Origin: Sphingomonas sp. CL5.1
GTDB lineage: Bacteria; Pseudomonadota; Alphaproteobacteria; Sphingomonadales; Sphingomonadaceae
Assembly (NCBI RefSeq): GCF_013344685.1
Contig: NZ_CP050137.1
Coordinates: forward strand, 4,023,001-4,087,000
Reading direction: 5' to 3'
DNA length: 64,000 nucleotides
Under the pieces are notes generated by a model, which saw only the letters and a list, made by a program, of their open reading frames with translations, was not told where the DNA came from and made no database searches. Positions within the stretch are counted from its first letter, which is position 1. Every line of letters begins with the position of its first letter. This document shows, one piece after another, positions 1-64,000 of this stretch. The position numbers were made by a program, and so were the translations under genes.

Positions 1-1266
1 ACCGCATTGCTTGAAACCGAGGCGGCGATCGCCCGGATCGAGGCACGCGACGGGCCGCTCAACGCGGTGGTGGTGCGCGATTTCGCCCGCGCCCGCCACG
101 CGGCGGCCGAACTCGACCAGCGCATCAAGGAAGGGTTCGACGCGCCCTTGCTCGGCGTGCCGATGACGGTGAAGGAAAGCTACGACCTCGCCGGCCTCAA
201 GACCACCTGGGGCTTCACCGAGCATCGCGACTTCACGGCGAAGCGCGACGCGGTGCTGGTGCAGCGGCTGAAGAACGCCGGCGCGATCGTGCTGGGCAAG
301 ACCAACGTGCCGGTCGGGCTGGCGGACGTTCAGTCGAACAACCCGATCTACGGCCGCACGCACAACCCGCACGACCATGGCCGCTCGGCCGGCGGCTCCT
401 CGGGCGGCAGCGGCGTTGCGCTGGCCTCGGGCATGGTGCCGCTGGAAATCGGCTCGGACATCGGCGGCTCGATCCGCACGCCAGCGGCCTTCAACGGCGT
501 GTGGGGGCTGAAGCCGACGTTCGGCCTGCTCTCCACCACCGGCCACAGTTTCCCCGGCACGGACGGCGCGCGGGTCGCGCTCAGCGTATGCGGGCCGATG
601 GCACGCAACGCCGACGACCTCGCGGCGGCGCTCGACATATTGGCGGATCATCCGGTCGTTCCCGCCCCCCCGCGCCGGCCGGACGAGTGGCGCATCCTGA
701 TCCTCGCCGATCATCCCGAGACGGGCATCTCAGCGGAGATGCGCGCGGCGCTGGAGAAGGTCGGCGCGGCCTTCGCCGGTGCCGGCGCGAAGGTGGACTA
801 TGAGAGCGACCTGCTGCCGGACCTGTCGCAGCAGCATCGCCATTACATGCACATGCTCAACATCGCGATGACGCGCGGCGCGCCCGATCCGGTGCGCGGC
901 GTGCCGACGCTCACCGAATGGTTCGACCTCGCCGACCATCAGGCGCGCAACATCCGCCAGTGGCATGAGGTGTTCGGCCGCTATGACGCGGTGATCGCGC
1001 CGATCTTCGGCACCACCGCCTTCCCGCATGACGATGCGCCGCTGACCGGGCGCCGGCTGGAGATCGACGGGCAGGACACGTCCTTCGCCACCCAGTTCGC
1101 CTGGGCCGGGCTGGCCACCTTCGCCAACCTTCCCGCGACCAGCGTGCCGGTGGCGACCGGGGCGGGCGGGCTGCCGATCGGCGTGCAGGTGATCGCCGAC
1201 CGTTATCAGGACCATCTTTCGATCGCGGCCGCGCGCGCGGCGCACGACCTTGTCTGGAGCAAATGA
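1..1266 (+). CDS. Amidase signature family hydrolase, 5' end cut by the window
   Basis: Amidase of the Ser-cisSer-Lys signature family, which hydrolyses a carboxamide to the acid and ammonia; the substrate cannot be told from sequence. The frame is open from base 1 (ACC GCA TTG), and the visible part starts with the typical segment ending in ARIEARDGPLNAVV, so roughly the first 20-30 residues lie upstream. The TTG at position 7 is unlikely to be the start. Visible motifs are the catalytic lysine in GVPMTVKESYD, the glycine/serine-rich signature SAGGSSGGSG and the following GSDIGGSIRTPA with the nucleophilic serine. The stop overlaps the start of the following acyl-CoA dehydrogenase (ATGA), so the two are probably translated together. 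This suggests the amidase feeds a carboxylic acid into acyl-CoA degradation, which is inference. Confidence 0.88.
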   Translation, partial: TALLETEAAIARIEARDGPLNAVVVRDFARARHAAAELDQRIKEGFDAPLLGVPMTVKESYDLAGLKTTWGFTEHRDFTAKRDAVLVQRLKNAGAIVLGKTNVPVGLADVQSNNPIYGRTHNPHDHGRSAGGSSGGSGVALASGMVPLEIGSDIGGSIRTPAAFNGVWGLKPTFGLLSTTGHSFPGTDGARVALSVCGPMARNADDLAAALDILADHPVVPAPPRRPDEWRILILADHPETGISAEMRAALEKVGAAFAGAGAKVDYESDLLPDLSQQHRHYMHMLNIAMTRGAPDPVRGVPTLTEWFDLADHQARNIRQWHEVFGRYDAVIAPIFGTTAFPHDDAPLTGRRLEIDGQDTSFATQFAWAGLATFANLPATSVPVATGAGGLPIGVQVIADRYQDHLSIAAARAAHDLVWSK

Positions 1267-2450
1267 TGAGCGACCTCGAACAATTCCGCGCCGAGACGCG
1301 CGCCTGGCTCGAAGCCAATTGCCCGCCGGAGATGCGCGAGCCGGTCCGCACCGAGAAGGATTCGGTCTGGGGCGGCCGCGACCAGAGCGCGATGACGCCC
1401 GCGCAGAAGCAGTGGATGGACCGGATGGGCGAGCGCGGCTGGACCGTGCCGGACTGGCCGAAGGAATATGGCGGCGGCGGCCTTTCGGCGGCCGAGACCA
1501 AGGTGCTGCGCGAGGAGATGGCCGCGCTGCGCTGCCGCAACCCGCTGTCGTCGTTCGGCATCTCGATGCTCGGGCCGGCGCTGCTGAAATATGGCAACGA
1601 GGCGCAGAAGAAGGAGCATCTGCCGAAGATCGCGCGCGGCGAAATCCGCTGGTGCCAGGGCTATTCGGAGCCGAACGCGGGGTCCGACCTCGCCAGCCTC
1701 GCCACCAAGGCGGAGGACAAGGGCGATCACTTCCTCGTCAACGGCCAGAAGGTCTGGACGAGCTACGCCGACAACGCCGACTGGATCTTCTGTCTCGTCC
1801 GCACCGATCCGACGAACAAGCATAACGGCATCAGCTTCGTGCTGTTCGACATGCGGACGCCCGGCGTCTCGACCAAGCCGATCCTGCTGATCTCCGGCTA
1901 TTCGCCGTTCTGCGAGACCTTCTTCGACAATGTGAAGGTGCCGAAGGAGAATCTGGTCGGCGAGCTGAACAAGGGCTGGGACGTCGCCAAATATCTGCTC
2001 GGGCACGAGCGCGAGATGATCTCCGGCATGGGCCTCGGCGGCGGCGGCAAGAACCCGCTGATCGAAGGCGCGAGGAAGACGATCGGGCTGGACGCGGAGG
2101 GCCGCCTCGCCGATCCGCTGCTCCGCGCGCAGATCGCGCTGTTCGAGGTGCGGGCGAAGGCGTTCGCGGCGCAGTCCGAGCGGTTCATCGATGAGCTGAA
2201 GGCGGGCAAGGCGCACCCCGCCCAGCCTTCGATGATGAAATATTACGGCACGGAGCTGAACAAGTCCCGCCACGAGCTGATGATGGCGGCGGGTGGCTCC
2301 GACGAGCTGGAATGGGAAAGCGAAGCCTCCGACGGCGGCCGCGAGGCGCGCGCGTGGCTACGCACCAAGGCGAACTCGATCGAGGGCGGCACGTCCGAGG
2401 TGCAGCTCAACATCATCGCCAAGCGCATCCTCAATCTGCCGGGAGCGTGA
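1263..2450 (+). CDS. Acyl-CoA dehydrogenase family protein, first subunit of pair 1
   Basis: FAD-dependent acyl-CoA dehydrogenase (395 residues), introducing the alpha-beta double bond into an acyl-CoA. It opens with the usual N-terminal helical domain (FRAETRAWLEANCP), followed by WPKEYGGGG, the substrate/FAD strand motif QGYSEPNAGSDLASL and the FAD-contact segment VNGQKVWTSYA. The C-terminus reads SIEGGTSEVQLNIIAKRIL. Here the glutamate sits one residue before the position of the MCAD catalytic base, which is glycine. That pattern fits heteromeric FadE28/FadE29-type enzymes, which use a base elsewhere. The start ATG overlaps the amidase stop, and an alternative start is the next codon, also ATG. 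The following gene, 62 bases on, is a second acyl-CoA dehydrogenase of complementary type, so an alpha2beta2 enzyme is likely. Substrate unknown. Confidence 0.92.
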   Translation: MMSDLEQFRAETRAWLEANCPPEMREPVRTEKDSVWGGRDQSAMTPAQKQWMDRMGERGWTVPDWPKEYGGGGLSAAETKVLREEMAALRCRNPLSSFGISMLGPALLKYGNEAQKKEHLPKIARGEIRWCQGYSEPNAGSDLASLATKAEDKGDHFLVNGQKVWTSYADNADWIFCLVRTDPTNKHNGISFVLFDMRTPGVSTKPILLISGYSPFCETFFDNVKVPKENLVGELNKGWDVAKYLLGHEREMISGMGLGGGGKNPLIEGARKTIGLDAEGRLADPLLRAQIALFEVRAKAFAAQSERFIDELKAGKAHPAQPSMMKYYGTELNKSRHELMMAAGGSDELEWESEASDGGREARAWLRTKANSIEGGTSEVQLNIIAKRILNLPGA

Positions 2451-2512
2451 TTCCCCCGCGCGACCATCCAGCCATCAACCGTTCCGGCCGATCCGGGACG
2501 ACGGAGTGAAAA

Positions 2513-3655
2513 ATGCCGCTTTTCCTGAATGATGAACAATCGATGCTGCGCGACACGGCGAAGGATTTCGTCGGAGAGAAAGCGCCCGTCAGCCATATGC
2601 GCAAGCTGCGCGACGACAAGGACGCCACCGGCTTCAGCCGCGACCTGTGGAAGCAGTTCGCGGAGATGGGCTTCACCGGCATCCTGGTCGGCGAGGATCA
2701 TGGCGGTCTTGGCCTCGGCCATGTCGAGGCGGGCGTGGTGCTAGAGGAGATCGGGCGCAACCTCTCCCCCTCCCCCTTCCTCTCCACCGCCGTCGCGGCG
2801 GTCGAGGCACTGAAGGGCACCGGCCATGCGGAACGCTGGTATCCCGGCATCCTGAAGGGCGAGACGGTCGCGGCGCTGGCGATCGACGAAGGGGCGAAGC
2901 ACCGCTCCAGCGTCGGCCTCAAGGCGGAGCGGGCCGGCAACGGCTTCCGCCTTTCCGGCAGGAAGCAGTTCGTCACCCACGGCCATGTCGCCGACCTGCT
3001 GATCGTCGCGGCGCGCACGGCGGGCGCGGCGGACGACGAGGCGGGCGTCACTTTGTTCGCAGTGCCGCAGGGCGCGGCGAAGATGTCCGTCACGCCGGAA
3101 CGGCTGGCCGATTCGAGCCTCGCCGCGCGGATCGAGTTCGACGGCGTCGAGGTGGATGCCGATGCGGTGATTGGCGAGGTCGACGCCGGGCGCGATCCGC
3201 TCGGCCGCCTGCTCCGGGCGGGCCGCACCGGCGCCGCGGCCGAGATGCTCGGCGTCGGCGCAGGCGCAATGGACATGACGGTCAACTACCTCAAGGAGCG
3301 CAAGCAGTTCGGCACGCTGATCGGCAGCTTCCAGGCGCTCCAGCACCGCGCCGCGCATCTCTACAGCGAGATGGAGGTGGCGCGCGCCGCCGTGCTCAAG
3401 GCGCAGCAGTTGCTCGACGCCGGCGACGACAGCACAGGTAGCGGGGGGGCGGACGCCGCCGTCTCGGTCGCCAAGGCGATGACCGGCATGGCGACCATGC
3501 TTTCGGTGCAGGAAGGCGTGCAGATGCACGGCGGCATCGGCATGACCGACGAGTACGACATCGGCTTCTACATGAAGCGCCAGCGCGTGCTGGCCGAGAT
3601 GTTCGGCGACGCCAATTTCCACGCCGACCGTCTGGCGCAACTGGCGGGGTACTGA
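2513..3655 (+). CDS. Acyl-CoA dehydrogenase family protein, second subunit of pair 1
   Basis: A 380-residue acyl-CoA dehydrogenase homologue, the probable partner of the gene just upstream. It begins PLFLNDEQSMLRDTAKDFV, has the central helical region RKQFGTLIGSFQALQHRAAH and ends VQMHGGIGMTDEYDIGFYMKRQ followed by a divergent tail. The usual YEGT segment with the catalytic glutamate near the C-terminus is absent; the tail reads AEMFGDANFHADRLAQL instead. Subunits of this type in known heterotetramers supply part of the FAD site rather than the catalytic base (family knowledge; not shown here). A clear ribosome binding site GGAG lies about six bases before the ATG. Same strand and order as the other pair at 13247-15626. 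Confidence 0.9.
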   Translation: MPLFLNDEQSMLRDTAKDFVGEKAPVSHMRKLRDDKDATGFSRDLWKQFAEMGFTGILVGEDHGGLGLGHVEAGVVLEEIGRNLSPSPFLSTAVAAVEALKGTGHAERWYPGILKGETVAALAIDEGAKHRSSVGLKAERAGNGFRLSGRKQFVTHGHVADLLIVAARTAGAADDEAGVTLFAVPQGAAKMSVTPERLADSSLAARIEFDGVEVDADAVIGEVDAGRDPLGRLLRAGRTGAAAEMLGVGAGAMDMTVNYLKERKQFGTLIGSFQALQHRAAHLYSEMEVARAAVLKAQQLLDAGDDSTGSGGADAAVSVAKAMTGMATMLSVQEGVQMHGGIGMTDEYDIGFYMKRQRVLAEMFGDANFHADRLAQLAGY

Positions 3656-3743
3656 AGAAAGCCGGCTCGTCCCCCGGCGAACGTCGGGGCGACGGACGGC
3701 AGCCGTCTTGTCGAGGGACCGCGCTTTCCTCTACGCCAGCCGC

Positions 3744-4646
3744 ATGGAGCCGACCGACGTGCCAGACACAACCACCCCGACCGAACTCGCCGCCGATCTG
3801 GTCGACCTGCTCGACGTGGAGGAGATCGACACCGATCTCTATCGCGGGCGGCGCTCGAACGGCGGGGTCGGGCGCGTGTTCGGCGGGCAGGTGATCGCAC
3901 AGGCGCTCCAGGCGGCGCAGCGCTCCACCGACGGGCCCAAGATCGCCCATTCGCTCCACGCCTATTTCATGCGGCCGGGCGACGAGAACTACCCGATCGT
4001 CTATCGCGTGGTCCGCGATTTCGAGGGGCGCAGCTTCGCCACCCGCCGTGTGATCGCGATGCAGCGCGGCGCGCCGATCCTCAACATGGCCGCTTCGTTC
4101 CAGACCCCGGAGGAAGGCTTCCACCATCAGGACCGGATGCCCGACGTCCCCCCGCCCGAGGAACTGGAGAGCGAGGCGCAAATCCGCGCGCGCGAAAGCG
4201 AACATGTCGACGAGCGTTTCCGCCGCGCGCTCGTCCGCCCGCGCCCGATTGAGATCCGCCCGGTATATCCGCGCAAATGGTTCAACCCCACGCCGACCGC
4301 GCCGATCCAGCATAGCTGGTTCCGCGTCGTCGCGCCGGTCGGCGACGATCCGGCGATCCACCGCGCGATCCTGTCCTATGCGTCGGACATGTCGCTGCTC
4401 GGCACCTGCATGCTGCCGCACGGCGTGAACTGGACCACGCCCGGCTTCCAGACCGCCAGCCTCGACCACGCCGTGTGGCTGCACGAGGATTTCCGCGCCG
4501 ACGACTGGCTGCTCTACGCCACCGACAGCCCGTGGGCGGGCCATGCGCGCGGCATGAATCGCGGGCAGATATTCACCCGCGACGGCCGGCTGGTCGCCAG
4601 CGTCGCGCAGGAAGGGCTGATCCGGCAGCGCGAGGTGCGCTCGTAA
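3744..4646 (+). CDS. tesB: Acyl-CoA thioesterase II
   Basis: TesB/ACOT8-type thioesterase, about 300 residues, releasing free acid and CoA from medium and long acyl-CoAs. It shows the double hot-dog fold signatures: N-terminal RGRRSNGG and VFGGQVIAQALQAAQ, HAYFMRPG, the aspartate strand ASLDHAVWLHEDF, and the C-terminal NRGQIFTRDGRLVASVAQEG that contains the conserved glutamine near the active site. The length matches TesB proteins (about 290). The ATG at 3744 has no obvious Shine-Dalgarno; a GTG at 3759 preceded by GGAG at a good distance is a credible alternative, and TTG at 3708 is less likely. The gene follows the acyl-CoA dehydrogenase pair on the same strand, so it may hydrolyse products or dead-end acyl-CoAs of that pathway. 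Confidence 0.9.
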   Translation: MEPTDVPDTTTPTELAADLVDLLDVEEIDTDLYRGRRSNGGVGRVFGGQVIAQALQAAQRSTDGPKIAHSLHAYFMRPGDENYPIVYRVVRDFEGRSFATRRVIAMQRGAPILNMAASFQTPEEGFHHQDRMPDVPPPEELESEAQIRARESEHVDERFRRALVRPRPIEIRPVYPRKWFNPTPTAPIQHSWFRVVAPVGDDPAIHRAILSYASDMSLLGTCMLPHGVNWTTPGFQTASLDHAVWLHEDFRADDWLLYATDSPWAGHARGMNRGQIFTRDGRLVASVAQEGLIRQREVRS

Positions 4647-4669
4647 GATTCACGCGAGGGAGTAACGCC

Positions 4670-6493
4670 ATGCAGATCGACCGCCGTGGGTTCGTCGCCG
4701 GAGCCGCCGCGCTCGGCGTCACCGCCACCCTGCCCTTCCGCGCGGTTGCCGCCACGTCGGGCGACGCCGCCGCGATGGCGCTGCTCGACCGGCAGGCGGA
4801 AGCGCTGCTGGCGAGCTACCCCGAGAACGCGGCCTTCCTCGGCATCGACACCGGCAAGCGCGCCGCGCTCAAATCCATGCTGAGCGATCACAGCATGGCG
4901 GCCGAGGCCCAACGCAAGGCGGACGCGGCCAGGCGCCTGTCCGAGCTGCGCGCGATCGACCTCACGCAGCTCTCCCCGAAGGTCACCACCCATGTCGAGA
5001 CCGCCACCGTCGCGCATGAGATCGCGCTCGACGGCTGGCGGCGGATGCCGGTGGGCGACATGGCGTTCCTTTCCGCCAACGGTTATCGTTCGACGCCCTA
5101 TGTCGTCAGCCAGGGCAATGGCGCGTTCGTCGACGTGCCGGACCTCCTGGAGAACAAGCACCAGATCGCCACCAGCGCCGACGCGGAAGCCTATCTCGCC
5201 CGGATGCGCGCCTATGCGAAGGAGCTGCGCGACGAGACCGAGCGGGTGAAGGCGGACGCGGCCAAGGGCGTCTATCTCCCCGGCTTCCTCAACGATATCA
5301 CCGCGCGCCAGCTTCGCGACGGGGCGGCGAAGCCGGCGGAATGGACGATCGTCACCGGCCTCGGCGCGAAGCTGCATGCCGCCGCCTTGCCCGACGAATG
5401 GAGCGCCCGCGCCGCCCGCATCGCGGAGCAGGAGATCGCCCCCGCGCTCGCCGCGCAGGCCGACGCCTTCGTCGCCCTCCGCCCGAAGGCGCCCGACGTC
5501 GCCGGCATGTGGCGGGTGCCGGACGCGGACAACATCTACGGCTGGCTGGTTGAGGCCGGCACCACCACAAAGCGCACGCCGGAGGAGATCCACGCCGCCG
5601 GCCTCGATCAATGCAAGGCGCTGGCAGCGCAGATGGACCCGCTGCTCCGCGCACAGGGGCTGACGCAAGGCACCGCCGGCGAGCAGCTCGCCCAGCTCGG
5701 CAAGCGCCCCGACCTGCTGTTCGCCAATACCGACGCTGGCCGCGCCGAGCTGCTCGCCTATCTCAACGGTGTCGTCGCGAAGATCAGGCCGCTGATGCCG
5801 AAGGCGTTCGGCAAGCTGGTGCGCGGCAACCTCAACATCAAGCGCGTGCCGCCCGCGATCCAGGACGGCGCGCCGAACGGCTATGCGGGGCCGGGATCGA
5901 TGGATGGCAAGATCCCCGGCACCTATTACATCAACCTGCGCGACACCGGCATCTGGCCGCGCTTCGCCCTGCCGACGCTGACCTTCCACGAGGGGATTCC
6001 GGGGCATATCTGGCAGGGCGAATATACCTTCGATCTGCCGCTGATCCGCACCTTGCTGAGCTTCAACGCCTATTCCGAAGGCTGGGGCCTCTATGCCGAG
6101 CAGATCGCGGACGAGGTGGGCTTCTACGCCGACGATCCGCTGGGCCGGATCGGCTATCTTCAGTCCATGAACTTCCGCGCCGCGCGGCTGGTTGCGGACA
6201 CCGGGCTGCACCACAAGCGCTGGACGATGGAACAGGCGATGGAATGGTTCATGGCCACCACCGGCTTCACCGCCAGCCAGGCGCGATCGGAACTGAACCG
6301 CTATTGCACCTGGCCGGGGCAGGCGCTCGGCTACAAGACCGGACACAATGAGATCAACCGCCTGCGCGACGCGGCGAAGGCGAGGATGGGCGCACGCTTC
6401 GACGTGCGCGACTTCAACGACACGGTGGTGCAGACCGGCGGCGTGCCGCTCGGCGTGCTGGCGAAGGTAGTCGATCGCTGGGCTGGGGCGTGA
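4670..6493 (+). CDS. DUF885 family zinc hydrolase with Tat signal
   Basis: Exported protein of 607 residues in the DUF885 family, related to HExxxGH metallopeptidases. The N-terminus has a twin-arginine signal (DRRGFVAGAAALGV, cleavage probably after FRAVA), so a folded, metal-loaded export is expected. The metal site is visible as HEGIPGH at residues 440-446, followed by YSEGWGLYAEQ about 25 residues on, which carries the conserved third ligand glutamate. The length is usual for the family. I chose the ATG at 4670 because the Tat signal starts there and GAGGG precedes it by about ten bases; the frame is open further upstream but runs inside tesB. Substrate unknown; most members are uncharacterised, some act as peptidases. 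It sits 23 bases after tesB, so it may be cotranscribed. Confidence 0.85.
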   Translation: MQIDRRGFVAGAAALGVTATLPFRAVAATSGDAAAMALLDRQAEALLASYPENAAFLGIDTGKRAALKSMLSDHSMAAEAQRKADAARRLSELRAIDLTQLSPKVTTHVETATVAHEIALDGWRRMPVGDMAFLSANGYRSTPYVVSQGNGAFVDVPDLLENKHQIATSADAEAYLARMRAYAKELRDETERVKADAAKGVYLPGFLNDITARQLRDGAAKPAEWTIVTGLGAKLHAAALPDEWSARAARIAEQEIAPALAAQADAFVALRPKAPDVAGMWRVPDADNIYGWLVEAGTTTKRTPEEIHAAGLDQCKALAAQMDPLLRAQGLTQGTAGEQLAQLGKRPDLLFANTDAGRAELLAYLNGVVAKIRPLMPKAFGKLVRGNLNIKRVPPAIQDGAPNGYAGPGSMDGKIPGTYYINLRDTGIWPRFALPTLTFHEGIPGHIWQGEYTFDLPLIRTLLSFNAYSEGWGLYAEQIADEVGFYADDPLGRIGYLQSMNFRAARLVADTGLHHKRWTMEQAMEWFMATTGFTASQARSELNRYCTWPGQALGYKTGHNEINRLRDAAKARMGARFDVRDFNDTVVQTGGVPLGVLAKVVDRWAGA

Positions 6494-6662
6494 GGCGGGC
6501 GCGTCGCCACACCGCGAAGTTCGATAGACGACCGCCCGACCTCTGCCTCAAGTCCGTCATGCCAGCGCAAGCTGCCTCTCCATCAAGGTGCGATACGCCT
6601 GCCACCGCGCTTGAGGCATGAGGCCCCATCTTTCGCTGGATGACGCAGCGGGAAGGGGGCGC

Positions 6663-7463
6663 CTAAACCGCCGTCCGCCCATATTCCTGCTTCGTCACCG
6701 GATGGCTCGACGACAGGCCGCCGTCCACCGCGATCGCCTGCCCGTTGACGTAACCCGCATCGTCCGACGCGAGGAACAGCGCCACCTTCGCCAGTTCCTC
6801 CGGCGCCGCCCCCCGCCGCAGCGGGTTCAGCCGCCCGAGCCGGTCCATCTTCCCGGCGTCGCGCGCATAATCGAAGGTGGGCTTGGTCATCCCCGTCTCG
6901 GTCAGGCCGGGGCAGATCGCGTTGACGCGCACGTTCGAGCCGGAAAGCTGCTGCGCGGAGACCTTGGCAAGGTTGATGACACCCGCTTTCGACGCCGAAT
7001 AGGCGGGCGATCCCGCGCCGGAGCGGATACCGGCGACGCTGGCGGTAAGGATGATCGCGCCCTTGCCGCGTTCGGCGATGCGGGGAGCGGCGTGCTTCAC
7101 GGCGAGGAACGGACCGATCAGGTTGACGCGGAGCACCTCCGTGATGAGGTCCACGCTGGTGTCGAAGATGTTCGCCATGCCGCCGGAGATGCCGGCGTTG
7201 GCGAACATCACGTCCAGCCCGCCGTAACGGTCGCAGGCGAGCGCGACCGCTTTCTCCACATCGGCCTCCGACCCCGCATCCATGCGGATCGCCTCCGCCA
7301 CGCCGCCGGCGTCGCGGATCGCCTTCGCGGTTTCCTCCGCTCCGTCGGTCACGTCAGCGACGATCACCTTGCCGCCTTCCGCCGCGAACAGCGTCGCCGC
7401 CGCGCGGCCGATGCCGGAGCCGGCGCCGGTGACGATGATCGACTTGTCGGTGAACCTTGCCAT
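6663..7463 (-). CDS. SDR family oxidoreductase (last gene of the minus-strand operon)
   Basis: Classical short-chain dehydrogenase/reductase, 266 residues. It has the nucleotide-binding TGAGSGIG near residue 11, NAG near residue 90, and the catalytic serine plus YSASK motif near residue 155, then PG after the active site and the usual C-terminal [11 protein letters not shown]. The residue after the second strand is Asp (VIVADVTD), which favours NAD(H) over NADP(H). The open frame extends upstream to 7640, but the extension is low-complexity sequence overlapping the next gene; the ATG at 7463 gives the standard N-terminus. It lies 14 bases downstream of another SDR, at the end of the operon 11779-6663. 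Likely oxidises or reduces a hydroxy/keto group in the same acyl-CoA pathway; substrate not predictable. Confidence 0.9.
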
Positions 7464-7477
7464 TTCCGCTCTCCTGT

Positions 7478-8242
7478 TCAGATCGTCACGCCGCCGTCGA
7501 TCACCATCACCTGCCCGGTCATGAAGCCGCTCGCCTTCGACGCGAGATAGACGACCGCGCCGGCGATCTCCTCCGGCTCGCCGATGCGGCGCAGCGGGGT
7601 GGTGCGGTTGCGCTCGGCCACCGCCGCCTCGTCCTCCCACAAGGCTTTGGCGAAATCGGTCTTGATCAGGCCCGGCGCGATGCAGTTCACGCGGATGCCA
7701 TAGCGGCCATATTCATAGGCCAGATTGCGGGCGAGCTGCATGTCGGCCGCCTTGGAGATGCAATAGGCGCCGATCGTCGCCGATCCGCGCAGTCCGCCGA
7801 TCGAGGAGACGATGACGATCGATCCCTCGCCGCGCTCCTTCATCTCCGGCGCGACCATCGTGATCAGCCAGTGGTTCGAGATGATGTTGTTGTCGAGAAT
7901 CTTGCGGAACTGCTCGTCCGCGATCCCCTCCTGCGGGCCGTAATAGGGATTGGAGGCGGCGTTGCAGACGAGGCAGTCGATCCGGCCGAATGCGCGGCGC
8001 GTCTCGTCCACCAGATGCTGCAAGCCGGCCTTGTCGGAGATGTTGGCGGCGACGGCGATCGCCGTGCCCGCGCCGAAACGGTCGTTGATCTCCTTCGCCG
8101 CCGCATCGCAGGCGTCCTGCTTGCGGCTGGAGATGACCACCTTCGCCCCCTGCTCCGCGCAGGCGATCGCGGCGGACTTGCCGATCCCGCGCGACGATCC
8201 GGTGATGAGCACGACCTTGCCGGTCAGATCGAACAGCGACAT
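7478..8242 (-). CDS. SDR family oxidoreductase
   Basis: A second classical SDR of 254 residues, with TGSSRGIG near residue 14, the NAG position replaced by NAA ([12 protein letters not shown]), the active-site YCISK near residue 157, PG in [14 protein letters not shown] and a C-terminal [11 protein letters not shown]. The segment after strand two reads VISSRKQD, where the arginine suggests NADP(H) preference. The NAASNP variant is common in SDRs grouped with ACAD10/11-type dehydrogenases and the human DHRS4-like branch, which I recall only as a family trend. It lies 16 bases after the APH-type kinase gene and 14 bases before the next SDR, tight spacing for one transcript. In the levulinate pathway an SDR makes the 4-hydroxyacyl-CoA from the 4-keto form, a plausible role here. 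Confidence 0.9.
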
Positions 8243-8258
8243 ACGGAGCTTCCCCTTT

Positions 8259-9317
8259 TTACGCCCCCGCCTTCACGGCGAATTCCCATGCCGCCTCGGC
8301 CAGCGCCGGCACGCGGGCGCTGGCGGCCTCGGCATTGGCGTTGGAGGCGGTGCCGATCAGGAAACGCTTCCTGATCCCCTGCACGATCGCGGCGAGGCGG
8401 AACATGTTGAACGACAGATACCAGTTGAGATCGGGCAGCCCCTCCGGCCGGCTGGTCTTTTCGCAATAGCGCGCGACGACCTCCTCGACGGTCGGGATGC
8501 CGGTCTCCGGCCCCGTCAGCCCCATCACGCCGGAACGCCCCTCAGGCTGCGTCACCCAGGAGATCAGGAAATAGGAGAAGTCCGCCAGCGGATCGCCGAG
8601 CGTCGACAACTCCCAATCGAGCACGGCCGCGACGCGCGGCTCCAGCCCCGGCGCGAATTTCATATTGTCGCAACGATAGTCGCCGTGGACGATCGAGGTG
8701 CGCGTCTGCGGCGGCAGGGTGCGCGGCAGCCATTCGATCAGCCGCTCCATCGGCTCCATATGCTCGGTCTCGGCGCCGCGATATTGCTTGGTCCAGCGCG
8801 ACACCTGCCGCTCGAAATAATTGCCGGGGCGGCCGAATGTCTCCAGCCCCGCCGCGACATGATCGACGTTGTGAAGCTGCGCGAGCGTGTCGATCATCGC
8901 GTTGTAATGCGCGCGGCGCGTGTCGGCATCCATGCCGGGGAAGGCGCCGTCCCAGATCGTGCGTCCCTCAACCATCTCCATCACGTAGAAGGCGGAACCG
9001 ATCACCGCATCGTCCTCGCACAGCCCGAACGGGCGCGGCACGGGAAAGCCGGTGGGGTGCAGCCCGGCGATCACGCGATATTCGCGATCGACCGCATGAG
9101 CGGACGGCAGCAGTTCCCCCAGCGGCTTGCGGCGCAGCACGTAATCGCGCGCCGGGGTGCTGAGCTTGTAGGTCGGATTGGACTGGCCACCGGCGAATTT
9201 CGCATAGGTCAGCGGCCCGGCGAAATCCGGCACCCTGTCCTTCATCCATGCCGAGAGGCGATCGGTATCGAGCCGGTCGCGCTCGGCGATGTCGGTCTGG
9301 AGGCTGGTGTCGGTCAT
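8259..9317 (-). CDS. APH-fold phosphotransferase of the ACAD10/11-associated type
   Basis: Kinase of the aminoglycoside phosphotransferase fold, 352 residues, belonging to the group fused to or encoded beside ACAD10/11-like dehydrogenases, not an antibiotic-resistance enzyme. Visible motifs: GGQSNPTYKL glycine loop, the strand lysine pair in YVLRRKPLG, the glutamate in DREYRVI, the catalytic loop VHGDYRCDNMKF and the metal-binding VLDWELSTLGDPLADFSYF. In the levulinate pathway (LvaA) and in human ACAD10/11 this domain phosphorylates the 4-hydroxyl of a hydroxyacyl-CoA (established for those proteins). Its start overlaps the stop of the zinc alcohol dehydrogenase (ATGA). The ACAD11-type partner is two genes upstream. 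No small LvaB-like partner gene is present next to it, which is a difference from the Pseudomonas system. Confidence 0.88.
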   Translation of the reverse strand: MTDTSLQTDIAERDRLDTDRLSAWMKDRVPDFAGPLTYAKFAGGQSNPTYKLSTPARDYVLRRKPLGELLPSAHAVDREYRVIAGLHPTGFPVPRPFGLCEDDAVIGSAFYVMEMVEGRTIWDGAFPGMDADTRRAHYNAMIDTLAQLHNVDHVAAGLETFGRPGNYFERQVSRWTKQYRGAETEHMEPMERLIEWLPRTLPPQTRTSIVHGDYRCDNMKFAPGLEPRVAAVLDWELSTLGDPLADFSYFLISWVTQPEGRSGVMGLTGPETGIPTVEEVVARYCEKTSRPEGLPDLNWYLSFNMFRLAAIVQGIRKRFLIGTASNANAEAASARVPALAEAAWEFAVKAGA

Positions 9318-10402
9318 TGATCGAACACGATCACGCTGCGCGTCGTGTCGCCCTTGCGAAGCTCGTCGAACGCATGGTTGATGCTGGCGAGCGGCATCCG
9401 GTCCGCGATGATCGTGTCGAGGTCGAGCAGTCCGCGCTGATAGAAATCGACCAGCCGGGGGATATCGACCGGGAAGCGATTGTAGCCCATGATCCCGCCC
9501 TGGAGCCTTTTGCCGGACAGCAGGTCCATCGCGGAGAGGCCGACCTTCTCGCTGAGCGGCATCATCCCGAGGATCGTCGCCGTGCCGCCGCGACGCAGCA
9601 CCTTCACCGCGGTATCCGCCGATTGTGGGCGGCCGACCGCCTCGATCGCGTGATCGACGCCGCCCTTGGTGGCCTCCACCACTTCCGCGACAATATTTTC
9701 CGCGAGCGGGTCATAGCTATGGGTCGCGCCGAGCTTTTCGGCGATGGCACGCTTCTCCGGCACCGGATCGAGCGCGATGATCTTGCCCGCGCCCGCGATC
9801 TTCGCCGCGTTCACCGCCGCAAGCCCGATCCCGCCGCAGCCGACGACGCACACCGTCTCGCCCGGCGACACATCCGTGGTGTTGAACACCGCGCCCGCGC
9901 CTGTCGTCACCGCGCAGCCGATCAGCGCGGCGCGATCCAGCGGCATTTCCGGGTCGATCGCGACGCAGGCATGTTCGTGGACCAGCATCATCTCGGCATA
10001 GGCCGACAGGTTGAGCATCTGGTTGACCGGGCTGCCGTCCGGGAACCTCAGGCGCGGCTCCGCACCGGCCTGTCGCCGCGTCTCGCCGCCGAGGCAGAGA
10101 TACATGCGGCCCGTCACGCAAAATTCGCAATGGCCGCAGAAGGCGGAAAGACAGGTGACGACATGGTCGCCCGGCTTCACCGTGCGCACCTCCGAGCCGA
10201 CCGCCTCGACGATCCCCGCCGCCTCATGGCCGGGAATCGCCGGCAAGGGATGCGGATAGGCCCCGTCGATGAAATGCAGGTCGGAACGGCACACACCGCA
10301 GGCCAGCGTGCGGATCAGCACCTCATGCGCCGCCGGCTTGGACACGTCGACGTCCATCACCTCCAGCGGCTTCTTCGCTTCGAATAAAACGGCGGCCTTC
10401 AT
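9314..10402 (-). CDS. Zinc-dependent alcohol dehydrogenase, MDR family
   Basis: Medium-chain zinc alcohol dehydrogenase (362 residues), oxidising an alcohol with NAD. The catalytic zinc ligands are in LACGVCRSDLHF and IPGHEAAG plus the later IGCAVTTGAGAVF cysteine. The structural zinc lobe has the four cysteines in LSAFCGHCEFCVTGRMYLC. The cofactor fold shows VCVVGCGGIGLAAVN, followed by an aspartate (ALDP), typical of NAD. The layout resembles class III-like enzymes. I placed the start at MKAAVLFEAKKP (10402); the frame runs upstream to 10450 but that part has no family similarity. It is second in the operon, 69 bases after the ACAD gene and overlapping the kinase gene by four bases. It may oxidise a primary alcohol or aldehyde precursor of the acid; inference. 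Confidence 0.9.
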   Translation of the reverse strand: MKAAVLFEAKKPLEVMDVDVSKPAAHEVLIRTLACGVCRSDLHFIDGAYPHPLPAIPGHEAAGIVEAVGSEVRTVKPGDHVVTCLSAFCGHCEFCVTGRMYLCLGGETRRQAGAEPRLRFPDGSPVNQMLNLSAYAEMMLVHEHACVAIDPEMPLDRAALIGCAVTTGAGAVFNTTDVSPGETVCVVGCGGIGLAAVNAAKIAGAGKIIALDPVPEKRAIAEKLGATHSYDPLAENIVAEVVEATKGGVDHAIEAVGRPQSADTAVKVLRRGGTATILGMMPLSEKVGLSAMDLLSGKRLQGGIMGYNRFPVDIPRLVDFYQRGLLDLDTIIADRMPLASINHAFDELRKGDTTRSVIVFDQ

Positions 10403-10471
10403 GCGCCTCTCCAGTCGATCAGGTCGTCCCGGTCGCGGCCGGGGCGCCAAGGGTCAGTCAACAAGCGGCTT

Positions 10472-11779
10472 TCAGCGCGAGACGCCGATGTCCCCGCTCG
10501 AAATCTCCACGCCGCCGCGCGGCGCGGGGCGCTCGGCCTTCCAGTCGGCGTATTTGCCGAACTCGTCGCGTGCGATCGCGCGGCAATGGACCTCGTCCGG
10601 GCCGTCCGCGAAACGCAAGGTGCGCATCGCCGCCCAGGCATGGGCGAGGCCGAAATCCTCCGCCACCCCGCCGCCGCCATGCGCCTGGATCGCGTCGTCG
10701 AGAATCTGAAGCGCCATGTTCGGCGCTTGCACCTTGATCATCGCGATCTCGAGCTTGGCTGACTTGTTGCCGGCCTTGTCCATCATGTCCGCAGCCTTGA
10801 GGCACAACAGGCGCGTCATCTCGATATCGATGCGCGCGCGGGCGATGCGCTGCTCCCACACGCTATGGTCGGAGATGCGCTTGCCGAACGCGACGCGGCT
10901 GACGAGGCGCTGCGCCATCTTCTCGATCGCGACCTCCGCCACGCCGATGGTGCGCATGCAATGGTGGATGCGGCCCGGCCCGAGCCGCCCCTGCGCGATC
11001 TCGAAGCCCCGGCCCTCGCCGAGCAGCAGATTCTCCACCGGCACGCGCACGTCGGTGAAGCTCACCTCGCCATGGCCGTGCGGGGCATGGTCATAACCAT
11101 AGACGGAGAGCATCCGCTCGATCTTCACGCCCGGCGTGTCCATCGGCACGAGGATTTGGCTCTGCTGCTGGTGGCGCGAGCCCTCGAAGCTCGTCTTGCC
11201 CATCAGGATGCCGATCTTGCAACGCGGATCGCCCACGCCCGACGACCACCATTTGCGGCCGTTGATGACGTAATGATCGCCGTCACGCTCGATCCGCGTC
11301 TCGATATTGGTCGCATCGGAGGAGGCGACCTGCGGCTCGGTCATCAGGAAGACGGAGCGGATATCGCCGTTCATCAGCGGGCGCAGCCACTGCTCCTTCT
11401 GCTCGCGCGTGCCGTAGCGGTGCAGCACCTCCATGTTACCGGTGTCGGGCGCGGAGCAGTTGAAGCATTCGCTCGCCCAGCCGACCTTGCCCATCTCCTC
11501 GGCGCAGAGCGCATATTCGAGATTGGTGAGCTGGGTCCCCTCGAACTCGAACGTGTCGTCAACATGCGCCTGCCCGGAGTGCGGCGGCATGAAGAAATTC
11601 CACAGCCCGGCCTCTTTCGCCCTGGCCTTCACCTCCTCGATCACCGGGATCACCTTCCACGGATCGCCCTCGTGGTGCTGGCGCTCATATTCCGCCTGGC
11701 GGGGGCGGATGTGCTGATCGATAAAATCGCGTACCCGGTCGCGGAAATAGGTTTCGCGTTCGCTCAGCGTGAAGTCCAT
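10472..11779 (-). CDS. ACAD10/11-type acyl-CoA dehydrogenase, first gene of the operon
   Basis: Acyl-CoA dehydrogenase family enzyme of 435 residues, the branch that in animals forms the C-terminal half of ACAD10 and ACAD11 and in Pseudomonas is LvaC. Features: FFMPP near the N-terminus, [16 protein letters not shown] at the substrate/FAD strand, [16 protein letters not shown], and the diagnostic end [11 protein letters not shown] followed by [17 protein letters not shown]. Where MCAD has its catalytic glutamate this protein has Asp392, as in ACAD10/11. In the studied systems the enzyme acts with the kinase to eliminate phosphate from a 4-phosphoacyl-CoA and so move the oxygen to C3. Start ATG at 11779, 154 bases from the divergent regulator. 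It should lead the transcript running down to 6663. Confidence 0.9.
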
Positions 11780-11879
11780 CGCATCCCTCCAAAGCCTGTT
11801 CAGCCAGCGGCTCTAGACCGTACCCATCTTTCGGTAAAGCGCCCGAATCATCATTTATCCCCTACGAAAACGCCCTGCC

Positions 11880-11918
11880 GCAACAAGCGCGAAAGGGACT
11901 GTTTCTTCGAATTGTTGC
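11880..11918. promoter_or_regulatory. Candidate operator dyad in the divergent intergenic region
   Basis: In the 154-base gap between the ACAD gene and the tandem TetR gene, GCAACAA (11880-11886) is repeated inverted as TTGTTGC (11912-11918), with a nested GAAA/TTTC pair inside. It ends 15 bases before the regulator's ATG. Position and symmetry fit an operator for the adjacent TetR-type protein, controlling itself and possibly the minus-strand operon. I saw no convincing -35/-10 pair. This is a by-eye pattern; chance cannot be excluded. Confidence 0.3.
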
Positions 11919-11933
11919 TGCTAAGGTGGCCGG

Positions 11934-13178
11934 ATGCACGGCACGGGGGATACCGGCCGGGGGGAGGAGACGAGCACGCGGCGCTTCCGGGCGAAACGTG
12001 ATGCGATCCTCGCCGCGGCCGCTGAGGCGATCAACGAACAGAGCGCGAAGGGCATGACCTTCGCCGATGTCGCGCGGCGCGTCGGGCTGAACACCACCAG
12101 CGTCACTTATTATTTCAAGCGCAAGGAGGACCTTGCCGCCGCCGCGTTCGAGCATACGCTGGATTCGCTGCTGTCGATGCTCGACGAGGCGATGGAGGAG
12201 GTGACGCCGGAGGCGCGGGTCGAGCGTTATCTCGCGCTCAACATGGCGCGGCTGATGCGCGTCCAGCGCGGCGAGGAACGGCAGATGGCCGGGCTTTCCG
12301 ACCTTCGCGCAATGGACGAGCCGGTGCGCTCGCGGTTGATGGCGCGGTGGCGCGAGGTGTTCCGCCGCACCCGCCTGCTGTGGGGCGCGGCGGACGCGCG
12401 GCAGCAGACCGACCTCAACGGCGCGCGCGCGCACGTGCTGCTGGAGAACACCTTCTGGCTACCGGTGTGGCTGGGCCGCTACGAGCCGGATCAATATCCC
12501 CGTGCCGAGGCGCGGCTGATGGAGGTGTTCCGCCACGGCATCGCACGGCCGGAAGCCGAATGGCGGCCAGCGCCGATCGACCTGCCGCATGACGAGGCGG
12601 TGCCGGGGCGCGAGGCGTTCCTGCTGGCGGCGACGCGGCTCATCAACGAGCTTGGCTATCGCGGTGCCTCGGTGCAGCGCATCGCATCGGAGCTGAACGT
12701 CACCAAGGGCAGCTTCTACCACCATCTCGACGCCAAGGACGATCTGGTCGTCGCCTGCTACAAGCGCAGCTTCGATACGATCGCGGCGGCGCAGCGGCTC
12801 GCCGACGAGCGCGGCGGAAGCCATTGGGACCGGCTGGCGGGCACGATCGCGACCTTGCTCGACGTGCAATTCTCGGAGCTTGGGCCGCTGCTGCGCACCA
12901 CCGCGCTCACCGCGCTACCGCCCGGCGTGCGCAATGTGATGGTGGAACGATCGAACCGCATCGCGCGCCGCTTCGCCGGCACGATCTCCGACGGGATCGC
13001 GGAAGGGACGATCCGCGCGGTCGACGCGCTGATCGCGGCGCAGGCGCTGATGGCCTTCCTCAACGCCGCATTCGACATGCGCAAATGGGCGTGGTCGATG
13101 CCGCGCGAGCGGGCGATCGCGCTCTACGCCTCCACCCTCACCTTCGGCCTGTTCGACGACCGGGTTATCGCGGAATAG
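11934..13178 (+). CDS. Tandem double-TetR transcriptional regulator
   Basis: A 414-residue DNA-binding protein made of two consecutive TetR/AcrR units in a single chain; ordinary TetR regulators are about 190-220 residues and act as dimers. The first helix-turn-helix lies at about residues 20-70 (MTFADVARRVGLNTTSVTYYFK), followed by an all-helical ligand-type domain. A second complete TetR unit begins near residue 218, with its helix-turn-helix in ASVQRIASELNVTKGSFYHHL. The two units are clearly different in sequence, so this is an old fusion or duplication, not a sequencing artefact. It is divergent from the ACAD/ADH/kinase/SDR operon and convergent with the acyl-CoA dehydrogenase at 13247, so it probably senses an acyl-CoA intermediate of this region. 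The inverted repeat just upstream is a candidate binding site. Confidence 0.9.
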   Translation: MHGTGDTGRGEETSTRRFRAKRDAILAAAAEAINEQSAKGMTFADVARRVGLNTTSVTYYFKRKEDLAAAAFEHTLDSLLSMLDEAMEEVTPEARVERYLALNMARLMRVQRGEERQMAGLSDLRAMDEPVRSRLMARWREVFRRTRLLWGAADARQQTDLNGARAHVLLENTFWLPVWLGRYEPDQYPRAEARLMEVFRHGIARPEAEWRPAPIDLPHDEAVPGREAFLLAATRLINELGYRGASVQRIASELNVTKGSFYHHLDAKDDLVVACYKRSFDTIAAAQRLADERGGSHWDRLAGTIATLLDVQFSELGPLLRTTALTALPPGVRNVMVERSNRIARRFAGTISDGIAEGTIRAVDALIAAQALMAFLNAAFDMRKWAWSMPRERAIALYASTLTFGLFDDRVIAE

Positions 13179-13201
13179 GCACGCGCCATTCCGGCTGACG
13201 C

Positions 13202-13230
13202 CCCGCCCCAATGCCGAAACAAGGGGCGGG
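13202..13230. terminator. Possible hairpin between convergent genes
   Basis: CCCGCCCC (13202-13209) pairs with GGGGCGGG (13223-13230) around a 13-base loop, in the 68-base gap between the converging tandem TetR and acyl-CoA dehydrogenase genes. There is no T-run on either side, so termination is only suggested by its position. Confidence 0.25.
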
Positions 13231-13246
13231 CGCGGGCCGAAAGACC

Positions 13247-14311
13247 TCAATAACCGTTGAGCCGCCCGAAACGGTCGCGGTGATAGGAGGCATTGCCCCA
13301 CATCGCCTCCAGCACCGCCGCGCGCTTGAGGAAGAGGCCCGCGTCGAACTCGTCGGTCATGCCGACGCCGCCGTGGAGCTGCACCATTTCGCGGCTGACG
13401 AGACGCAGCGTGTCGTTGGCCACCGCCTTCGCGAGGCTCACCGCCTGATCGACATCCGAGCGCCCCGCGTCGATCGCCTCCAGCGCGCCCTCCACCGCCG
13501 AGCGCATCAGCTCCAGCTCGGTCAGCATCTTGGCCATGCGGTGCTGGAGCGCCTGGAAGGTCGAGAGCACCTGTCCGAACTGCACGCGCTGCTTGAGATA
13601 GTCGAGCGTCTGGCCGAACGCGCTTTCCGCCATGCCGAGCATCTCGGCGGCGGTGACGGCGGCGGCGCGATCGGCCACCGCCTGCGTCAACGCCTTGTCG
13701 CCGAGCTTCTCGGCCGGGGCATCGCTGAACGTCACCTCCGCGTGGCTGCGGCTGTCCGCCATGCGCCGCGACGCCACCGTCACGCCCTCGCCTTTTGGCA
13801 CCAGATAGAGGCCATCGGCCGCCGCGACGACGAACACGTCCGCGCCGTCGCCCTCCGCGACGAATTTCTTGGTGCCGCTCAGCTTCCCGCCGGAGACGGT
13901 CGCCGCGATCTTCATGTCGTGGCCCGGCCCCTCGTCGATCGCCAGCGTCGCGGTCGCCTCGCCGCTGGCGAGCCTCGGCAGCCATTCACTCCTGGCCTTG
14001 TCAGACGATCCCATCGCGATCGCGCTCGCCGCCACGGCGGTCGAGGCGAGCGGGGTCGCAGCAAGGTTGCGGCCGAGCTGCTCCAGCACCAGCCCGAGCG
14101 AGAGATAGCCGAACGCCGAACCGCCGAACTCCTCGGGGATGACGATCCCGGCCCAGCCCATGCCGCCGATCGCGCTCCACGCCTCGGGATCATATCCCTT
14201 GCCGCCACCCGCGTCGCGCAGCTTGCGGAAGGCGGCGATCGGGCTTTCGTTGTCGGCCCATTCGCGCGCCATGTCGCGCAGCATCACCTGTTCTTCGTTC
14301 AATGCAGCCAT
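13247..14311 (-). CDS. Acyl-CoA dehydrogenase family protein, second subunit of pair 2
   Basis: Acyl-CoA dehydrogenase homologue of 354 residues, the same subtype as the protein at 2513-3655. It begins MAALNEEQVMLRDMAREWA, carries the central RVQFGQVLSTFQALQHRMAK and ends VQLHGGVGMTDEFDAGLFLK with the tail LEAMWGNASYHRDRFGRLNGY. Like its counterpart it lacks the C-terminal YEGT-type segment, so it probably supplies FAD contacts to its partner rather than the catalytic base. The start at 14311 is preceded by AGGGAAA at the right distance; the open frame continues to 14368 without family similarity. It follows its partner gene by 94 bases on the same strand. Substrate unknown. Confidence 0.9.
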   Translation of the reverse strand: MAALNEEQVMLRDMAREWADNESPIAAFRKLRDAGGGKGYDPEAWSAIGGMGWAGIVIPEEFGGSAFGYLSLGLVLEQLGRNLAATPLASTAVAASAIAMGSSDKARSEWLPRLASGEATATLAIDEGPGHDMKIAATVSGGKLSGTKKFVAEGDGADVFVVAAADGLYLVPKGEGVTVASRRMADSRSHAEVTFSDAPAEKLGDKALTQAVADRAAAVTAAEMLGMAESAFGQTLDYLKQRVQFGQVLSTFQALQHRMAKMLTELELMRSAVEGALEAIDAGRSDVDQAVSLAKAVANDTLRLVSREMVQLHGGVGMTDEFDAGLFLKRAAVLEAMWGNASYHRDRFGRLNGY

Positions 14312-14405
14312 GTCGTTTCCCTTTCGCCGGGTACCGGGGAGGATGAGGTCTGCCGCCTCATCCTCCACCCGGCCCTCTCCAGACGCTTCCCGCGCCCAAC
14401 CGAAC

Positions 14406-15626
14406 TCACTGGTGATCGAGCATCCCGAGGATACGCTTGGCGATCACGTTGTTCTGGATCTCGCTCGACCCGCCGTAGATCGACACCGCCTTGCCCCACA
14501 GCCAGGTGCGGGTCTGCTCCAGCTCCTCGCGCGAGAAGCCCTCGCCTTCCCAGCCGAGGCCCTGCATCCCCATGATCTCGACGTTCAGCTCCGCGCGATC
14601 CTGCGTGATGCGCGCGCCGACGTTCTTCATGACGCTGGTCGCGGCGGACGGGCCGGCATTGCCCTTCGCCTCCAGCGCGGCACGGCGCAGCGTGAGCGCG
14701 AAGGCGCGCTGGTCCATCTCATGCCTGATGATCCGGGTGCGCAGGTCCGCGTCGGCGAGGCGCCCTTCGGCGTCGGTGCCGCGATATTTCTTCGCGATCT
14801 CCGGCACGGTGTTGCCGGCGTTCATCCGCGCGGCCGAGCCGCTGCCGCCGGAAAGCGAGTTGCGCTCGTGCTGGAGCAGGCGGGTGCCGATCTCCCAGCC
14901 CTGCCCCTCGCGTCCGACGAGATTCCCCTTCGGCACCTTCACGTTGGTGAAGAAGGTCTCGCAGAACGGCGACGCGCCGGAGATCAGCCGGATCGGCCGC
15001 GTCTCCACGCCCTCGCTCTCCATGTCGATCAGCAGGAAGCTGATGCCGGCATGTTTCTGCGACTTGTCGGTGCGCACCAGCGCGAAGCATTTGTCCGCCC
15101 ATTGGCCGCCGGAGGTCCAGGTCTTCTGCCCGTTGACGAGATAGTGATCGCCCTTGTCCTCGGCGAAGGTCTGCAGGCTGGCGAGGTCCGATCCCGCGCC
15201 CGGCTCCGAATAGCCCTGGCACCAGCGCACCTCGCCGCGGACGATGCCGGGGATATGCGCCTGCTTCTGCTCCTCGCTGCCATATTCCAGCAGCGTCGGG
15301 CCGAACATCATCACGCCCATGCCGCCGATCGGGTTCCACGCGCCGATCCGGGCCATTTCCTCCTGCAACACGCGCGCCTCGGCACGCGAGAGGCCGCCGC
15401 CGCCATATTCCGTCGGCCAGGTCGGCACGCCCCAGCCCTTGTCGCCCATCGCCTCGCGCCACTTCTTCTGCGCGGGCGTCTCGGCGGTCGGCCCGTCGAC
15501 GGCGGACATCGCATTGTCATGCCCCTTCAGCGCGGGATCGAAATTCGCCTCCAGCCACGCGCGCGCTTCCTTTCGGAAGTCGTCCAGGCTGTCTGCGGGG
15601 CGGTCCAGGTCGGCGGCGGTGGCCAT
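14406..15626 (-). CDS. Acyl-CoA dehydrogenase family protein, first subunit of pair 2
   Basis: Acyl-CoA dehydrogenase of 406 residues, matching in type the protein at 1263-2450: FRKEARAWLEANFDP, WPTEYGGGGLSRAEA, QGYSEPGAGSDLASLQTFAED, LVNGQKTWTSGGQWAD and a C-terminal SIYGGSSEIQNNVIAKRIL. The position of the MCAD catalytic glutamate is glycine, so a base elsewhere in the chain, or supplied differently, must act, as in heterotetrameric FadE-type enzymes. I prefer the ATG at 15626 because GGAG lies eight bases before it; another ATG two codons upstream (15632) is possible but too close to that site. The divergent MFS gene starts 128 bases away, so the gap probably holds promoters for both. Substrate unknown. 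Confidence 0.9.
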   Translation of the reverse strand: MATAADLDRPADSLDDFRKEARAWLEANFDPALKGHDNAMSAVDGPTAETPAQKKWREAMGDKGWGVPTWPTEYGGGGLSRAEARVLQEEMARIGAWNPIGGMGVMMFGPTLLEYGSEEQKQAHIPGIVRGEVRWCQGYSEPGAGSDLASLQTFAEDKGDHYLVNGQKTWTSGGQWADKCFALVRTDKSQKHAGISFLLIDMESEGVETRPIRLISGASPFCETFFTNVKVPKGNLVGREGQGWEIGTRLLQHERNSLSGGSGSAARMNAGNTVPEIAKKYRGTDAEGRLADADLRTRIIRHEMDQRAFALTLRRAALEAKGNAGPSAATSVMKNVGARITQDRAELNVEIMGMQGLGWEGEGFSREELEQTRTWLWGKAVSIYGGSSEIQNNVIAKRILGMLDHQ

Positions 15627-15754
15627 CGTCATCACTCCACGAATCCGAATCTGAATATCGGGTATGGCGAGCGGCATCGCATGACTTGCGCCAAGATGCA
15701 AAGGGACAACGCCATCGCAAGCCGATAGAATGCGCGCGATCGAACGAGGCGCCC

Positions 15755-16990
15755 ATGCAGCGCCGCTGGAGGGGCTGCTTGATCCGATTCCATCACCGCG
15801 CGGTGCCGATCGCGCTGGCCGCGATCCTGATCGATTCGATCGGCTTCGGCATCGTCATGCCGGTGCTGCCGACGCTGATCGTCCATCTCGCGCATGTCGG
15901 CCTGCCCGACGCGACGCGCATCGGCGGCTATATGCTGATCGCCTTCGCCCTCGCGCAGTTCCTTGCCGGGCCGGTGCTCGGCAACCTCGGCGACCGATTC
16001 GGCCGGCGTGTCGTGCTGCTGGCGGCGATGACCGCCTTCTCCGCCGATTACGCGCTGATGGCGGCGGCGCCGACGATCGGCTGGCTGTTCCTCGGCCGCG
16101 TCATCGCCGGCATCACCGGCGCCACCTATGGCCCGGTCAATGCGGTGATGGCGGACGTGACCCCGCCCGAGAAGCGCGGCGCGACCTTCGGCCTCGTCGG
16201 CGCGGCATTCGGCGCGGGCTTCATCATCGGCCCGGCGATCGGCGGGTTGCTCTCGACGCTCGGCCCGCGCGCGCCGTTCATCGCCGCCGCCTGCCTCGCG
16301 CTGGTCAACGCCGCGACGATCGCGCTGATCATGCCGGAAACATTGCCGCCCGAACGCCGCCGGCCATTCGAATGGAAACGCGCCAATGTGTTCAGCGCCT
16401 TCGCTCCCCTGCTCCATGCCGGCGGCGCGACGCCGCTGCTGAGCGCCACCCTGCTCTGGCAGATCGCCCACATGGTCTATCCGGCGACCTGGGCCTTCTA
16501 TGCCGAGATCGCGATGGGCTGGGACGGGCGCGCGATCGGCTGGTCGCTCGCGGCGGTGGGCGTTTCGATGATGGTGGTGCAGATCTTCCTGGTCGGCCGC
16601 GCGATCAAGACGTTCGGCGAGGAGCGCACCGTGCTGATCGGCCTGGTCGTCGGGGTGATCGAATTCACGCTGATCGCCTTCGCGACCAGGGGCTGGGAGG
16701 TCTATGCGCTGATCCTGTTCGGCGCGCTGGCGGGGCTGGTGTTCCCCTCGATCAACGCGATCCTGTCGAACCGGGTCGACGCCAGCCATCAGGGCGCGTT
16801 GCAGGGCGGGATGGCGAGCCTGTCGAGCATCGCGGCGATCGTCGGCCCGCTGGTGATGACGCAATCGCTGGCGGCCGGCGCGGATCACGGCCTGCCCGGC
16901 GCGGCCTTCATGCTCGCAGGGATATTGGCGGCGCTGGCGCTGGCGACGATCTGGCTGGGCGTGGTGCGGCGGCGCGGCGCGCTTGCGTGA
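15755..16990 (+). CDS. MFS transporter of the TCR/Tet-like drug:H+ antiporter group
   Basis: Inner-membrane major facilitator of about 411 residues with 12 predicted hydrophobic segments. The first helix contains ILIDSIGFGIVMPVLPTL, the loop 2-3 signature is GNLGDRFGRRVVLL, and the motif GAAFGAGFIIGPAIGG in helix 5 is the antiporter motif typical of TetA-like proteins. Similar genes in sphingomonads are usually annotated as tetracycline-resistance-like MFS proteins, but that similarity does not show drug resistance. Start at ATG 15755 preceded by GAGG; the frame is open to 15686 without support. It is divergent from the acyl-CoA dehydrogenase pair and could export a pathway substrate or toxic intermediate; inference. 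Confidence 0.88.
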   Translation: MQRRWRGCLIRFHHRAVPIALAAILIDSIGFGIVMPVLPTLIVHLAHVGLPDATRIGGYMLIAFALAQFLAGPVLGNLGDRFGRRVVLLAAMTAFSADYALMAAAPTIGWLFLGRVIAGITGATYGPVNAVMADVTPPEKRGATFGLVGAAFGAGFIIGPAIGGLLSTLGPRAPFIAAACLALVNAATIALIMPETLPPERRRPFEWKRANVFSAFAPLLHAGGATPLLSATLLWQIAHMVYPATWAFYAEIAMGWDGRAIGWSLAAVGVSMMVVQIFLVGRAIKTFGEERTVLIGLVVGVIEFTLIAFATRGWEVYALILFGALAGLVFPSINAILSNRVDASHQGALQGGMASLSSIAAIVGPLVMTQSLAAGADHGLPGAAFMLAGILAALALATIWLGVVRRRGALA

Positions 16991-17038
16991 TCGTCGACGC
17001 CTTCCCATCTTCGCCGAAACGCGCTTGAGGGAGGCACG

Positions 17039-17737
17039 ATGATCGACCTGCATTTCTGGCCCACGCCGAACGGCCACAAGATCACGCTGTTCCTGGAGGA
17101 AGCGGGGCTGGACTACGTCATCAAGCCGGTGAACATCGGCGCGGGCGACCAGTTCAAGCCGGAATTCCTGAAGATCGCCCCCAACAACCGCATGCCCGCG
17201 ATCGTCGATCACGCGCCGGCCGACAGCGGCGAGCCGATCGCGATCTTCGAATCCGGCGCGATCCTGCTCTACCTCGCCGAAAAGACCGGCCGGTTCGGCG
17301 GCGAGGGGCTACGCGAGCGGACCAAGGTGAACCAGTGGCTGATGTGGCAGATGGGCGGACTCGGCCCGATGCTGGGGCAGAACCATCATTTCAACCGCTA
17401 CGCGCCGGAGAAGATTCCTTACGCCATCGACCGTTACGTGAAGGAGACCAACCGGCTCTACGGCGTGCTCGACCGGCGGCTGGAGGGCCGCGCGTTCATC
17501 ATCGGCGACAGCTACACGATCGCGGATATGGCCTGTTATCCGTGGATATTGCCCGAAATCCAGGGGCAGGACATGGCCGGTTTCCCCCATCTCGCCCGCT
17601 GGCACGCCTCGATCCGCGCCCGTCCCGCCACGGAGCGCGCCTATGCGCGGGGCAAGGCCGTCGCGCCGCAGCAGCAGACGTTGAGCGAGGAGGCGAAGAA
17701 GATGCTGTTCGGCCAGACGGCGAAGGCGGCGTCGTAA
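17039..17737 (+). CDS. Glutathione S-transferase family protein, YfcG-like (Nu class)
   Basis: Cytosolic GST-fold protein, 232 residues, very close in layout to E. coli YfcG. The N-terminal thioredoxin domain starts IDLHFWPTPNGHKITLFLEE, with Thr9 and Asn11, the residues that in Nu-class enzymes contact glutathione disulfide. FESGAILLYLAEKTGRF gives the conserved ESxAI glutathione-binding motif, and the helical C-terminal domain has GGLGPMLGQNHHFNRYAPE. In YfcG this supports disulfide-bond reductase activity with glutathione (known for the family), and the same is likely here. A strong GAGGGAGG site precedes the ATG. It follows the MFS gene by 48 bases on the same strand. Confidence 0.88.
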   Translation: MIDLHFWPTPNGHKITLFLEEAGLDYVIKPVNIGAGDQFKPEFLKIAPNNRMPAIVDHAPADSGEPIAIFESGAILLYLAEKTGRFGGEGLRERTKVNQWLMWQMGGLGPMLGQNHHFNRYAPEKIPYAIDRYVKETNRLYGVLDRRLEGRAFIIGDSYTIADMACYPWILPEIQGQDMAGFPHLARWHASIRARPATERAYARGKAVAPQQQTLSEEAKKMLFGQTAKAAS

Positions 17738-17816
17738 CGATCCGCGCGCCGGGATAGCTTCCGGCGCGGCGCCGCTCTAAGGGGCGCGCTCCCAACCGCC
17801 GGAGTCCAGCCCGACG

Positions 17817-18179
17817 ATGATCGGCGCCATCGCCCTGCTCCTCACCTGCCAGCTCGCCGGCGAGATCCTCCGCCGCCTGACCGGCGTTCCCCTGCCCGGC
17901 GCGGTGATCGGGCTGGTGTTGCTCGTCGCATGGCTGGCGTTCGTCCGGCGCGAGCGGCCGGTGCTCGGGGCGGTGACGGGCTGGCTCACCGCGCATCTGG
18001 CGATCATGTTCGTGCCGGCCGCCGTCGGGGTGATCGAGCAAGGCCCGATGCTGGCGCGCTACGGCATCGGCCTGATCGCCGCCACGCTCGTTTCGACCGT
18101 GCTGACGATGATCGTCACGGTGCTGGTGTTCCGCTGGGCCGCCGGCCGCGCGCAGGGCGACGAGGAAGCGGCGCGATGA
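17817..18179 (+). CDS. lrgA: CidA/LrgA family holin-like membrane protein
   Basis: Small integral membrane protein of 120 residues with about four hydrophobic helices and the family signatures LAGEILRRLTGVPLPGAVIGL and the IMFVPAAVGVIEQ segment near residues 62-74. LrgA/CidA proteins pair with LrgB/CidB in the inner membrane; they were described as holin/antiholin regulators of autolysis and some transport small organic acids such as pyruvate (family knowledge). A highly charged C-terminal tail (RAQGDEEAAR) is cytoplasmic by the positive-inside rule. The stop overlaps the lrgB start by four bases. GGAG lies 12 bases upstream of the ATG, a slightly long distance. Confidence 0.88.
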   Translation: MIGAIALLLTCQLAGEILRRLTGVPLPGAVIGLVLLVAWLAFVRRERPVLGAVTGWLTAHLAIMFVPAAVGVIEQGPMLARYGIGLIAATLVSTVLTMIVTVLVFRWAAGRAQGDEEAAR

Positions 18180-18868
18180 GCGGATTGCTGTCCACCCCGC
18201 TGCTCTGGCTCGCCGTCACGCTGATCGTGTTCGAGGTGGCCGATGCGCTGTCGCGACGCAGCGGGCGGCATCCCATGTGCCATCCGGTGCTGCTCGCGAC
18301 GCCCGTGCTGATCGCGATCCTCATCGCGTCGCACACCCCCTATCCGGTCTATCGCGACGCGACGGCGGCGTTGAGCTTCCTCCTCGGCCCGGCGGTGGTC
18401 GGGCTGGCGGTGCCGATCTGGGCGCGCCGCGCGCTGATCCGCCGCCTCGCCTTCCCGATCGCCGCCGCGCTGGGCGCGGGCGCGCTCACCGCGATCGTCA
18501 GCGCGGTCGGCGTGCTGTGGCTGTTCGGCGCGCCGCACGCGCTGCTCGCCTCGATCGCGCCGCGCGCGACCACGACGCCGGTGGCGATGGACATGGCCGC
18601 GCAGATCGGTGGCATCCCCTCGCTCGCCGCGATCATCGTGATATTCGCCGGGATATTCGGCGCGATGACCGCGACGCCGATCTTCAACGCGCTGAAGATC
18701 GCGGACTATCGCGCGCGCGGCTTCGCGGTCGGCATCTCCGCGCACGGCATCGGCACCGCGCGCGCCTTCCAGGTGGATGACACCGCAGGCGCCTTCGCCA
18801 GCCTCGCGATGGCGCTCAACGCGGTGTTCACCTGCGTCCTGCTCTCGCTGTTCGCGCTGCTGGCCTAA
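18176..18868 (+). CDS. lrgB: LrgB family membrane protein
   Basis: Partner of the preceding LrgA-like protein, 230 residues, hydrophobic throughout with seven or so membrane segments. The family hallmark SFLLGPAVVGLAVPIW lies near residues 60-75, and the conserved APRATTTPVAMDMAAQIGG segment is in the second half, followed by GISAHGIGTARAF. Start ATG at 18176 overlaps the lrgA stop (ATGA), giving coupled synthesis of the two partners. The stop codon shares bases with the stop of the converging SDR gene. Together the pair may act in acid export or envelope stress; no regulator of the LytSR type is adjacent. Confidence 0.9.
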   Translation: MSGLLSTPLLWLAVTLIVFEVADALSRRSGRHPMCHPVLLATPVLIAILIASHTPYPVYRDATAALSFLLGPAVVGLAVPIWARRALIRRLAFPIAAALGAGALTAIVSAVGVLWLFGAPHALLASIAPRATTTPVAMDMAAQIGGIPSLAAIIVIFAGIFGAMTATPIFNALKIADYRARGFAVGISAHGIGTARAFQVDDTAGAFASLAMALNAVFTCVLLSLFALLA

Positions 18869-19656
18869 CCCATCTCCCGCCCCGGCCGACGGCTCAGCCC
18901 CACGTCGAGGTGCGCACCGGCATCGATCCGCCACACCTCGCCGGTGATCGCGCGGCCGGCGGGATCGAGCAGCATCTCGATCGGCCCGGCGATATCCTCC
19001 GCCTGCGGAGCCATCGCCATCGGCACCTGCGCGGCGATGCGCGTGTCGAGCGCCGCCTTGCCCTCCGCGCCGAGCGCTTTCTCGAACCAGCTGGTGCCGA
19101 CATAACCCGGCGCGACCGCATTCACCCGGATGCGCGGCGCAAGTACCCGCGCGAGGCTCTGCGTCATCGTGATCATCGCGCCCTTCGACGCGGCATAGGC
19201 GATCGACGAGCCGATGCCGTACAGCCCGGCGACAGACGCGACGTTGACCACCGCGCCGTGCGGGCTGTTGCCCATCCCGGCCGCCGCGACCGCGCGGGTC
19301 ATCTGGAAGGCGGCGATGGTGTTGAGGCGATAGATATCAATGAAATCCTCCGCCTCCAGCCCGTCGAGCCGCTCGTGCGCCATGTGCTTGGTCCGCCCGG
19401 CGTTGTTGACGAGGAAGTCGATCCGCCCGAGCCGCTCCACCGCCGTCGCCGCCAGCGCGCGGCAGGCGGCGTCCTCCGCGATATCGGCCCGCACCGCGAT
19501 CGCGCCCTCCCCCACTTCCGCCGCCAGCGCCTCCGCCTCGTCGCGACTGTGCGCATAGTTGATGACGCAGGCGACGCCGCGCCGCGCGAGTCGCCGCACC
19601 ACCGCCGCGCCGATCCCCGTGCCGCCGCCGGTCACGATCGCCACCGAGCCTTTCAT
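18865..19656 (-). CDS. SDR family oxidoreductase
   Basis: Short-chain dehydrogenase of about 263 residues with TGGGTGIG near residue 9, NNAG near residue 88, an active-site serine in NVASVAGLYG, YAASK near residue 156, and PGYVGTSWF after the active site. The second strand ends VINYAHSRDEAE, where asparagine-tyrosine leaves coenzyme choice open. GGAGG lies six bases before the ATG at 19656, so I prefer it over the ATG at 19668 four codons earlier. It converges on lrgB, with overlapping stop codons, and diverges from the acyl-CoA synthetase gene 71 bases away. Substrate unknown; its position suggests acyl-CoA or alcohol metabolism. Confidence 0.88.
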   Translation of the reverse strand: MKGSVAIVTGGGTGIGAAVVRRLARRGVACVINYAHSRDEAEALAAEVGEGAIAVRADIAEDAACRALAATAVERLGRIDFLVNNAGRTKHMAHERLDGLEAEDFIDIYRLNTIAAFQMTRAVAAAGMGNSPHGAVVNVASVAGLYGIGSSIAYAASKGAMITMTQSLARVLAPRIRVNAVAPGYVGTSWFEKALGAEGKAALDTRIAAQVPMAMAPQAEDIAGPIEMLLDPAGRAITGEVWRIDAGAHLDVGLSRRPGREMG

Positions 19657-19727
19657 CCGAGCCTCCATCCGCTTTTTCGAAAATCGCGTATGGCATTCGG
19701 CGATCGCATCGCCTAGCGGCTTGATTC

Positions 19728-21260
19728 ATGACCGATGCCGCCGAAGCGCTCGCCGAGCCGTTCGGGTTGCTGCCCGACCTCATCCGCCTCCACGCGCGCC
19801 GCCAGCCGGACAAGCTCGCGATCGCGGACGACACGTCGCGGGTGACCTATGCCGCGCTGGACCGCGCGATGGATCGCGTCGCTGCCGCGCTGCAACGCGA
19901 CGGCACGCAGCAGCGGCAGGCGGTGGCGATGGTGTCCTATCCGTCCGTCGAGCAGGCGATCGTGTTCCTCGGCGCGTTGCGGGCGGGCAGCATCGCCGCG
20001 CCGATCCAGCCCTCCGCCACGCCGGAGCAGATCGCCGGCATGATCGCGGACAGCGGCGCGAACCTCGTCTTCCTCGACGCCGCTAATGCCGAGGCGCTGA
20101 ACAGCCAGACGCTCGCCGCGCGCGTCGTCCGGCTGGAGGCGCTCGGCGACTGGCTCGCGCCGGAGGACGCCAAGCCCGCCCCGGTCGAAATCGCGCCGGA
20201 GGACGGCTTCAACATCATCTATTCCTCCGGCACCACCGGCATCCCCAAGGGGATCGTGCAGAGCCATGCAATGCGCTGGCAGCATTTCTCGCGCAACTCG
20301 GCCGCCGGCTTCGCCACGGCGGTAACCTTGCTCTCCACCCCGCTCTACTCGAACACCACGCTCGTCAGCTTCCTGCCGACGCTGGCGTGGGGCGGCACGG
20401 TGGTGCTGATGAAGAAGTTCGACGCGCACCGCTTCCTCGAGCTGGCCGAGAAATATCGCGCGACGCACACCATGCTGGTGCCGGTGCAGTACCAGCGCAT
20501 CATGGCGCTGCCCGATTTCGACCGCTTCGACCTCTCGTCGTTCCGCTTCAAGACCTGCACCTCCGCGCCGTTCAAGCCCGAGCTGAAGCGCGACGTGCTC
20601 AATCGCTGGCCCGGCAAGCTGGTGGAATATTACGGCATGACCGAGGGTGGAGCGTCCTTCGCGCTGGTCGCGGATGAGTTTCCCGACAAGCTCCACACCG
20701 TCGGCCGCCTGCTGCCGGGGCATGAGGCGAAGCTGCTCGACGAGGAGGGCAATGAAGTGCCGCCTGGCGGCGTCGGCGAGATCGTCGGCCGCTCCCCGGC
20801 GATGATGAACGGCTATCACGGCCGCGAATCCGCGACGCGCGACGCCGAATGGTTCGACGCGGACGGAGAGCGCTGGCTGCGCCACGGCGATGTCGGCCGG
20901 TTCGACGAGGACGGCTTCCTGACGCTCATGGACCGCAAGAAGGACATGATCATCTCGGGCGGGTTCAACGTCTTCCCGTCCGATCTGGAAGCGGTGCTGG
21001 CGCAGCATCCGGCGGTGGCCGACTGCACCGTGGTCGGCGTGCCGAGCGATGAATGGGGCGAGACGCCGGTCGGCTTCTACGTCCCGCGCGCCGGCGCGGC
21101 GGAGGGCGCGGAGGACATCCGCACATGGGCCAATGCAAGGCTCGGCAAGACGCAGCGGCTGTCGGCGCTATACGTCGCCGACGAGCTGCCGCGCAGCGCG
21201 ATCGGCAAGGTGTTGAAGCGCGAGCTGCGCGACCGGCTCGCGGCGGGGGAGTTCGCATGA
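19728..21260 (+). CDS. Class I adenylate-forming acyl-CoA synthetase
   Basis: AMP-binding enzyme of 510 residues that activates a carboxylic acid to its acyl-CoA through an acyl-adenylate. Conserved parts: the P-loop-like IIYSSGTTGIPKGIVQSH, the acyl/adenine motif YYGMTEGG, the hinge/adenylation segment LRHGDVGRFDEDGFLTLMDRKK, MIISGGFNVFPSDLEAVL and the C-terminal catalytic lysine in RSAIGKVLKRELRD. The length is in the short FadD / 4-coumarate ligase range. It overlaps the following thioesterase gene by ATGA, so the two are coexpressed, and it is the only CoA ligase in the window. It may therefore supply acyl-CoA to the dehydrogenases at 1263-15626; inference. Confidence 0.92.
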   Translation: MTDAAEALAEPFGLLPDLIRLHARRQPDKLAIADDTSRVTYAALDRAMDRVAAALQRDGTQQRQAVAMVSYPSVEQAIVFLGALRAGSIAAPIQPSATPEQIAGMIADSGANLVFLDAANAEALNSQTLAARVVRLEALGDWLAPEDAKPAPVEIAPEDGFNIIYSSGTTGIPKGIVQSHAMRWQHFSRNSAAGFATAVTLLSTPLYSNTTLVSFLPTLAWGGTVVLMKKFDAHRFLELAEKYRATHTMLVPVQYQRIMALPDFDRFDLSSFRFKTCTSAPFKPELKRDVLNRWPGKLVEYYGMTEGGASFALVADEFPDKLHTVGRLLPGHEAKLLDEEGNEVPPGGVGEIVGRSPAMMNGYHGRESATRDAEWFDADGERWLRHGDVGRFDEDGFLTLMDRKKDMIISGGFNVFPSDLEAVLAQHPAVADCTVVGVPSDEWGETPVGFYVPRAGAAEGAEDIRTWANARLGKTQRLSALYVADELPRSAIGKVLKRELRDRLAAGEFA

Positions 21261-22042
21261 CCAGCCTGAAACAGATCCTCGACGGCCTCGCGCCGATGCC
21301 CGACGCCCCCGGCTGGCGCGGGACGATCTCCGACGACTGGCTGCAGGGCCGCACCTCCTATGGCGGGCTGTCGGCGGCGATCGCGCTGCATTGCGCGATG
21401 CGGTCGGACGAGGATTTGCCGCCGCTGCGCTCGGCGCAGGTGTCGTTCGTCGGCCCGCTCGCCGGCCCGATCCTCGTGACGACGCATCGCCTGCGGCGCG
21501 GCAAGAACGCCGCCTTCATCGAGGCCAGCATCGAGAGCGAGGCCGGGCTGGGGCTGCGCTGCACCTTCGTCTTCATGCGCGCGATCAAGAGCGAGGTGGA
21601 TTACCAGACCACCAGCCTCCCCGATTTCCCTCGCCCCGGCCCGGACGACACGACGTTCAAGGGCGCATCCGCCGTCGCCTTCACGCGCAACTTCGAGTTC
21701 CTCGACCGTCGCGACGGGCCTGGGCTGAAGCCGGCGGAATGGCTGCGCTGGACGCGGCTCAACGAACGCGAGGGGCTGGACCCGATGGTCGAGCTGATCG
21801 CGGTCGGCGACTGCCTGCCGCCCGCCGCGCTGCGCCTGATCGGGCGGAACGTGCCGATGAGTTCGATGACGTGGATCCTGAACGTGCTCGGCCCCACGCC
21901 CTCGACGGAGGACGGCTGGTGGCTGCTGCGGTCCAACGCCGATTACGCGCGCGCCGGGAGCTCCTCGCAGCAGATGGGCATCTGGAACGCCGCCGGGGAG
22001 ATGGTCGCGGAGCAGATGCAGTCGGTGGCGCTGTTCGCCTGA
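21257..22042 (+). CDS. TesB-like acyl-CoA thioesterase family protein
   Basis: Double hot-dog thioesterase homologue of 261 residues. The N-terminal half shows LQGRTSYGGLSAAIALHCAM, comparable to the FGGQVxAQAL segment of TesB, and VSFVGPLAGPILVTTHRLRRGK; the C-terminal half has SMTWILNVLGPTPSTEDGWWLLRS and ends IWNAAGEMVAEQMQSVALF. The sequence is distant from the TesB at 3744. Start is the ATG overlapping the synthetase stop, which fits coupled translation; the frame upstream lies inside that gene. A ligase-thioesterase pair could balance acyl-CoA and free acid, or the thioesterase could remove a blocked intermediate. Substrate range unknown. Confidence 0.85.
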   Translation: MTSLKQILDGLAPMPDAPGWRGTISDDWLQGRTSYGGLSAAIALHCAMRSDEDLPPLRSAQVSFVGPLAGPILVTTHRLRRGKNAAFIEASIESEAGLGLRCTFVFMRAIKSEVDYQTTSLPDFPRPGPDDTTFKGASAVAFTRNFEFLDRRDGPGLKPAEWLRWTRLNEREGLDPMVELIAVGDCLPPAALRLIGRNVPMSSMTWILNVLGPTPSTEDGWWLLRSNADYARAGSSSQQMGIWNAAGEMVAEQMQSVALFA

Positions 22043-22047
22043 TCCGC

Positions 22048-22097
22048 GCGACAAGTTGCGACAATTTCCGCCCGCGCCGGACATATCCGCGCGACAG
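22048..22097 (+). promoter_or_regulatory. Candidate OmpR-family response regulator box
   Basis: Right after the thioesterase stop, GCGACAA occurs at 22048-22054 and again at 22058-22064, a direct repeat of period 10, and a third near-copy GCGACAG lies at 22091-22097, 33 bases further. OmpR/PhoB-type regulators bind head-to-tail repeats with 10-11 base period (family knowledge), and one is encoded 0.8 kb downstream. The box lies 60-110 bases before the EF-hand gene, where an activator would act. No clear -35/-10 seen. Confidence 0.35.
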
Positions 22098-22157
22098 CTC
22101 GCCGATAGATCTTCCGTCAACGGCCGGGGAATCCTTCCCGCCGCATGACGAGGATCG

Positions 22158-22787
22158 ATGATGAAGAAGCTGCTTCTGGCTCTCGCTCTAGGTTCCACGG
22201 CACTGTCCGGCGCGTCGCCGGCGCTCGCCCAGACCACGCCGCCCGCACCCACCGCCGCGCACCCCGCGCGCGACCCCAACCGCGTCGTCACCCGCGAGGA
22301 AACGCTCGCCCGCGCCGACAGGATGTTCGACGCGATCGACACCAATCACGACGGCAAGATCACCCCCGACGAGCGCAAGGCCGCGCATGAGAGAATGCGC
22401 GAAAAGATGCGCGAGCGCTGGCAGGCCCGCCATGCCGACCAGGCCCGCCCCGCGCCAGACGCGAACGGCGCGACGCCGCCGGAGGGCCACCGCTGGCACG
22501 GTCACGGCGGTCACGGGATGCGGATGGGCATGGGAATGGGAATGGGGATGCGCGGCGGCGATCCGAACCGCGTCATCACGCGCGAGGAATGGCGCCAGAA
22601 GGCGATCGAGCGCTTCGACCGCATGGACCTGAACCATGACGGCAGGATCACGCCGGACGAGCGCAAGGCCGCCCGCGAGCAGATGCGCGAGAAGTTTCGC
22701 GAGCGGATGCAGATGCACCGCGAGCAGCGCGGCGCCCCGCCGGCGGACGGCACCCCCGCTCCCGCGCCGACACCGCGCGCGAACTGA
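22158..22787 (+). CDS. Secreted protein with two EF-hand repeats and a His/Met-rich linker
   Basis: Exported protein of 209 residues. Residues 1-24 form a Sec signal peptide (MKKLLLALALGSTALS, cleavage after ALA). Two similar units of about 50 residues follow: residues 39-90 and 135-187, each starting DPNRV(V/I)TREE, containing a canonical calcium loop (DTNHDGKITPDE at 61-72; DLNHDGRITPDE at 157-168) and ending in a basic helix rich in MRE(K)xRER. Between them residues 111-132 are rich in His, Gly and Met (HRWHGHGGHG then alternating GM), a possible transition-metal site. The ATG at 22161 is equally possible as start and fits AGGA spacing better. The gene precedes the two-component genes and has a terminator-like hairpin after it. 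Role unknown; periplasmic calcium or metal sensing or buffering is inference. Confidence 0.85.
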   Translation: MMKKLLLALALGSTALSGASPALAQTTPPAPTAAHPARDPNRVVTREETLARADRMFDAIDTNHDGKITPDERKAAHERMREKMRERWQARHADQARPAPDANGATPPEGHRWHGHGGHGMRMGMGMGMGMRGGDPNRVITREEWRQKAIERFDRMDLNHDGRITPDERKAAREQMREKFRERMQMHREQRGAPPADGTPAPAPTPRAN

Positions 22788-22806
22788 CCGGCCCTCGGGC
22801 CGGCCC

Positions 22807-22843
22807 CGCCGGGTGGCGCTCCTCCCGCCACCCGGCGCTTTTC
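22807..22843 (+). terminator. Rho-independent terminator after the EF-hand gene
   Basis: A perfect 12-base-pair stem CGCCGGGTGGCG (22807-22818) with CGCCACCCGGCG (22826-22837), a 7-base loop, then CTTTTCT. It lies between the EF-hand gene and the response regulator, 13 bases before the latter's start. It would end most EF-hand transcripts or attenuate read-through into the two-component genes. Confidence 0.75.
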
Positions 22844-22856
22844 TCGGGATCACGAC

Positions 22857-23594
22857 ATGATAAACATGGACTGGATGGGGGAGACGCCGCACCTTCTGCT
22901 CGTCGACGACGAACGCTCTATCCGGGAGCCGCTCGCCGCCTATCTGACGAAACAGGGCTTCCGCGTCACGCAGGCCGGCGATGCCGAGCAGGCACGCGCG
23001 CGGCTGGCCGCCTATGCGATCGATCTCGTCGTGCTGGACATCATGATGCCGGGCGAGGACGGCCTGTCGCTCACCCGCCATCTCCGCGAGACGAGCGAGC
23101 TGCCCGTCATCCTGCTCACCGCCCGCACCGAGGAGACCGACCGTATCGTCGGGCTGGAGATGGGCGCGGACGATTATGTCGTGAAGCCCTTCTCCCCGCG
23201 CGAGCTTTCCGCGCGGATCAAGGTGGTGCTGCGCCGCGTGCAGGCCGGCGGCACGCGGCAGGCCGCGCCGGAGAGCAATGCCTATGCCTTCGCGGGCCGC
23301 CTGCTCAAGACGGGCGAACGCACCCTGGTCGATCGCGACGGCGTGTCGGTGCCGCTGTCGACCGGCGAATACAACCTGCTGCTCGCTTTGGTGTGCCGCC
23401 CGCGTCAGGTGCTGACGCGCGATCAGTTGCTCGATCTGACGCAGGGGCGCGAGGCGGCGGCGTTCGACCGTTCGATCGACAACCAGATCAGCCGCCTGCG
23501 CCGCAAGATCGAGGACGATCCCAAGGCGCCCGAGATCATCAAGACCGTCTGGGGCGGCGGCTACACCTTCGCCGCCGAAGTCACCCGGCTGTGA
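22857..23594 (+). CDS. OmpR-family response regulator
   Basis: DNA-binding response regulator, 245 residues. The receiver domain (about residues 12-125) has the acidic pair DD17-18, phosphoacceptor Asp61 in LVVLDIMMPGEDG, the switch threonine in VILLTART and Lys110 in YVVKPFSP. The C-terminal winged helix (about 145-240) contains LSTGEYNLLLALVCRPRQVL and the recognition region ending DNQISRLRRKIEDDP, then VWGGGYTF. The start could also be the ATG three codons on (22866). The sensor kinase gene begins inside its stop (GTGA), so the two are a cognate pair. The receiver/output layout is close to OmpR/PetR-type regulators. The likely target is the EF-hand gene upstream, where a direct repeat with 10-base period is seen. 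Confidence 0.95.
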   Translation: MINMDWMGETPHLLLVDDERSIREPLAAYLTKQGFRVTQAGDAEQARARLAAYAIDLVVLDIMMPGEDGLSLTRHLRETSELPVILLTARTEETDRIVGLEMGADDYVVKPFSPRELSARIKVVLRRVQAGGTRQAAPESNAYAFAGRLLKTGERTLVDRDGVSVPLSTGEYNLLLALVCRPRQVLTRDQLLDLTQGREAAAFDRSIDNQISRLRRKIEDDPKAPEIIKTVWGGGYTFAAEVTRL

Positions 23595-24949
23595 GCACGC
23601 CGGGCCGCAGGCCTCTCCCCTGGCCGCGCAATCTCGCCGGGCAGATGGCGCTGCTGATCGCGCTGGCATTGTTCGTGGCGCAGGCGGTGAACTTCGCGCT
23701 GATCGTGCATGACCGCGCCGCCGGGCGGCTCGAACAGGCCTCCGCCGTGCCCGCGCTGCGCATCGCCGACGCGATCGGACGCGAGGCGGAGGGCGAGCTG
23801 ATCGCCGCCGACCGCGGCCGCATCCGCCGCGTCGCCGCCAATCCGCTCTCTCCCGCACTGCCGCGTCGCCCGGAAGTGGCGGAAGCGGTGCGCGCCAACC
23901 TGACGCGGCTCGGCGTGCCGGTCGGGCGGGTGGATGCCGCCATCGTCCGCCTCGCGCCGCGCGCCGGCGCGAGCGGCGAGGCGGACGGACGGCACGCCGG
24001 CCGCCATCGTCCGCGCCGCCTGCTGGTGATCGCGGTGGAGCAGCCCGGCCGGGGCTGGCTGATCGCACGCACCTTCTGGCCCGAGGCAGGGCCGGCGATC
24101 CTGTGGCGGCTCGCCGCGCAGACCCTCGTCCTCTACCTCATCGTGCTGGTGCCGGTGCTGTGGCTGGCGCGGCGCATCTCGCGCCCGCTGAACGCGCTGA
24201 CGCTGGACGCGCGGCGCTTCTCGCTCGACGGCGACACCCCCGCCGTGCCGGAGGAAGGGCCGGCGGACGTGCGCGCGGTGATCGCCGCCTATAACACGCT
24301 GCGCATCCGCGTCCGCGCGATGCTGGACGAGAAGGACCGGATGCTCGGCGCGATCGGGCATGACCTGCGCACCCCGCTCGCCGCGCTGCGCGTGCGGATC
24401 GAATCGGTCGAGGATGAGGCCGATCGCGCGCGGATGGCGGATACGATCGCGGAGATGAACCGCACGCTGGACGACATATTGAGCCTCGCCCGGCTCGGCC
24501 GGCCGAGCGAGCCGGTGACGGAAGTCGATCTCGCCGCGCTGGTCGATGCGGTGGTGGAGGACTTCCGCGACCTCGGCCATCGGGTCTCCTTCGATGAGGC
24601 GGCGCGGCTGCCGGTACGGCTGCGGCCGGCGCTGATCCGCCGCGCGGTGCGCAACCTGATCGAGAATGCGGTGAAATATGCCGGCGCGGCGGAGGTGCGG
24701 ATCGCGCCGCGCGGACCCGTGGTGGCGATCGTCGTCGCCGATCGCGGGCCGGGCATCCCGCCGGAGCGCCTCGCGGACGTGTTCGATCCGTTCACCCGGC
24801 TGGAAAGCTCGCGCAACCGCGACACCGGCGGGGCCGGGCTGGGGCTGGCGCTCGCCCGCGCGATCGCGCGCGAGGCCGGCGGCGATATCGCGCTCGCCAA
24901 TCGCGACGGCGGCGGGCTGGAAGCGACGTTGACGCTGCCGATGCGCTAG
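23591..24949 (+). CDS. Sensor histidine kinase, EnvZ/PetS type
   Basis: Inner-membrane sensor kinase, about 452 residues from a GTG start at 23591 that overlaps the regulator stop. A first membrane helix spans about residues 17-38, a periplasmic stretch of about 130 residues follows (39-168, arginine-rich, with HAGRHRPRR), and a second helix lies at about 170-192. Then come a HAMP-like segment beginning RRISRPLNALT, the H-box AIGHDLRTPLAALRVR with phosphoacceptor His257, and the ATPase boxes NLIENAVKYAG (N), ADRGPGIP (G1) and TGGAGLGLALARAIAREAGG (G2). All catalytic parts are present. The periplasmic domain has no motif I can assign, so the signal is unknown; the adjacent EF-hand protein is a candidate partner. 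Confidence 0.93.
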   Translation: MSTPGRRPLPWPRNLAGQMALLIALALFVAQAVNFALIVHDRAAGRLEQASAVPALRIADAIGREAEGELIAADRGRIRRVAANPLSPALPRRPEVAEAVRANLTRLGVPVGRVDAAIVRLAPRAGASGEADGRHAGRHRPRRLLVIAVEQPGRGWLIARTFWPEAGPAILWRLAAQTLVLYLIVLVPVLWLARRISRPLNALTLDARRFSLDGDTPAVPEEGPADVRAVIAAYNTLRIRVRAMLDEKDRMLGAIGHDLRTPLAALRVRIESVEDEADRARMADTIAEMNRTLDDILSLARLGRPSEPVTEVDLAALVDAVVEDFRDLGHRVSFDEAARLPVRLRPALIRRAVRNLIENAVKYAGAAEVRIAPRGPVVAIVVADRGPGIPPERLADVFDPFTRLESSRNRDTGGAGLGLALARAIAREAGGDIALANRDGGGLEATLTLPMR

Positions 24950-25002
24950 GAGAACGCACACTTCTTTGCAAAATCGCAGGATTTGCCCGCTAGCCCGGCG
25001 CG

Positions 25003-26007
25003 ATGCGTTTCCCGTTCCGCAGCCTTGCCGCCATTTCGCTCGCGCTTCCGGTCATCGGCTGCGGCGGATCGGACGGCAGCGGTTCAGCCGGCAGCGTCGC
25101 GTCGACGCCCGCCGCGACCCCGACCCCCACGCCTTCCTCAACCTCGTCGCCCCCGTCGAGTTGGGCGACCGGCGCGACCGCGCTGTTCGACGTGCAGCCC
25201 AGCCTCGCCAATTGCACGTCCGGCACGCTGAAGGCGAGCGTGAAGGCCGATTTCCTCGCGAAACTGAACGGCATCCGCGCGCTGCACAACCTGCCGCCCG
25301 TCACCTATTCGAGCGACGAGGACCAGCAGGAACAGGATTCCTCGCTGATGATGGCGGCGGCGAAGCAGCTCAGCCATTCGCCGGATTCGAGCTGGCAATG
25401 CTATAGCGCGAGCGGTGCGGCGGGCGCGGGATCGAGCAACCTGGTCGGCGGCTGGGGCACCGGCCTGCCGCTCAGCGGCGAGGACGATTATCTCGGCCTG
25501 TGGCTCACCGAGAACGGCTCCGCCGACATCGGCCACCGCCGCTGGATATTGAGTCCGTTCCTCGGCAAGACCTCCTATGGCCGCGTCTCGCTGGTCCTGC
25601 CGGACGGCTCGCGCGCCAGCGCCGCGTCGATGCGGGTGTTCAAATTCGACGCCGATCCGCCGGTGCCGGCGGGCATCCCGCCATTCGTCGCTTATCCTTA
25701 TGGCGACTATCCCCAGCGCTATTTCGGGACGGGCGACTATCTCTCGTTCACCGCCATCGCCAGCACGACGAGTTCGTGGGCCAACCAGAGCGTCAGCTTC
25801 GCCAGCGCCACCGTAAGCGTCACCGGGCCGTCGGGCGCGCTGCCGGTCACGGATATCAGCACGGACAATCGCGGATATGGCGTGCCCAACTCGATCCAGT
25901 GGCGCGTCTCCGGGCTTGCGACGGGAGTCACTTACACCGTGAACATCGTGGGCGTGTCGGGCAGTTCCCGGACCAGCTATTCCTATACCTTCCGCGTCGT
26001 CCCCTGA
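25003..26007 (+). CDS. CAP (SCP/PR-1) domain lipoprotein
   Basis: Exported protein of 334 residues. The N-terminus ends in a lipobox-like VIGC at residue 20 followed by GGSDGSG, so a lipid-anchored envelope protein is likely, with a Pro/Thr/Ser-rich spacer to about residue 50. A CAP domain follows: FLAKLNGIRALHNLPPVTYSS, QLSHSPDSSW with the conserved His, and ENGSADIGHRRWILSPF, which carries the second His and the HRxxIL core; a beta-sandwich-like, Ser/Thr-rich tail of about 120 residues closes the protein. CAP proteins bind lipids or other ligands, or act in extracellular interactions; no enzymatic role is clear. It follows the histidine kinase by 53 bases and precedes rplK by 150 bases, the place where nusG usually lies. 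Confidence 0.8.
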   Translation: MRFPFRSLAAISLALPVIGCGGSDGSGSAGSVASTPAATPTPTPSSTSSPPSSWATGATALFDVQPSLANCTSGTLKASVKADFLAKLNGIRALHNLPPVTYSSDEDQQEQDSSLMMAAAKQLSHSPDSSWQCYSASGAAGAGSSNLVGGWGTGLPLSGEDDYLGLWLTENGSADIGHRRWILSPFLGKTSYGRVSLVLPDGSRASAASMRVFKFDADPPVPAGIPPFVAYPYGDYPQRYFGTGDYLSFTAIASTTSSWANQSVSFASATVSVTGPSGALPVTDISTDNRGYGVPNSIQWRVSGLATGVTYTVNIVGVSGSSRTSYSYTFRVVP

Positions 26008-26009
26008 CC

Positions 26010-26021
26010 CGATTGCAATCG
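26010..26021. other. Perfect 12-base palindrome CGATTGCAATCG
   Basis: Two bases after the CAP gene stop lies the self-complementary CGATTGCAATCG, flanked by CC and CGGGG. It could be the stem of a weak terminator or a protein site in the 150-base region before rplK. No T-run follows. Confidence 0.25.
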
Positions 26022-26157
26022 CGGGGCGTTTCGGCTAGGGCGCGCGCTTCCTCGTGAAACCGTGGAAAAATGCTTGCGGGAGGGCTGACGCCCGCTCGTA
26101 CCGCTAGACTTGAAACCAGGCCGTTCCCTCGGGGCGCGGCCGGATTGAGAGAGTGAC

Positions 26158-26589
26158 ATGGCAAAGAAGATTACCGGCTATATCAAGTTGCAGGTGCCCG
26201 CCGGCGCCGCGAATCCCTCCCCGCCGATCGGCCCCGCGCTCGGTCAGCGCGGCGTGAACATCATGGAATTCTGCAAGGCGTTCAACGCGCAGACGCAGGA
26301 CATGGAAAAGGGCGCGCCGCTCCCGACGATCATCACCGTCTATGCGGACCGCTCGTTCTCGTTCGAGACCAAGACGCCGCCGGCGACCTTCCTCATCAAG
26401 AAGGCGCTGAACCTGAAGTCCGGCTCGAAGGAGCCGGGCAAGGTGACCGCGGGCAAGATCAAGCGTTCGCAGCTTTCGGAAATCGCGCAGGCGAAGATGA
26501 AGGATCTCAACGCGAACGATATCGAAGCCGCGACCAAGATCATCGAAGGCAGCGCGCGGGCCATGGGCCTCGAAGTGGTGGAGGGCTGA
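26158..26589 (+). CDS. rplK: 50S ribosomal protein L11
   Basis: L11 of the large subunit, 143 residues, binding the GTPase-associated region of 23S rRNA and forming the base of the L7/L12 stalk. The N-terminal domain has the proline-rich [22 protein letters not shown] and the C-terminal RNA-binding domain has [17 protein letters not shown] with [16 protein letters not shown]. Length and sequence are standard. GAGAGAG lies just before the ATG. Only two bases separate it from rplA, so the two form one transcript. The usual upstream partners secE and nusG are not here; the preceding gene is a CAP-domain lipoprotein, so rplK must have its own promoter in 26022-26157, which I could not identify with confidence. 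Confidence 0.98.
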
Positions 26590-26591
26590 AC

Positions 26592-27284
26592 ATGGCGAAG
26601 CTGACCAAGAAGCATAAGGCCATCCAGATCGACCGTGAGAAGCTGCACGGCGTCGACGAGGCGATCGCGCTGGCCAAGGCCAACGCCACCTCCAAGTTCG
26701 ACGAGACGATCGAGATCGCGCTGAACCTCGGCGTCGATCCGCGCCATGCCGACCAGATGGTGCGCGGCGTCGTCACGCTCCCGGCCGGCACCGGCAAGAC
26801 GGTGCGCGTCGGCGTGTTCGCCAAGGGCGCGAAGGCTGACGAGGCGCGCGCCGCCGGCGCCGACGTCGTCGGTGCGGAAGACCTGATGGAGACGATCCAG
26901 GGCGGCACGATCGACTTCGACCGCTGCATCGCCACCCCGGACATGATGGGCGTCGTCGGCCGTCTCGGCAAGGTGCTCGGCCCCAAGGGCCTGATGCCGA
27001 ACCCGAAGCTCGGCACCGTGACGATGAACGTCGCCGAGGCGGTGAAGGCGGCCAAGGGCGGCCAGGTCGAGTATCGCGTCGAGAAGGCCGGCATCATCCA
27101 CTCCGGCATCGGCAAGGCGAGCTTCGCCACCGAGGACCTGCGCCGCAACTTCGATGCGCTGGTCGATGCGGTGGTGAAGGCCAAGCCGTCGGGCGCGAAG
27201 GGCAAGTATGTCCGCAAGATCGCGGTCAGCTCCACGATGGGGCCGGGCATCAAGATCGACGTGGCGGAAGTCGCCGGCGCCTGA
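26592..27284 (+). CDS. rplA: 50S ribosomal protein L1
   Basis: L1, 230 residues, which binds helices 76-78 of 23S rRNA at the E-site stalk and in many bacteria represses its own rplK-rplA mRNA. Conserved parts: [23 protein letters not shown], the central domain segment [27 protein letters not shown], and the C-terminal [11 protein letters not shown]. Length is standard (E. coli 234). It is followed by a strong terminator at 27309 rather than by rplJ, so the L11-L1 pair is a separate transcription unit from L10-L7/L12 in this genome. Confidence 0.98.
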
Positions 27285-27308
27285 GCGTCGCGGCATCGCA
27301 AGGATATG

Positions 27309-27341
27309 AAGGGCCGGGAGCGATCCCGGCCCTTTGTTTTT
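27309..27341 (+). terminator. Rho-independent terminator after rplA
   Basis: Stem GGGCCGGGA (27311-27319) with TCCCGGCCC (27324-27332), a GCGA tetraloop, AA/TT extension, then TTTGTTTTT. It closes the rplK-rplA unit 25 bases after the rplA stop. Confidence 0.92.
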
Positions 27342-27450
27342 GCGCGCGCGGTGCGGACCCGGCAGGTTGACCGCCCCCTCCGCCCGCGCCATTGCATGAC
27401 GCGCATCGAGGTGCTTCCAAATAGTTTGATCTCCCACTAAAGGCGCCTGC

Positions 27451-29520
27451 ATGATCCGTCCGCTGGCCATCGCCCTGCTTTGCTCCGTCGCCACGCTCGC
27501 CGAGGCGCAGACCGTCGACGCCAATGCGCAGCCCGACATCGTCGTCACCGGGCGCGGGCTGGACGACCGGCCGGGCGACCGCGCGTTCGACGTGGTGGCG
27601 ATCGATCGCGACCGCATCACCGACAATGCCAGCACCCGGCTGGAGAGCATCCTCGCCGATGTCGCCGGGCTACAGCAGTTCCGCCGCTCGGACTCGCGCT
27701 CGGCCAATCCGACCAGCCAGGGCATCTCGCTGCGCGGCATCGGCGGCAACGCCTCCAGCCGCGCGCTGCTGATCCTCGACGGCGTGCCGCAGGCCGATCC
27801 GTTCGGCGGCTGGGTGCCCTTCCCCGCTTACGCCACCGAGCGGCTCGGTCGCATCCGCGTGACGCGCGGCGGGGGCAGCGGCTATTTCGGGCCGGGCGCG
27901 CTCGCCGGCACGGTGGAGATGGATAGCGCAACGCCGGACCAGCTTTCCCCGCTCGCGCTCGGCGTGGCTTATGGCAGCCGCAACTCGCTGGAGGCGGACG
28001 GCAGCGCGGCGCTGGTGCGCGGCGCGGGCTTCGCCACCCTCTCCGGCAGCTATGCGCGCGGCGACGGCTTCACCCCCACCGTCGCCGAATCGCGCGGGCC
28101 GGTCGATCGGCCCGCACCTTACGAGCAGGCAAGCGGCGCGTTCCGCGGCGTGATCGGCATCGCGCCCAACACCGAGCTTCAGGCGAACGTCAGCGCCTTC
28201 ACCGACACGCGCGATCGCGGCACCGCCTATACCGCCAACACCAGCCAGGGCGCTGACGCCAGCCTGCGCCTCGTCGGGCGTGGCGCCTGGGGGTGGTCGG
28301 CGCTGGGCTATCTGCAGACCCGCGCCTTCTCCTCGCAATTCGCCAGCATCAACGCCGCGCGCACCACCGCGACCGAGACGCTGAACCAATATAACACCCC
28401 CGCCACCGGCATCGGCGCGCGGGTGGAGGTATCGCCGCCGCTCGGAAAGGACCTGTCGCTGCGGATGGGCGCGGACGTGCGCGCCGTCTCCGGCAAGACG
28501 CAGGAATTGTTCAGCTACGTGAGCGGGCTGCCGACCCGCCAGCGCTTCGCCGGCGGCGAGACGCGCAACATGGGCCTGTTCGCGGATGGCAGCGCCGATC
28601 TCGGCCGCTTGACGCTCGACCTCGGCGGGCGGATCGACTGGTGGCGGATCGCGAACGGCTATCTCGACGAGCATATGATCGCCACCCGCGCGTCGGTGAA
28701 CGACCTGCATTTCCCTAACCGCGACGGCACCGAGGCGACCGGGCGCGCGGGCATCGCATGGCGGCCGATCGACGCCGTGACGCTGCGCACGGCGGCCTAT
28801 CGCGGCTGGCGGCTGCCGACGCTCAACGAGCTTTACCGCCCGTTCCGCGTCGGCGCGGACGCCACCGCCGCCAACGCCGCGCTGAACCCGGAGAAGCTCA
28901 CCGGCTATGAGGGCGGGCTGACCGTCACGCCGACCGGGGCCATTTCGCTCGCGGTCACGGTGTTCCGCAACCGGCTGGAGGATGCGATCGCCAACGTCAC
29001 CGCCGGCACGGGGCCGGGCAACTTCCCCGGCGTCGGCTTCGTCGCGGCGGGCGGCGTCTATCGCGTGCGGCAGAACCTCGACGCGATCACCTCGACCGGC
29101 GTGGAGCTGGACGCGAGCTGGCGCGCCGGGCCGTTCAACGCGCGCGCCTCGTGGCAGCATGTCGATGCGCGGGTGGAGGCATCCGGCGCGGCCGCCGGAC
29201 TGGACGGCCTGCGCCCGGCGCAGACGCCGATCGACCAGGTTTCCGGCACGCTCGGCTGGCGGGCGGGCGACGCCTCGCTCTCCACGACGATGCGCTACAT
29301 CGCCCGGCAGTTCGACGACGACCAGAACACGCGCAGCCTGCGCCCGGCGACGACGCTCGACGCGGTGGCGACGCTGCCGCTCGGCCGCGCGTGGCTGATC
29401 GAGGCGCGTGCCGAGAACGCCTTCGACGCACGGGTGGAGGCCGGGATCAGCGGCAACAACATCATCGAGCAGGCGACGCCGCGCACCCTGTGGCTGGGCG
29501 TGCGATACCGGATGCGCTGA
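27451..29520 (+). CDS. TonB-dependent outer-membrane receptor
   Basis: Outer-membrane gated barrel of 689 residues. A signal peptide (residues 1-19, ending AEA) is followed by a TonB-box-like DIVVTGR at about residue 30, the plug domain (RLESILADVAGLQQFRRSDSR, SLRGIGGNASSRALLILDGV, GGGSGYFGPGALAGTV) and a 22-strand barrel region. It ends in ENAFDARVEAGISGNN and the terminal strand LWLGVRYRMR. The plug motif with LDGVPQADPFGGWV is common to small organic-nutrient or siderophore receptors; the ligand is not predictable. It lies 166 bases after rplA, beyond a terminator, and 62 bases before the flavoenzyme gene, so the pair could import and oxidise a hydroxy acid; inference. No Fur box was recognised. 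Confidence 0.92.
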   Translation: MIRPLAIALLCSVATLAEAQTVDANAQPDIVVTGRGLDDRPGDRAFDVVAIDRDRITDNASTRLESILADVAGLQQFRRSDSRSANPTSQGISLRGIGGNASSRALLILDGVPQADPFGGWVPFPAYATERLGRIRVTRGGGSGYFGPGALAGTVEMDSATPDQLSPLALGVAYGSRNSLEADGSAALVRGAGFATLSGSYARGDGFTPTVAESRGPVDRPAPYEQASGAFRGVIGIAPNTELQANVSAFTDTRDRGTAYTANTSQGADASLRLVGRGAWGWSALGYLQTRAFSSQFASINAARTTATETLNQYNTPATGIGARVEVSPPLGKDLSLRMGADVRAVSGKTQELFSYVSGLPTRQRFAGGETRNMGLFADGSADLGRLTLDLGGRIDWWRIANGYLDEHMIATRASVNDLHFPNRDGTEATGRAGIAWRPIDAVTLRTAAYRGWRLPTLNELYRPFRVGADATAANAALNPEKLTGYEGGLTVTPTGAISLAVTVFRNRLEDAIANVTAGTGPGNFPGVGFVAAGGVYRVRQNLDAITSTGVELDASWRAGPFNARASWQHVDARVEASGAAAGLDGLRPAQTPIDQVSGTLGWRAGDASLSTTMRYIARQFDDDQNTRSLRPATTLDAVATLPLGRAWLIEARAENAFDARVEAGISGNNIIEQATPRTLWLGVRYRMR

Positions 29521-29582
29521 TCCTTGACGCCGTGACCTGTCTCGCCCGACAACTGGGCCGGACACAGAAAGCGGAGAGGCAG

Positions 29583-30752
29583 ATGCCGCACTACGGCGAT
29601 TTCCAGACATTGATCTACGGCGCGGGCCTCTCCGGCGTGCAGCCGACGCTGCCGGTCGATTTCGCGACGCTCAAGGCGCGGGCGGAGGCGGCGATGCCCC
29701 CCTCGGTGCTCAATTACGTGCAGGGCGGCTGCGGCGACGAGTTCACGCAGGACGAGAACGCCCGCGCCTTCCACCATTGGGGCATGGTGCCCCGCATGAT
29801 GGTGGATTGCACCAACCGCGACCTGTCGATCGACCTCTACGGGCGCAAGCTCGCCTCGCCCCTGTTCATGGCGCCGATCGGCGTGACCGGGATCGTGACG
29901 CAGGACCAGCACGGCGACCTCGCCGCCGCACGCGCCTCGGCCATGACCGGCGTGCCGCTGTGCGCCTCCACCCTGTCGAACGATCCGCTGGAGGACGTGA
30001 AACGCGCCTGTGGCGACACGCCCGCGCTGTTCCAGCTCTACACACCGCGTGACAAGGACGTGGCCGCGAGCCTCGTCGGCCGCGCCGAGGCGGCGGGGTA
30101 TGACGCGATCGTCGTCACGCTCGACACCTGGGTCACGGGCTGGCGGCCGCGCGACCTCAACGTCTCGAATTTCCCGCAGCTTCGCGGTGCTGTGCTGACC
30201 AATTATTTCGTCGATCCCGCCTTCCGCAAATTGCTCGCCAAGTCACCGGAGGAGGATCTGCGCACCGCGATCGGCACCTGGGGCGCGACGTTCGGCAAGG
30301 TGCTGACGTGGGGCGACCTGCCGTGGCTCAAATCGCTGACGAAGCTGCCGATCGTGCTCAAGGGCATCTGCCACCCCGACGACGCGCGGCGCGCGATCGA
30401 CGGCGGGGCGGACGGCATCTACGTCTCCAATCATGGCGGACGGCAGGCGAACGGCGGGATCGCCGCGATCGACATGCTGCCCGGCGTGGCGGACGCCGTA
30501 AGGGGCCGCGTGCCGGTGCTGTTCGATTCCGGCATTCGCTCGGGCAGCGACGTGGTGAAGGCGATCGCGCTCGGCGCGGATGCGGTGGGGATCGGGCGAC
30601 CCTATGCCTATGGGCTGGCGCTCGGCGGCGCGGAGGGCGCGGCGCATGTGCTGAAATCGATCCTCGCGGAGGCGGACCTGCTGATGGCGGTCAACGGCTA
30701 TCCCACGCTCGCGGCGGCGCGGGCGGAAGGGGCACGGCGGACCGACCGCTAG
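29583..30752 (+). CDS. FMN-dependent alpha-hydroxy acid oxidase, lactate 2-monooxygenase-like
   Basis: Flavoenzyme of the (S)-2-hydroxy acid oxidase family, 389 residues, closer to mycobacterial lactate 2-monooxygenase than to LldD. Shared features are the N-terminal YGDFQTLIYGAGLSGVQPTLP, YVQGGCGDEFTQ, PIGVTGIVTQDQHGDLAAARAS and LDTWVTGWRPRDLNVSNFPQLRG. The C-terminal half has the lysine in IVLKGICHPDDARRA, the catalytic histidine segment YVSNHGGRQANGG and the FMN phosphate loop FDSGIRSGSDVVKAIALGAD. Such enzymes oxidise L-lactate or related 2-hydroxy acids; monooxygenase members release acetate and CO2 with O2. GGAGAGG precedes the ATG at 29583. The stop is one base before the -35 of the likely rplJ promoter. 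Exact reaction unproven. Confidence 0.88.
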   Translation: MPHYGDFQTLIYGAGLSGVQPTLPVDFATLKARAEAAMPPSVLNYVQGGCGDEFTQDENARAFHHWGMVPRMMVDCTNRDLSIDLYGRKLASPLFMAPIGVTGIVTQDQHGDLAAARASAMTGVPLCASTLSNDPLEDVKRACGDTPALFQLYTPRDKDVAASLVGRAEAAGYDAIVVTLDTWVTGWRPRDLNVSNFPQLRGAVLTNYFVDPAFRKLLAKSPEEDLRTAIGTWGATFGKVLTWGDLPWLKSLTKLPIVLKGICHPDDARRAIDGGADGIYVSNHGGRQANGGIAAIDMLPGVADAVRGRVPVLFDSGIRSGSDVVKAIALGADAVGIGRPYAYGLALGGAEGAAHVLKSILAEADLLMAVNGYPTLAAARAEGARRTDR

Positions 30753-30753
30753 G

Positions 30754-30781
30754 TTGACTTTCGCGGACGCTCGTATATTGG
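30754..30781 (+). promoter_or_regulatory. Likely promoter of rplJ-rplL
   Basis: TTGACT at 30754-30759 is followed, after 14 bases, by TATATT at 30774-30779, or after 16 bases by TATTGG at 30776-30781. The -35 is consensus-like, the spacing is short for the better -10. It begins one base after the flavoenzyme stop and about 290 bases before rplJ, giving the long leader expected for L10 autoregulation. Confidence 0.45.
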
Positions 30782-30789
30782 CTCCCGCG

Positions 30790-31045
30790 CGTCCGCCGGC
30801 CTTGCGCCGTCGGGCACCGTCCGAGACAGCGGGTGCCGGTTTGCCGGCTTAATCCTCCCGCCGAGACGGGGACAGGATTTTTCCGGCCAGCCATTCGCGG
30901 CGCGCCGGTCTGCCGCATCGCCGTTACGGCCATGCGTCTGCTTCCCATTCCCCATCGCTGGACAACTCCATGCGCCCCGAAAAGGCGCGTGGGGAAATGT
31001 AACCGGGCATGGGTTTCGGCTCATGTCCAGAACGTGGAGAATGGC
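30790..31045 (+). promoter_or_regulatory. 5' leader of rplJ with L10-leader-like structure
   Basis: The 293 bases between the flavoenzyme and rplJ hold no convincing gene. GGCACC (30813-30818) pairs with GGTGCC (30832-30837) and encloses GTCCGAGACAGC, which resembles the conserved internal-loop/kink-turn part of bacterial L10 leaders, where the L10(L7/L12) complex represses rplJ-rplL translation (family knowledge). A second hairpin, GCGCC/GGCGC around CCGAAAA, lies near 30980. GGAG is six bases before the rplJ ATG. Assignment rests on position, the loop motif and pairing by eye. Confidence 0.5.
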
Positions 31046-31561
31046 ATGGATCGTGGTCAAAAGGCCGCAGCCGTCGCCGAGCTGAACCGCACCTTTTCCG
31101 AGGTCGGCGTGGTGGTCATCACCCGCAACCACGGGATGACCGTCGCGCAGTCGACCCAATTGCGCAACAAAATGCGGGAGGCCGGCGCCAGCTACAAGGT
31201 CTCGAAGAACAGGCTTGCCAAGATCGCGCTCGACGGCACCGACTATCTCTCGCTGGGCGACATGCTCACGGGTCCGGTCGGTCTCGCCACCTCGATCGAC
31301 CCCGTCGCCGCGGCGAAGGTGGTGGTCGAGTTCGCGAAGACGAACGACAAGTTCGAAATCGTGGGTGGGGCGATGGGCGCGAACGCGCTCGACGTGGAGG
31401 GCGTGAAGGCGCTCGCCACGCTGCCGTCGCTGGACGAGCTCCGGGCGAAGATCGTCGGGCTTCTCGTGGCACCCGCCACGAAGCTGGCGACCATCACCCA
31501 GGCGCCCGCCGGGCAGCTCGCGCGCGTGCTCAAGGCCTATTCGGAGAAGGAAGCGGCCTGA
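31046..31561 (+). CDS. rplJ: 50S ribosomal protein L10
   Basis: L10, 171 residues, the stalk base protein that binds L11-region rRNA through its N-terminal domain and carries L7/L12 dimers on its C-terminal helix. The N-terminus reads [20 protein letters not shown], then [34 protein letters not shown], and the C-terminal helix ends [18 protein letters not shown] at 31046 is preceded by GGAG and gives the standard N-terminus; the open frame further upstream belongs to the leader. It is separated from rplA by a terminator, a receptor and a flavoenzyme, an arrangement different from the E. coli order rplK-rplA-rplJ-rplL. Confidence 0.97.
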
Positions 31562-31626
31562 TCTCAGGCGGCTTTATCAAGCGAAACTGAAGCCCCTCGG
31601 GGCTTGCGATTTGAAGGAAGTGAACA

Positions 31627-32007
31627 ATGGCAGACCTGAACGCGCTGGTTGACCAGCTTTCCGAACTGACCGTCCTCGAGGCGGCCGAGCTTTCGAAGCT
31701 TCTCGAAGAGAAGTGGGGCGTGAGCGCCGCCGCCGCCGTTGCGGTTGCCGCTCCGGCCGGTGGCGCGGCTGGCGGTGCGCCGGCGGCCGAGGAGAAGACC
31801 GAGTTCGACGTGGTCCTCACCGGCGACGGTGGCAAGAAGATCAACGTCATCAAGGAAGTCCGCGCCATCACCGGCCTGGGCCTGACCGAGGCGAAGTCGC
31901 TGGTCGAGTCGGCGCCGAAGCCGGTCAAGGAAGGCGTCTCGAAGGACGAGGCCGAGAAGATCAAGAAGCAGCTCGAGGAAGCCGGCGCGACCGTCGAGCT
32001 GAAGTAA
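31627..32007 (+). CDS. rplL: 50S ribosomal protein L7/L12
   Basis: L7/L12 stalk protein, 126 residues, present in several copies per ribosome and contacting translation factors. An N-terminal dimerisation helix pair ([30 protein letters not shown]) is followed by an Ala/Gly/Pro-rich flexible hinge (residues about 36-55) and the compact C-terminal domain with [35 protein letters not shown] and the end [18 protein letters not shown] lies before the ATG. It is 65 bases after rplJ and followed by two hairpins, so the transcript ends here and does not run into rpoB, which lies beyond two genes on the other strand. Confidence 0.98.
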
Positions 32008-32013
32008 GCTGCG

Positions 32014-32048
32014 GCGGGAATGCGGGCCGTTCCGGCCCGCATTCCCGC
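32014..32048 (+). terminator. Strong hairpin just after rplL
   Basis: A perfect 15-base-pair stem GCGGGAATGCGGGCC (32014-32028) with GGCCCGCATTCCCGC (32034-32048) and a GTTCC loop, starting six bases after the rplL stop. No T-run follows, so it is more likely a 3'-end stabiliser or RNase barrier than a stand-alone terminator. Confidence 0.6.
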
Positions 32049-32123
32049 AAGGCCGGCCGGCGCGGCCAAAAGCCGCGTTCGACGTCACGGGGCTTGCTCC
32101 CGTGACGCGGCCAGAAAAAGAAA

Positions 32124-32156
32124 GGGCGGTTCCCACCACGGGAGCCGCCCTTTTTT
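32124..32156 (+). terminator. Rho-independent terminator of the rplJ-rplL unit
   Basis: Stem GGGCGGTTCCC (32124-32134) with GGGAGCCGCCC (32140-32150), one G-U pair, loop ACCAC, then TTTTTT. A run of A residues lies just upstream (CCAGAAAAAGAAA), so it may also work for the minus-strand gene at 32193. Confidence 0.88.
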
Positions 32157-32192
32157 GTTGCCGTCATTCCGCGAACGCCGGGATGATGATCG

Positions 32193-33356
32193 TTACTTCT
32201 TCACCGTCGTCCCGTGCGCACGGATGCCGATCGCGTCGTGCATCCGCGCCGGCTCGTCGAGCCACAGCGGGCCGAGCTTGCCGCCATCCGGTCGTTCCAC
32301 GCCGACCGCGAAGGCGGCGGTGGTCTGCCCCGGCGTTCCCGCGCCGGCATCGTAAAGCAGGTTGAGCGCGACCACCGGCACGAACATCGGCCGCCCGGCG
32401 GCGGTGAGCGCGACGATCGCCTCGCGCGGCAGGGTGGCGATGCCGCGCACCCCCCGCTCCTCGCCCGGTGCGAGATCGAACGGCGGCACGATCGGTCGCT
32501 CGACCGGCTCGGCGAACAAGGCGTCGAGCACCGCGTCCTGCCCCGGCTGCGCGCTGGTCAGGCGGATCGCGAGCCGAACATCGCGCGCCACGGCGTTGCC
32601 CTCGTTGCGCACGAGCAGCGCGACATCGGCGGTGGCGGTGACGAGATTGATGCCCGCGCGATGCACTTCCGGCGCGGCGAGATCGAGCCAGGCGCGCTCG
32701 CTCGGCGCCGGACGCTCTAGGAATTGCGGCGCGTCCGGCACGGGAGTGGGCGCAATTGGCGGAACCGCCGGTTCGGACGGCACCGGCGCGACGGGCGTGA
32801 CTGCAACCTCATCCTCCTTTGCCTCACCGCCACGCCGCCGCCAGATAACGAACGCTGCGATCAGCGCGATCAGCCCCCCTAGAGCCACAGGCACGAGCCA
32901 GCCGCGCCGGGATTCGCCTGTTTCGGATTGCACGATCGGCGCAACAGGCATCGCCATCGCTGTTGGCCCGGCGGAAGGAGCCGTCAAAGGCGTGGGCGCA
33001 GGCGCGGGTGTCGGGGCAACCGCCCGCGGCACCGCCTCGCGCGGCGCTGACGTTGCCCGCGCGGTCGGACGCGGCGCCCGCTCCCGGCGCGGCGGAGCGG
33101 CGACAGGCACCTCACGCGAAGTCGATCGCGCGCGCGGCGGAGCCTGCGGCGCGCTCGACGGCTCGATCGGCACCACGACCAGCGGTTGCTCGCTAACGGG
33201 CGTTCCCGAGGGAGCCGGCGTCGGCAACGGCAACGGCACCTTGAGCGGGGCGGGCGCGAGGTTTTCCGGGGTGGTCTTCGGGATCGCCTGCGCGATCGCC
33301 TGTCCGCCAGCCAGCGCCGTCCCGGTCAGCGCCAGCCCCATGATAGCCGTTCTCAT
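32193..33356 (-). CDS. Proline-rich membrane protein of unknown function
   Basis: Not recognised as a named family. The 387-residue protein has a signal-peptide-like N-terminus (MGLALTGTALAGGQAIAQ, residues 6-23), then a 125-residue stretch dominated by Pro, Ala, Arg and Ser (residues 25-148). A single membrane helix follows (about 152-172, WLVPVALGGLIALIAAFVIW, ending in RRR), then a short acidic linker, a second Pro-rich spacer and a folded C-terminal domain from about residue 210. That domain looks like a beta-sandwich: VALLVRNEGNAVARDVRLAI, PPFDLAPGEERGVRGIATL, FVPVVALNLLYDAGAG. By the positive-inside rule the Pro-rich part is periplasmic and the C-terminal domain cytoplasmic. It lies between rplL and rpoB on the opposite strand, 45 bases downstream of the CocE-type hydrolase. 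Confidence 0.75.
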   Translation of the reverse strand: MRTAIMGLALTGTALAGGQAIAQAIPKTTPENLAPAPLKVPLPLPTPAPSGTPVSEQPLVVVPIEPSSAPQAPPRARSTSREVPVAAPPRRERAPRPTARATSAPREAVPRAVAPTPAPAPTPLTAPSAGPTAMAMPVAPIVQSETGESRRGWLVPVALGGLIALIAAFVIWRRRGGEAKEDEVAVTPVAPVPSEPAVPPIAPTPVPDAPQFLERPAPSERAWLDLAAPEVHRAGINLVTATADVALLVRNEGNAVARDVRLAIRLTSAQPGQDAVLDALFAEPVERPIVPPFDLAPGEERGVRGIATLPREAIVALTAAGRPMFVPVVALNLLYDAGAGTPGQTTAAFAVGVERPDGGKLGPLWLDEPARMHDAIGIRAHGTTVKK

Positions 33357-33401
33357 CCCGCGCGCGTTATCCCCATCAAGCTGAACCGCACCAGACCGTC
33401 A

Positions 33402-35327
33402 TTATTCGCCCGGTCGCGCCACCGGCACGATTGGCAGCCACACCGCGCTCGCCTGCGCGCCGCCGCGCATCAGCGTGACGGTCGCCCTCTGATAGTCGCC
33501 GGGTTTCGCGAGGAAAATGTTCGGCACATATTTCTGCGGGTTGCGGTCATAGAGCGGGAACAGCGTCGACTGCACCTGCACCATGATGCGATGCCCCGGC
33601 TCGAACACATGGTTCACCGTCGGCAGGCGGAAGCGATAGCGCTGCACCTTGTTGGCGGGAATCGCCGAGGGATGCTCGAAGCTGTCGCGGTAGCGGCCAC
33701 GGAAGATGTCGAGGCTGACCGCGAGCTGGTATCCGCCCTTCTTCGGCTCGTCGGCATATTGATCGGGATAGACGTCGATCACCTTGACGACGAAATCGCC
33801 GTCGGTGCCGGTCGTCTTGGCGAACAGGTCCGCGATCGGCGGGCCGGACACGCGCATCGCCTGCGTCAGCGGCGCGGTCTGATAGGTCATCACGTCCGGG
33901 CGGCCGTCATAGCTGCGCTGGTCCTGCACCAGCCACGCCCCCCAGCGGCCGTCGCCGAAATTCACCGGGCGCGGCAGGTGCGGCACCGGCTTGGCGGGAT
34001 CGGAGACGTAGCTGTCGCCCCCCTCCCCACCCTTGTCGAAGCCCAACCCGCCGTCCGCCTCCAGATAGATCGGCTTCAATGGCGCGGCGCAGCCCGCCTC
34101 GCACGCCAGCGGCCATTGCGCGAATTTGTCCCAGTGGTTCTCACCGGTGTTGTAGATCAGCGCCTGCGGCGGCGCGAACGCCGGCTGACCATCGCGCAGA
34201 TACTGGTCGAAGAACGGGAACAGATATTTCTCGCGCCACTCGGTCGCGGTATCGCCCTTCCACTTGAAGTCGCCGAGCGAGGAGCCGTCGTAATTCGCCT
34301 GGCTGTGCCGCCACGGCCCCATGACGAGGAAGTTGTTGCCGAGCTTGCCCTTCGCCTTCAGCGCCTCCCACGTATGGATCGTGCCATACATGTCCTCCTG
34401 ATCCCACAGCCCCTGTTCCCACATCGTCGGGACGTTCGAGGGATTGGCCGCGACCAGCTTGTCGAGCGCCTGCCCCTGCCAGAAGGCGTCATAGGAAGGA
34501 TGCGCCACCATCCTTTGCCAATAGGGCAGCGCGGCATAGCCCGATTGCTCCGCCCATGCCCCCGCCGAGCCGACGCGGCGGAAGCGATCGTAATCGTCGT
34601 AGATGCCCGAGGCCGGCTCCTCCGCCGCGCCCTTGAAGCCGGTCTGCGAGCCGAGCCAGCCGATATTGGCGAGCCGGAACGCGCCGTAGTGGAACCAGTC
34701 GTCGCCCATCCAGCCGTCGATCATCGGGCTTTCCGGCGCGGCGACCTTCAGCGCCGGATGCGGATGGAGCAGCGCCATGACGACGGTGAATCCCTCATAG
34801 GACGATCCGATCATCCCGACGCGGCCATTGGATTCGGGTAGGTTGGCCTTGTTCACCAGCCAGTCGATCGTGTCCCAGGCGTCGGTGGTATGGTCCACCT
34901 TGGTCGGATTGAGCGGGCCGACCACCGGACGGGTGACGACATAATCGCCCTCCGACCCGTATTTCCCGCGAATGTCCTGGAACACGCGGATATAGCCGGC
35001 GCGGACGAACGGCTCGTCGCCTTGCGGCAGGATCGAGATCATGTGCGGGCTGGCCATCCGCGCCACGCGCCCCGAGGCATTATAGGGCGTGCGGGTGAGC
35101 AGGATCGGTGCGTTGGTCGCGCCCTTGGGGATGACGATGACGGTGTGAAGCTTCACCCCGTCGCGCATCGGGATCATCACGTCGCGCTTCACATAATCGT
35201 TCGCCTCGGTCGGATAGGCGAAGCTCGCGGGGATATCGCCGCCCGGCGGCGGCGCGCTCACCTGCTGCGCGGCGAGCGGCGCGGCGGTCAGGGCGAGGCA
35301 GGCGAGGATCAATGACTTGCGGTGCAT
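33402..35327 (-). CDS. CocE/NonD family alpha/beta hydrolase (alpha-amino acid ester hydrolase-like)
   Basis: Exported serine hydrolase of 641 residues, closest in layout to alpha-amino acid ester hydrolases and glutaryl-7-ACA acylases. A signal peptide (residues 1-20, ending LAAQ) is followed by the X-Pro dipeptidyl-peptidase-like fold: IPMRDGVKLHTVIVIPKGA, LTRTPYN, FQDIRGKYGSEGDYV, the nucleophile elbow GMIGSSYEGFTVVMAL, and a helical cap rich in acidic residues. A C-terminal jelly-roll domain has TDGDFVVKVIDVYPD (with the acid residue region) and HVFEPGHRIMVQVQSTLFP (catalytic His). The length fits the family. It may be cotranscribed with the proline-rich gene. It acts on acyl esters or amides in the periplasm; the substrate cannot be named. 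Confidence 0.88.
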   Translation of the reverse strand: MHRKSLILACLALTAAPLAAQQVSAPPPGGDIPASFAYPTEANDYVKRDVMIPMRDGVKLHTVIVIPKGATNAPILLTRTPYNASGRVARMASPHMISILPQGDEPFVRAGYIRVFQDIRGKYGSEGDYVVTRPVVGPLNPTKVDHTTDAWDTIDWLVNKANLPESNGRVGMIGSSYEGFTVVMALLHPHPALKVAAPESPMIDGWMGDDWFHYGAFRLANIGWLGSQTGFKGAAEEPASGIYDDYDRFRRVGSAGAWAEQSGYAALPYWQRMVAHPSYDAFWQGQALDKLVAANPSNVPTMWEQGLWDQEDMYGTIHTWEALKAKGKLGNNFLVMGPWRHSQANYDGSSLGDFKWKGDTATEWREKYLFPFFDQYLRDGQPAFAPPQALIYNTGENHWDKFAQWPLACEAGCAAPLKPIYLEADGGLGFDKGGEGGDSYVSDPAKPVPHLPRPVNFGDGRWGAWLVQDQRSYDGRPDVMTYQTAPLTQAMRVSGPPIADLFAKTTGTDGDFVVKVIDVYPDQYADEPKKGGYQLAVSLDIFRGRYRDSFEHPSAIPANKVQRYRFRLPTVNHVFEPGHRIMVQVQSTLFPLYDRNPQKYVPNIFLAKPGDYQRATVTLMRGGAQASAVWLPIVPVARPGE

Positions 35328-35607
35328 GGGATTTCCCTGTTCCGATGGTATGCCGCCGGTTATGCCCGTACCGCCGCGCGGATCAACCTGCCGCGCGTAC
35401 CTTGACGTTGTTGGAACGACCCCCTACATCGCCGCTCTTGCCGGAGCTTCGGGACATGATGCGGCGTCGCGCACCGTATCGGACGAATGGAGGTTTCCGG
35501 TTTCATAAGACGCTCAAGGCTGCCGTCACCCCGGATGGGGATGGACTGCGGCCTTTTGGCGTCTGTTCTCGCGCTCGAACGGTTTTTGACTGAGGGCTGA
35601 CAGCTAC
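35328..35607. other. 280-base region upstream of rpoB
   Basis: No gene supported. It holds the start region of the hydrolase on the minus strand, a candidate rpoB promoter at 35402-35430, and a probable rpoB leader of about 170 bases. Within the leader, CCCC and GGGG around GGAT at about 35529-35540 make a small hairpin. GAGG lies 13-16 bases before the rpoB ATG. Confidence 0.6.
35402..35430 (+). promoter_or_regulatory. Candidate rpoB-rpoC promoter
   Basis: TTGACG (35402-35407) and TACATC (35425-35430) with a 17-base spacer. The -35 matches five of six consensus bases and the spacing is ideal; the -10 is only moderate. A promoter is required here because the neighbouring upstream genes are on the other strand. 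Confidence 0.45.
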
Positions 35608-39756
<4,149 letters not shown>

Positions 39757-39831
39757 CGGGATCGGGCGTCGCCGCGACGACGGCGCCCCCTGTCTCCGCC
39801 CAGCAGAATTACCCTCCAGAGGGATGAAGTT

Positions 39832-44115
<4,284 letters not shown>

Positions 44116-44140
44116 TCCGCCGGATCACCGTTCGACACCG

Positions 44141-44179
44141 AAAGAGCCGCCGTCCGGGATGCCGGGCGGCGGCTCTTTT
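44141..44179 (+). terminator. Rho-independent terminator after rpoC
   Basis: A 17-base stem AAAGAGCCGCCGTCCGG (44141-44157) with CCGGGCGGCGGCTCTTT (44162-44178), one G-U pair, a GATG tetraloop, ending in TTTT. It lies 25 bases after the rpoC stop and closes the rpoBC unit. Confidence 0.93.
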
Positions 44180-44281
44180 GAGGTTGCATGGTTTTAAGCG
44201 AAAGGCCGCTGTCGCCGCAATGGTGATCGTTCGTGAGCTCAATCGACTTACCCCGGACCGCCGTTCGTTCAAGTTCTTGGG

Positions 44282-44392
44282 ATGAGGCAATCTACGAAAC
44301 TGACTGGCACAATTATCGGGTCATTGCTGGCAGTTGTGATCCTTGTCGCGGTTTTCGGTGGAATTGCCCTGCTCACATTGAGCGATATATAG
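44282..44392 (+). CDS. 36-residue single-pass membrane microprotein
   Basis: A small open frame from ATG 44282 to TAG at 44390. The product starts MRQSTKLTGTIIGSLL and continues as one hydrophobic helix (about residues 10-33), with basic residues before it and a short acidic end (SDI), so the N-terminus should stay inside. It ends two bases before the GTG start of the next gene, an arrangement typical of translational coupling. The upstream bases (TTCTTGGG) are a poor ribosome binding site, which lowers confidence. The patch is much lower in GC than its surroundings, so the gene may be acquired. No family recognised. Confidence 0.45.
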   Translation: MRQSTKLTGTIIGSLLAVVILVAVFGGIALLTLSDI

Positions 44393-44394
44393 GC

Positions 44395-44784
44395 GTGCGC
44401 AAAATTAGACCGTTTGCCCGAGAAATTATCGTTTTTGCGAGCGGCATTGTCGTCGGGCTTGCTGCCGCGCTTTACTGGACCACAGCGCAACCTCCGTCGC
44501 CTCTTACCAAGAACTTACCCAGCGGTTGGAACGACGCTTCTTCTCAGTTCGATGCGCGCATTCGAAGACGTTTTCCCATAGGCACTTCCGCGCAAAAGCT
44601 GATCGATGAGCTCGCAGCAGAGGGCTTCAAACCTACGTGGTTCGAGGCGGCCGGCGAATATGGAGCAAAGCGTGAGGAGGGCAGTTTTGTCTGTAACATC
44701 GCTGCGCGAGTATTTTGGCGGTTGGATCAAAATGGTGCGGTGTTGGCTATTCGTGGAACCTATCACGAGGAAGGCTGTCTCTAG
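44395..44784 (+). CDS. Small membrane-anchored protein of unknown function
   Basis: A 129-residue protein if started at GTG 44395. The N-terminus RKIRPFAREIIVFASGIVVG leads into a membrane helix (about residues 9-28, ending ALYW), then a linker with PPSPLTKNLPSGW and a soluble domain of about 85 residues: FDARIRRRFPIGTSAQKLIDELAAEGF, then SFVCNIAARVFWRLDQNG and the end GTYHEEGCL. The domain recalls small periplasmic SmpA/BamE-like folds, where a short helix is followed by a sheet carrying (V/I)xWxxDxxG, but this is only a resemblance. An open frame extends to ATG 44233 but its extra residues overlap the microprotein and lack hydrophobic character. The codon use is unlike neighbouring genes. 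Confidence 0.6.
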   Translation: MRKIRPFAREIIVFASGIVVGLAAALYWTTAQPPSPLTKNLPSGWNDASSQFDARIRRRFPIGTSAQKLIDELAAEGFKPTWFEAAGEYGAKREEGSFVCNIAARVFWRLDQNGAVLAIRGTYHEEGCL

Positions 44785-44861
44785 CTCTTTGGAAACGGTT
44801 GTCTGCTTCGGGCTGGTCACTGCCCGTAAGCCCCCTTTCCGCAAACCACCAATTCCCGCCG

Positions 44862-45332
44862 CTATCGCACCAACCTCACGAAGCTATACCCCGGTCGCCC
44901 ATCCTCCGCCGAATGCTCCTCTCGCGCCACCTCGCGCCAGCCGTCGAACGGGGCGACGAGGGTATCACCCTCCGCCGCGAGATGCACCTCGGTCAGTTCA
45001 ATCCGGTCGGCCAACGGCAGGAACAGCGCGAACACCTCCGCGCCGCCGATCACCGCCGCATCCTCTCCCGCCAGCGCCAGTGCTTCAGCGACGGTGGACG
45101 CGACTTCCGCGCCATGCGCATGCCATGACGGATCGCGCGTCAGGACGATGTGCCGCCGCCCCGGCAACGGCGCGGGAAAGCTCTCGAAGGTCTTGCGCCC
45201 CATGATCATCGGGCGGCCCATCGTCTGTGCCTTGAAGCGCTTCATGTCCGCCGGCAGACGCCACGGCAGCCCGCCGTCGCGCCCGATCACGCCATTGTCG
45301 GCGCGCGCGAGATGCAGCGAGACGCGCGTCAT
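44862..45332 (-). CDS. folA: Dihydrofolate reductase
   Basis: DHFR of 156 residues, reducing dihydrofolate to tetrahydrofolate with NADPH, the step that regenerates the cofactor spent by thymidylate synthase (encoded at 49176). Landmarks: VSLHLARADNGVIGRDGGLPWRLPAD with the active-site aspartate, TMGRPMIMGRKTFESFPAPLPGR, VLTRDPSW, VIGGAEVFALFLPLADR, and the C-terminal SFVRLV strand. The length is normal (E. coli 159). I prefer ATG 45332; a GTG two codons earlier is possible. The gene is 16 bases downstream of a 41-codon reading frame with a strong ribosome binding site, so the two may be one unit. Confidence 0.95.
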   Translation of the reverse strand: MTRVSLHLARADNGVIGRDGGLPWRLPADMKRFKAQTMGRPMIMGRKTFESFPAPLPGRRHIVLTRDPSWHAHGAEVASTVAEALALAGEDAAVIGGAEVFALFLPLADRIELTEVHLAAEGDTLVAPFDGWREVAREEHSAEDGRPGYSFVRLVR

Positions 45333-45348
45333 GCCCACCGTCCCGCCA

Positions 45349-45474
45349 TCAGCGCGGCGCCGCTCCCGGAGGCGGCGGCGGAGTCAATGCCGCAACGGGT
45401 GGCGGCGGCGGGCTCTGCTGGAGCAGCCATGCCGCCGCTGTGGCGGTGATGATCGTAATGAGATAATCCCGCAT
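45349..45474 (-). CDS. 41-residue proline-rich membrane-anchored microprotein upstream of folA
   Basis: Open frame from ATG 45474 to TGA at 45351-45349 on the minus strand. The product begins MRDYLITIITATAAAWLLQQ, a short helix of about 15 hydrophobic residues, followed by a tail with two runs of five prolines (SPPPPPVAAL, TPPPPPGAAPR). The start is preceded by GGAGAAGG at ideal spacing, better than the site before folA, and its stop is 16 bases before the folA ATG. This supports a real gene or a translated leader coupled to folA. No homologue recognised; proline runs could also slow ribosomes, which would be a regulatory role. Confidence 0.5.
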   Translation of the reverse strand: MRDYLITIITATAAAWLLQQSPPPPPVAALTPPPPPGAAPR

Positions 45475-45596
45475 CGCACCTTCTCCACAACCGCTGATTA
45501 CATTTGTAGTCATAGTGGCTGAACGGTGGATGAACCAGACAGATCATGAGGCGAGCTTAGGCGAAACTCCTCCCGAGTGAAAGCGCTGCGCGTGGA

Positions 45597-46064
45597 TCAG
45601 CCGCGACCGAGCAACGTGCAGCAGGCGAAACCGATCAGGACCACGGCGATGAAGATATCGCTGACCATCGCCACCGTTTCGTTCGTTCCGCGATGCGTCG
45701 ACCTGACATGTTCCAGCGCGGCGACGGCATAGAAGATGCCGGCGCCGATCGCCGCGGGCAGCACGAATGTCGGCATGGCGATCGACGCCAGCCCCACGAT
45801 GCCGCTCGCCAGGTTGGCGCCGCCCAGTTCGCGCACGAGGACATGCGCCTCGGACTGCTCGATCCCCATGATGTCGCGGCTCGTGAAGGCAGGCTGGAAA
45901 TATTGCCGCAGACCGGCCAGCAACAAGCGCACGCCGACCGCCCAGAACACGAACCACTTGCCGACCAGCCACAATAAAGGAAGCTGCCCCGTCCCCAGTT
46001 CGAACAGGATCGACGCCACCGGGAGAACCAGCATCGTCAGGCAAACTATCAGGATATAGACCAT
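45597..46064 (-). CDS. Small integral membrane protein, possibly DUF6790-like
   Basis: Inner-membrane protein of 155 residues with four or five hydrophobic segments: VYILIVCLTMLVLPVASILF, LLWLVGKWFVFWAVGVRLLL, NLASGIVGLASIAMPTFVLP, AAIGAGIFYAVAALEHV and VSDIFIAVVLIGFACCTLL. Between them is a polar loop with AGLRQYFQPAFTSRDIMGIE and HVLVRELGGANLASG. The KWFVFWAVGVRLxLAGLRQ and VRELGGANL segments recall a family of short uncharacterised proteobacterial membrane proteins (I believe DUF6790, from memory). It is downstream of glcB on the same strand, 29 bases away, so it may be read with it. Function unknown. Confidence 0.75.
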   Translation of the reverse strand: MVYILIVCLTMLVLPVASILFELGTGQLPLLWLVGKWFVFWAVGVRLLLAGLRQYFQPAFTSRDIMGIEQSEAHVLVRELGGANLASGIVGLASIAMPTFVLPAAIGAGIFYAVAALEHVRSTHRGTNETVAMVSDIFIAVVLIGFACCTLLGRG

Positions 46065-46093
46065 CTTGCCCCCTCGCCCGGCAGCCTTTGATC

Positions 46094-48172
46094 CTATCCG
46101 CGCGCCTTCGCCTCCGCCCGGAACTTGTGGAGCAACGGCTCGGTATAGCCGCTCGGCTGCTCGACGCCTTCATATACCAGCGCCCTGGCGGCGCGGTAGG
46201 CGATATTCCCCTCTCCCGCTCCCGCCATCGCGCGATAGGCGGGATCGCCGGCATTCTGAGCATCGACCTTCGCCGCCATCCGCTCGAAAGCCTGGTCCAC
46301 CTGATCCTTCGTCGCCACGCCGTGCAGCAACCAGTTGGCGATATGCTGCGAGGAGATGCGCAGCGTCGCGCGATCCTCCATCAGGCCGACATCGTGGATA
46401 TCGGGCACCTTGGAGCAGCCAATGCCCTGATCGATCCAGCGCACGACATAGCCGAGGATGCCCTGCGCATTATTGTCCAGTTCCTCGCGCACCTCCTCCG
46501 GCTGCCAGTTGCGGCCGGTCGCGACCGGCACCGTCAGCAGCTTCGCGAGCGGCGCGACCGGCTCCGCGGCGCGCTCGCGCTGGCGGGTGAAGACGTCGAC
46601 GCGGTGGTAATGGGTCGCGTGCAGCGTCGCGGCGGTCGGCGACGGCACCCAGGCGGTGTTGGCGCCCGATCGCGGGTGGCCGATCTTCTGATCGAGCATG
46701 TCAGCCATCCTGTCGGGCGCGGCCCACATGCCCTTGCCGATCTGCGCCCGGCCGGAGAGGCCGCAGGCGAGGCCGATCTGGACGTTGCGGTCCTCATAGG
46801 CGGCGATCCACGGCGCGGCCTTCATCTCGCCCTTGCGGATCATCGGCCCGGCGCGCATCGCGGTGTGCATCTCGTCGCCGGTGCGATCGAGGAAGCCGGT
46901 GTTGATGAACATGATGCGGTCCTTCACCGCATGGATGCACGCGGCGAGATTGGCGGAGGTGCGCCGCTCCTCATCCATCACGCCGACCTTGATCGTATTT
47001 CGCGCGAGGCCGAGCAGATCCTCGACGCGGCCGAACAGCCGGTCGGTGAAAGCGCATTCCGCCGGACCGTGCATCTTCGGCTTGACGATATAGACCGATC
47101 CCGCGCGGCTGTTGGCGTATTTCCCGCGCCCCTTGCGGTCATGCAGCGCGATCAGGCCGGTGACGATCGCGTCGAGGATGCCCTCGGGCGCATCGCCGCC
47201 CTCCGCCAGCTTCACGGCGGGGGTGGTCATCAGATGGCCGACGTTGCGCACCAGCAGCAGGCTGCGCCCCGGCAGCGTAAGCGTGGAGCCGTCCGGCGCG
47301 GTATAGTTGCGGTCGGCGTTCAACCGGCGCGTCATCGTGCGGCCGTTCTTGTCGAACGTATCCTCCAGATCGCCGCGCATCAGCCCGAGCCAGTTGGCAT
47401 AGGCCGCCACCTTGTCCTCGGCATCGACCGCCGCGATCGAATCCTCGAGGTCGCAGATCGTGGTCAGCGCGGATTCGAGGATCACGTCGGCGATCCCGGC
47501 CGGATCGTCGCGCCCGATCGGATGGTCGCGGTCGAACAGCACCTCGATATGCAGGCCGTTGTGGCGATAGAGCCGCGATTTGTCGGTGCGACCGACGAAC
47601 TGCGCGGGGTCGCGCAACACCGGCTCCCCGGCAAGCTCCGCCCACGATCCGCTCGCCAGCGGCACCGCTTCGTCAAGGAATGCCTTGGCCCAGGCGATCA
47701 CCTGCGCGCCGCGCGCCGCGTCATAGCCGCCGGGCGCGGCCGTGCCGGGGATGGCGTCAGTGCCGTAGAGCGCATCATACAGGCTGCCCCAGCGCGCATT
47801 GGCGGCGTTGAGCAGGAAGCGCGCGTTGAGGATCGGCACGACAAGCTGCGGCCCGGCGAGCCGCGCGATCTCGTCATCGACATTGGCGGTGCCGACCGCG
47901 AACGGCACTGGCTCGTCGACCAGATAGCCGATGCCGCGCAAGAATGCCTCGTCCACCGGCTCGCCCGCGATATAGCGCGCGTCGATCGCCTGTTGCAGCC
48001 GCTCGCGTTCGGCGAGCAGCGCCCGATTCTGCGGCGCGAGGTCGGCGAAGATCGCCGCCGCGCCGCGCCAGAAATCCTCCGCCGCGACGCCGGTGCCGGG
48101 CAGCGCCCGCTCGTCCACGAATTGCGCCAGCTCCGCCGCGACCTGCAACCCCGCCTTGTCGATCATCGCCAT
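46094..48172 (-). CDS. glcB: Malate synthase G
   Basis: Isoform G malate synthase, 692 residues, condensing glyoxylate with acetyl-CoA to malate. Recognised by its full-length similarity in layout to E. coli GlcB (723): [16 protein letters not shown] near the N-terminus, [39 protein letters not shown] with acidic magnesium ligands, [34 protein letters not shown] and the C-terminal [17 protein letters not shown] holding the catalytic aspartate. AAGGAG six bases before ATG 48172 fixes the start. No isocitrate lyase or glycolate oxidase gene is nearby, so the glyoxylate source is elsewhere. A LysR regulator is divergent, 89 bases away, and probably controls it. Confidence 0.96.
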
Positions 48173-48222
48173 CACTTGCTCCTTCGCCACCCTCGATAGA
48201 CGATGCGCTTTCTGTTCGGTAG

Positions 48223-48240
48223 GCTTGAAGAAGTTGAAGC
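48223..48240. promoter_or_regulatory. Candidate LysR binding site between glcB and its divergent regulator
   Basis: GCTTGAAGAAGTTGAAGC begins with GCTT and ends with AAGC, and contains the T-N11-A spacing typical of LysR boxes. It lies in the 89-base gap between glcB and the LysR-type gene. The symmetry is imperfect, so this is a weak call. Confidence 0.25.
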
Positions 48241-48261
48241 AGCTTTTCGTCATGGGAAATA

Positions 48262-49149
48262 ATGTCGCTCGATCCGGATTATGAGCTGTTCGTCCACGTG
48301 GTCGATTCAGGCAGCCTCTCCGCCGCAGGCCGCGCGCTTGGCATCTCGCCGGCAATGGTGTCGAAGCGGCTCGCGCGACTGGAGGAACGGTTGGGAGTCC
48401 GCCTCGTCCACCGCACGACGCGGCGGCTGGCGCTGACCGAGCCGGGCGCACGTTTCCATGCCGACCTTGCCGCGATCCTCGCCGGGGTGCGCGAGGCGGA
48501 GGCGCGCGTCACCGGAGTCCGCAACGCGCCGAGCGGGCCGCTGCGCGTTTCCGCGCCCACTTCGTTCGGGCGGCTGCATATCGCGCCGCATCTGCATCGC
48601 TTCATCGACGCGTATCCGGCGGTGGCGCTGGAGTTCGACCTGTCGGACGATTTCATCGACCTGCTCGACGCGCGCATCGACCTCGCCATCCGCATCGCGC
48701 CGGAGATCGCGCCCGGCCTCGTCGCGCACCGGCTCGGCGGCAGCCGGCGGGTGCTGTGCGCCGCGCCCGGCTATGTGGAGCGACACGGCGCGCCGGAGAC
48801 GATCGCATCGCTCGGGCAGCACCGCCTGCTCGCCGCGACGGGGCAGATGCCGTGGCGGCTGGTGAATGGAACGCGGCGCGCGACGGTCGATCGCGCCAGC
48901 GCGGTCACCACCAATTCCAGCGAGATCGTCCGCGAGTTGGCGCTGACCGGCGTGGGCATCGCGCTGCGCTCGCTGTGGGACGTGGGCGAGGCGCTGGAGA
49001 GCGGCGCGCTGGTCCGCGTGCTGGCGGATTGGGAGGGGTCGGCGGACGTCGGCATCTATGCCGTCCATCCACGCTCGCCGACCGTGCTGCCGGCGGTCAC
49101 GGCATTCGTGGGTTTTCTGCGGGAGGTGCTGGCGGAAGGGAAGTTCTGA
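48262..49149 (+). CDS. LysR-family transcriptional regulator
   Basis: Regulator of 295 residues. The N-terminal winged helix-turn-helix (residues about 3-60) reads [41 protein letters not shown], then [16 protein letters not shown], the standard linker. The effector domain follows from about residue 90 ([40 protein letters not shown]), close to the subgroup of LysR proteins typified by DmlR/AaeR. It is divergent from glcB and converges with thyA. The likely target is glcB, with a C2 or C4 organic acid as effector; inference from position. Confidence 0.92.
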
Positions 49150-49175
49150 CGCACCGCCTCCAGAAAGTGCCGCCC

Positions 49176-50105
49176 TTACACCGCCACAGGCGCGGCGATG
49201 TGCGGGTGGGGATCGTAGTCGGTCACCGCGAAATCCTCGATCCGGTAATCGAAGATCGTTTCGGGCCGGCGCGCGATCGTCAGGCGCGGGTGACCGCGCG
49301 GCTTTCGCGCGAGCGTCTCCTCCACCAGATGCGCGTGGTTCAGGTAGATATGCGCGTCGCCTGCGCTCCACACCAGCTCGCCGGCTTCCAGATCGCATTG
49401 CTGCGCGAGCATCCTGAGCAGCATCGCCGCCGAGAAGGCGTTGAACGCGAAGCCCAGCCCGAGATCGCACGACCTTTGCCACAACATGCCGGAAAGCTTC
49501 CCGCCGGCGATATGATATTGATAGGTCATGTGGCACGGCGGCAACGCCATCCCGCCCAGCTCCGCGACGTTCCAGCCGGTGAACAGCAGCCGCCGCGACG
49601 TGGGGTTGTGGCGGATCGCCTCGACCAGTTCGGCGATCTGGTTGACCGGAGCGCCCTTGCGGAATAGCCCCTCGCCCGCCGCCTCATAAGTGTCCCACGC
49701 CACCCATTGCTTGCCATAGACCGGACCGAGATCGCCCCATCGCGCGGCGAAGGCGTCATCGGAGAGGATGCGCGCCTCGAACGCGTCGCGGTCGATCGCC
49801 TCGCCGCTCTCGCGGCGGTAGCGGTCGAGCGGCCAGTCGGTCCAGATATGCACCTTCTGCCGCACCAGCTCGCGGATGTTGGTGTCGCCGGTCAGGAACC
49901 ACAGCATCTCGCGCGCCGCCGTCTTCCACGCGACGCGCTTGGTGGTGATGAGCGGCACGCGGTCGTCCGACAGGTCGAAGCGCAGCGTCGGGCCGAACAG
50001 GGATCGCGTGCCGACGCCGGTGCGGTCGCGGCGCTCGTCGCCATGCTCCCACACCTCGCGCAGCAGCCGGAGATACTGGTCCTCGAAATGCACCATATCG
50101 CTCAT
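49176..50105 (-). CDS. thyA: Thymidylate synthase
   Basis: ThyA, 309 residues, methylating dUMP to dTMP with methylene-tetrahydrofolate. The phosphate-binding RTGVGTRSLFGPTLRFDLSD and WFLTGDTNIREL are near the N-terminus; the catalytic cysteine is in ALPPCHMTYQYHIAGGKLSG; the dUMP site reads MLWQRSCDLGLGFAFNAFSAAML; the end is FDYRIEDFAVTDYDPHPHIAAPV. It is about 45 residues longer than E. coli ThyA, with the extra length in the small domain (residues about 85-135, including RILSDDAFAARWGDLGPVYG), a common longer form. folA lies on the same strand 3.8 kb away but not adjacent. A RadC-like gene starts divergently 115 bases off. Confidence 0.97.
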   Translation of the reverse strand: MSDMVHFEDQYLRLLREVWEHGDERRDRTGVGTRSLFGPTLRFDLSDDRVPLITTKRVAWKTAAREMLWFLTGDTNIRELVRQKVHIWTDWPLDRYRRESGEAIDRDAFEARILSDDAFAARWGDLGPVYGKQWVAWDTYEAAGEGLFRKGAPVNQIAELVEAIRHNPTSRRLLFTGWNVAELGGMALPPCHMTYQYHIAGGKLSGMLWQRSCDLGLGFAFNAFSAAMLLRMLAQQCDLEAGELVWSAGDAHIYLNHAHLVEETLARKPRGHPRLTIARRPETIFDYRIEDFAVTDYDPHPHIAAPVAV

Positions 50106-50220
50106 GCATCAGCAGTGGCAGGCGCGCGCGCCGCGCACAAGGGCCGTGCCAACCGCCGCCAAAATAGTCCGCAATGGAGGAAATGCCCTGATTCCTTGAT
50201 GTTAACCATAGTAGCCGGGG

Positions 50221-50586
50221 ATGATGATCGACCCGTTGATGAGCGGCCTGTTCGCGCCGATCGCCCGCGCCGCAACCGAAGTGGCGGCGTTCGCCTATCT
50301 CGATGCCGGCGGCCGGCTGCTGGCCCTGCGCCATGTCCCGTCGGGCGAGGTGCTGCGCGTCGAGGTGCCGATCCGCACGATCGCCGGGGATGCGCTGGCA
50401 TTCGGGGCGGATCTGGTGGTGATGGCTCACAACCACCCTTCCGGCGACGCGGAACCGAGCCGGGACGACCTGATGGCCACGCGGCGCATCGCGACAGCGC
50501 TGGAGGCGTTAGGAATCCGGCTCGTCGACCATCTTGTGCTGGCCGGCGACGCCGTCACCAGCCTTCGTGCGCGAGGCCTGATCTAG
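50221..50586 (+). CDS. JAB/MPN domain protein, RadC-like catalytic domain only
   Basis: A 121-residue protein corresponding to the C-terminal JAB half of RadC; full RadC proteins are about 220 residues with an N-terminal helix-hairpin-helix part, which is missing here. The JAMM metal site is intact: the His-x-His-Pro in MAHNHPSGDAEPSRDD (His70, His72, Ser80, Asp83), preceded by an acidic residue pair near residues 43-48, and followed by [22 protein letters not shown]. The start has no alternative upstream giving more domain. The last 78 bases overlap the converging methyltransferase gene. RadC's function is still unclear; a metal-dependent peptidase or nucleic acid role is not proven. Confidence 0.85.
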   Translation: MMIDPLMSGLFAPIARAATEVAAFAYLDAGGRLLALRHVPSGEVLRVEVPIRTIAGDALAFGADLVVMAHNHPSGDAEPSRDDLMATRRIATALEALGIRLVDHLVLAGDAVTSLRARGLI

Positions 50587-51300
50587 CGATTGCTGGCGGC
50601 AAGGCTCGATCGCGGCCGGGTCCGGTCGGGAGCCCACCGGCCTGAAGGTCGCGAGATAGCCGCCCGCCGACGGCATGACCTCCATCGTCACGAGCTGATA
50701 GCCGACCGCCCCGAACTCGCACTGCAACAGCGCCGGCGGCGTGCCGTGATCGGCCGTCGGCCGGTTGGCATCGACCACCACCACCAGCCCGTCGGGCCGC
50801 AGCGAGGGGCGCATCCGCCAGAGGAACTCGTAAGGCTGCTCGATCTCATGGTACATGTGCACCATGAAGACCCGGTCGAAGCTCGCCTCGGGCAGCTTGG
50901 GATCGGCCGGCGCGCCCAGCCGCACGCTGACATTGTCGAGCCGCTCGCGCGCGACGCGCTCGGCCAGCGCATCGCGCACCGCCGGCACGATATCCTCCGC
51001 CAGCACGCGCCCGTCCTTGCCGACGCGCTGCGCGAGACGAATGGTGTAATAGCCCTCGCCCGCGCCGATATCGGCCACCGTCATGCCGCGCGCGATCTTC
51101 GCGCGGTTCATCACCTCGGTCGCCTCGTTCAGCCGGTCGCGCGCTTCCTCGGTGGACCAGCGGGAAGAAACGATATGCGCGACCGGACGGTCGGCCGCGG
51201 GAAACGGCCCCGGCTCCTTCTCCTCATGCCGGATCAGCGGCTGCGATCCGTCGCAGCCGGCCAGCACGAGCAGCAGGAGGAAAGCGGGCGCCAGCCTCAA
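50509..51300 (-). CDS. SAM-dependent methyltransferase with a lipoprotein-type signal
   Basis: Class I methyltransferase fold, 263 residues, but with an export signal: [16 protein letters not shown], whose LAGC is a lipobox with Cys16. The Rossmann domain begins near residue 70: motif [21 protein letters not shown], the acidic residue in [14 protein letters not shown], and post-[21 protein letters not shown] followed by [15 protein letters not shown]. The last 25 residues extend over the end of the converging RadC-like gene. SAM is not normally found in the periplasm, so either the domain has another ligand or the signal keeps the protein at the inner face of the membrane. It overlaps prfB by four bases (the start lies in the prfB stop). 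Confidence 0.82.
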
Positions 51301-52424
51301 TCGACGTCCTCCACCTCCACCGTCTCGCCCGTCACGCGCTGCGACAAGGCGGCGGCCATGAAGTCGTCGAGGTCGCCGTCGAGCACGTCACCAGGCGAGG
51401 TGGAGGTCGTGCCCGTGCGCAGATCCTTCACGAGCTGATAGGGCTGGAGGACATAGGAGCGGATCTGGTGCCCCCAGCCGATGTCGGTCTTGGTGGCGTT
51501 GACCGCGTTCGCCTCCTCCTCGCGCTTGCGCAGCTCATGCTCGTAGAGGCGCGCGCGGAGCTGGTTATAGGCCTCCGCGCGGTTCTTGTGCTGGCTGCGC
51601 TGGTTCTGGCAGGCGACGACGATGCCGGTCGGCAAGTGCGTGATGCGCACCGCCGAATCGGTGGTGTTGATGTGCTGCCCGCCCGCGCCGGACGCGCGAT
51701 AGGTGTCGATGCGCAATTCGCTTTCGTTGATCTCGATGTCGATCGAATCGTCGATCACCGGATAGACCCATACTGACGAGAAGCTGGTGTGCCGCCGAGC
51801 CGAGCTGTCATAGGGCGAGATGCGCACGAGGCGATGCACGCCGCTTTCCACCTTGGCATAGCCGTAAGCGTTCTCGCCCTTCACCAGCAACGTGGCGGAC
51901 TTGATGCCGGCCTGCTCCCCCGCGTGATAGTCGACCAGCTCCACCTTGTAGCCGCGCCGCTCCGCCCAGCGCGTGTACATGCGCTGGAGCATCTCGGCCC
52001 AGTCCTGGCTCTCGGTGCCGCCGGCGCCGGCGTTGATCTCCAGATAGGTGTCGTTGGCGTCGGCCTCGCCGGCGAGCAGCGCCTTCACCTTGTCCTGCTG
52101 CGCGCGCTCGGCGAGCTGGGCAAGCGCCTCGGTTCCCTCGCTGGCCATCGCCTCGTCGCCCTCGGCCTCCGCCATCTCGATCAACTCGCTGGTGTCGGCC
52201 AGCTCGCGCTCGATATTGCGGGTGGCGGTGACCGCCTCGTCCAGCCGGCGACGCTCGCGCATCACCTCCTGCGCCTGCTTGGGATTCTCCCACAGGGCCG
52301 GGTCCTCGACCCGCGCGTTCAGTTCGTCGAGCCGGCGGAGCGCGCGGTCCCAGTCGAGGAAGCGACGCAACAGCGCCAGCGCCTCGTTGATGCTTTCGAC
52401 ATGGGCCTGCGCCTCGGCGCGCAT
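51297..52424 (-). CDS. prfB: Peptide chain release factor 2
   Basis: RF2, 375 residues, which recognises UGA and UAA stop codons and triggers release. The GGQ release motif is at residues 248-250 in [10 protein letters not shown]. The stop-codon reading motif, SPF in E. coli, is SPY here (residues 203-205, in [16 protein letters not shown]). The N-terminal region reads continuously through [21 protein letters not shown], the place where E. coli has an in-frame UGA and a +1 frameshift, so no programmed frameshift is needed here. GGAG lies seven bases before the ATG. It follows PBP1A and AmiC in the same direction, a common alphaproteobacterial order, and overlaps the downstream methyltransferase start. 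Confidence 0.97.
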
Positions 52425-52530
52425 TTCAATTCTCCAATCAATCGTCGTTCCGGCGGCACGATATATCCAGCCACCGGGTGCGCCGGCCTTTGCCGGTTGA
52501 CATGCTCAATTCAAATCCAGCCGGCGGGAC

Positions 52531-55044
52531 TTAGTAAATCCCCCCCTGCCGCTGCAAGAAATCACTATCGTTGGGCTGGGCGCGCGGCGCGGCGGCCGAA
52601 GCGGCGGCGCTGGGCGCGGCTTCCGGCCGGCGCGCGGCGCGGCGCGCCTCGCTCTGCGGCTTGAACGCTTCCCAGATCACCGCGGGCTTGGGATCGCCGA
52701 CCGACGGCCAGACGCCGAACACCGGCCGCCCCGAGGCACGGTCGATCCGCACCATGCGGATGCCCTCCGGCGCGCGGAACGGCAGCTTCTCCAGCCCGTC
52801 ATAGGCTTTGACCGCGAATTCCCTGAAGATCGGCGCGGCCATCGTGCCGCCCTGCGCATAACCGCCGAGGCTCGAGGGAGTATCGTAGCCCATATAGAGT
52901 CCGCCGACCATCTGCGGGGTGCCGCCGATGAACCACACGTCGGTCGGCCCCGAATTGGTGCCGGTCTTGCCGAACATCGGCCGGTCGAGATCGCGCAGCA
53001 CGGTCGCGGTGCCGCGCTGGATCACGCCTTCGGTGATATGGATCATCTGATAGGCGGTCATCGCATCGACCACCTGTCGCCCGCGCGTGGCCGGTCGCGG
53101 CATCGGCTTGCCGTCCCAGTCGGGCATGTTGCAGCGATCGCAGGCGCGCCAGTTCTCCGGCCAGATCACCTTGCCGTGGCGGTCCTGCACGAAATCCACC
53201 AGCGTCGGCGCGTGCCAGCGGCCCTGATTGGCGAGCACGCCATAGGCATTGACCATCCGCATCACCGTCGTCTCGCCCGCGCCGAGCGCATAGGAGAGGT
53301 ACGGCTGGTAATCGCCGATGTTCATCGCCTTCATCAGGCCGACGACGTTGGTCATGCCGGTCTGCGCGGCGGCGCGCACCGTCATAAGGTTGCGCGACTG
53401 CTCGATGCCCCAGCGCATCGTATGCGGCCCCGAGCCGGCGCTGTTGCCGAAGTTGCGGAAGCATTTCTGCCCGAGCCGCGCGCCCTGATAGACGCAGAAC
53501 GGCCCGTCGATGATGATCGACGCCGGGGTCATGCCGTGCTCCAGCGCGGCGGAATAGACGATCGGCTTGATCGTCGAGCCGGGCTGACGCATCGCCTGCG
53601 TCGCGCGGTTGAACGACTGGATCGAGCTGTCGAACCCGCCCTGCATCGCCAGGATGCGCCCCGTGGACGGCTCCTGCACGACGAACCCGCCCGACACCTT
53701 GGGCACCGCGCGCAGCGCGAACCGCCCGCCCTCCGGCGCGACCGCGATCACGTCGCCCGGCTTGATCGCGGTGAATGCGTTTCCGCCCTTGCCACGCACC
53801 GGCATCTGCGCGAGGTCGCGCGGCAGCTCGCCGGTCTGCCCGTTGACGAAGCCGATCCGCCACGCATCGCCATCCCGCGCGATCGCGATCGCCGCGCGCC
53901 AGTCGTTGTAGTTGATGCTGACGTTGGCGTTGATGAACGGGCCGAGCCAGCTATCGCCCTCAAAATCGACATGGCGCAGCGGCCCGGCCCAGCCGCGCCC
54001 GCGATCGTAGCGCAGCAGGCCGTCGCGCAGCGCCTGCGCGGCATAGGCCTGGATCTTCGGATCGAGCGAGGTGCGCACCCACAGGCCGCCGGAATAGACG
54101 CTGTACGGCCCGTCGCGGGCGGTCTCGCCATATTTGCCGATGAGCTGGCGGCGCACTTCCTCGACGAAATAGCCGCCGACCGGCTCGAACTTCGGCGCGC
54201 GATGCGCGATCGCGCCGAGCGGCTGGGCCTGCGCCTCGTCGCGCTGGGCGGCGGTGATGAAGCCGTTCTTCGCCATCTCGCCCAGCACCCAGTTGCGCCG
54301 GGCGAGCGCGCGATCGGTGTCGCGGAACGGATCGTAGTTAGACGGCCCCTTCGGCAGGATGGCGAGATAGGCCATCTGCGGCAGCGTCAGCTCGTTCAGT
54401 TCCTTGTCGAAATAGGCATGGCTCGCCGCCTCGACGCCGTAAGCGTTGCGGCCGAGGAATATCTGATTGAGGTACAGTTCGAGGATCTGCTGCTTCGACA
54501 GCGCATTCTCGATCTTCCACGCGAGGATCGCTTCCTTCGCCTTGCGGGTGGCGGAATATTCGTTGCCGATCAGCAGGTTCTTCGCCACCTGCTGCGTGAT
54601 CGTCGAGCCGCCGCGCGCGCGCCGCCCGCTGCCGATCTTCGACACATAGTCGATCACCGCGCCGGCGATGCCGGTGTAGTCGACGCCGTGATGCTCGAAG
54701 AAGGTCTTGTCCTCGGCGGAGAGGAAGGCGTTGACCAGCATCGGCGGATACTCGGCGAACGACAGCTCGACGCGCCGCTCGCGCGCATAGGAATAGATCG
54801 GCGCGCCATCGATGCCGCGCACATTGGTCGGCAGCGGCGGCTCATAGGTGCGGAGCTGGTCGACCGATGGCAGGCCGCGCGCGAAGATCAGCCAGAAAGC
54901 GCAGAACGCCACCACGACCGCCCCGACAGCAATAGCAGCCAGCTTCACCCAGCGCCTCTCCCACGCCGCCGCGAACGCCCGCCGCAACTGGCCGGCATCG
55001 CGATTCAGCTTGATCGTTGCGGGTTCGGGGGGAGTGGACGCCAT
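52531..55044 (-). CDS. mrcA: Penicillin-binding protein 1A, bifunctional
   Basis: Class A PBP, 837 residues, building and cross-linking peptidoglycan at the outer face of the inner membrane. A single anchor helix lies at about residues 34-55. The glycosyltransferase domain has the catalytic EDKTFFEHHGVD (111-122), GGSTITQQVAKNLL and the donor-site IFLGRNAYGVEAAS. The transpeptidase domain has the nucleophile STIK in RQPGSTIKPIVYS, SRN in WGIEQSRNLMTVRAA and KTG in MFGKTGTNSGPTDVWF. An OB-like insert lies between the domains, typical of PBP1A. The C-terminal tail is Ala/Arg-rich and low in complexity (RRAARRPEAAPSAAASAAA). The AmiC-type amidase is 52 bases upstream on the same strand. Confidence 0.97.
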   Translation of the reverse strand: MASTPPEPATIKLNRDAGQLRRAFAAAWERRWVKLAAIAVGAVVVAFCAFWLIFARGLPSVDQLRTYEPPLPTNVRGIDGAPIYSYARERRVELSFAEYPPMLVNAFLSAEDKTFFEHHGVDYTGIAGAVIDYVSKIGSGRRARGGSTITQQVAKNLLIGNEYSATRKAKEAILAWKIENALSKQQILELYLNQIFLGRNAYGVEAASHAYFDKELNELTLPQMAYLAILPKGPSNYDPFRDTDRALARRNWVLGEMAKNGFITAAQRDEAQAQPLGAIAHRAPKFEPVGGYFVEEVRRQLIGKYGETARDGPYSVYSGGLWVRTSLDPKIQAYAAQALRDGLLRYDRGRGWAGPLRHVDFEGDSWLGPFINANVSINYNDWRAAIAIARDGDAWRIGFVNGQTGELPRDLAQMPVRGKGGNAFTAIKPGDVIAVAPEGGRFALRAVPKVSGGFVVQEPSTGRILAMQGGFDSSIQSFNRATQAMRQPGSTIKPIVYSAALEHGMTPASIIIDGPFCVYQGARLGQKCFRNFGNSAGSGPHTMRWGIEQSRNLMTVRAAAQTGMTNVVGLMKAMNIGDYQPYLSYALGAGETTVMRMVNAYGVLANQGRWHAPTLVDFVQDRHGKVIWPENWRACDRCNMPDWDGKPMPRPATRGRQVVDAMTAYQMIHITEGVIQRGTATVLRDLDRPMFGKTGTNSGPTDVWFIGGTPQMVGGLYMGYDTPSSLGGYAQGGTMAAPIFREFAVKAYDGLEKLPFRAPEGIRMVRIDRASGRPVFGVWPSVGDPKPAVIWEAFKPQSEARRAARRPEAAPSAAASAAAPRAQPNDSDFLQRQGGIY

Positions 55045-55096
55045 AAGCGAGCGCGGGTTTAGGGGCCAAACTCAAACAGGGGAAGCCCGCCCGCCG

Positions 55097-56317
55097 CTAT
55101 TTCGCCGCCAGCCGGCGCGCGAAATGGATCTCCACCGCGCGCTTCACGCTTTCCGCGATCCGCTCGCGCCCCTTGCGGCTGTCGAGGAAGGCGGCGTCCC
55201 CGGGATTGGAGATATAGCCGGTCTCGAACAGGATCGAGGGCATGTCGGGCGCCTTCAGCACCATCAGCGAGGCCATGCGATGGAAATTCGCCTTCACCGG
55301 CATCAGCGGCTTCGCCTCGCGCCCGAGCAGGCGGGCGAAGCCGGCGGAGGCGTTCATCGTCTCGCGCTGCGTCAGGTCGATCAGGATCGAGGAGACGTCC
55401 GGGTTCTGGTCGAGATCGACCCCGGCGATGATGTCGGCCTTGTTCTCGCGCGCCGCCAGCCGCGCCGCCTCCTTGTCCGAAGCGACCTCGGACAATGTAT
55501 AGGCCGTCGCGCCCGAGGCGTCGCCCGCGCCGACGCTGTCGCAATGGATCGAGATGAACAGATCGGCATGCAGCCGCCGCGCGATGCCGAACCGCTCGCG
55601 CAGCACCAGATAGCGGTCGTCGTCGCGCGTCAGCGCCACGCGCACCCGGCCGGACTCGACCAGCGCGTCGCGGATCGCGCGGGCGATCTTCAGCGTCACG
55701 TCCTTCTCGCGCAGCCCGGTGGCGGTGTTGATCGCGCCGGGATCGACCCCGCCATGACCGGCGTCGATCACCACCAGCGGGAGATCGGCATCGCCCGTGA
55801 CGCGCGGCAACGGTGCGCGCTTCACCGGCGGGACGGGGATCGAGATCTTGTATTTCGGCCGCGCGCCGAAATGGAGGAAGCTCAGCGGCCGCGCGCCGCT
55901 CGCCTCCGCGAACCTGCTGGCGCTGGCGCGCTCCAGCGTCAGTTCGAGCGTGTGCCCCGCGTCACGGAACACGCCGCCCGCCACGACCATCGGCCGCGCG
56001 AGATCGAGCACGACGCGCGCGCCGTCGCTGCCGCGCCAGCCCTGGCGGATCGCGCTCACCGCGCCGTCCCCGTCCAGCGACGGGCCGGGCCGCGCGCCAT
56101 CGATGTCGATCGCGATCCGGCGCGGTCCGTCGAGCACGAAGCTCGACGCCCGCGCCACCGCCTCGTCGAAATGGATCAGCACGCGCGGGCCGTCGATCTC
56201 GACGCCCTTCACCGTCCCGGCATCGGCGGCGGAGGCGGCCAGCATCAGCGCGAGCGCGGCCGGCGTGGCGGCACGGCGCCGCCACCGTCCGCTGCTATCG
56301 GCCCGCCGCCCCATCAT
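55097..56317 (-). CDS. amiC: N-acetylmuramoyl-L-alanine amidase, AmiC type
   Basis: Periplasmic zinc amidase, 406 residues, cutting the amide between muramic acid and the peptide stem, used in daughter cell separation. A signal-like N-terminus (RRAATPAALALMLAASAADA) with several arginines before it is followed by an AMIN domain (about residues 35-135: VKGVEIDGPRVLIHFDEAVA, VVAGGVFRDAGHTLELTLE), which usually targets septal peptidoglycan. The catalytic Amidase_3 domain has the zinc ligands in VIDAGHGGVDPGA (His), LREKDVTLKIA (Glu) and ISIHCDSVG (His), and the catalytic glutamate in ILFETGYISNPGD. It is divergent from rne and heads the amiC-mrcA-prfB group. Confidence 0.94.
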   Translation of the reverse strand: MMGRRADSSGRWRRRAATPAALALMLAASAADAGTVKGVEIDGPRVLIHFDEAVARASSFVLDGPRRIAIDIDGARPGPSLDGDGAVSAIRQGWRGSDGARVVLDLARPMVVAGGVFRDAGHTLELTLERASASRFAEASGARPLSFLHFGARPKYKISIPVPPVKRAPLPRVTGDADLPLVVIDAGHGGVDPGAINTATGLREKDVTLKIARAIRDALVESGRVRVALTRDDDRYLVLRERFGIARRLHADLFISIHCDSVGAGDASGATAYTLSEVASDKEAARLAARENKADIIAGVDLDQNPDVSSILIDLTQRETMNASAGFARLLGREAKPLMPVKANFHRMASLMVLKAPDMPSILFETGYISNPGDAAFLDSRKGRERIAESVKRAVEIHFARRLAAK

Positions 56318-56777
56318 CCGCCCTACGCCCTCGCCGCCCTTTTCATGCCCCCGTTCGCGGGCAATTCGTCACCAAGACTGTCCTTTTCCAAATTAACAGG
56401 GGCTTGACGCCATCGCGAGCATTTTGCGGCAAGACGTTCCGGTTGATGCGTGACAAGTCCGGTGCTAGTCACCATCTCGACCGGAAAGGTGCGTTCATTT
56501 CACGCGCACTTTCGGCCCACCGCCCGCCCGCCTTCCGGCGGGGCCGGGCATACAGGTTGACGTTCGATAATGCCGCATCTTTTCCCACCGCTGAACCGCC
56601 CGGCCTTCGCCGGCGGCGCGGGTTCGGGCTTGTTCGGGGGCGATGCGCCCTCGGGTGCGGCGCGGACGAAGGCGATTTCACCAACAATCCGCATGGCCGG
56701 GCAGATTTCCGCCCCGCCAGCGACATACCAACGCACGAACGCGCCGCCCGCCGGCGCGCGTGCGCGGAGACTATTCA
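56318..56777. other. 460-base gap between amiC and rne; probable rne 5' leader
   Basis: No supported gene. TTGACG occurs at 56404-56409 and again at 56557-56562; the second is followed by GATAAT at 56566-56571, too close to be a pair with it, so I name no promoter with confidence. CCCGCC/GGCGGG around TTCC (56527-56542) forms a compact hairpin. A long structured leader fits the known autoregulation of rne through its 5' UTR in other bacteria. A short frame at 56570-56863 on the plus strand has no family features. Confidence 0.5.
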
Positions 56778-59321
56778 ATGACCATGCGTATGCTGATCGA
56801 CGCACGCCACCGGGAGGAAACCCGCGTGGCGGTCGTCAAGGGAAACCGGATCGAGGAATTTGATTTCGAGAGTGCCGAGCGCAAGCAGCTCAAGGGCAAT
56901 ATCTATCTCGCCAAGGTGACGCGCGTCGAGCCGTCGTTGCAGGCGGCGTTCGTCGATTACGGCGGCAATCGTCACGGCTTCCTCGCCTTCAGCGAAATCC
57001 ATCCGGATTACTACCAGATCCCCAAGGAGGATCGCGACGCGCTGCTGCGCGAGGAGGCGGAACACGCCGCCGAGGAAGCCGCGCTGCGCGCCGAGCAGGA
57101 AGCCGCCGAGGAGGCGGATGAACCGGCCGACGACGATATCGAGCGGTTCGAGGACGACGGCGGCATGGACCCCGACGTCGCCGAGGAGCTTGAGGGCGAG
57201 AACGAGGGCGCGCGCCCGCGCCGCTCGTCCGTCAACGACGATCAGGTGGAGGCGCTGCGCCAGCGCCGCATGAACCTCAGGCGCCGCTACAAGATCCAGG
57301 ACGTGATCCGCCGCCGGCAGGTGCTGCTGGTGCAGGTCGTCAAGGAGGAGCGCGGCAACAAGGGCGCGGCGCTGACCACTTATCTCAGCCTCGCCGGCCG
57401 CTATTGCGTGCTGATGCCCAACACGTCGCATGGCGGCGGCATCTCGCGGAAGATCAGCAACGCGGGGGACCGCAAGCGGCTGAAGACGATCATGGCGGAG
57501 CTGAAGCTGCCGCCGTCGATGGGCTGCATCGTGCGCACCGCCGGTCTCCAGCGCACCAAGACCGAGATCAAGCGCGACTTCGATTATCTCGCCCGGCTGT
57601 GGGACGGGATTCGCGAGCAGACGCTCGCCTCCTCCGCGCCGGCGCTGATCTATGGCGACAGCGACCTCATCAAGCGCGCGATCCGCGATATCTACAACAA
57701 GGATATCGACGAGGTGATCGTCGAGGGCGACGAGGGCTATCGTCAGGCCAAGGACTTCATGAAGCTGCTGATGCCCAGCCACGCCAAGCGCGTGAAGCAT
57801 TACAGCGACCCGATCCCGCTGTTCCAGCGCAGCCATGTCGAGGACCAGCTCGCCGCGATGTATCATCCGGTGGTGCAGCTCAAGTCGGGCGGCTATCTGG
57901 TCATCAACCCGACCGAGGCGCTCGTCTCGATCGACATCAACTCGGGCCGCTCGACGCGCGAGCATAATATAGAGCAGACCGCCACCGCGACCAACCTGGA
58001 AGCCGCGCACGAGATCGCCCGCCAGCTCCGCCTGCGCGACATGGCTGGCCTCGTCGTGATCGACTTCATCGACATGGACAACAATTCCAATGTCCGGAAG
58101 GTCGAGAAGGCGATGAAGGAGGCGCTGAAGAACGATCGCGCCCGCATCCAGGTCGGCCGCATCTCCTCCTTCGGGCTGATGGAGATGAGCCGCCAGCGGC
58201 TGCGCACCGGCGTGCTGGAGGCGTCAACCCGCGCCTGCCCGCATTGCGAGGGTACCGGCCTCGTCCGCACCGCCTCGTCGGCGGGCCTCTCGGCGCTCCG
58301 GCTGATCGAGGACGAGGCGGCGCGCGGGCGCGGCTCGATCCTCACGCTGCGCGCCAGCCAGGAGGCGGCCTTCTACGTTCTCAACCGCAAGCGCGCCGAC
58401 ATCGCCGAGATCGAGGATCGCTACGGCGTGCGCGTCGAAATCCTGCCGGACGGCGAGCAGGAAGGCGCGCGCATGTCGGTCGAGGCGGCGGGGCCGCCGC
58501 CGGCCTATGCGCCGAAGTTCGACGCCCCGGTGGAGGAGATCGAGGACGATATCCCCGAGGATATCGAGGACGAGATCGACGAGGAGGAAGAAGAAGCCGA
58601 GGAGCATCGCGACGACCGTCCGCGCGACGACGGCGAGCGCGAGGGCAATGGCCGCCGCCGCCGCCGTCGTCGCGGGCGGCGCGGTCGCGGCCGCCCCGAG
58701 GGCGAGGGCGTCGAGGGCGCGGCCCATGATGAGGACGAGGGCGAGGCGGAAGCCGCCGAGCAGCCCGAGGCTGTCGAAGCGGCGGACGAAGGCGAAGGCG
58801 GACGCCGCCGCAGCCGTCGCGGCCGCCGTGGTCGTGGCCGCAGCCGCGAGGAAACCGGCGTGACGGCCGAGGAAGCGACCCAGGAAGCCCCGGTGGCCGA
58901 GGCCCCCGCGGCGCCGGAGCCGATCGAGGCTGAGGCCGAAGCCGAGGTCGCGCCCAAGACGCGCCGCCGTCCGCGCGCCCGCGCCGCCAAGGCCGAGACG
59001 CCGGCGATCGAGGCCCCGGCCCCGGTCGAGGCGGCTGAAGAAGCCGCGCCGAAGCCGAAGCGCGGCCGCCGCAAGAAGGCGGAGGTGGAGGCTGAAGCCG
59101 CCGCCGCGCCGGCCGAGCCTGCTCCCGTCGCCGAAGCGGCCGAAGCGCCGGCCAAGCCGAAGCGCACCCGCCGCAAGAAGGTCGAGGCCATCGCCGAGAC
59201 CGCGGCGACGGGGGAAGCGTCCGACGCCAACACCGACGCCGAGGACGAAGCGCCGGAAGCCGCGAACGACGCTCCCGGCGGGCCGCGCCGCGGCTGGTGG
59301 CAACGGACGTTCGGCGCCTGA
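56778..59321 (+). CDS. rne: Ribonuclease E
   Basis: Endoribonuclease of the RNase E/G family, 847 residues, the scaffold of the RNA degradosome. The N-terminus MTMRMLIDARHREETRVAVV opens the catalytic half; the S1 domain is split by a long acidic insert (about residues 92-150, Glu/Asp/Ala-rich), as is usual in alphaproteobacteria. Then come the 5'-sensor/RNase H region, the DNase I-like metal site VSIDINSGRSTRE plus GLVVIDFIDMDNN, and the zinc-link STRACPHCEGTGLVRT. The C-terminal 300 residues are disordered: Arg-rich runs near RRRRRRGRRGRGRPEGEG and RRRSRRGRRGRGRSR, then three basic KTRRRPRAR, PKRGRRKK and PKRTRRKK patches between Ala/Glu-rich spacers. It ends in GGPRRGWWQRTFGA. The start is 460 bases from amiC. 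Confidence 0.96.
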   Translation: MTMRMLIDARHREETRVAVVKGNRIEEFDFESAERKQLKGNIYLAKVTRVEPSLQAAFVDYGGNRHGFLAFSEIHPDYYQIPKEDRDALLREEAEHAAEEAALRAEQEAAEEADEPADDDIERFEDDGGMDPDVAEELEGENEGARPRRSSVNDDQVEALRQRRMNLRRRYKIQDVIRRRQVLLVQVVKEERGNKGAALTTYLSLAGRYCVLMPNTSHGGGISRKISNAGDRKRLKTIMAELKLPPSMGCIVRTAGLQRTKTEIKRDFDYLARLWDGIREQTLASSAPALIYGDSDLIKRAIRDIYNKDIDEVIVEGDEGYRQAKDFMKLLMPSHAKRVKHYSDPIPLFQRSHVEDQLAAMYHPVVQLKSGGYLVINPTEALVSIDINSGRSTREHNIEQTATATNLEAAHEIARQLRLRDMAGLVVIDFIDMDNNSNVRKVEKAMKEALKNDRARIQVGRISSFGLMEMSRQRLRTGVLEASTRACPHCEGTGLVRTASSAGLSALRLIEDEAARGRGSILTLRASQEAAFYVLNRKRADIAEIEDRYGVRVEILPDGEQEGARMSVEAAGPPPAYAPKFDAPVEEIEDDIPEDIEDEIDEEEEEAEEHRDDRPRDDGEREGNGRRRRRRRGRRGRGRPEGEGVEGAAHDEDEGEAEAAEQPEAVEAADEGEGGRRRSRRGRRGRGRSREETGVTAEEATQEAPVAEAPAAPEPIEAEAEAEVAPKTRRRPRARAAKAETPAIEAPAPVEAAEEAAPKPKRGRRKKAEVEAEAAAAPAEPAPVAEAAEAPAKPKRTRRKKVEAIAETAATGEASDANTDAEDEAPEAANDAPGGPRRGWWQRTFGA

Positions 59322-59421
59322 TCGTGATCGGCCGGGTTTCAGCGAGGGTTCATCGCCACCGTCGCAGAAACCCGGCCGTCACCGCCCGCATGCGGGCCAA
59401 GCGCAGGGAAGCAGCAACCTG

Positions 59422-60774
59422 ATGAAGCGGACGCTGGCCGCCTTCGCCACCGCGATCCTGATCTGGACGCAACCCGCCCACGCCCAGTCGCTGTTGCGCG
59501 ATGCGGAAACGGAGTCGCTGTTCCACGACATGTCCGCGCCGCTGGTGAAGGCCGCCGGGCTCAATCCGCGCGACGTGCAGTTCGCGCTGGTCAACGACGA
59601 TTCGATCAACGCCTTCGTGATCGGCGGGCAGACCGTCTATATCCACAGCGGGCTGATCCAGGCGGCCGACAACGCCAACCAGGTGCAGGGCGTGATCGCG
59701 CACGAGCTTGGCCACATCGCCGACGGGCATATCGTCAACGCCGGCGCGGGCACCAGGCCGGCGATGGCGATCTACCTGCTCTCGATGGTGCTGGGCATCG
59801 CGGCGGCGGCGGCCGGCGCGGGCGAGGCCGGGATGGGCGTGATGGCCGCCGGGCAGCAGGCCGCGCTAGGCAAGTTCCTCGCCTTCACCCGCACGCAGGA
59901 ATCGACGGCGGACGCCAGCGCGGTGAAATATCTCAACGCCGCCGGCATCACCGGCAAGGGCATGCTGTCGTTCTTCAAGACGTTGCAGCAGCAGGAATAT
60001 CGCTACGGGCTGAACAATATCGACCCATTCATGCAGACCCACCCGCTTTCCGGCGAGCGCATCCAGACGATGACGGCGGACATCACCGCCTCTCCCGCCT
60101 ACAACAAGCCGCCCGATCCGGCGTTGCAGGAGCGGTTCCTGCGCGTGAAGGCGAAGCTGATCGGCTATGTGAACCCGCCGCAGCGCACGCTGGCCGCCTA
60201 TCCGGAGAGCGACAAGTCGATCTATGCGCATTATGCGCGCGCCTATGCCTATCACAAGGCCGGCTATCCCGACAAAGCCGACGCGGAGGCTGAGGCGCTG
60301 GTGAAGGCCGCGCCCCACGATCCCTATTTCCTTGAGGTGAAGGGCCAGATCCTGCTGGAGGCGGGCAAGCCGGCCGACGCGCTGGCCCCGTTGCGCGAGG
60401 CGACCGACCTTTCCCGCAATAACCCGCTGATCGCCACCACCTTCGGCCACGCGCTGATCGCCACCGAGGACAAGGCCAACCTGCCCGAGGCGATCAAGGT
60501 GCTGCGCGGCGCGGTGGCGCGCGACGACGAGAATCCCTTCGCCTGGTATCAGCTCGGCACCGCCTACGAGCAGAGCGGCGACGAGGCGCGCGCCGCGCTC
60601 GCCACGGCGGAAACCGCCAGCATGAACGGCGACATGCGCACCGCCGCCTATAGCGCCCGCGTCGCGATGGCCGGCGTCCCGAAGAACACGCCGGACTGGA
60701 TTCGCGCGCAGGATATCGCGATGACGGCGCAGAACGAGATGAACGACAACCCGAAGAAGTATAAGCGCAAATGA
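59422..60774 (+). CDS. M48 family metalloprotease with TPR repeats (BepA-like)
   Basis: Periplasmic zinc protease of 450 residues, similar in layout to BepA/YfgC, which monitors outer-membrane protein assembly. The signal peptide is LAAFATAILIWTQPAHA (residues about 5-22). The M48 domain shows AFVIGGQTVYIHSGLI, the metal site VIAHELGHIADGHI and the third ligand region AFTRTQESTADASAVKYL, followed by MQTHPLSGERIQTM. The second half (about residues 255-440) consists of tetratricopeptide-like helices (AYAYHKAGYPDKADAEAEAL, PLREATDLSRNNPLIATTFG, AWYQLGTAYEQSGDEARAAL). Its stop overlaps the start of the DsbA-like gene, so the two are coupled. It follows rne by 100 bases. Confidence 0.92.
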   Translation: MKRTLAAFATAILIWTQPAHAQSLLRDAETESLFHDMSAPLVKAAGLNPRDVQFALVNDDSINAFVIGGQTVYIHSGLIQAADNANQVQGVIAHELGHIADGHIVNAGAGTRPAMAIYLLSMVLGIAAAAAGAGEAGMGVMAAGQQAALGKFLAFTRTQESTADASAVKYLNAAGITGKGMLSFFKTLQQQEYRYGLNNIDPFMQTHPLSGERIQTMTADITASPAYNKPPDPALQERFLRVKAKLIGYVNPPQRTLAAYPESDKSIYAHYARAYAYHKAGYPDKADAEAEALVKAAPHDPYFLEVKGQILLEAGKPADALAPLREATDLSRNNPLIATTFGHALIATEDKANLPEAIKVLRGAVARDDENPFAWYQLGTAYEQSGDEARAALATAETASMNGDMRTAAYSARVAMAGVPKNTPDWIRAQDIAMTAQNEMNDNPKKYKRK

Positions 60775-61493
60775 ATCGAACATTGGTGGTGGCGCTGGTG
60801 GTGATCGGCGCCGCATTCGGCGCGGTGGGCACCTGGCTGGCCGAGCGCGTGGCCCCCGGCGAGCTTTCCGGCGCGGATCGCGCGCGGATCGAGCATACCG
60901 TCCGCGACTATATCCTCGCCAACCCGGACATCATCCCGGAGGCGATGCAGCGGCTCAACGACCGCGAGAACGCCAGGGTGATCGCCACGATGCGCTCGGC
61001 GATCGAGACGCCCTATGGCAACGCCTATATGGGCAACCCCAATGGCGATGTGACCCTGGTCGAATATTACGACTATAATTGCGGCTACTGCCGCGCATCG
61101 CTGCCGACGCTCGACAAACTGGTGCAGGCCGATCCGAAGCTGCGCATCGTGTTCCGCGAGATGCCGGTGCTGGCGGAGAGCAGCCTCGCCGCCGCGCGCG
61201 CCGCGCTGACCGCCGCGTCGCAGGGCAAGTTCAAGCCGTTCCACGACGCGCTCTACGCCGCCGGGCCGGTGAGCGAGCAGACGATCGCCGCCGCCGCACG
61301 CGCGACCGGCGTCGATCTTTCCAAAACCCCGTCCGACGCCGACGACGAGATCCGCAACAACCTCGCCACCACCGCCAAACTGGGGATGCGCGGCACGCCG
61401 AGCTGGGTGGTCGGCGATCGCGTATTGTCCGGCGCGCTGCCGCTCGACAAGCTGCAAGAGGCGATCGCCGCCGCGCGGGCGGCGCGCTCATGA
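60771..61493 (+). CDS. DsbA-family thioredoxin-fold protein
   Basis: Membrane-anchored or exported thiol-disulfide protein, 240 residues. Residues 4-24 ([20 protein letters not shown]) form an uncleaved anchor or signal. A helical segment ([23 protein letters not shown], about 38-60) precedes the thioredoxin fold, as in the ScsC/DsbA-like COG1651 group, where it drives oligomerisation. The active site is CGYC in [19 protein letters not shown], with the cis-proline in [11 protein letters not shown]. Expected to act on disulfides in the periplasm; whether it oxidises or isomerises cannot be told. Both ends overlap neighbours by ATGA, so it is made together with the M48 protease and the ABC transporter. 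Confidence 0.92.
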
Positions 61494-62422
61494 GCGAGGA
61501 CGCGATCCTCCGCGTGGAGGGCGTCGCCAAGACCTATGCCGGCGGCGTCACCGCGCTGGAGCCGGTGGACCTCGCGATCCGCAGGGGCGAGATATTCGCG
61601 CTGCTCGGCCCGAACGGCGCGGGCAAGACGACGCTCATCAGCATCGTCTGCGGCATCGTCACCCCCTCCGCCGGCACGATCACCGTCGCGGGGCATGACG
61701 CGATCCGCGACTACAAGGCCGCGCGCCGCGCGATCGGGCTGGTGCCGCAGGAGCTTTCGACCGATTCGTTCGAGAGCGTGCTCGCCACCGTCACCTTCTC
61801 GCGCCGGCTGTTCGGGCTTGGCCCCAACCCCGGCTATATCGAGCAGATCCTGCGCGACCTTTCGCTGTGGGACAAGCGCAAGGCGCGGATCATGGAGCTG
61901 TCCGGCGGGATGAAGCGCCGCGTGCTGATCGCCAAGGCGCTGGCGCACGAGCCGCAGATATTGTTCCTCGACGAGCCGACCGCCGGGGTGGACGTGGCCC
62001 TGCGCCGCGACATGTGGAAACTGGTCCACCGCCTGCGCGAAAACGGCGCGACGATCATCCTCACCACCCATTATATCGAGGAGGCGGAGGAGATGGCCGA
62101 TCGGGTGGGCGTGATAAATCGCGGCCGGCTGCTGCTGGTCGAGGAGAAGGACGCGTTGATGAAGAAGCTCGGCCGCCGCGAGCTGGCGCTGGCGCTGGCC
62201 GAGCCGCTCGGCGCGCTGCCCGCCGGGCTGGAGCAATGGCATCTCGCGCTGGAGGACGAGGGGCGTACGCTGCGCTACGTGTTCGACGCGCAGGCCGAGC
62301 ATACCGGCATCCCCTCGCTGCTGCGCGCGCTGTCGGACCGGGGGATCGCCTTCACCGATCTGGAGACGTCGCGATCGAGCCTGGAGGATATCTTCGTCGA
62401 TCTGGTGGGGGAGAAGGCGTGA
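61490..62422 (+). CDS. ABC transporter ATP-binding protein
   Basis: ATPase subunit of an ABC-2 exporter, 310 residues. Walker A is [13 protein letters not shown], the Q-loop LVPQELS, the signature [19 protein letters not shown], Walker [13 protein letters not shown] and the switch histidine [16 protein letters not shown]. The C-terminal extension of about 80 residues ([20 protein letters not shown] to [17 protein letters not shown]) is typical of the DrrA/NodI/CcmA-like multidrug and polysaccharide subgroup. ATG 61490 overlaps the previous stop; the frame further upstream is inside the DsbA-like gene. The next gene, overlapping by GTGA, is its permease. Substrate unknown. Confidence 0.94.
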
Positions 62423-63180
62423 ACCTCAACAGCGTCTGGGCGATCTACCGCTTCGAGATGGCGCGGTTCGGGCGGACCGTGTGGACCAGCCTGCTGGTGC
62501 CGGTCATCACCACCTCGCTCTATTTCATCGTGTTCGGCTCGGCGATCGGGTCGCAGATGCGCGAAGTATCGGGCGTGCCCTATGGCGCGTTCATCGTGCC
62601 GGGGCTGATGCTGCTGGCGATCTTCTCCGAAAGCATCATGAACGGCAGCTTCGGCATCTACATGCCGCGCTTCACCGGCACGATCTACGAGTTGCTGTCA
62701 GCGCCGGTGTCACCGCTGGAGATCGTGCTGGGCTATGTCGGCGCGGCGGCGAGCAAATCGATGCTGATCGCGCTCATCATCTTCGCGACGGCGCATCTGT
62801 TCGTGGACCTCCACGTGCTGCATCCACTGGCGATGATCGGCTATCTCGCGCTGATCTCGGTCACTTTCTGCATGTTCGGCTTCGTCATCGGCATCTTCGC
62901 CAAGGGGTTCGAGCAGTTGCAGGTGATTCCGCTGCTGATCGTGACGCCGCTCACCTTCCTCGGCGGGGCGTTCTATTCGGTGCTGATCCTGCCCGAGCCG
63001 TGGCGGACGGTGACCTTGTTCAACCCGGTGGTCTATCTCATCAACGGCTTCCGCTGGACCTTCTTCGGCGCTAGCGACGTGGCGGTGACGGTGAGCCTCG
63101 CGGTGACGCTGACGCTGCTGGCGGCATGCCTCGCGACGATCGGCGTGGTGTTCCGCACCGGCTGGCGCCTGAAGAACTAG
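62419..63180 (+). CDS. ABC-2 type transporter permease
   Basis: Membrane subunit of the ABC exporter, 253 residues, with six hydrophobic segments: [92 protein letters not shown] and [20 protein letters not shown]. The [34 protein letters not shown] region is the family's ABC2 signature and the end FRTGWRLKN is normal, so the gene is intact. The start is GTG 62419, overlapping the ATPase stop. An insertion sequence begins directly after the TAG stop, so anything further downstream in the operon is cut off from it. Confidence 0.92.
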
Positions 63181-64000
63181 GGTCAGGACTCGTTGATCAG
63201 AGCCAGAAGATGACGGTGGCTGCGAGTGCGATGGCAGAGAAGAACACCCGCGGGCACCGGTCGTAGCGTGTGGCGACGCGCCGCCAGTCCTTGAGGCGGC
63301 CGAACATGATCTCGATGCGGTTACGGCGTCTGTACCGGCGCTTGTCGTATTTGACGGGCTGCAGCCGAGATTTGCGGCCCGGAATGCAGGGCTTGATGCC
63401 CTTCGCCTGCAAAGCCTCTCTGAACCAGTCGGCGTCATAGCCGCGGTCACCCAGCAGCCATTTCGCTTTGGGCAGGTCGTCCAACAGAGCCGTAGCTCCG
63501 GTGTAGTCGCTGATCTGCCCGGCGGTCATGAAGAAGCTGAGCGGGCGGCCGTTGGCGTCGGTGACGGCGTGAAGCTTGGTGTTCATGCCGCCCTTGGTGC
63601 GGCCGATCAGGCGCCCGAGATCCCCTTTTTAACCCGCAGGCTCGAAGCTGTGCGGTGCGCCTTCAAATAGGTCGCATCAATCATGATCGTCGCTGGTTCG
63701 GCGCCTTCAGCAGCCAGCCCTTCCATCATGCGAAGGAACACGCCCATATCGCCCCATCGCTTCCACCGGTTGTACAGCGTCTTGTGGGGGCCATACTCCT
63801 TGGGCGCATCGCGCCAGCGTAGCCCGTTGCGGTTCACGAATACGATGCCGCTCAACACCCGCCGATCGTCAACACGCGGCTTGCCGTGGCTCTTGGGAAA
63901 ATAGGGGCGCAGACGATCCATCTGCTCGTCAGTCAGCCAGTACAAGTCGCTCATTCTCAGTCTCCTCACGGAGCCTGAATCAGATCGCGCTTCTCATATC
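63181..64000 (-). mobile_element. IS5-family insertion sequence (IS427-like), right end not certain
   Basis: An insertion element read on the minus strand, with its transposase end directly after the ABC permease stop (first likely IS bases GGTCAGGACTC at 63181). The transposase type with two overlapping frames and -1 shifting marks the IS427-like group of IS5, which often inserts at TA or CTAG; the flanking ACTAG fits. The other end should lie near or just beyond 64000, since I could not match the final 40 bases as an inverted repeat of the left end. Confidence 0.7.
63197..63954 (-). CDS. IS5-family transposase, two frames joined by -1 frameshift
   Basis: DDE transposase encoded in two frames. 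Frame A runs from ATG 63954 (preceded by GAGGAG) to TGA at 63607: MSDLYWLTDEQMDRLRPYFP, then VFVNRNGLRWRDAPKEYGPH and the first catalytic aspartate in ATIMIDATYLKAHRTA. Frame B gives the rest down to 63197: RLIGRTKGGMNTKLHAVTDA, LLGDRGYDADWFREAL with the second Asp and RNRIEIMFGRLKDWRRVATRYD with the catalytic Glu. Frame B is entered by slipping back one base at TTAAAAAGGGG (63622-63632), where AAA AAG is read before GGG; the joined product then has KKGDLGRLIGRTKGG, as expected for full-length homologues. All three catalytic residues are present, so it may be active. Confidence 0.85.

What the first reader, a model, noticed from the sequence alone, without database searches (positions are those of the whole stretch)
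6663..11779. Split ACAD10/11-type module: kinase plus dehydrogenase for 4-hydroxyacyl-CoA, with no LvaB
One operon encodes an ACAD10/11-type dehydrogenase (ADGPDEVH end, Asp392 at the usual Glu position), an APH-fold kinase (HGDYRCDN, DWELSTLGDP), a zinc alcohol dehydrogenase and two SDRs. In animal ACAD10/11 the first two are fused and phosphorylate then isomerise 4-hydroxyacyl-CoA; in Pseudomonas lvaABCDE they are separate and serve levulinate. Here the small LvaB partner is missing and an alcohol dehydrogenase is added, so the substrate may be different, for instance a hydroxylated fatty or terpenoid acid.
Basis: partly seen in the sequence, partly recalled or inferred. Interest (0 to 1): 0.7.

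Follow-up and report, generated by a model that had tools for sequence, protein, structure and literature searches.

The report
Sphingomonad 4-hydroxy fatty acid operon
A five-gene Sphingomonas operon, whose core recurs across much of its bacterial family, carries as separate proteins the kinase and the unusual dehydrogenase that animals fuse into one enzyme to feed 4-hydroxy fatty acids into ordinary fat breakdown, together with three redox enzymes whose exact substrate is still unknown.

Summary
Window 6663-11779 (minus strand, Sphingomonas) is a tight operon: ACAD10/11-type dehydrogenase, Zn alcohol dehydrogenase, APH-fold kinase, two SDRs; a tandem-TetR gene is divergent. The dehydrogenase has the five ACAD11 residues (R626, R631, H634, R637, D753); the kinase has the D220, N225 and R176 equivalents and falls in a fully supported clade with mouse ACAD11. 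The pair very likely phosphorylates 4-hydroxyacyl-CoA and eliminates phosphate to 2-enoyl-CoA, a known chemistry (lva operon, ACAD10/11). The missing LvaB is not diagnostic: published split pairs exist without it. Kinase and dehydrogenase of this type co-occur in 208 of 298 Sphingomonadaceae genomes. Added here: ACAD-ADH-kinase is a recurrent unit (52 of 62 and 30 of 39 usable loci); an alpha2beta2-like acyl-CoA dehydrogenase gene co-occurs with it; a TACCG-N6-CGGTA site accompanies the TetR (58 of 59 loci with it, 0 of 40 without); 5 of 45 ACAD-like matches in this genome carry the signature, four with a kinase beside them or one gene away. The substrate, and what ADH and the SDRs do, are inferred, not shown. 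New variant of a known kind.

The parts
10472..11779 (-). ACAD10/11-type acyl-CoA dehydrogenase (proposed 4-phosphoacyl-CoA eliminase/isomerase); R265, R270, H273, R276, D392
   Evidence: 456 bits to mouse ACAD11 8v3u, 429 to 4hr3; signature in 99 of 99 loci with a match of at least 60% identity and in 5 of 45 own ACAD-like matches
9314..10402 (-). Zn-dependent MDR alcohol dehydrogenase, catalytic Cys38/His59/Cys163, Asp212 at the NAD position (inferred NAD-dependent)
   Evidence: Pfam ADH_N and ADH_zinc_N; liver-type and class III ADHs as nearest solved chains; these four residues and one structural Cys in 89 of 89 loci
8259..9317 (-). APH-fold kinase (proposed 4-hydroxyacyl-CoA 4-kinase), D213, N218, R170, R78
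   Evidence: APH 185 bits; 3dxp 373 bits, mouse ACAD11 248 bits; residues in 111 of 111 loci; tree
7478..8242 (-). SDR1, Ser147/Tyr160/Lys164, Arg40 (inferred NADP(H)-preferring); proposed 4-oxoacyl-CoA reductase (LvaD-like role)
   Evidence: 38-41% to the SDRs beside 9o56-like kinases in other genomes
6663..7463 (-). SDR2, Ser142/Tyr155/Lys159, Asp37 (inferred NAD-preferring); proposed hydroxyacyl-CoA dehydrogenase
11818..11838 (-). operator-like palindrome TTTACCGAA-N5-GGTACG (core TACCG-N6-CGGTA, one mismatch here), its core ending 41 bases before the ACAD start
   Evidence: 58 of 59 loci with the tandem TetR, 0 of 40 without; one match in the window (0.16 expected) and one in the whole genome, where a reversed control pattern gave two
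11934..13178 (+). divergent tandem-TetR regulator (two TetR_N stretches, 414 aa), presumed local repressor
   Evidence: Pfam TetR_N in two stretches; in 53 of 62 usable named loci, 4 of 39 usable other family loci
1263..2450 (+). pimC-like acyl-CoA dehydrogenase subunit (alpha2beta2-like pair by inference), linked partner
   Evidence: TIGR03204 303 bits, below its cut-off; 4x28_A and Tcur3483 as nearest solved; co-occurs with the kinase in 195 of 298 genomes
2513..3655 (+). pimD-like partner subunit
   Evidence: TIGR03203 223 bits, below its cut-off; isovaleryl-CoA dehydrogenases nearest solved, Tcur3481 third
3708..4646 (+). TesB-type acyl-CoA thioesterase, linked in part of Sphingomonas
   Evidence: PRK10526 299 bits, below its cut-off; Pfam; synteny

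Best explanation
The operon feeds 4-hydroxyacyl-CoA (and probably 4-oxoacyl-CoA) into beta-oxidation. (1) The kinase phosphorylates the 4-hydroxyl of a 4-hydroxyacyl-CoA with ATP. (2) The ACAD10/11-type flavoenzyme, with Asp392 as base and R265/H273/R276 holding the phosphate, eliminates phosphate without net oxidation and gives a 2-enoyl-CoA, which normal beta-oxidation takes on. (3) SDR1 (NADPH type) reduces 4-oxoacyl-CoA to the 4-hydroxy form, as LvaD does for levulinyl-CoA. (4) The NAD-type Zn-ADH and SDR2 oxidise alcohols of the same substrate: possibly the enantiomer the kinase disfavours, so that ADH plus SDR1 invert C4, or C3 after hydration. (5) The tandem TetR represses the operon through the TACCG-N6-CGGTA site until an acyl-CoA or related ligand binds. 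Steps 1-2 are inferred from close homology and invariant catalytic and substrate residues; 3-5 are inferences from cofactor residues, gene order and a site that co-occurs with the regulator. Nothing was shown biochemically here.
For: Dehydrogenase closer to ACAD11 and 4hr3 than to any other solved ACAD by some 285 bits or more; all five ACAD11 residues present; substitutions of R626, H634 and R637 disrupted, and of the catalytic Asp eliminated, ACAD activity per PMC12440821 (section 7 and passages). Kinase D220/N225/R176 equivalents present, clade with mouse ACAD11 at 100/100. Invariance: ACAD 99/99, kinase 111/111, ADH 89/89, SDR1 61/61 and SDR2 72/72 readable loci. Same-strand ACAD within 2.5 kb of the kinase in 55 of 62 and 34 of 39 usable loci. 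ACAD found without kinase in 2 of 298 genomes, ADH without kinase in 0 of 298. A Novosphingobium capsulatum plasmid adds an acyl-CoA ligase and a 3-hydroxyacyl-CoA dehydrogenase (L219).
Against: No assay, expression or mutant data. Kinase found without an ACAD at the threshold used in 31 of 298 genomes and without ADH in 90; the kinase threshold also admits a paralog type (own genome: two matches). SDR1 and SDR2 lie near the kinase in only 13 and 15 of 39 usable family loci outside the named set, so they are not part of the core. The pimC-like gene is within 9 kb in only 21 of 62 named loci (32 of 39 in the other set), and no second operator lies near it in the window. No acyl-CoA ligase or transporter in the operon itself. 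Kinase identity to ACAD11 is 39%, and the mouse row in the tree has an unusual letter make-up. The paper's R86 could not be mapped; the Arg beside the alpha-C Glu is conserved. The reported R preference concerns ACAD10 and is only about fourfold (PMC11342911).
Confidence: 0.75

Rival explanations
1. It is a levulinate (lva-type) operon: SDR1 is LvaD, kinase LvaA, dehydrogenase LvaC, and the substrate is levulinate or 4-hydroxyvalerate.
For: Same three activities by homology; SDR1 is 38-41% identical to SDRs that sit beside 9o56-like kinases in other genomes. P. citronellolis shows that lvaB can be absent.
Against: No LvaR-type sigma54 regulator (TetR instead), no ligase or symporter in the operon, ADH added, alpha2beta2-like ACAD pair linked. 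The kinase groups with ACAD11 and 3dxp, away from the 9o56 type, but where LvaA itself falls was not tested. Presence in most of the family genomes searched suits a general substrate better than levulinate (inference).
Confidence: 0.15
2. The substrate is a bulky or branched (terpenoid- or steroid-like) 4-hydroxy acid; ADH, SDRs, the alpha2beta2-like ACAD pair and the module form one dedicated pathway.
For: pimC-like gene within 9 kb of the kinase in 32 of 39 hand-picked family loci and co-occurring with it (195 both, 3 pimC only, 44 kinase only, of 298). Nearest solved chains of the pimC-like protein are 4x28_A (recalled as M. tuberculosis ChsE4-ChsE5) and Tcur3483. Relatives sit with P450, epoxide hydrolase or TonB receptor genes on Sphingobium and Novosphingobium plasmids.
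Against: The similarity is modest (177 bits); the pimD-like subunit is nearest to isovaleryl-CoA dehydrogenases (138 bits), Tcur3481 third (122), 4x28_D 91. pimC linkage only 21 of 62 in the named loci. No ring-cleaving or hydroxylating gene in the operon. Presence in genomes of 2.2-3 Mb argues for a common substrate.
Confidence: 0.25
3. The operon primarily oxidises an alcohol: ADH and SDRs are the main pathway and the kinase/ACAD pair only disposes of a 4-hydroxy by-product.
For: Three dehydrogenases in one operon; ADH adjacent to the kinase in 52 of 62 and 31 of 39 loci.
Against: ADH is not found without the kinase (0 of 298 at E 1e-105) while the kinase is found without ADH in 90 of 298, so ADH looks like the accessory part.
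Confidence: 0.1
4. The kinase is an aminoglycoside- or other small-molecule kinase unrelated to the dehydrogenase.
For: APH fold; generic annotation of this family as aminoglycoside phosphotransferase (e.g. 9o56).
Against: Two antibiotic-kinase models and the thiamine kinase model score only 21-25 bits against cut-offs of 205-390; ACAD11 clade and acyl-CoA residues; strong coupling with the ACAD.
Confidence: 0.02

Closest known systems
Mammalian ACAD10 / ACAD11 (PMC12440821, PMC11342911)
   Same: Kinase and dehydrogenase domains both homologous over their length (ACAD11); catalytic Asp in both; R626/R631/H634/R637/D753 signature conserved
   Different: Two separate proteins with an ADH gene between them; adds ADH, two SDRs and a TetR regulator; no HAD domain as in ACAD10. 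ACAD10 itself was not compared by sequence
Pseudomonas putida lvaABCDE(FG) levulinate operon (as described in PMC6692424, passages; the primary paper PMC5705400 is not held)
   Same: Separate kinase, ACAD10/11-type dehydrogenase and SDR in one operon
Pseudomonas citronellolis LA18 lva cluster (PMC6692424, passages)
   Same: Kinase, ACAD, SDR and no lvaB found
   Different: Has a histidine phosphatase, a ligase and a symporter nearby; no ADH in the passages seen
Solved proteins 3dxp (kinase, 373 bits) and 4hr3 (ACAD, 429 bits)
   Same: Stand-alone counterparts of the two enzymes
   Different: The molecule names in the listing give no tested function; 3dxp is named putative acyl-CoA dehydrogenase

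Membership tests
ACAD10/11-type (4-phosphoacyl-CoA) dehydrogenase | Residues R626, R631, H634, R637 and catalytic Asp753 of ACAD11 (R631 shared with other ACADs) | tested here: met
   RRHRD at 265/270/273/276/392; 99 of 99 loci; 5 of 45 own ACAD-like matches
ACAD10/11-type (4-phosphoacyl-CoA) dehydrogenase | Closer to ACAD10/11 than to other ACADs | tested here: met
   456/454/449 bits to ACAD11 chains, 429 to 4hr3, next 144
[quoted passage not shown]
   needs protein and LC-MS
ACAD10/11/LvaA-type 4-hydroxyacyl-CoA kinase | Catalytic Asp220, Asn225 and CoA-contact Arg176 equivalents | tested here: met
   D213, N218, R170; 111 of 111 loci
ACAD10/11/LvaA-type 4-hydroxyacyl-CoA kinase | CoA-contact Arg86 of ACAD11 | tested here: inconclusive
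   the chain numbering that fits all other residues puts no Arg at 86; the Arg next to the alpha-C Glu (R78 here) is conserved
ACAD10/11/LvaA-type 4-hydroxyacyl-CoA kinase | Groups with ACAD10/11 in a kinase tree | tested here: met
   100/100 clade of 38 of 66 rows with mouse ACAD11 and 3dxp; ACAD10 not included
ACAD10/11/LvaA-type 4-hydroxyacyl-CoA kinase | Position relative to P. putida LvaA | not tested
   no LvaA sequence in hand
lva operon (levulinate) | LvaB partner gene next to the kinase | tested here: not met
   gaps of 69, -4, 16 and 14 bases. PF19802, recalled as a possible LvaB family, matches once in the genome, elsewhere; that LvaB belongs to it was not established
lva operon (levulinate) | Acyl-CoA ligase (LvaE) and uptake genes (LvaF/G) in the operon | tested here: not met
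   none among the five genes; the nearest ligase identified in the window is at 19728-21260
lva operon (levulinate) | Sigma54-type regulator LvaR | tested here: not met
   tandem TetR instead
lva operon (levulinate) | LvaD-type SDR reducing the 4-oxo group | tested here: inconclusive
   SDR1 has the NADP-type Arg40 and 38-41% identity to SDRs beside 9o56-like kinases; no LvaD sequence in hand
fused animal ACAD10/11 | Kinase and ACAD in one polypeptide | tested here: not met
   separate ORFs with the ADH between them

The most novel reading that the evidence does not exclude
The operon is a stereo-inverting version of the 4-hydroxyacyl-CoA pathway: the NAD-type Zn-ADH oxidises the 4-hydroxy enantiomer the kinase disfavours to the 4-oxo form, the NADPH-type SDR1 re-reduces it to the favoured one, and kinase plus ACAD10/11-type enzyme remove the hydroxyl, so both enantiomers and 4-oxo acids converge. 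In the same genome three further kinase/dehydrogenase pairs serve other 4-hydroxy substrates, making phosphorylation-elimination a multi-substrate device in sphingomonads.
Probability: 0.25. Interest if true: 0.6.

Novelty: new variant of a known kind. Interest (0 to 1): 0.42.

Why it matters
The chemistry that animals use for 4-hydroxy fatty acids appears, as split enzymes, in 208 of 298 genomes searched of one bacterial family, often with the same redox partner and, in Sphingomonas, with its own regulator and operator. Stand-alone enzymes of this kind could help work on structure, stereochemistry and chain length. The five-residue signature separated these dehydrogenases cleanly from the other ACAD-like proteins of one genome (5 of 45), so the generic labels 'acyl-CoA dehydrogenase' and 'aminoglycoside phosphotransferase' could be corrected in many genomes.

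Tried and rejected
Aminoglycoside kinase: rejected on model scores and coupling. LvaB = DUF6285 (PF19802): recalled, not confirmed. The genome's single PF19802 match lies beside a kinase of a distant clade and a Glu-type ACAD. Of the 15 genomes of unnamed family f44 that have a 9o56-like kinase, 14 have no PF19802 match and the one in G668 is on another contig, so I make no claim from it. A motif scan for kinases and ACADs beside PF19802 genes flagged one ORF in 30 loci because my pattern was too narrow; reading the ORFs of six loci showed kinase-like ORFs in several. The lva primary paper is not held. 9o56 as a stand-in for LvaA: dropped, the f44 kinases listed are only 43-47% identical to it. 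Regulon beyond the operon: no second operator match in window or genome. A second conserved block near the TetR start was not followed up. Literature: eight searches, judged from titles and the starts of abstracts in lists that were cut for the broad ones (15 of 67, 10 of 21, 10 of 320 shown), listed no paper on this operon in Sphingomonas; most subscription papers are not held. My first residue table was off by one in ACAD11 numbering; corrected. One SDR row (own module 2) was cut imprecisely, with a stop written as X, and is not used. No structure prediction was run.


Full report
What is there. The finding's five genes are real and lie where stated, on the minus strand: an acyl-CoA dehydrogenase (11779-10472), a zinc alcohol dehydrogenase (10402-9314), an APH-fold kinase (9317-8259), SDR1 (8242-7478) and SDR2 (7463-6663). 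Gaps of 69, -4, 16 and 14 bases make one transcription unit likely. Divergent to it is a 414-aa regulator with two TetR_N stretches (11934-13178). The window lies at 4,023,001-4,087,000 of contig 1 of a 4.57-Mb genome; the nearest named relative returned is Sphingomonas sp. 67-36 (98% over the kinase; records of the same genome may be left out).

Identity of the dehydrogenase. Against the PDB it scores 456, 454 and 449 bits with ACAD11 chains and 429 with 4hr3, then drops to 144. In mouse ACAD11, R626, H634 and R637 are modelled to hold the 4-phosphate, R631 is conserved across ACADs and D753 is the base (PMC12440821, section 7 read). The window has R265, R270, H273, R276 and D392 in those columns (chain index plus one fits these and the kinase D220, N225 and R176). 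Of the 45 ACAD-like matches in the genome, 5 carry all five residues and 40 do not; some of the 40 are distant and align poorly.

Identity of the kinase. It scores 373 bits with 3dxp, 248 with mouse ACAD11, 214 with 9o56 and 40 with 3ats; two antibiotic-kinase models and the thiamine kinase model score 21-25 bits against cut-offs of 205-390. D213, N218 and R170 stand at ACAD11 D220, N225 and R176. In a tree of 66 kinases that I selected (IQ-TREE) it sits in a 38-row clade at 100/100 support with mouse ACAD11 and 3dxp; the mouse row is flagged for unusual letter make-up. 9o56 and the kinases of the f44 loci fall outside (several of the 11 loci read show, by eye, phosphatase, SCP2-like protein, kinase, SDR), and kinases beside DUF6285 genes are far away. 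LvaA and ACAD10 were not in the tree.

LvaB. The published record already contains split pairs without it: no lvaB homolog was found in the P. citronellolis lva region (PMC6692424, passages), and bacterial orthologs of kinase and dehydrogenase replaced the ACAD10 domains in vitro (PMC11342911, passages), a text in which 'LvaB' does not occur. Absence of LvaB therefore does not argue for a new substrate.

Conservation. I searched 298 Sphingomonadaceae genomes, the window's own included. Matches: kinase 239 (E 1e-60; loose enough to admit a paralog type, the own genome has two), ACAD 210 (1e-160), ADH 149 (1e-105), the pimC-like ACAD at window 1263-2450 198 (1e-135). Overlaps: kinase and ACAD 208, ACAD alone 2, kinase alone 31, neither 57; kinase and ADH 149, ADH alone 0, kinase alone 90, neither 59; kinase and pimC 195, pimC alone 3 (genomes listed at 67%, 66% and 88% completeness), kinase alone 44, neither 56. 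Fisher p values are below 1e-20 but ignore shared ancestry.

Gene order. Of 80 named loci, which were found through the window's own kinase and are mostly Sphingomonas, 71 had a kinase of at least 50% identity and 62 of these had 5.5 kb on both sides: ACAD on the same strand nearby in 55, ADH adjacent in 52, SDR1 in 45, SDR2 in 53, TetR in 53, pimC-like gene within 9 kb in 21, all five operon genes in 42. Of 40 loci that I picked by hand from the family genomes with a match, 39 were usable: ACAD 34, ADH 31, SDR1 13, SDR2 15, TetR 4, pimC-like gene 32, all five 5. So ACAD-ADH-kinase is the recurrent unit (52 of 62, 30 of 39); the SDRs and TetR are typical of Sphingomonas. Residues checked are invariant wherever readable: ACAD 99/99, kinase 111/111, ADH 89/89, SDR1 61/61 (of 62) and SDR2 72/72 (of 73). 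A plasmid search with the ACAD matched 123 records, of which I opened 8.

Redox partners. ADH keeps its three catalytic zinc ligands, the one structural Cys tested and an Asp at the NAD position; SDR1 has Arg40 (NADP type), SDR2 Asp37 (NAD type); both SDRs have Ser-Tyr-Lys. SDR1 is 38-41% identical to the SDRs beside 9o56-like kinases elsewhere and 37% to one in a Deinococcus cluster, against 30-32% to SDR2 and other SDRs; this fits, but does not prove, an LvaD-like 4-oxo reductase. A Novosphingobium capsulatum plasmid carries TetR, ACAD, kinase, SDR, SDR, 3-hydroxyacyl-CoA dehydrogenase, long-chain acyl-CoA ligase and two acyl-CoA dehydrogenases in a row (L219), a nearly complete route from acid to beta-oxidation.

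Regulation. Alignment of 59 intergenic stretches (window included) showed two conserved blocks: one near the TetR start (TT-GAAGa-aCAGT-C-TTT), not followed up, and GCTTTACCGAA-N4-cGGTAtGg near the ACAD. Upstream of ACAD the second is present in 58 of 59 loci that have the tandem TetR (56 under the strict pattern) and in 0 of 40 that lack it, at 36-50 bases from the start codon; the loci share ancestry. The window's copy (11818-11838) has one mismatch. It is the only match in the window at up to three mismatches (0.16 expected; 15 of 100 shuffles had one or more) and in the genome at up to two, where the reversed control pattern gave two. A local repressor is the natural reading.

More modules in the genome. 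Signature dehydrogenases also lie at 738350 (with SDR and kinase, no ADH match), 2546303 and 2026464 (each next to a kinase) and 1375111 (no APH match nearby). The kinases at 740606 and 2545306 form a clade of their own (100/98; the latter on a long branch), the one at 2025625 is in the ACAD11 clade.

Mechanism and limits. Best reading: kinase and ACAD10/11-type enzyme take 4-hydroxyacyl-CoA to 2-enoyl-CoA; SDR1 brings in 4-oxo substrates; ADH and SDR2 oxidise. The ACAD10 kinase prefers R about fourfold and still acts on S (PMC11342911, passages), so stereo-inversion by ADH plus SDR1 is an attractive but untested role. The linked ACAD pair (large subunit nearest to 4x28_A, recalled as part of the M. 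tuberculosis cholesterol side-chain enzyme, and to Tcur3483; small subunit nearest to isovaleryl-CoA dehydrogenases, Tcur3481 third) leaves a bulky acid possible. Nothing biochemical was measured here.

Noticed in passing
L214 (Sphingomonas sp. MM-1 plasmid pISP1) 7001-8239; hits H7-H9 have the same score, contexts not opened: An ACAD10/11-type dehydrogenase, 71% identical to the window's, sits beside linX with IS6100 copies on both sides on a lindane-degradation plasmid; no kinase match in the 15 kb shown. Its role there is unknown.
   Followed up: partly
L217 (Sphingobium sp. TomTYG65 plasmid) 3920-11730: 3-hydroxyacyl-CoA dehydrogenase, ACAD10/11-type ACAD, kinase, epoxide hydrolase and cytochrome P450 genes close together on one strand: perhaps a dedicated pathway for an oxidised substrate.
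   Followed up: no
G001, G041, G042, G068, G078, G146: PF19802 (DUF6285) matches lie in open frames of 455-487 aa in these six Sphingomonadaceae genomes, suggesting a fusion with another domain, perhaps a kinase.
   Followed up: no
window 13247-15629: A second pimC/pimD-like ACAD pair (minus strand) on the other side of the TetR gene, found near the operon in part of the Sphingomonas loci.
   Followed up: partly
window 63197-63969 and L204 8131-8903: The same two-ORF unit (transposase-like by eye) occurs at the window end and elsewhere in the genome; the printed protein starts are identical.
   Followed up: no
L176 4637-6127 and L184 4245-5717: In two family genomes an MFS_2 transporter gene directly precedes the ACAD gene, a candidate substrate importer.
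   Followed up: partly
window 11856-11933 (intergenic, TetR side): A conserved block TT-GAAGa-aCAGT-C-TTT near the TetR start in the 59 aligned intergenic stretches, possibly the regulator's promoter or a second site.
   Followed up: no

What the first reader, a model, noticed from the sequence alone, without database searches (positions are those of the whole stretch)
6663..11779. Split ACAD10/11-type module: kinase plus dehydrogenase for 4-hydroxyacyl-CoA, with no LvaB
One operon encodes an ACAD10/11-type dehydrogenase (ADGPDEVH end, Asp392 at the usual Glu position), an APH-fold kinase (HGDYRCDN, DWELSTLGDP), a zinc alcohol dehydrogenase and two SDRs. In animal ACAD10/11 the first two are fused and phosphorylate then isomerise 4-hydroxyacyl-CoA; in Pseudomonas lvaABCDE they are separate and serve levulinate. 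Here the small LvaB partner is missing and an alcohol dehydrogenase is added, so the substrate may be different, for instance a hydroxylated fatty or terpenoid acid.
Basis: partly seen in the sequence, partly recalled or inferred. Interest (0 to 1): 0.7.

Follow-up and report, generated by a model that had tools for sequence, protein, structure and literature searches.

The report
Sphingomonas operon for 4-hydroxy fatty acids
A conserved Sphingomonas gene cluster appears to encode, as separate enzymes, the kinase and dehydrogenase that animals fuse into ACAD10/ACAD11 to break down 4-hydroxy fatty acids; the helper protein LvaB that seemed to be missing goes with a different branch of these kinases and is not expected here.

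Summary
Window 6663-11779 (minus strand) is an operon-like run ACAD - zinc ADH - APH kinase - SDR - SDR. The ACAD is 57% identical to ACAD11 over the aligned part and keeps its phosphate-site residues and catalytic Asp392. The kinase keeps the catalytic residues and two arginines shared with ACAD11. A split ACAD10/11-type 4-hydroxyacyl-CoA module is well supported by sequence; no activity is measured. The "no LvaB, so another substrate" argument fails: LvaB is DUF6285, kinases beside DUF6285 form one side of a branch, apart from the group with ACAD11 and this kinase, and an ACAD10 part with the kinase domain worked without LvaB (PMC11342911, passages). New here: ACAD-ADH-kinase order in 58 of 81 related loci, 56 of these with a divergent double-TetR gene, and two boxes conserved in 55 and 53 of 57 regulator-ACAD intergenic regions, each found once in this genome at the limits tried. 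Substrate unproven; I favour mid-chain or omega-hydroxylated fatty acids whose beta-oxidation stalls at 4-hydroxyacyl-CoA. New member of a known kind.

The parts
10472..11779 (-). ACAD10/11-type acyl-CoA dehydrogenase; R265, H273, R276 (phosphate site), R270 (general ACAD Arg) and D392 correspond to mouse R626, H634, R637, R631 and D753
   Evidence: 57% identity to ACAD11 (8v3u) over the aligned part and motif alignment; PDB search; residue roles from PMC12440821 (passages)
9314..10402 (-). Zinc-dependent alcohol dehydrogenase, nearest solved relatives class I/III ADH; overlaps the kinase start by 4 nt
   Evidence: Pfam; PDB; start codon checked
8259..9317 (-). APH-fold kinase grouping with ACAD11 and 3dxp; catalytic D213, N218; R78 (next to the alphaC Glu) and R170 (= R176 of ACAD11)
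7478..8242 (-). SDR a (only PDB matches at E <= 1e-45: DHRS4)
   Evidence: not found behind the kinase in 14 of 58 core loci, in 11 of which SDRb is kept
6663..7463 (-). SDR b
   Evidence: found behind the kinase in 55 of 58 core loci
11934..13178 (+). Divergent regulator with two TetR-like halves in one chain (25% identical to each other over 126 aligned positions)
   Evidence: divergent beside the ACAD in 56 of 58 core loci
11814..11838 (-). Conserved box A, TTTACCGAA-N4-SGGTAYGGNCTA, around the near-palindrome TACCG-N6-CGGTA (one mismatch here); candidate operator or promoter element
   Evidence: CTTTACCGAA-N5-GGTAYGG (up to 1 mismatch) in 55 of 57 intergenic regions, mononucleotide-shuffled mean 0.0; only site in the own genome at up to 3 mismatches, where the reversed control pattern also gives one match
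11892..11909 (-). Conserved box B, CGAAGNNACAGTSYYTTT; candidate second operator
   Evidence: GAAGNNACAGTCCCTTT (up to 2 mismatches) in 53 of 57 intergenic regions, shuffled mean 0.0; only site in the own genome at up to 1 mismatch, control 0

Best explanation
It is a regulated catabolic operon. The APH kinase phosphorylates the 4-hydroxyl of a 4-hydroxyacyl-CoA with ATP. The ACAD then removes the phosphate and shifts the double bond, using FAD as an internal redox carrier, to give a 2-enoyl-CoA that enters beta-oxidation. Shown here: open genes, close homology to ACAD11, conserved active-site residues, conserved operon order and conserved boxes in the divergent promoter region. Inferred: the reaction itself (by homology to tested ACAD10/11 and bacterial orthologues), control by the double TetR, and the roles of the ADH and SDRs. 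My preferred reading is that these oxidise or reduce other hydroxyl or keto groups of the same substrate, a mid-chain- or omega-hydroxylated fatty acid (cutin-type dihydroxy acid, hydroxystearate, gamma-lactone) whose beta-oxidation reaches a 4-hydroxyacyl-CoA. The kinase should work without LvaB.
For: ACAD: 57% identity to ACAD11; phosphate-site Arg, His, Arg and the catalytic Asp kept. Kinase: in the 28-row group with ACAD11 and 3dxp, split 99/99 from the LvaA group; R78 and R170 kept, as in 81 of 81 relatives found by similarity to it. ACAD-ADH-kinase order in 58 of 81 loci, 56 of them with the divergent double TetR. Boxes A and B in 55 and 53 of 57 intergenic regions, one site each in this genome. 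Published: an ACAD10 part with the kinase domain made 4-phosphohydroxyhexanoyl-CoA, and bacterial orthologues replaced either half (PMC11342911, passages). Mid-chain hydroxy acids give 4-hydroxy acids by beta-oxidation in yeasts (PMC3546705, passages).
Against: No activity was measured. No acyl-CoA synthetase is among the five operon genes, so acid and chain length cannot be read off. The genome has no oleate hydratase match. In 25 of 40 alphaproteobacterial stretches around a related ACAD no kinase was found within about 7 kb, some of them cut by contig ends, so the pair is often not co-located. One locus with ACAD, kinase, double TetR and SDRb, L083, shows no ADH, and L075 has a 73% identical kinase beside a different ACAD (33%). 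This genome has other such pairs. The cutin-type substrate rests on chemistry, not data.
Confidence: 0.72

Rival explanations
1. An lva-like route for short 4-oxo or 4-hydroxy acids (levulinate, 4-hydroxyvalerate): an SDR plays the LvaD role and the kinase/ACAD the LvaA/LvaC roles, without LvaB.
For: Same two core reactions; the lva operon on the plasmid also holds an SDR-type gene. A Pseudomonas citronellolis levulinate cluster was reported without lvaB (PMC6692424, passages).
Against: The ACAD is 33% identical to the plasmid LvaC and 57% to ACAD11; the kinase is in the other group; SDRa is 34% identical to the plasmid lva SDR; no synthetase among the operon genes. The genome has a nearer LvaC relative at 2026 kb (52%).
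Confidence: 0.17
2. Clearance of lipid-peroxidation products: ADH and the DHRS4-like SDR process 4-hydroxyalkenals; kinase and ACAD finish the 4-hydroxyacyl-CoA.
For: 4-hydroxynonenal is a named source of 4-hydroxy acids in animals (PMC11342911 section 14); SDRa resembles DHRS4 and the ADH class I/III ADH.
Against: Both are broad families. No ALDH is among the operon genes; bacteria make few polyunsaturated fatty acids (recalled). Boxes found only at this promoter suit a nutrient as well as a stress.
Confidence: 0.12
3. The kinase/ACAD pair acts on an unusual 4-hydroxyacyl-CoA, for example an alicyclic, terpenoid or steroid side-chain acid.
For: Other ACADs flank the operon in the window, with PimC/PimD and IpdE2 models as best NCBIfam matches, far below cut-off; the ADH arrangement was seen only in this lineage.
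Against: The flanking ACADs are not constant neighbours: not found in many loci. No monooxygenase or ring-opening family among the operon genes.
Confidence: 0.14
4. The kinase and the ACAD share an operon but not a pathway.
For: In 25 of 40 stretches a related ACAD has no kinase found nearby; kinase with the two SDRs but no ACAD beside it occurs in L085 and L097.
Against: Fusion of the two in animals and biochemical coupling in ACAD10/11 (PMC12440821 and PMC11342911, abstracts and passages), and ACAD-ADH-kinase order in 58 of 81 loci.
Confidence: 0.05

Closest known systems
ACAD10/ACAD11 (animal fused kinase-ACAD, 4-hydroxyacyl-CoA)
   Same: ACAD half 57% and kinase 38% identical to ACAD11 over aligned parts; same catalytic and phosphate-site residues
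   Different: Two separate genes with an ADH gene between them, two SDRs and a double-TetR regulator; ACAD11's kinase is in the same large group but not the nearest row
Bacterial ACAD10/11 orthologues tested in vitro (the Burkholderia pair of PMC11342911), and the solved kinase 3dxp
   Same: Split kinase and ACAD; the published pair replaces either half of ACAD10 (passages); 3dxp is 51% identical to this kinase
   Different: Sequence and gene surroundings of the published pair were not compared here
Pseudomonas lvaABCDE (levulinate operon)
   Same: Kinase + ACAD + SDR; same two-step chemistry (PMC6692424 and PMC11342911, passages)
   Different: LvaA (plasmid copy) lies in the DUF6285 group, 23% identical to this kinase; LvaC (plasmid copy) 33% identical to this ACAD; LvaB and a synthetase present and no ADH annotated in the plasmid operon
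Pseudomonas citronellolis LA18 lva cluster
   Same: Reported without lvaB (PMC6692424, passages)
   Different: Its kinase is 59% identical to LvaA, so of the LvaA kind; it has a histidine phosphatase gene

Membership tests
ACAD10/11-type acyl-CoA dehydrogenase | Asp instead of Glu as catalytic base in the ADGPDEVH segment | tested here: met
   D392; role from PMC12440821 passages
ACAD10/11-type acyl-CoA dehydrogenase | HCMR motif and upstream Arg that hold the 4-phosphate | tested here: met
   R265, H273, R276
ACAD10/11-type acyl-CoA dehydrogenase | Closer to ACAD11 than to ordinary ACADs | tested here: met
   ACAD11 chains and 4hr3 score 429-456 bits, the next chain 144 bits
ACAD10/11-type kinase | Catalytic HGD..N and metal-binding DWE segment | tested here: met
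   D213, N218, DWELSTLGDP
ACAD10/11-type kinase | CoA-groove arginine R176 | tested here: met
   R170
ACAD10/11-type kinase | R86, said to neighbour the alphaC Glu | tested here: inconclusive
   Paper number 86 did not fall on an Arg in the chain as printed; the Arg directly before the alphaC Glu (R78 here) is conserved
ACAD10/11-type kinase | Groups with ACAD10/11 in a tree | tested here: met
   28-row group with ACAD11 and 3dxp, 99/99; ACAD10 itself was not included
ACAD10/11 protein | Kinase and ACAD fused in one chain | tested here: not met
   Separate genes
lva operon | LvaB (DUF6285) next to the kinase | tested here: not met
   No DUF6285 in the window; the genome's only match at E <= 0.001 is at 4353 kb beside an LvaA-group kinase
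lva operon | Kinase in the LvaA group | tested here: not met
4-hydroxyacyl-CoA pathway | Phosphorylation then elimination on 4-hydroxyacyl-CoA | not testable with these tools
   needs enzyme assays

The most novel reading that the evidence does not exclude
Two linked claims. First, an operon under a single-chain double TetR that reads two different operators serves plant-surface hydroxy acids such as 10,16-dihydroxyhexadecanoate: the ADH oxidises the omega-hydroxyl, three beta-oxidation turns leave a 4-hydroxyacyl-CoA, and kinase plus ACAD remove the 4-hydroxyl. Second, LvaB/DUF6285 is a CoA-docking subunit that makes up for the two arginines absent from the LvaA kinase group, so these kinases divide into self-sufficient and LvaB-dependent forms.
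Probability: 0.17. Interest if true: 0.6.

Novelty: new member of a known kind. Interest (0 to 1): 0.38.

Why it matters
It offers a bacterial version of the ACAD10/11 pathway with its own regulator and candidate operators, so that inducers could reveal the natural substrate. It also suggests when LvaB is to be expected: with kinases of the LvaA/DUF6285 group, none of whose 29 sampled members has both arginines found in ACAD11 and in this kinase. That makes the open question of what LvaB does directly testable.

Tried and rejected
Missing LvaB as evidence for a new substrate: rejected.

Substrate from neighbours: amidase, ACADs, acyl-CoA thioesterases, DUF885, MFS, GST, LrgB, SDR and AMP-ligase genes near the operon give no single pathway, and the flanking ACADs are not constant across loci.

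Oleate hydratase as a source of hydroxystearate: no match in the genome. Cutinase was not searched.

A regulon from the two boxes: no second site in the genome for either at the limits tried, so no substrate hint from co-regulated genes.

Naming the ADH substrate by homologues: the 120 listed of 8000 scored gave only general names.

Kinase next to related ACADs with 1.5 kb flanks: found in 5 of 30, but the flank is too short (the window's own pair would be missed); repeated with up to 7 kb for 40 of 74 motif sites, where some stretches are cut by contig ends; the other 34 sites were not fetched at that size.

Literature: the 10 papers listed of 32 show by title and abstract no Sphingomonas operon of this kind, and no held paper names DUF6285. 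The library lacks most subscription journals, and the Rand 2017 lva paper is not held, so its content is second-hand. One search gave no paper that settles ADH activity on omega-hydroxy acids.
Full report
What is there. The window is part of a 4.57 Mb genome in two contigs; the closest relative of its kinase is 98% identical and comes from a metagenome-assembled Sphingomonas (sp. 67-36). On the minus strand, 11779 down to 6663, lie an acyl-CoA dehydrogenase, a zinc alcohol dehydrogenase, an APH-fold kinase and two SDRs, with a 69 nt gap, a 4 nt overlap, and gaps of 16 and 14 nt. The ATG starts of the ADH (10402) and SDRb (7463) lie one codon from the ends used in most searches. A regulator with two TetR-like halves is transcribed divergently from 11934.

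ACAD. ACAD11 chains and 4hr3 (429-456 bits) lead the other solved relatives (144 bits and less). In an alignment with ACAD11 (8v3u), LvaC from two Pseudomonadaceae plasmids and paralogues of this genome, the window protein keeps R265, H273, R276 and D392, the equivalents of mouse R626, H634, R637 and D753, which hold the 4-phosphate and act as base, and R270 (R631), shared by ACADs in general (PMC12440821, passages). Two ordinary ACADs of this genome (2028 and 4351 kb) lack the phosphate-site set. The protein is 57% identical to ACAD11 and 33% to the plasmid LvaC. PMC11342911 gives 62% and 56% for LvaC against ACAD10 and ACAD11 (passages), whereas the plasmid LvaC is 33% identical to ACAD11; I could not settle this, as KT2440 LvaC was not at hand.

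Kinase. It has the catalytic Asp and Asn and an Arg at the R176 position of ACAD11. In a 33-row tree it falls in a 28-row group with ACAD11 and 3dxp, separated 99/99 from LvaA and three own-genome kinases. Within it ACAD11 sits with 3dxp and others, not next to the window kinase. One own kinase (172 kb, long branch) changes sides between the trees. The paper's R86 did not land on an Arg in the printed chain, but the Arg before the alphaC Glu is conserved.

LvaB. The annotated LvaB of the plasmid lva operon is DUF6285. DUF6285 occurs in 36 of 142 alphaproteobacterial genomes (own included), 38 sites. I examined 29 loci other than the own one; all 29 have a kinase within 1.5 kb. These 29 kinases, two LvaA and the own-genome kinase at 4352 kb form one side of a single branch (support 96, FastTree, with a warning about two long branches inside the group). 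None of the 29 has both arginines (1 has the alphaC one, 2 the R176 one), while 81 of 81 relatives of the window kinase, chosen by similarity to it, have both. No DUF6285 was found in the 80 relative loci, the window, or 30 short loci around HHCMR-type ACADs. The contrast follows a group in a tree, so it is an association and no proof of function. ACAD partners can be mixed: 10 of 38 DUF6285 sites have an LvaC-type and 4 of 38 an ACAD10/11-type ACAD motif within 3 kb, and the own 2025 kb kinase of the ACAD11 group sits beside an LvaC-type ACAD. A published P. citronellolis cluster has an LvaA-type kinase with no lvaB found nearby (PMC6692424, passages), which speaks against a strict rule.

Conservation of the operon. 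Of 81 loci examined (80 genome contigs plus one unnamed same-genus genome) 58 have ACAD-ADH-kinase in this order; 56 of these have the divergent double TetR, 44 both SDRs and 11 only SDRb. The other 23 include contigs cut short and more distant relatives without the ADH, but also L083, which has the double TetR, ACAD, kinase and SDRb with no ADH found, and L075, a 73% identical kinase beside a different ACAD. Class-wide, the HHCMR-type motif occurs in 47 of 142 genomes and the LvaC-type motif in 29 of 142. Of 40 stretches fetched from 74 HHCMR sites, 15 have a kinase within about 7 kb and only the same-genus one has the ADH in between. The chemistry is thus widespread; in what I sampled the ADH-containing operon belongs to Sphingomonas and near kin.

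Regulation. Between the regulator and the ACAD two boxes are conserved: CTTTACCGAA-N5-GGTAYGG, holding the near-palindrome TACCG-N6-CGGTA, in 55 of 57 intergenic regions (up to 1 mismatch), and GAAGNNACAGTCCCTTT in 53 of 57 (up to 2 mismatches), against mononucleotide-shuffled means of 0.0 to 0.3. The regions come from related species, so conservation partly reflects descent, but in 14 aligned regions much of the rest has diverged. Each box has one site in the genome at the limits tried (in one search the reversed control pattern also gave one match at up to 3 mismatches). Two unlike TetR halves and two unlike boxes suggest one half per box; this is inference.

Function. By homology the kinase phosphorylates a 4-hydroxyacyl-CoA and the ACAD eliminates the phosphate to a 2-enoyl-CoA, as shown for ACAD10/11 and bacterial orthologues (PMC12440821, abstract and passages; PMC11342911, abstract, passages and sections 13 and 14). 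Which substrate is open. Mid-chain hydroxy acids become 4-hydroxy acids by beta-oxidation in yeasts, for example ricinoleate to 4-hydroxydecanoate (PMC3546705, passages). By the same arithmetic 10,16-dihydroxyhexadecanoate would give 4,10-dihydroxydecanoyl-CoA; the ADH could oxidise its end. That cutin contains this acid, and that class III ADHs accept omega-hydroxy acids, is recalled. Some of the loci come from species with plant-related names (titles), which fits but does not test the idea. This genome has no oleate hydratase match. It has further kinase/phospho-ACAD pairs at 738-740, 2025-2026 and 2545-2546 kb, so each may serve different hydroxy acids.

Verdict. It is a new member of a known kind with a lineage-specific operon and regulator.

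Noticed in passing
own genome C1:733000-749000 (L016:8426-15105): Beside the second ACAD10/11-type pair at 738-740 kb lies a long ORF with Radical_SAM and CofH_C domains, as in F420 biosynthesis; other ORFs there look F420-related by eye only.
   Followed up: partly
own genome C1:1375111-1376259: A second LvaC-type ACAD; the nearest APH match is about 16 kb away.
   Followed up: no
L018:8519-8959 (own genome about 173 kb): A 146-aa ORF overlapping the end of the 172 kb kinase frame resembles DUF6285 at its start by eye but has no Pfam match and was not hit by the DUF6285 profile; it may be a diverged LvaB-like partner.
   Followed up: partly
own genome C1:4352464-4353701: LvaA-group kinase with the genome's only DUF6285 match, beside a divergent ordinary-type ACAD that lacks the phosphate-site motif.
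   Followed up: partly
L009, L085, L097: Relatives of this kinase followed by both SDRs with no ACAD10/11-type ACAD next to them (in L085 one lies about 7 kb away; L009 was only).
   Followed up: no
window 63197-63969 and L018:11631-12403: Two adjacent ORFs with the same starting residues in both places, apparently copies of one insertion-sequence transposase in two frames.
   Followed up: no
40 stretches L181-L220: In 25 of 40 alphaproteobacterial stretches an HHCMR-type ACAD has no APH kinase found within about 7 kb; the kinase must be elsewhere or the enzyme acts alone.
   Followed up: no
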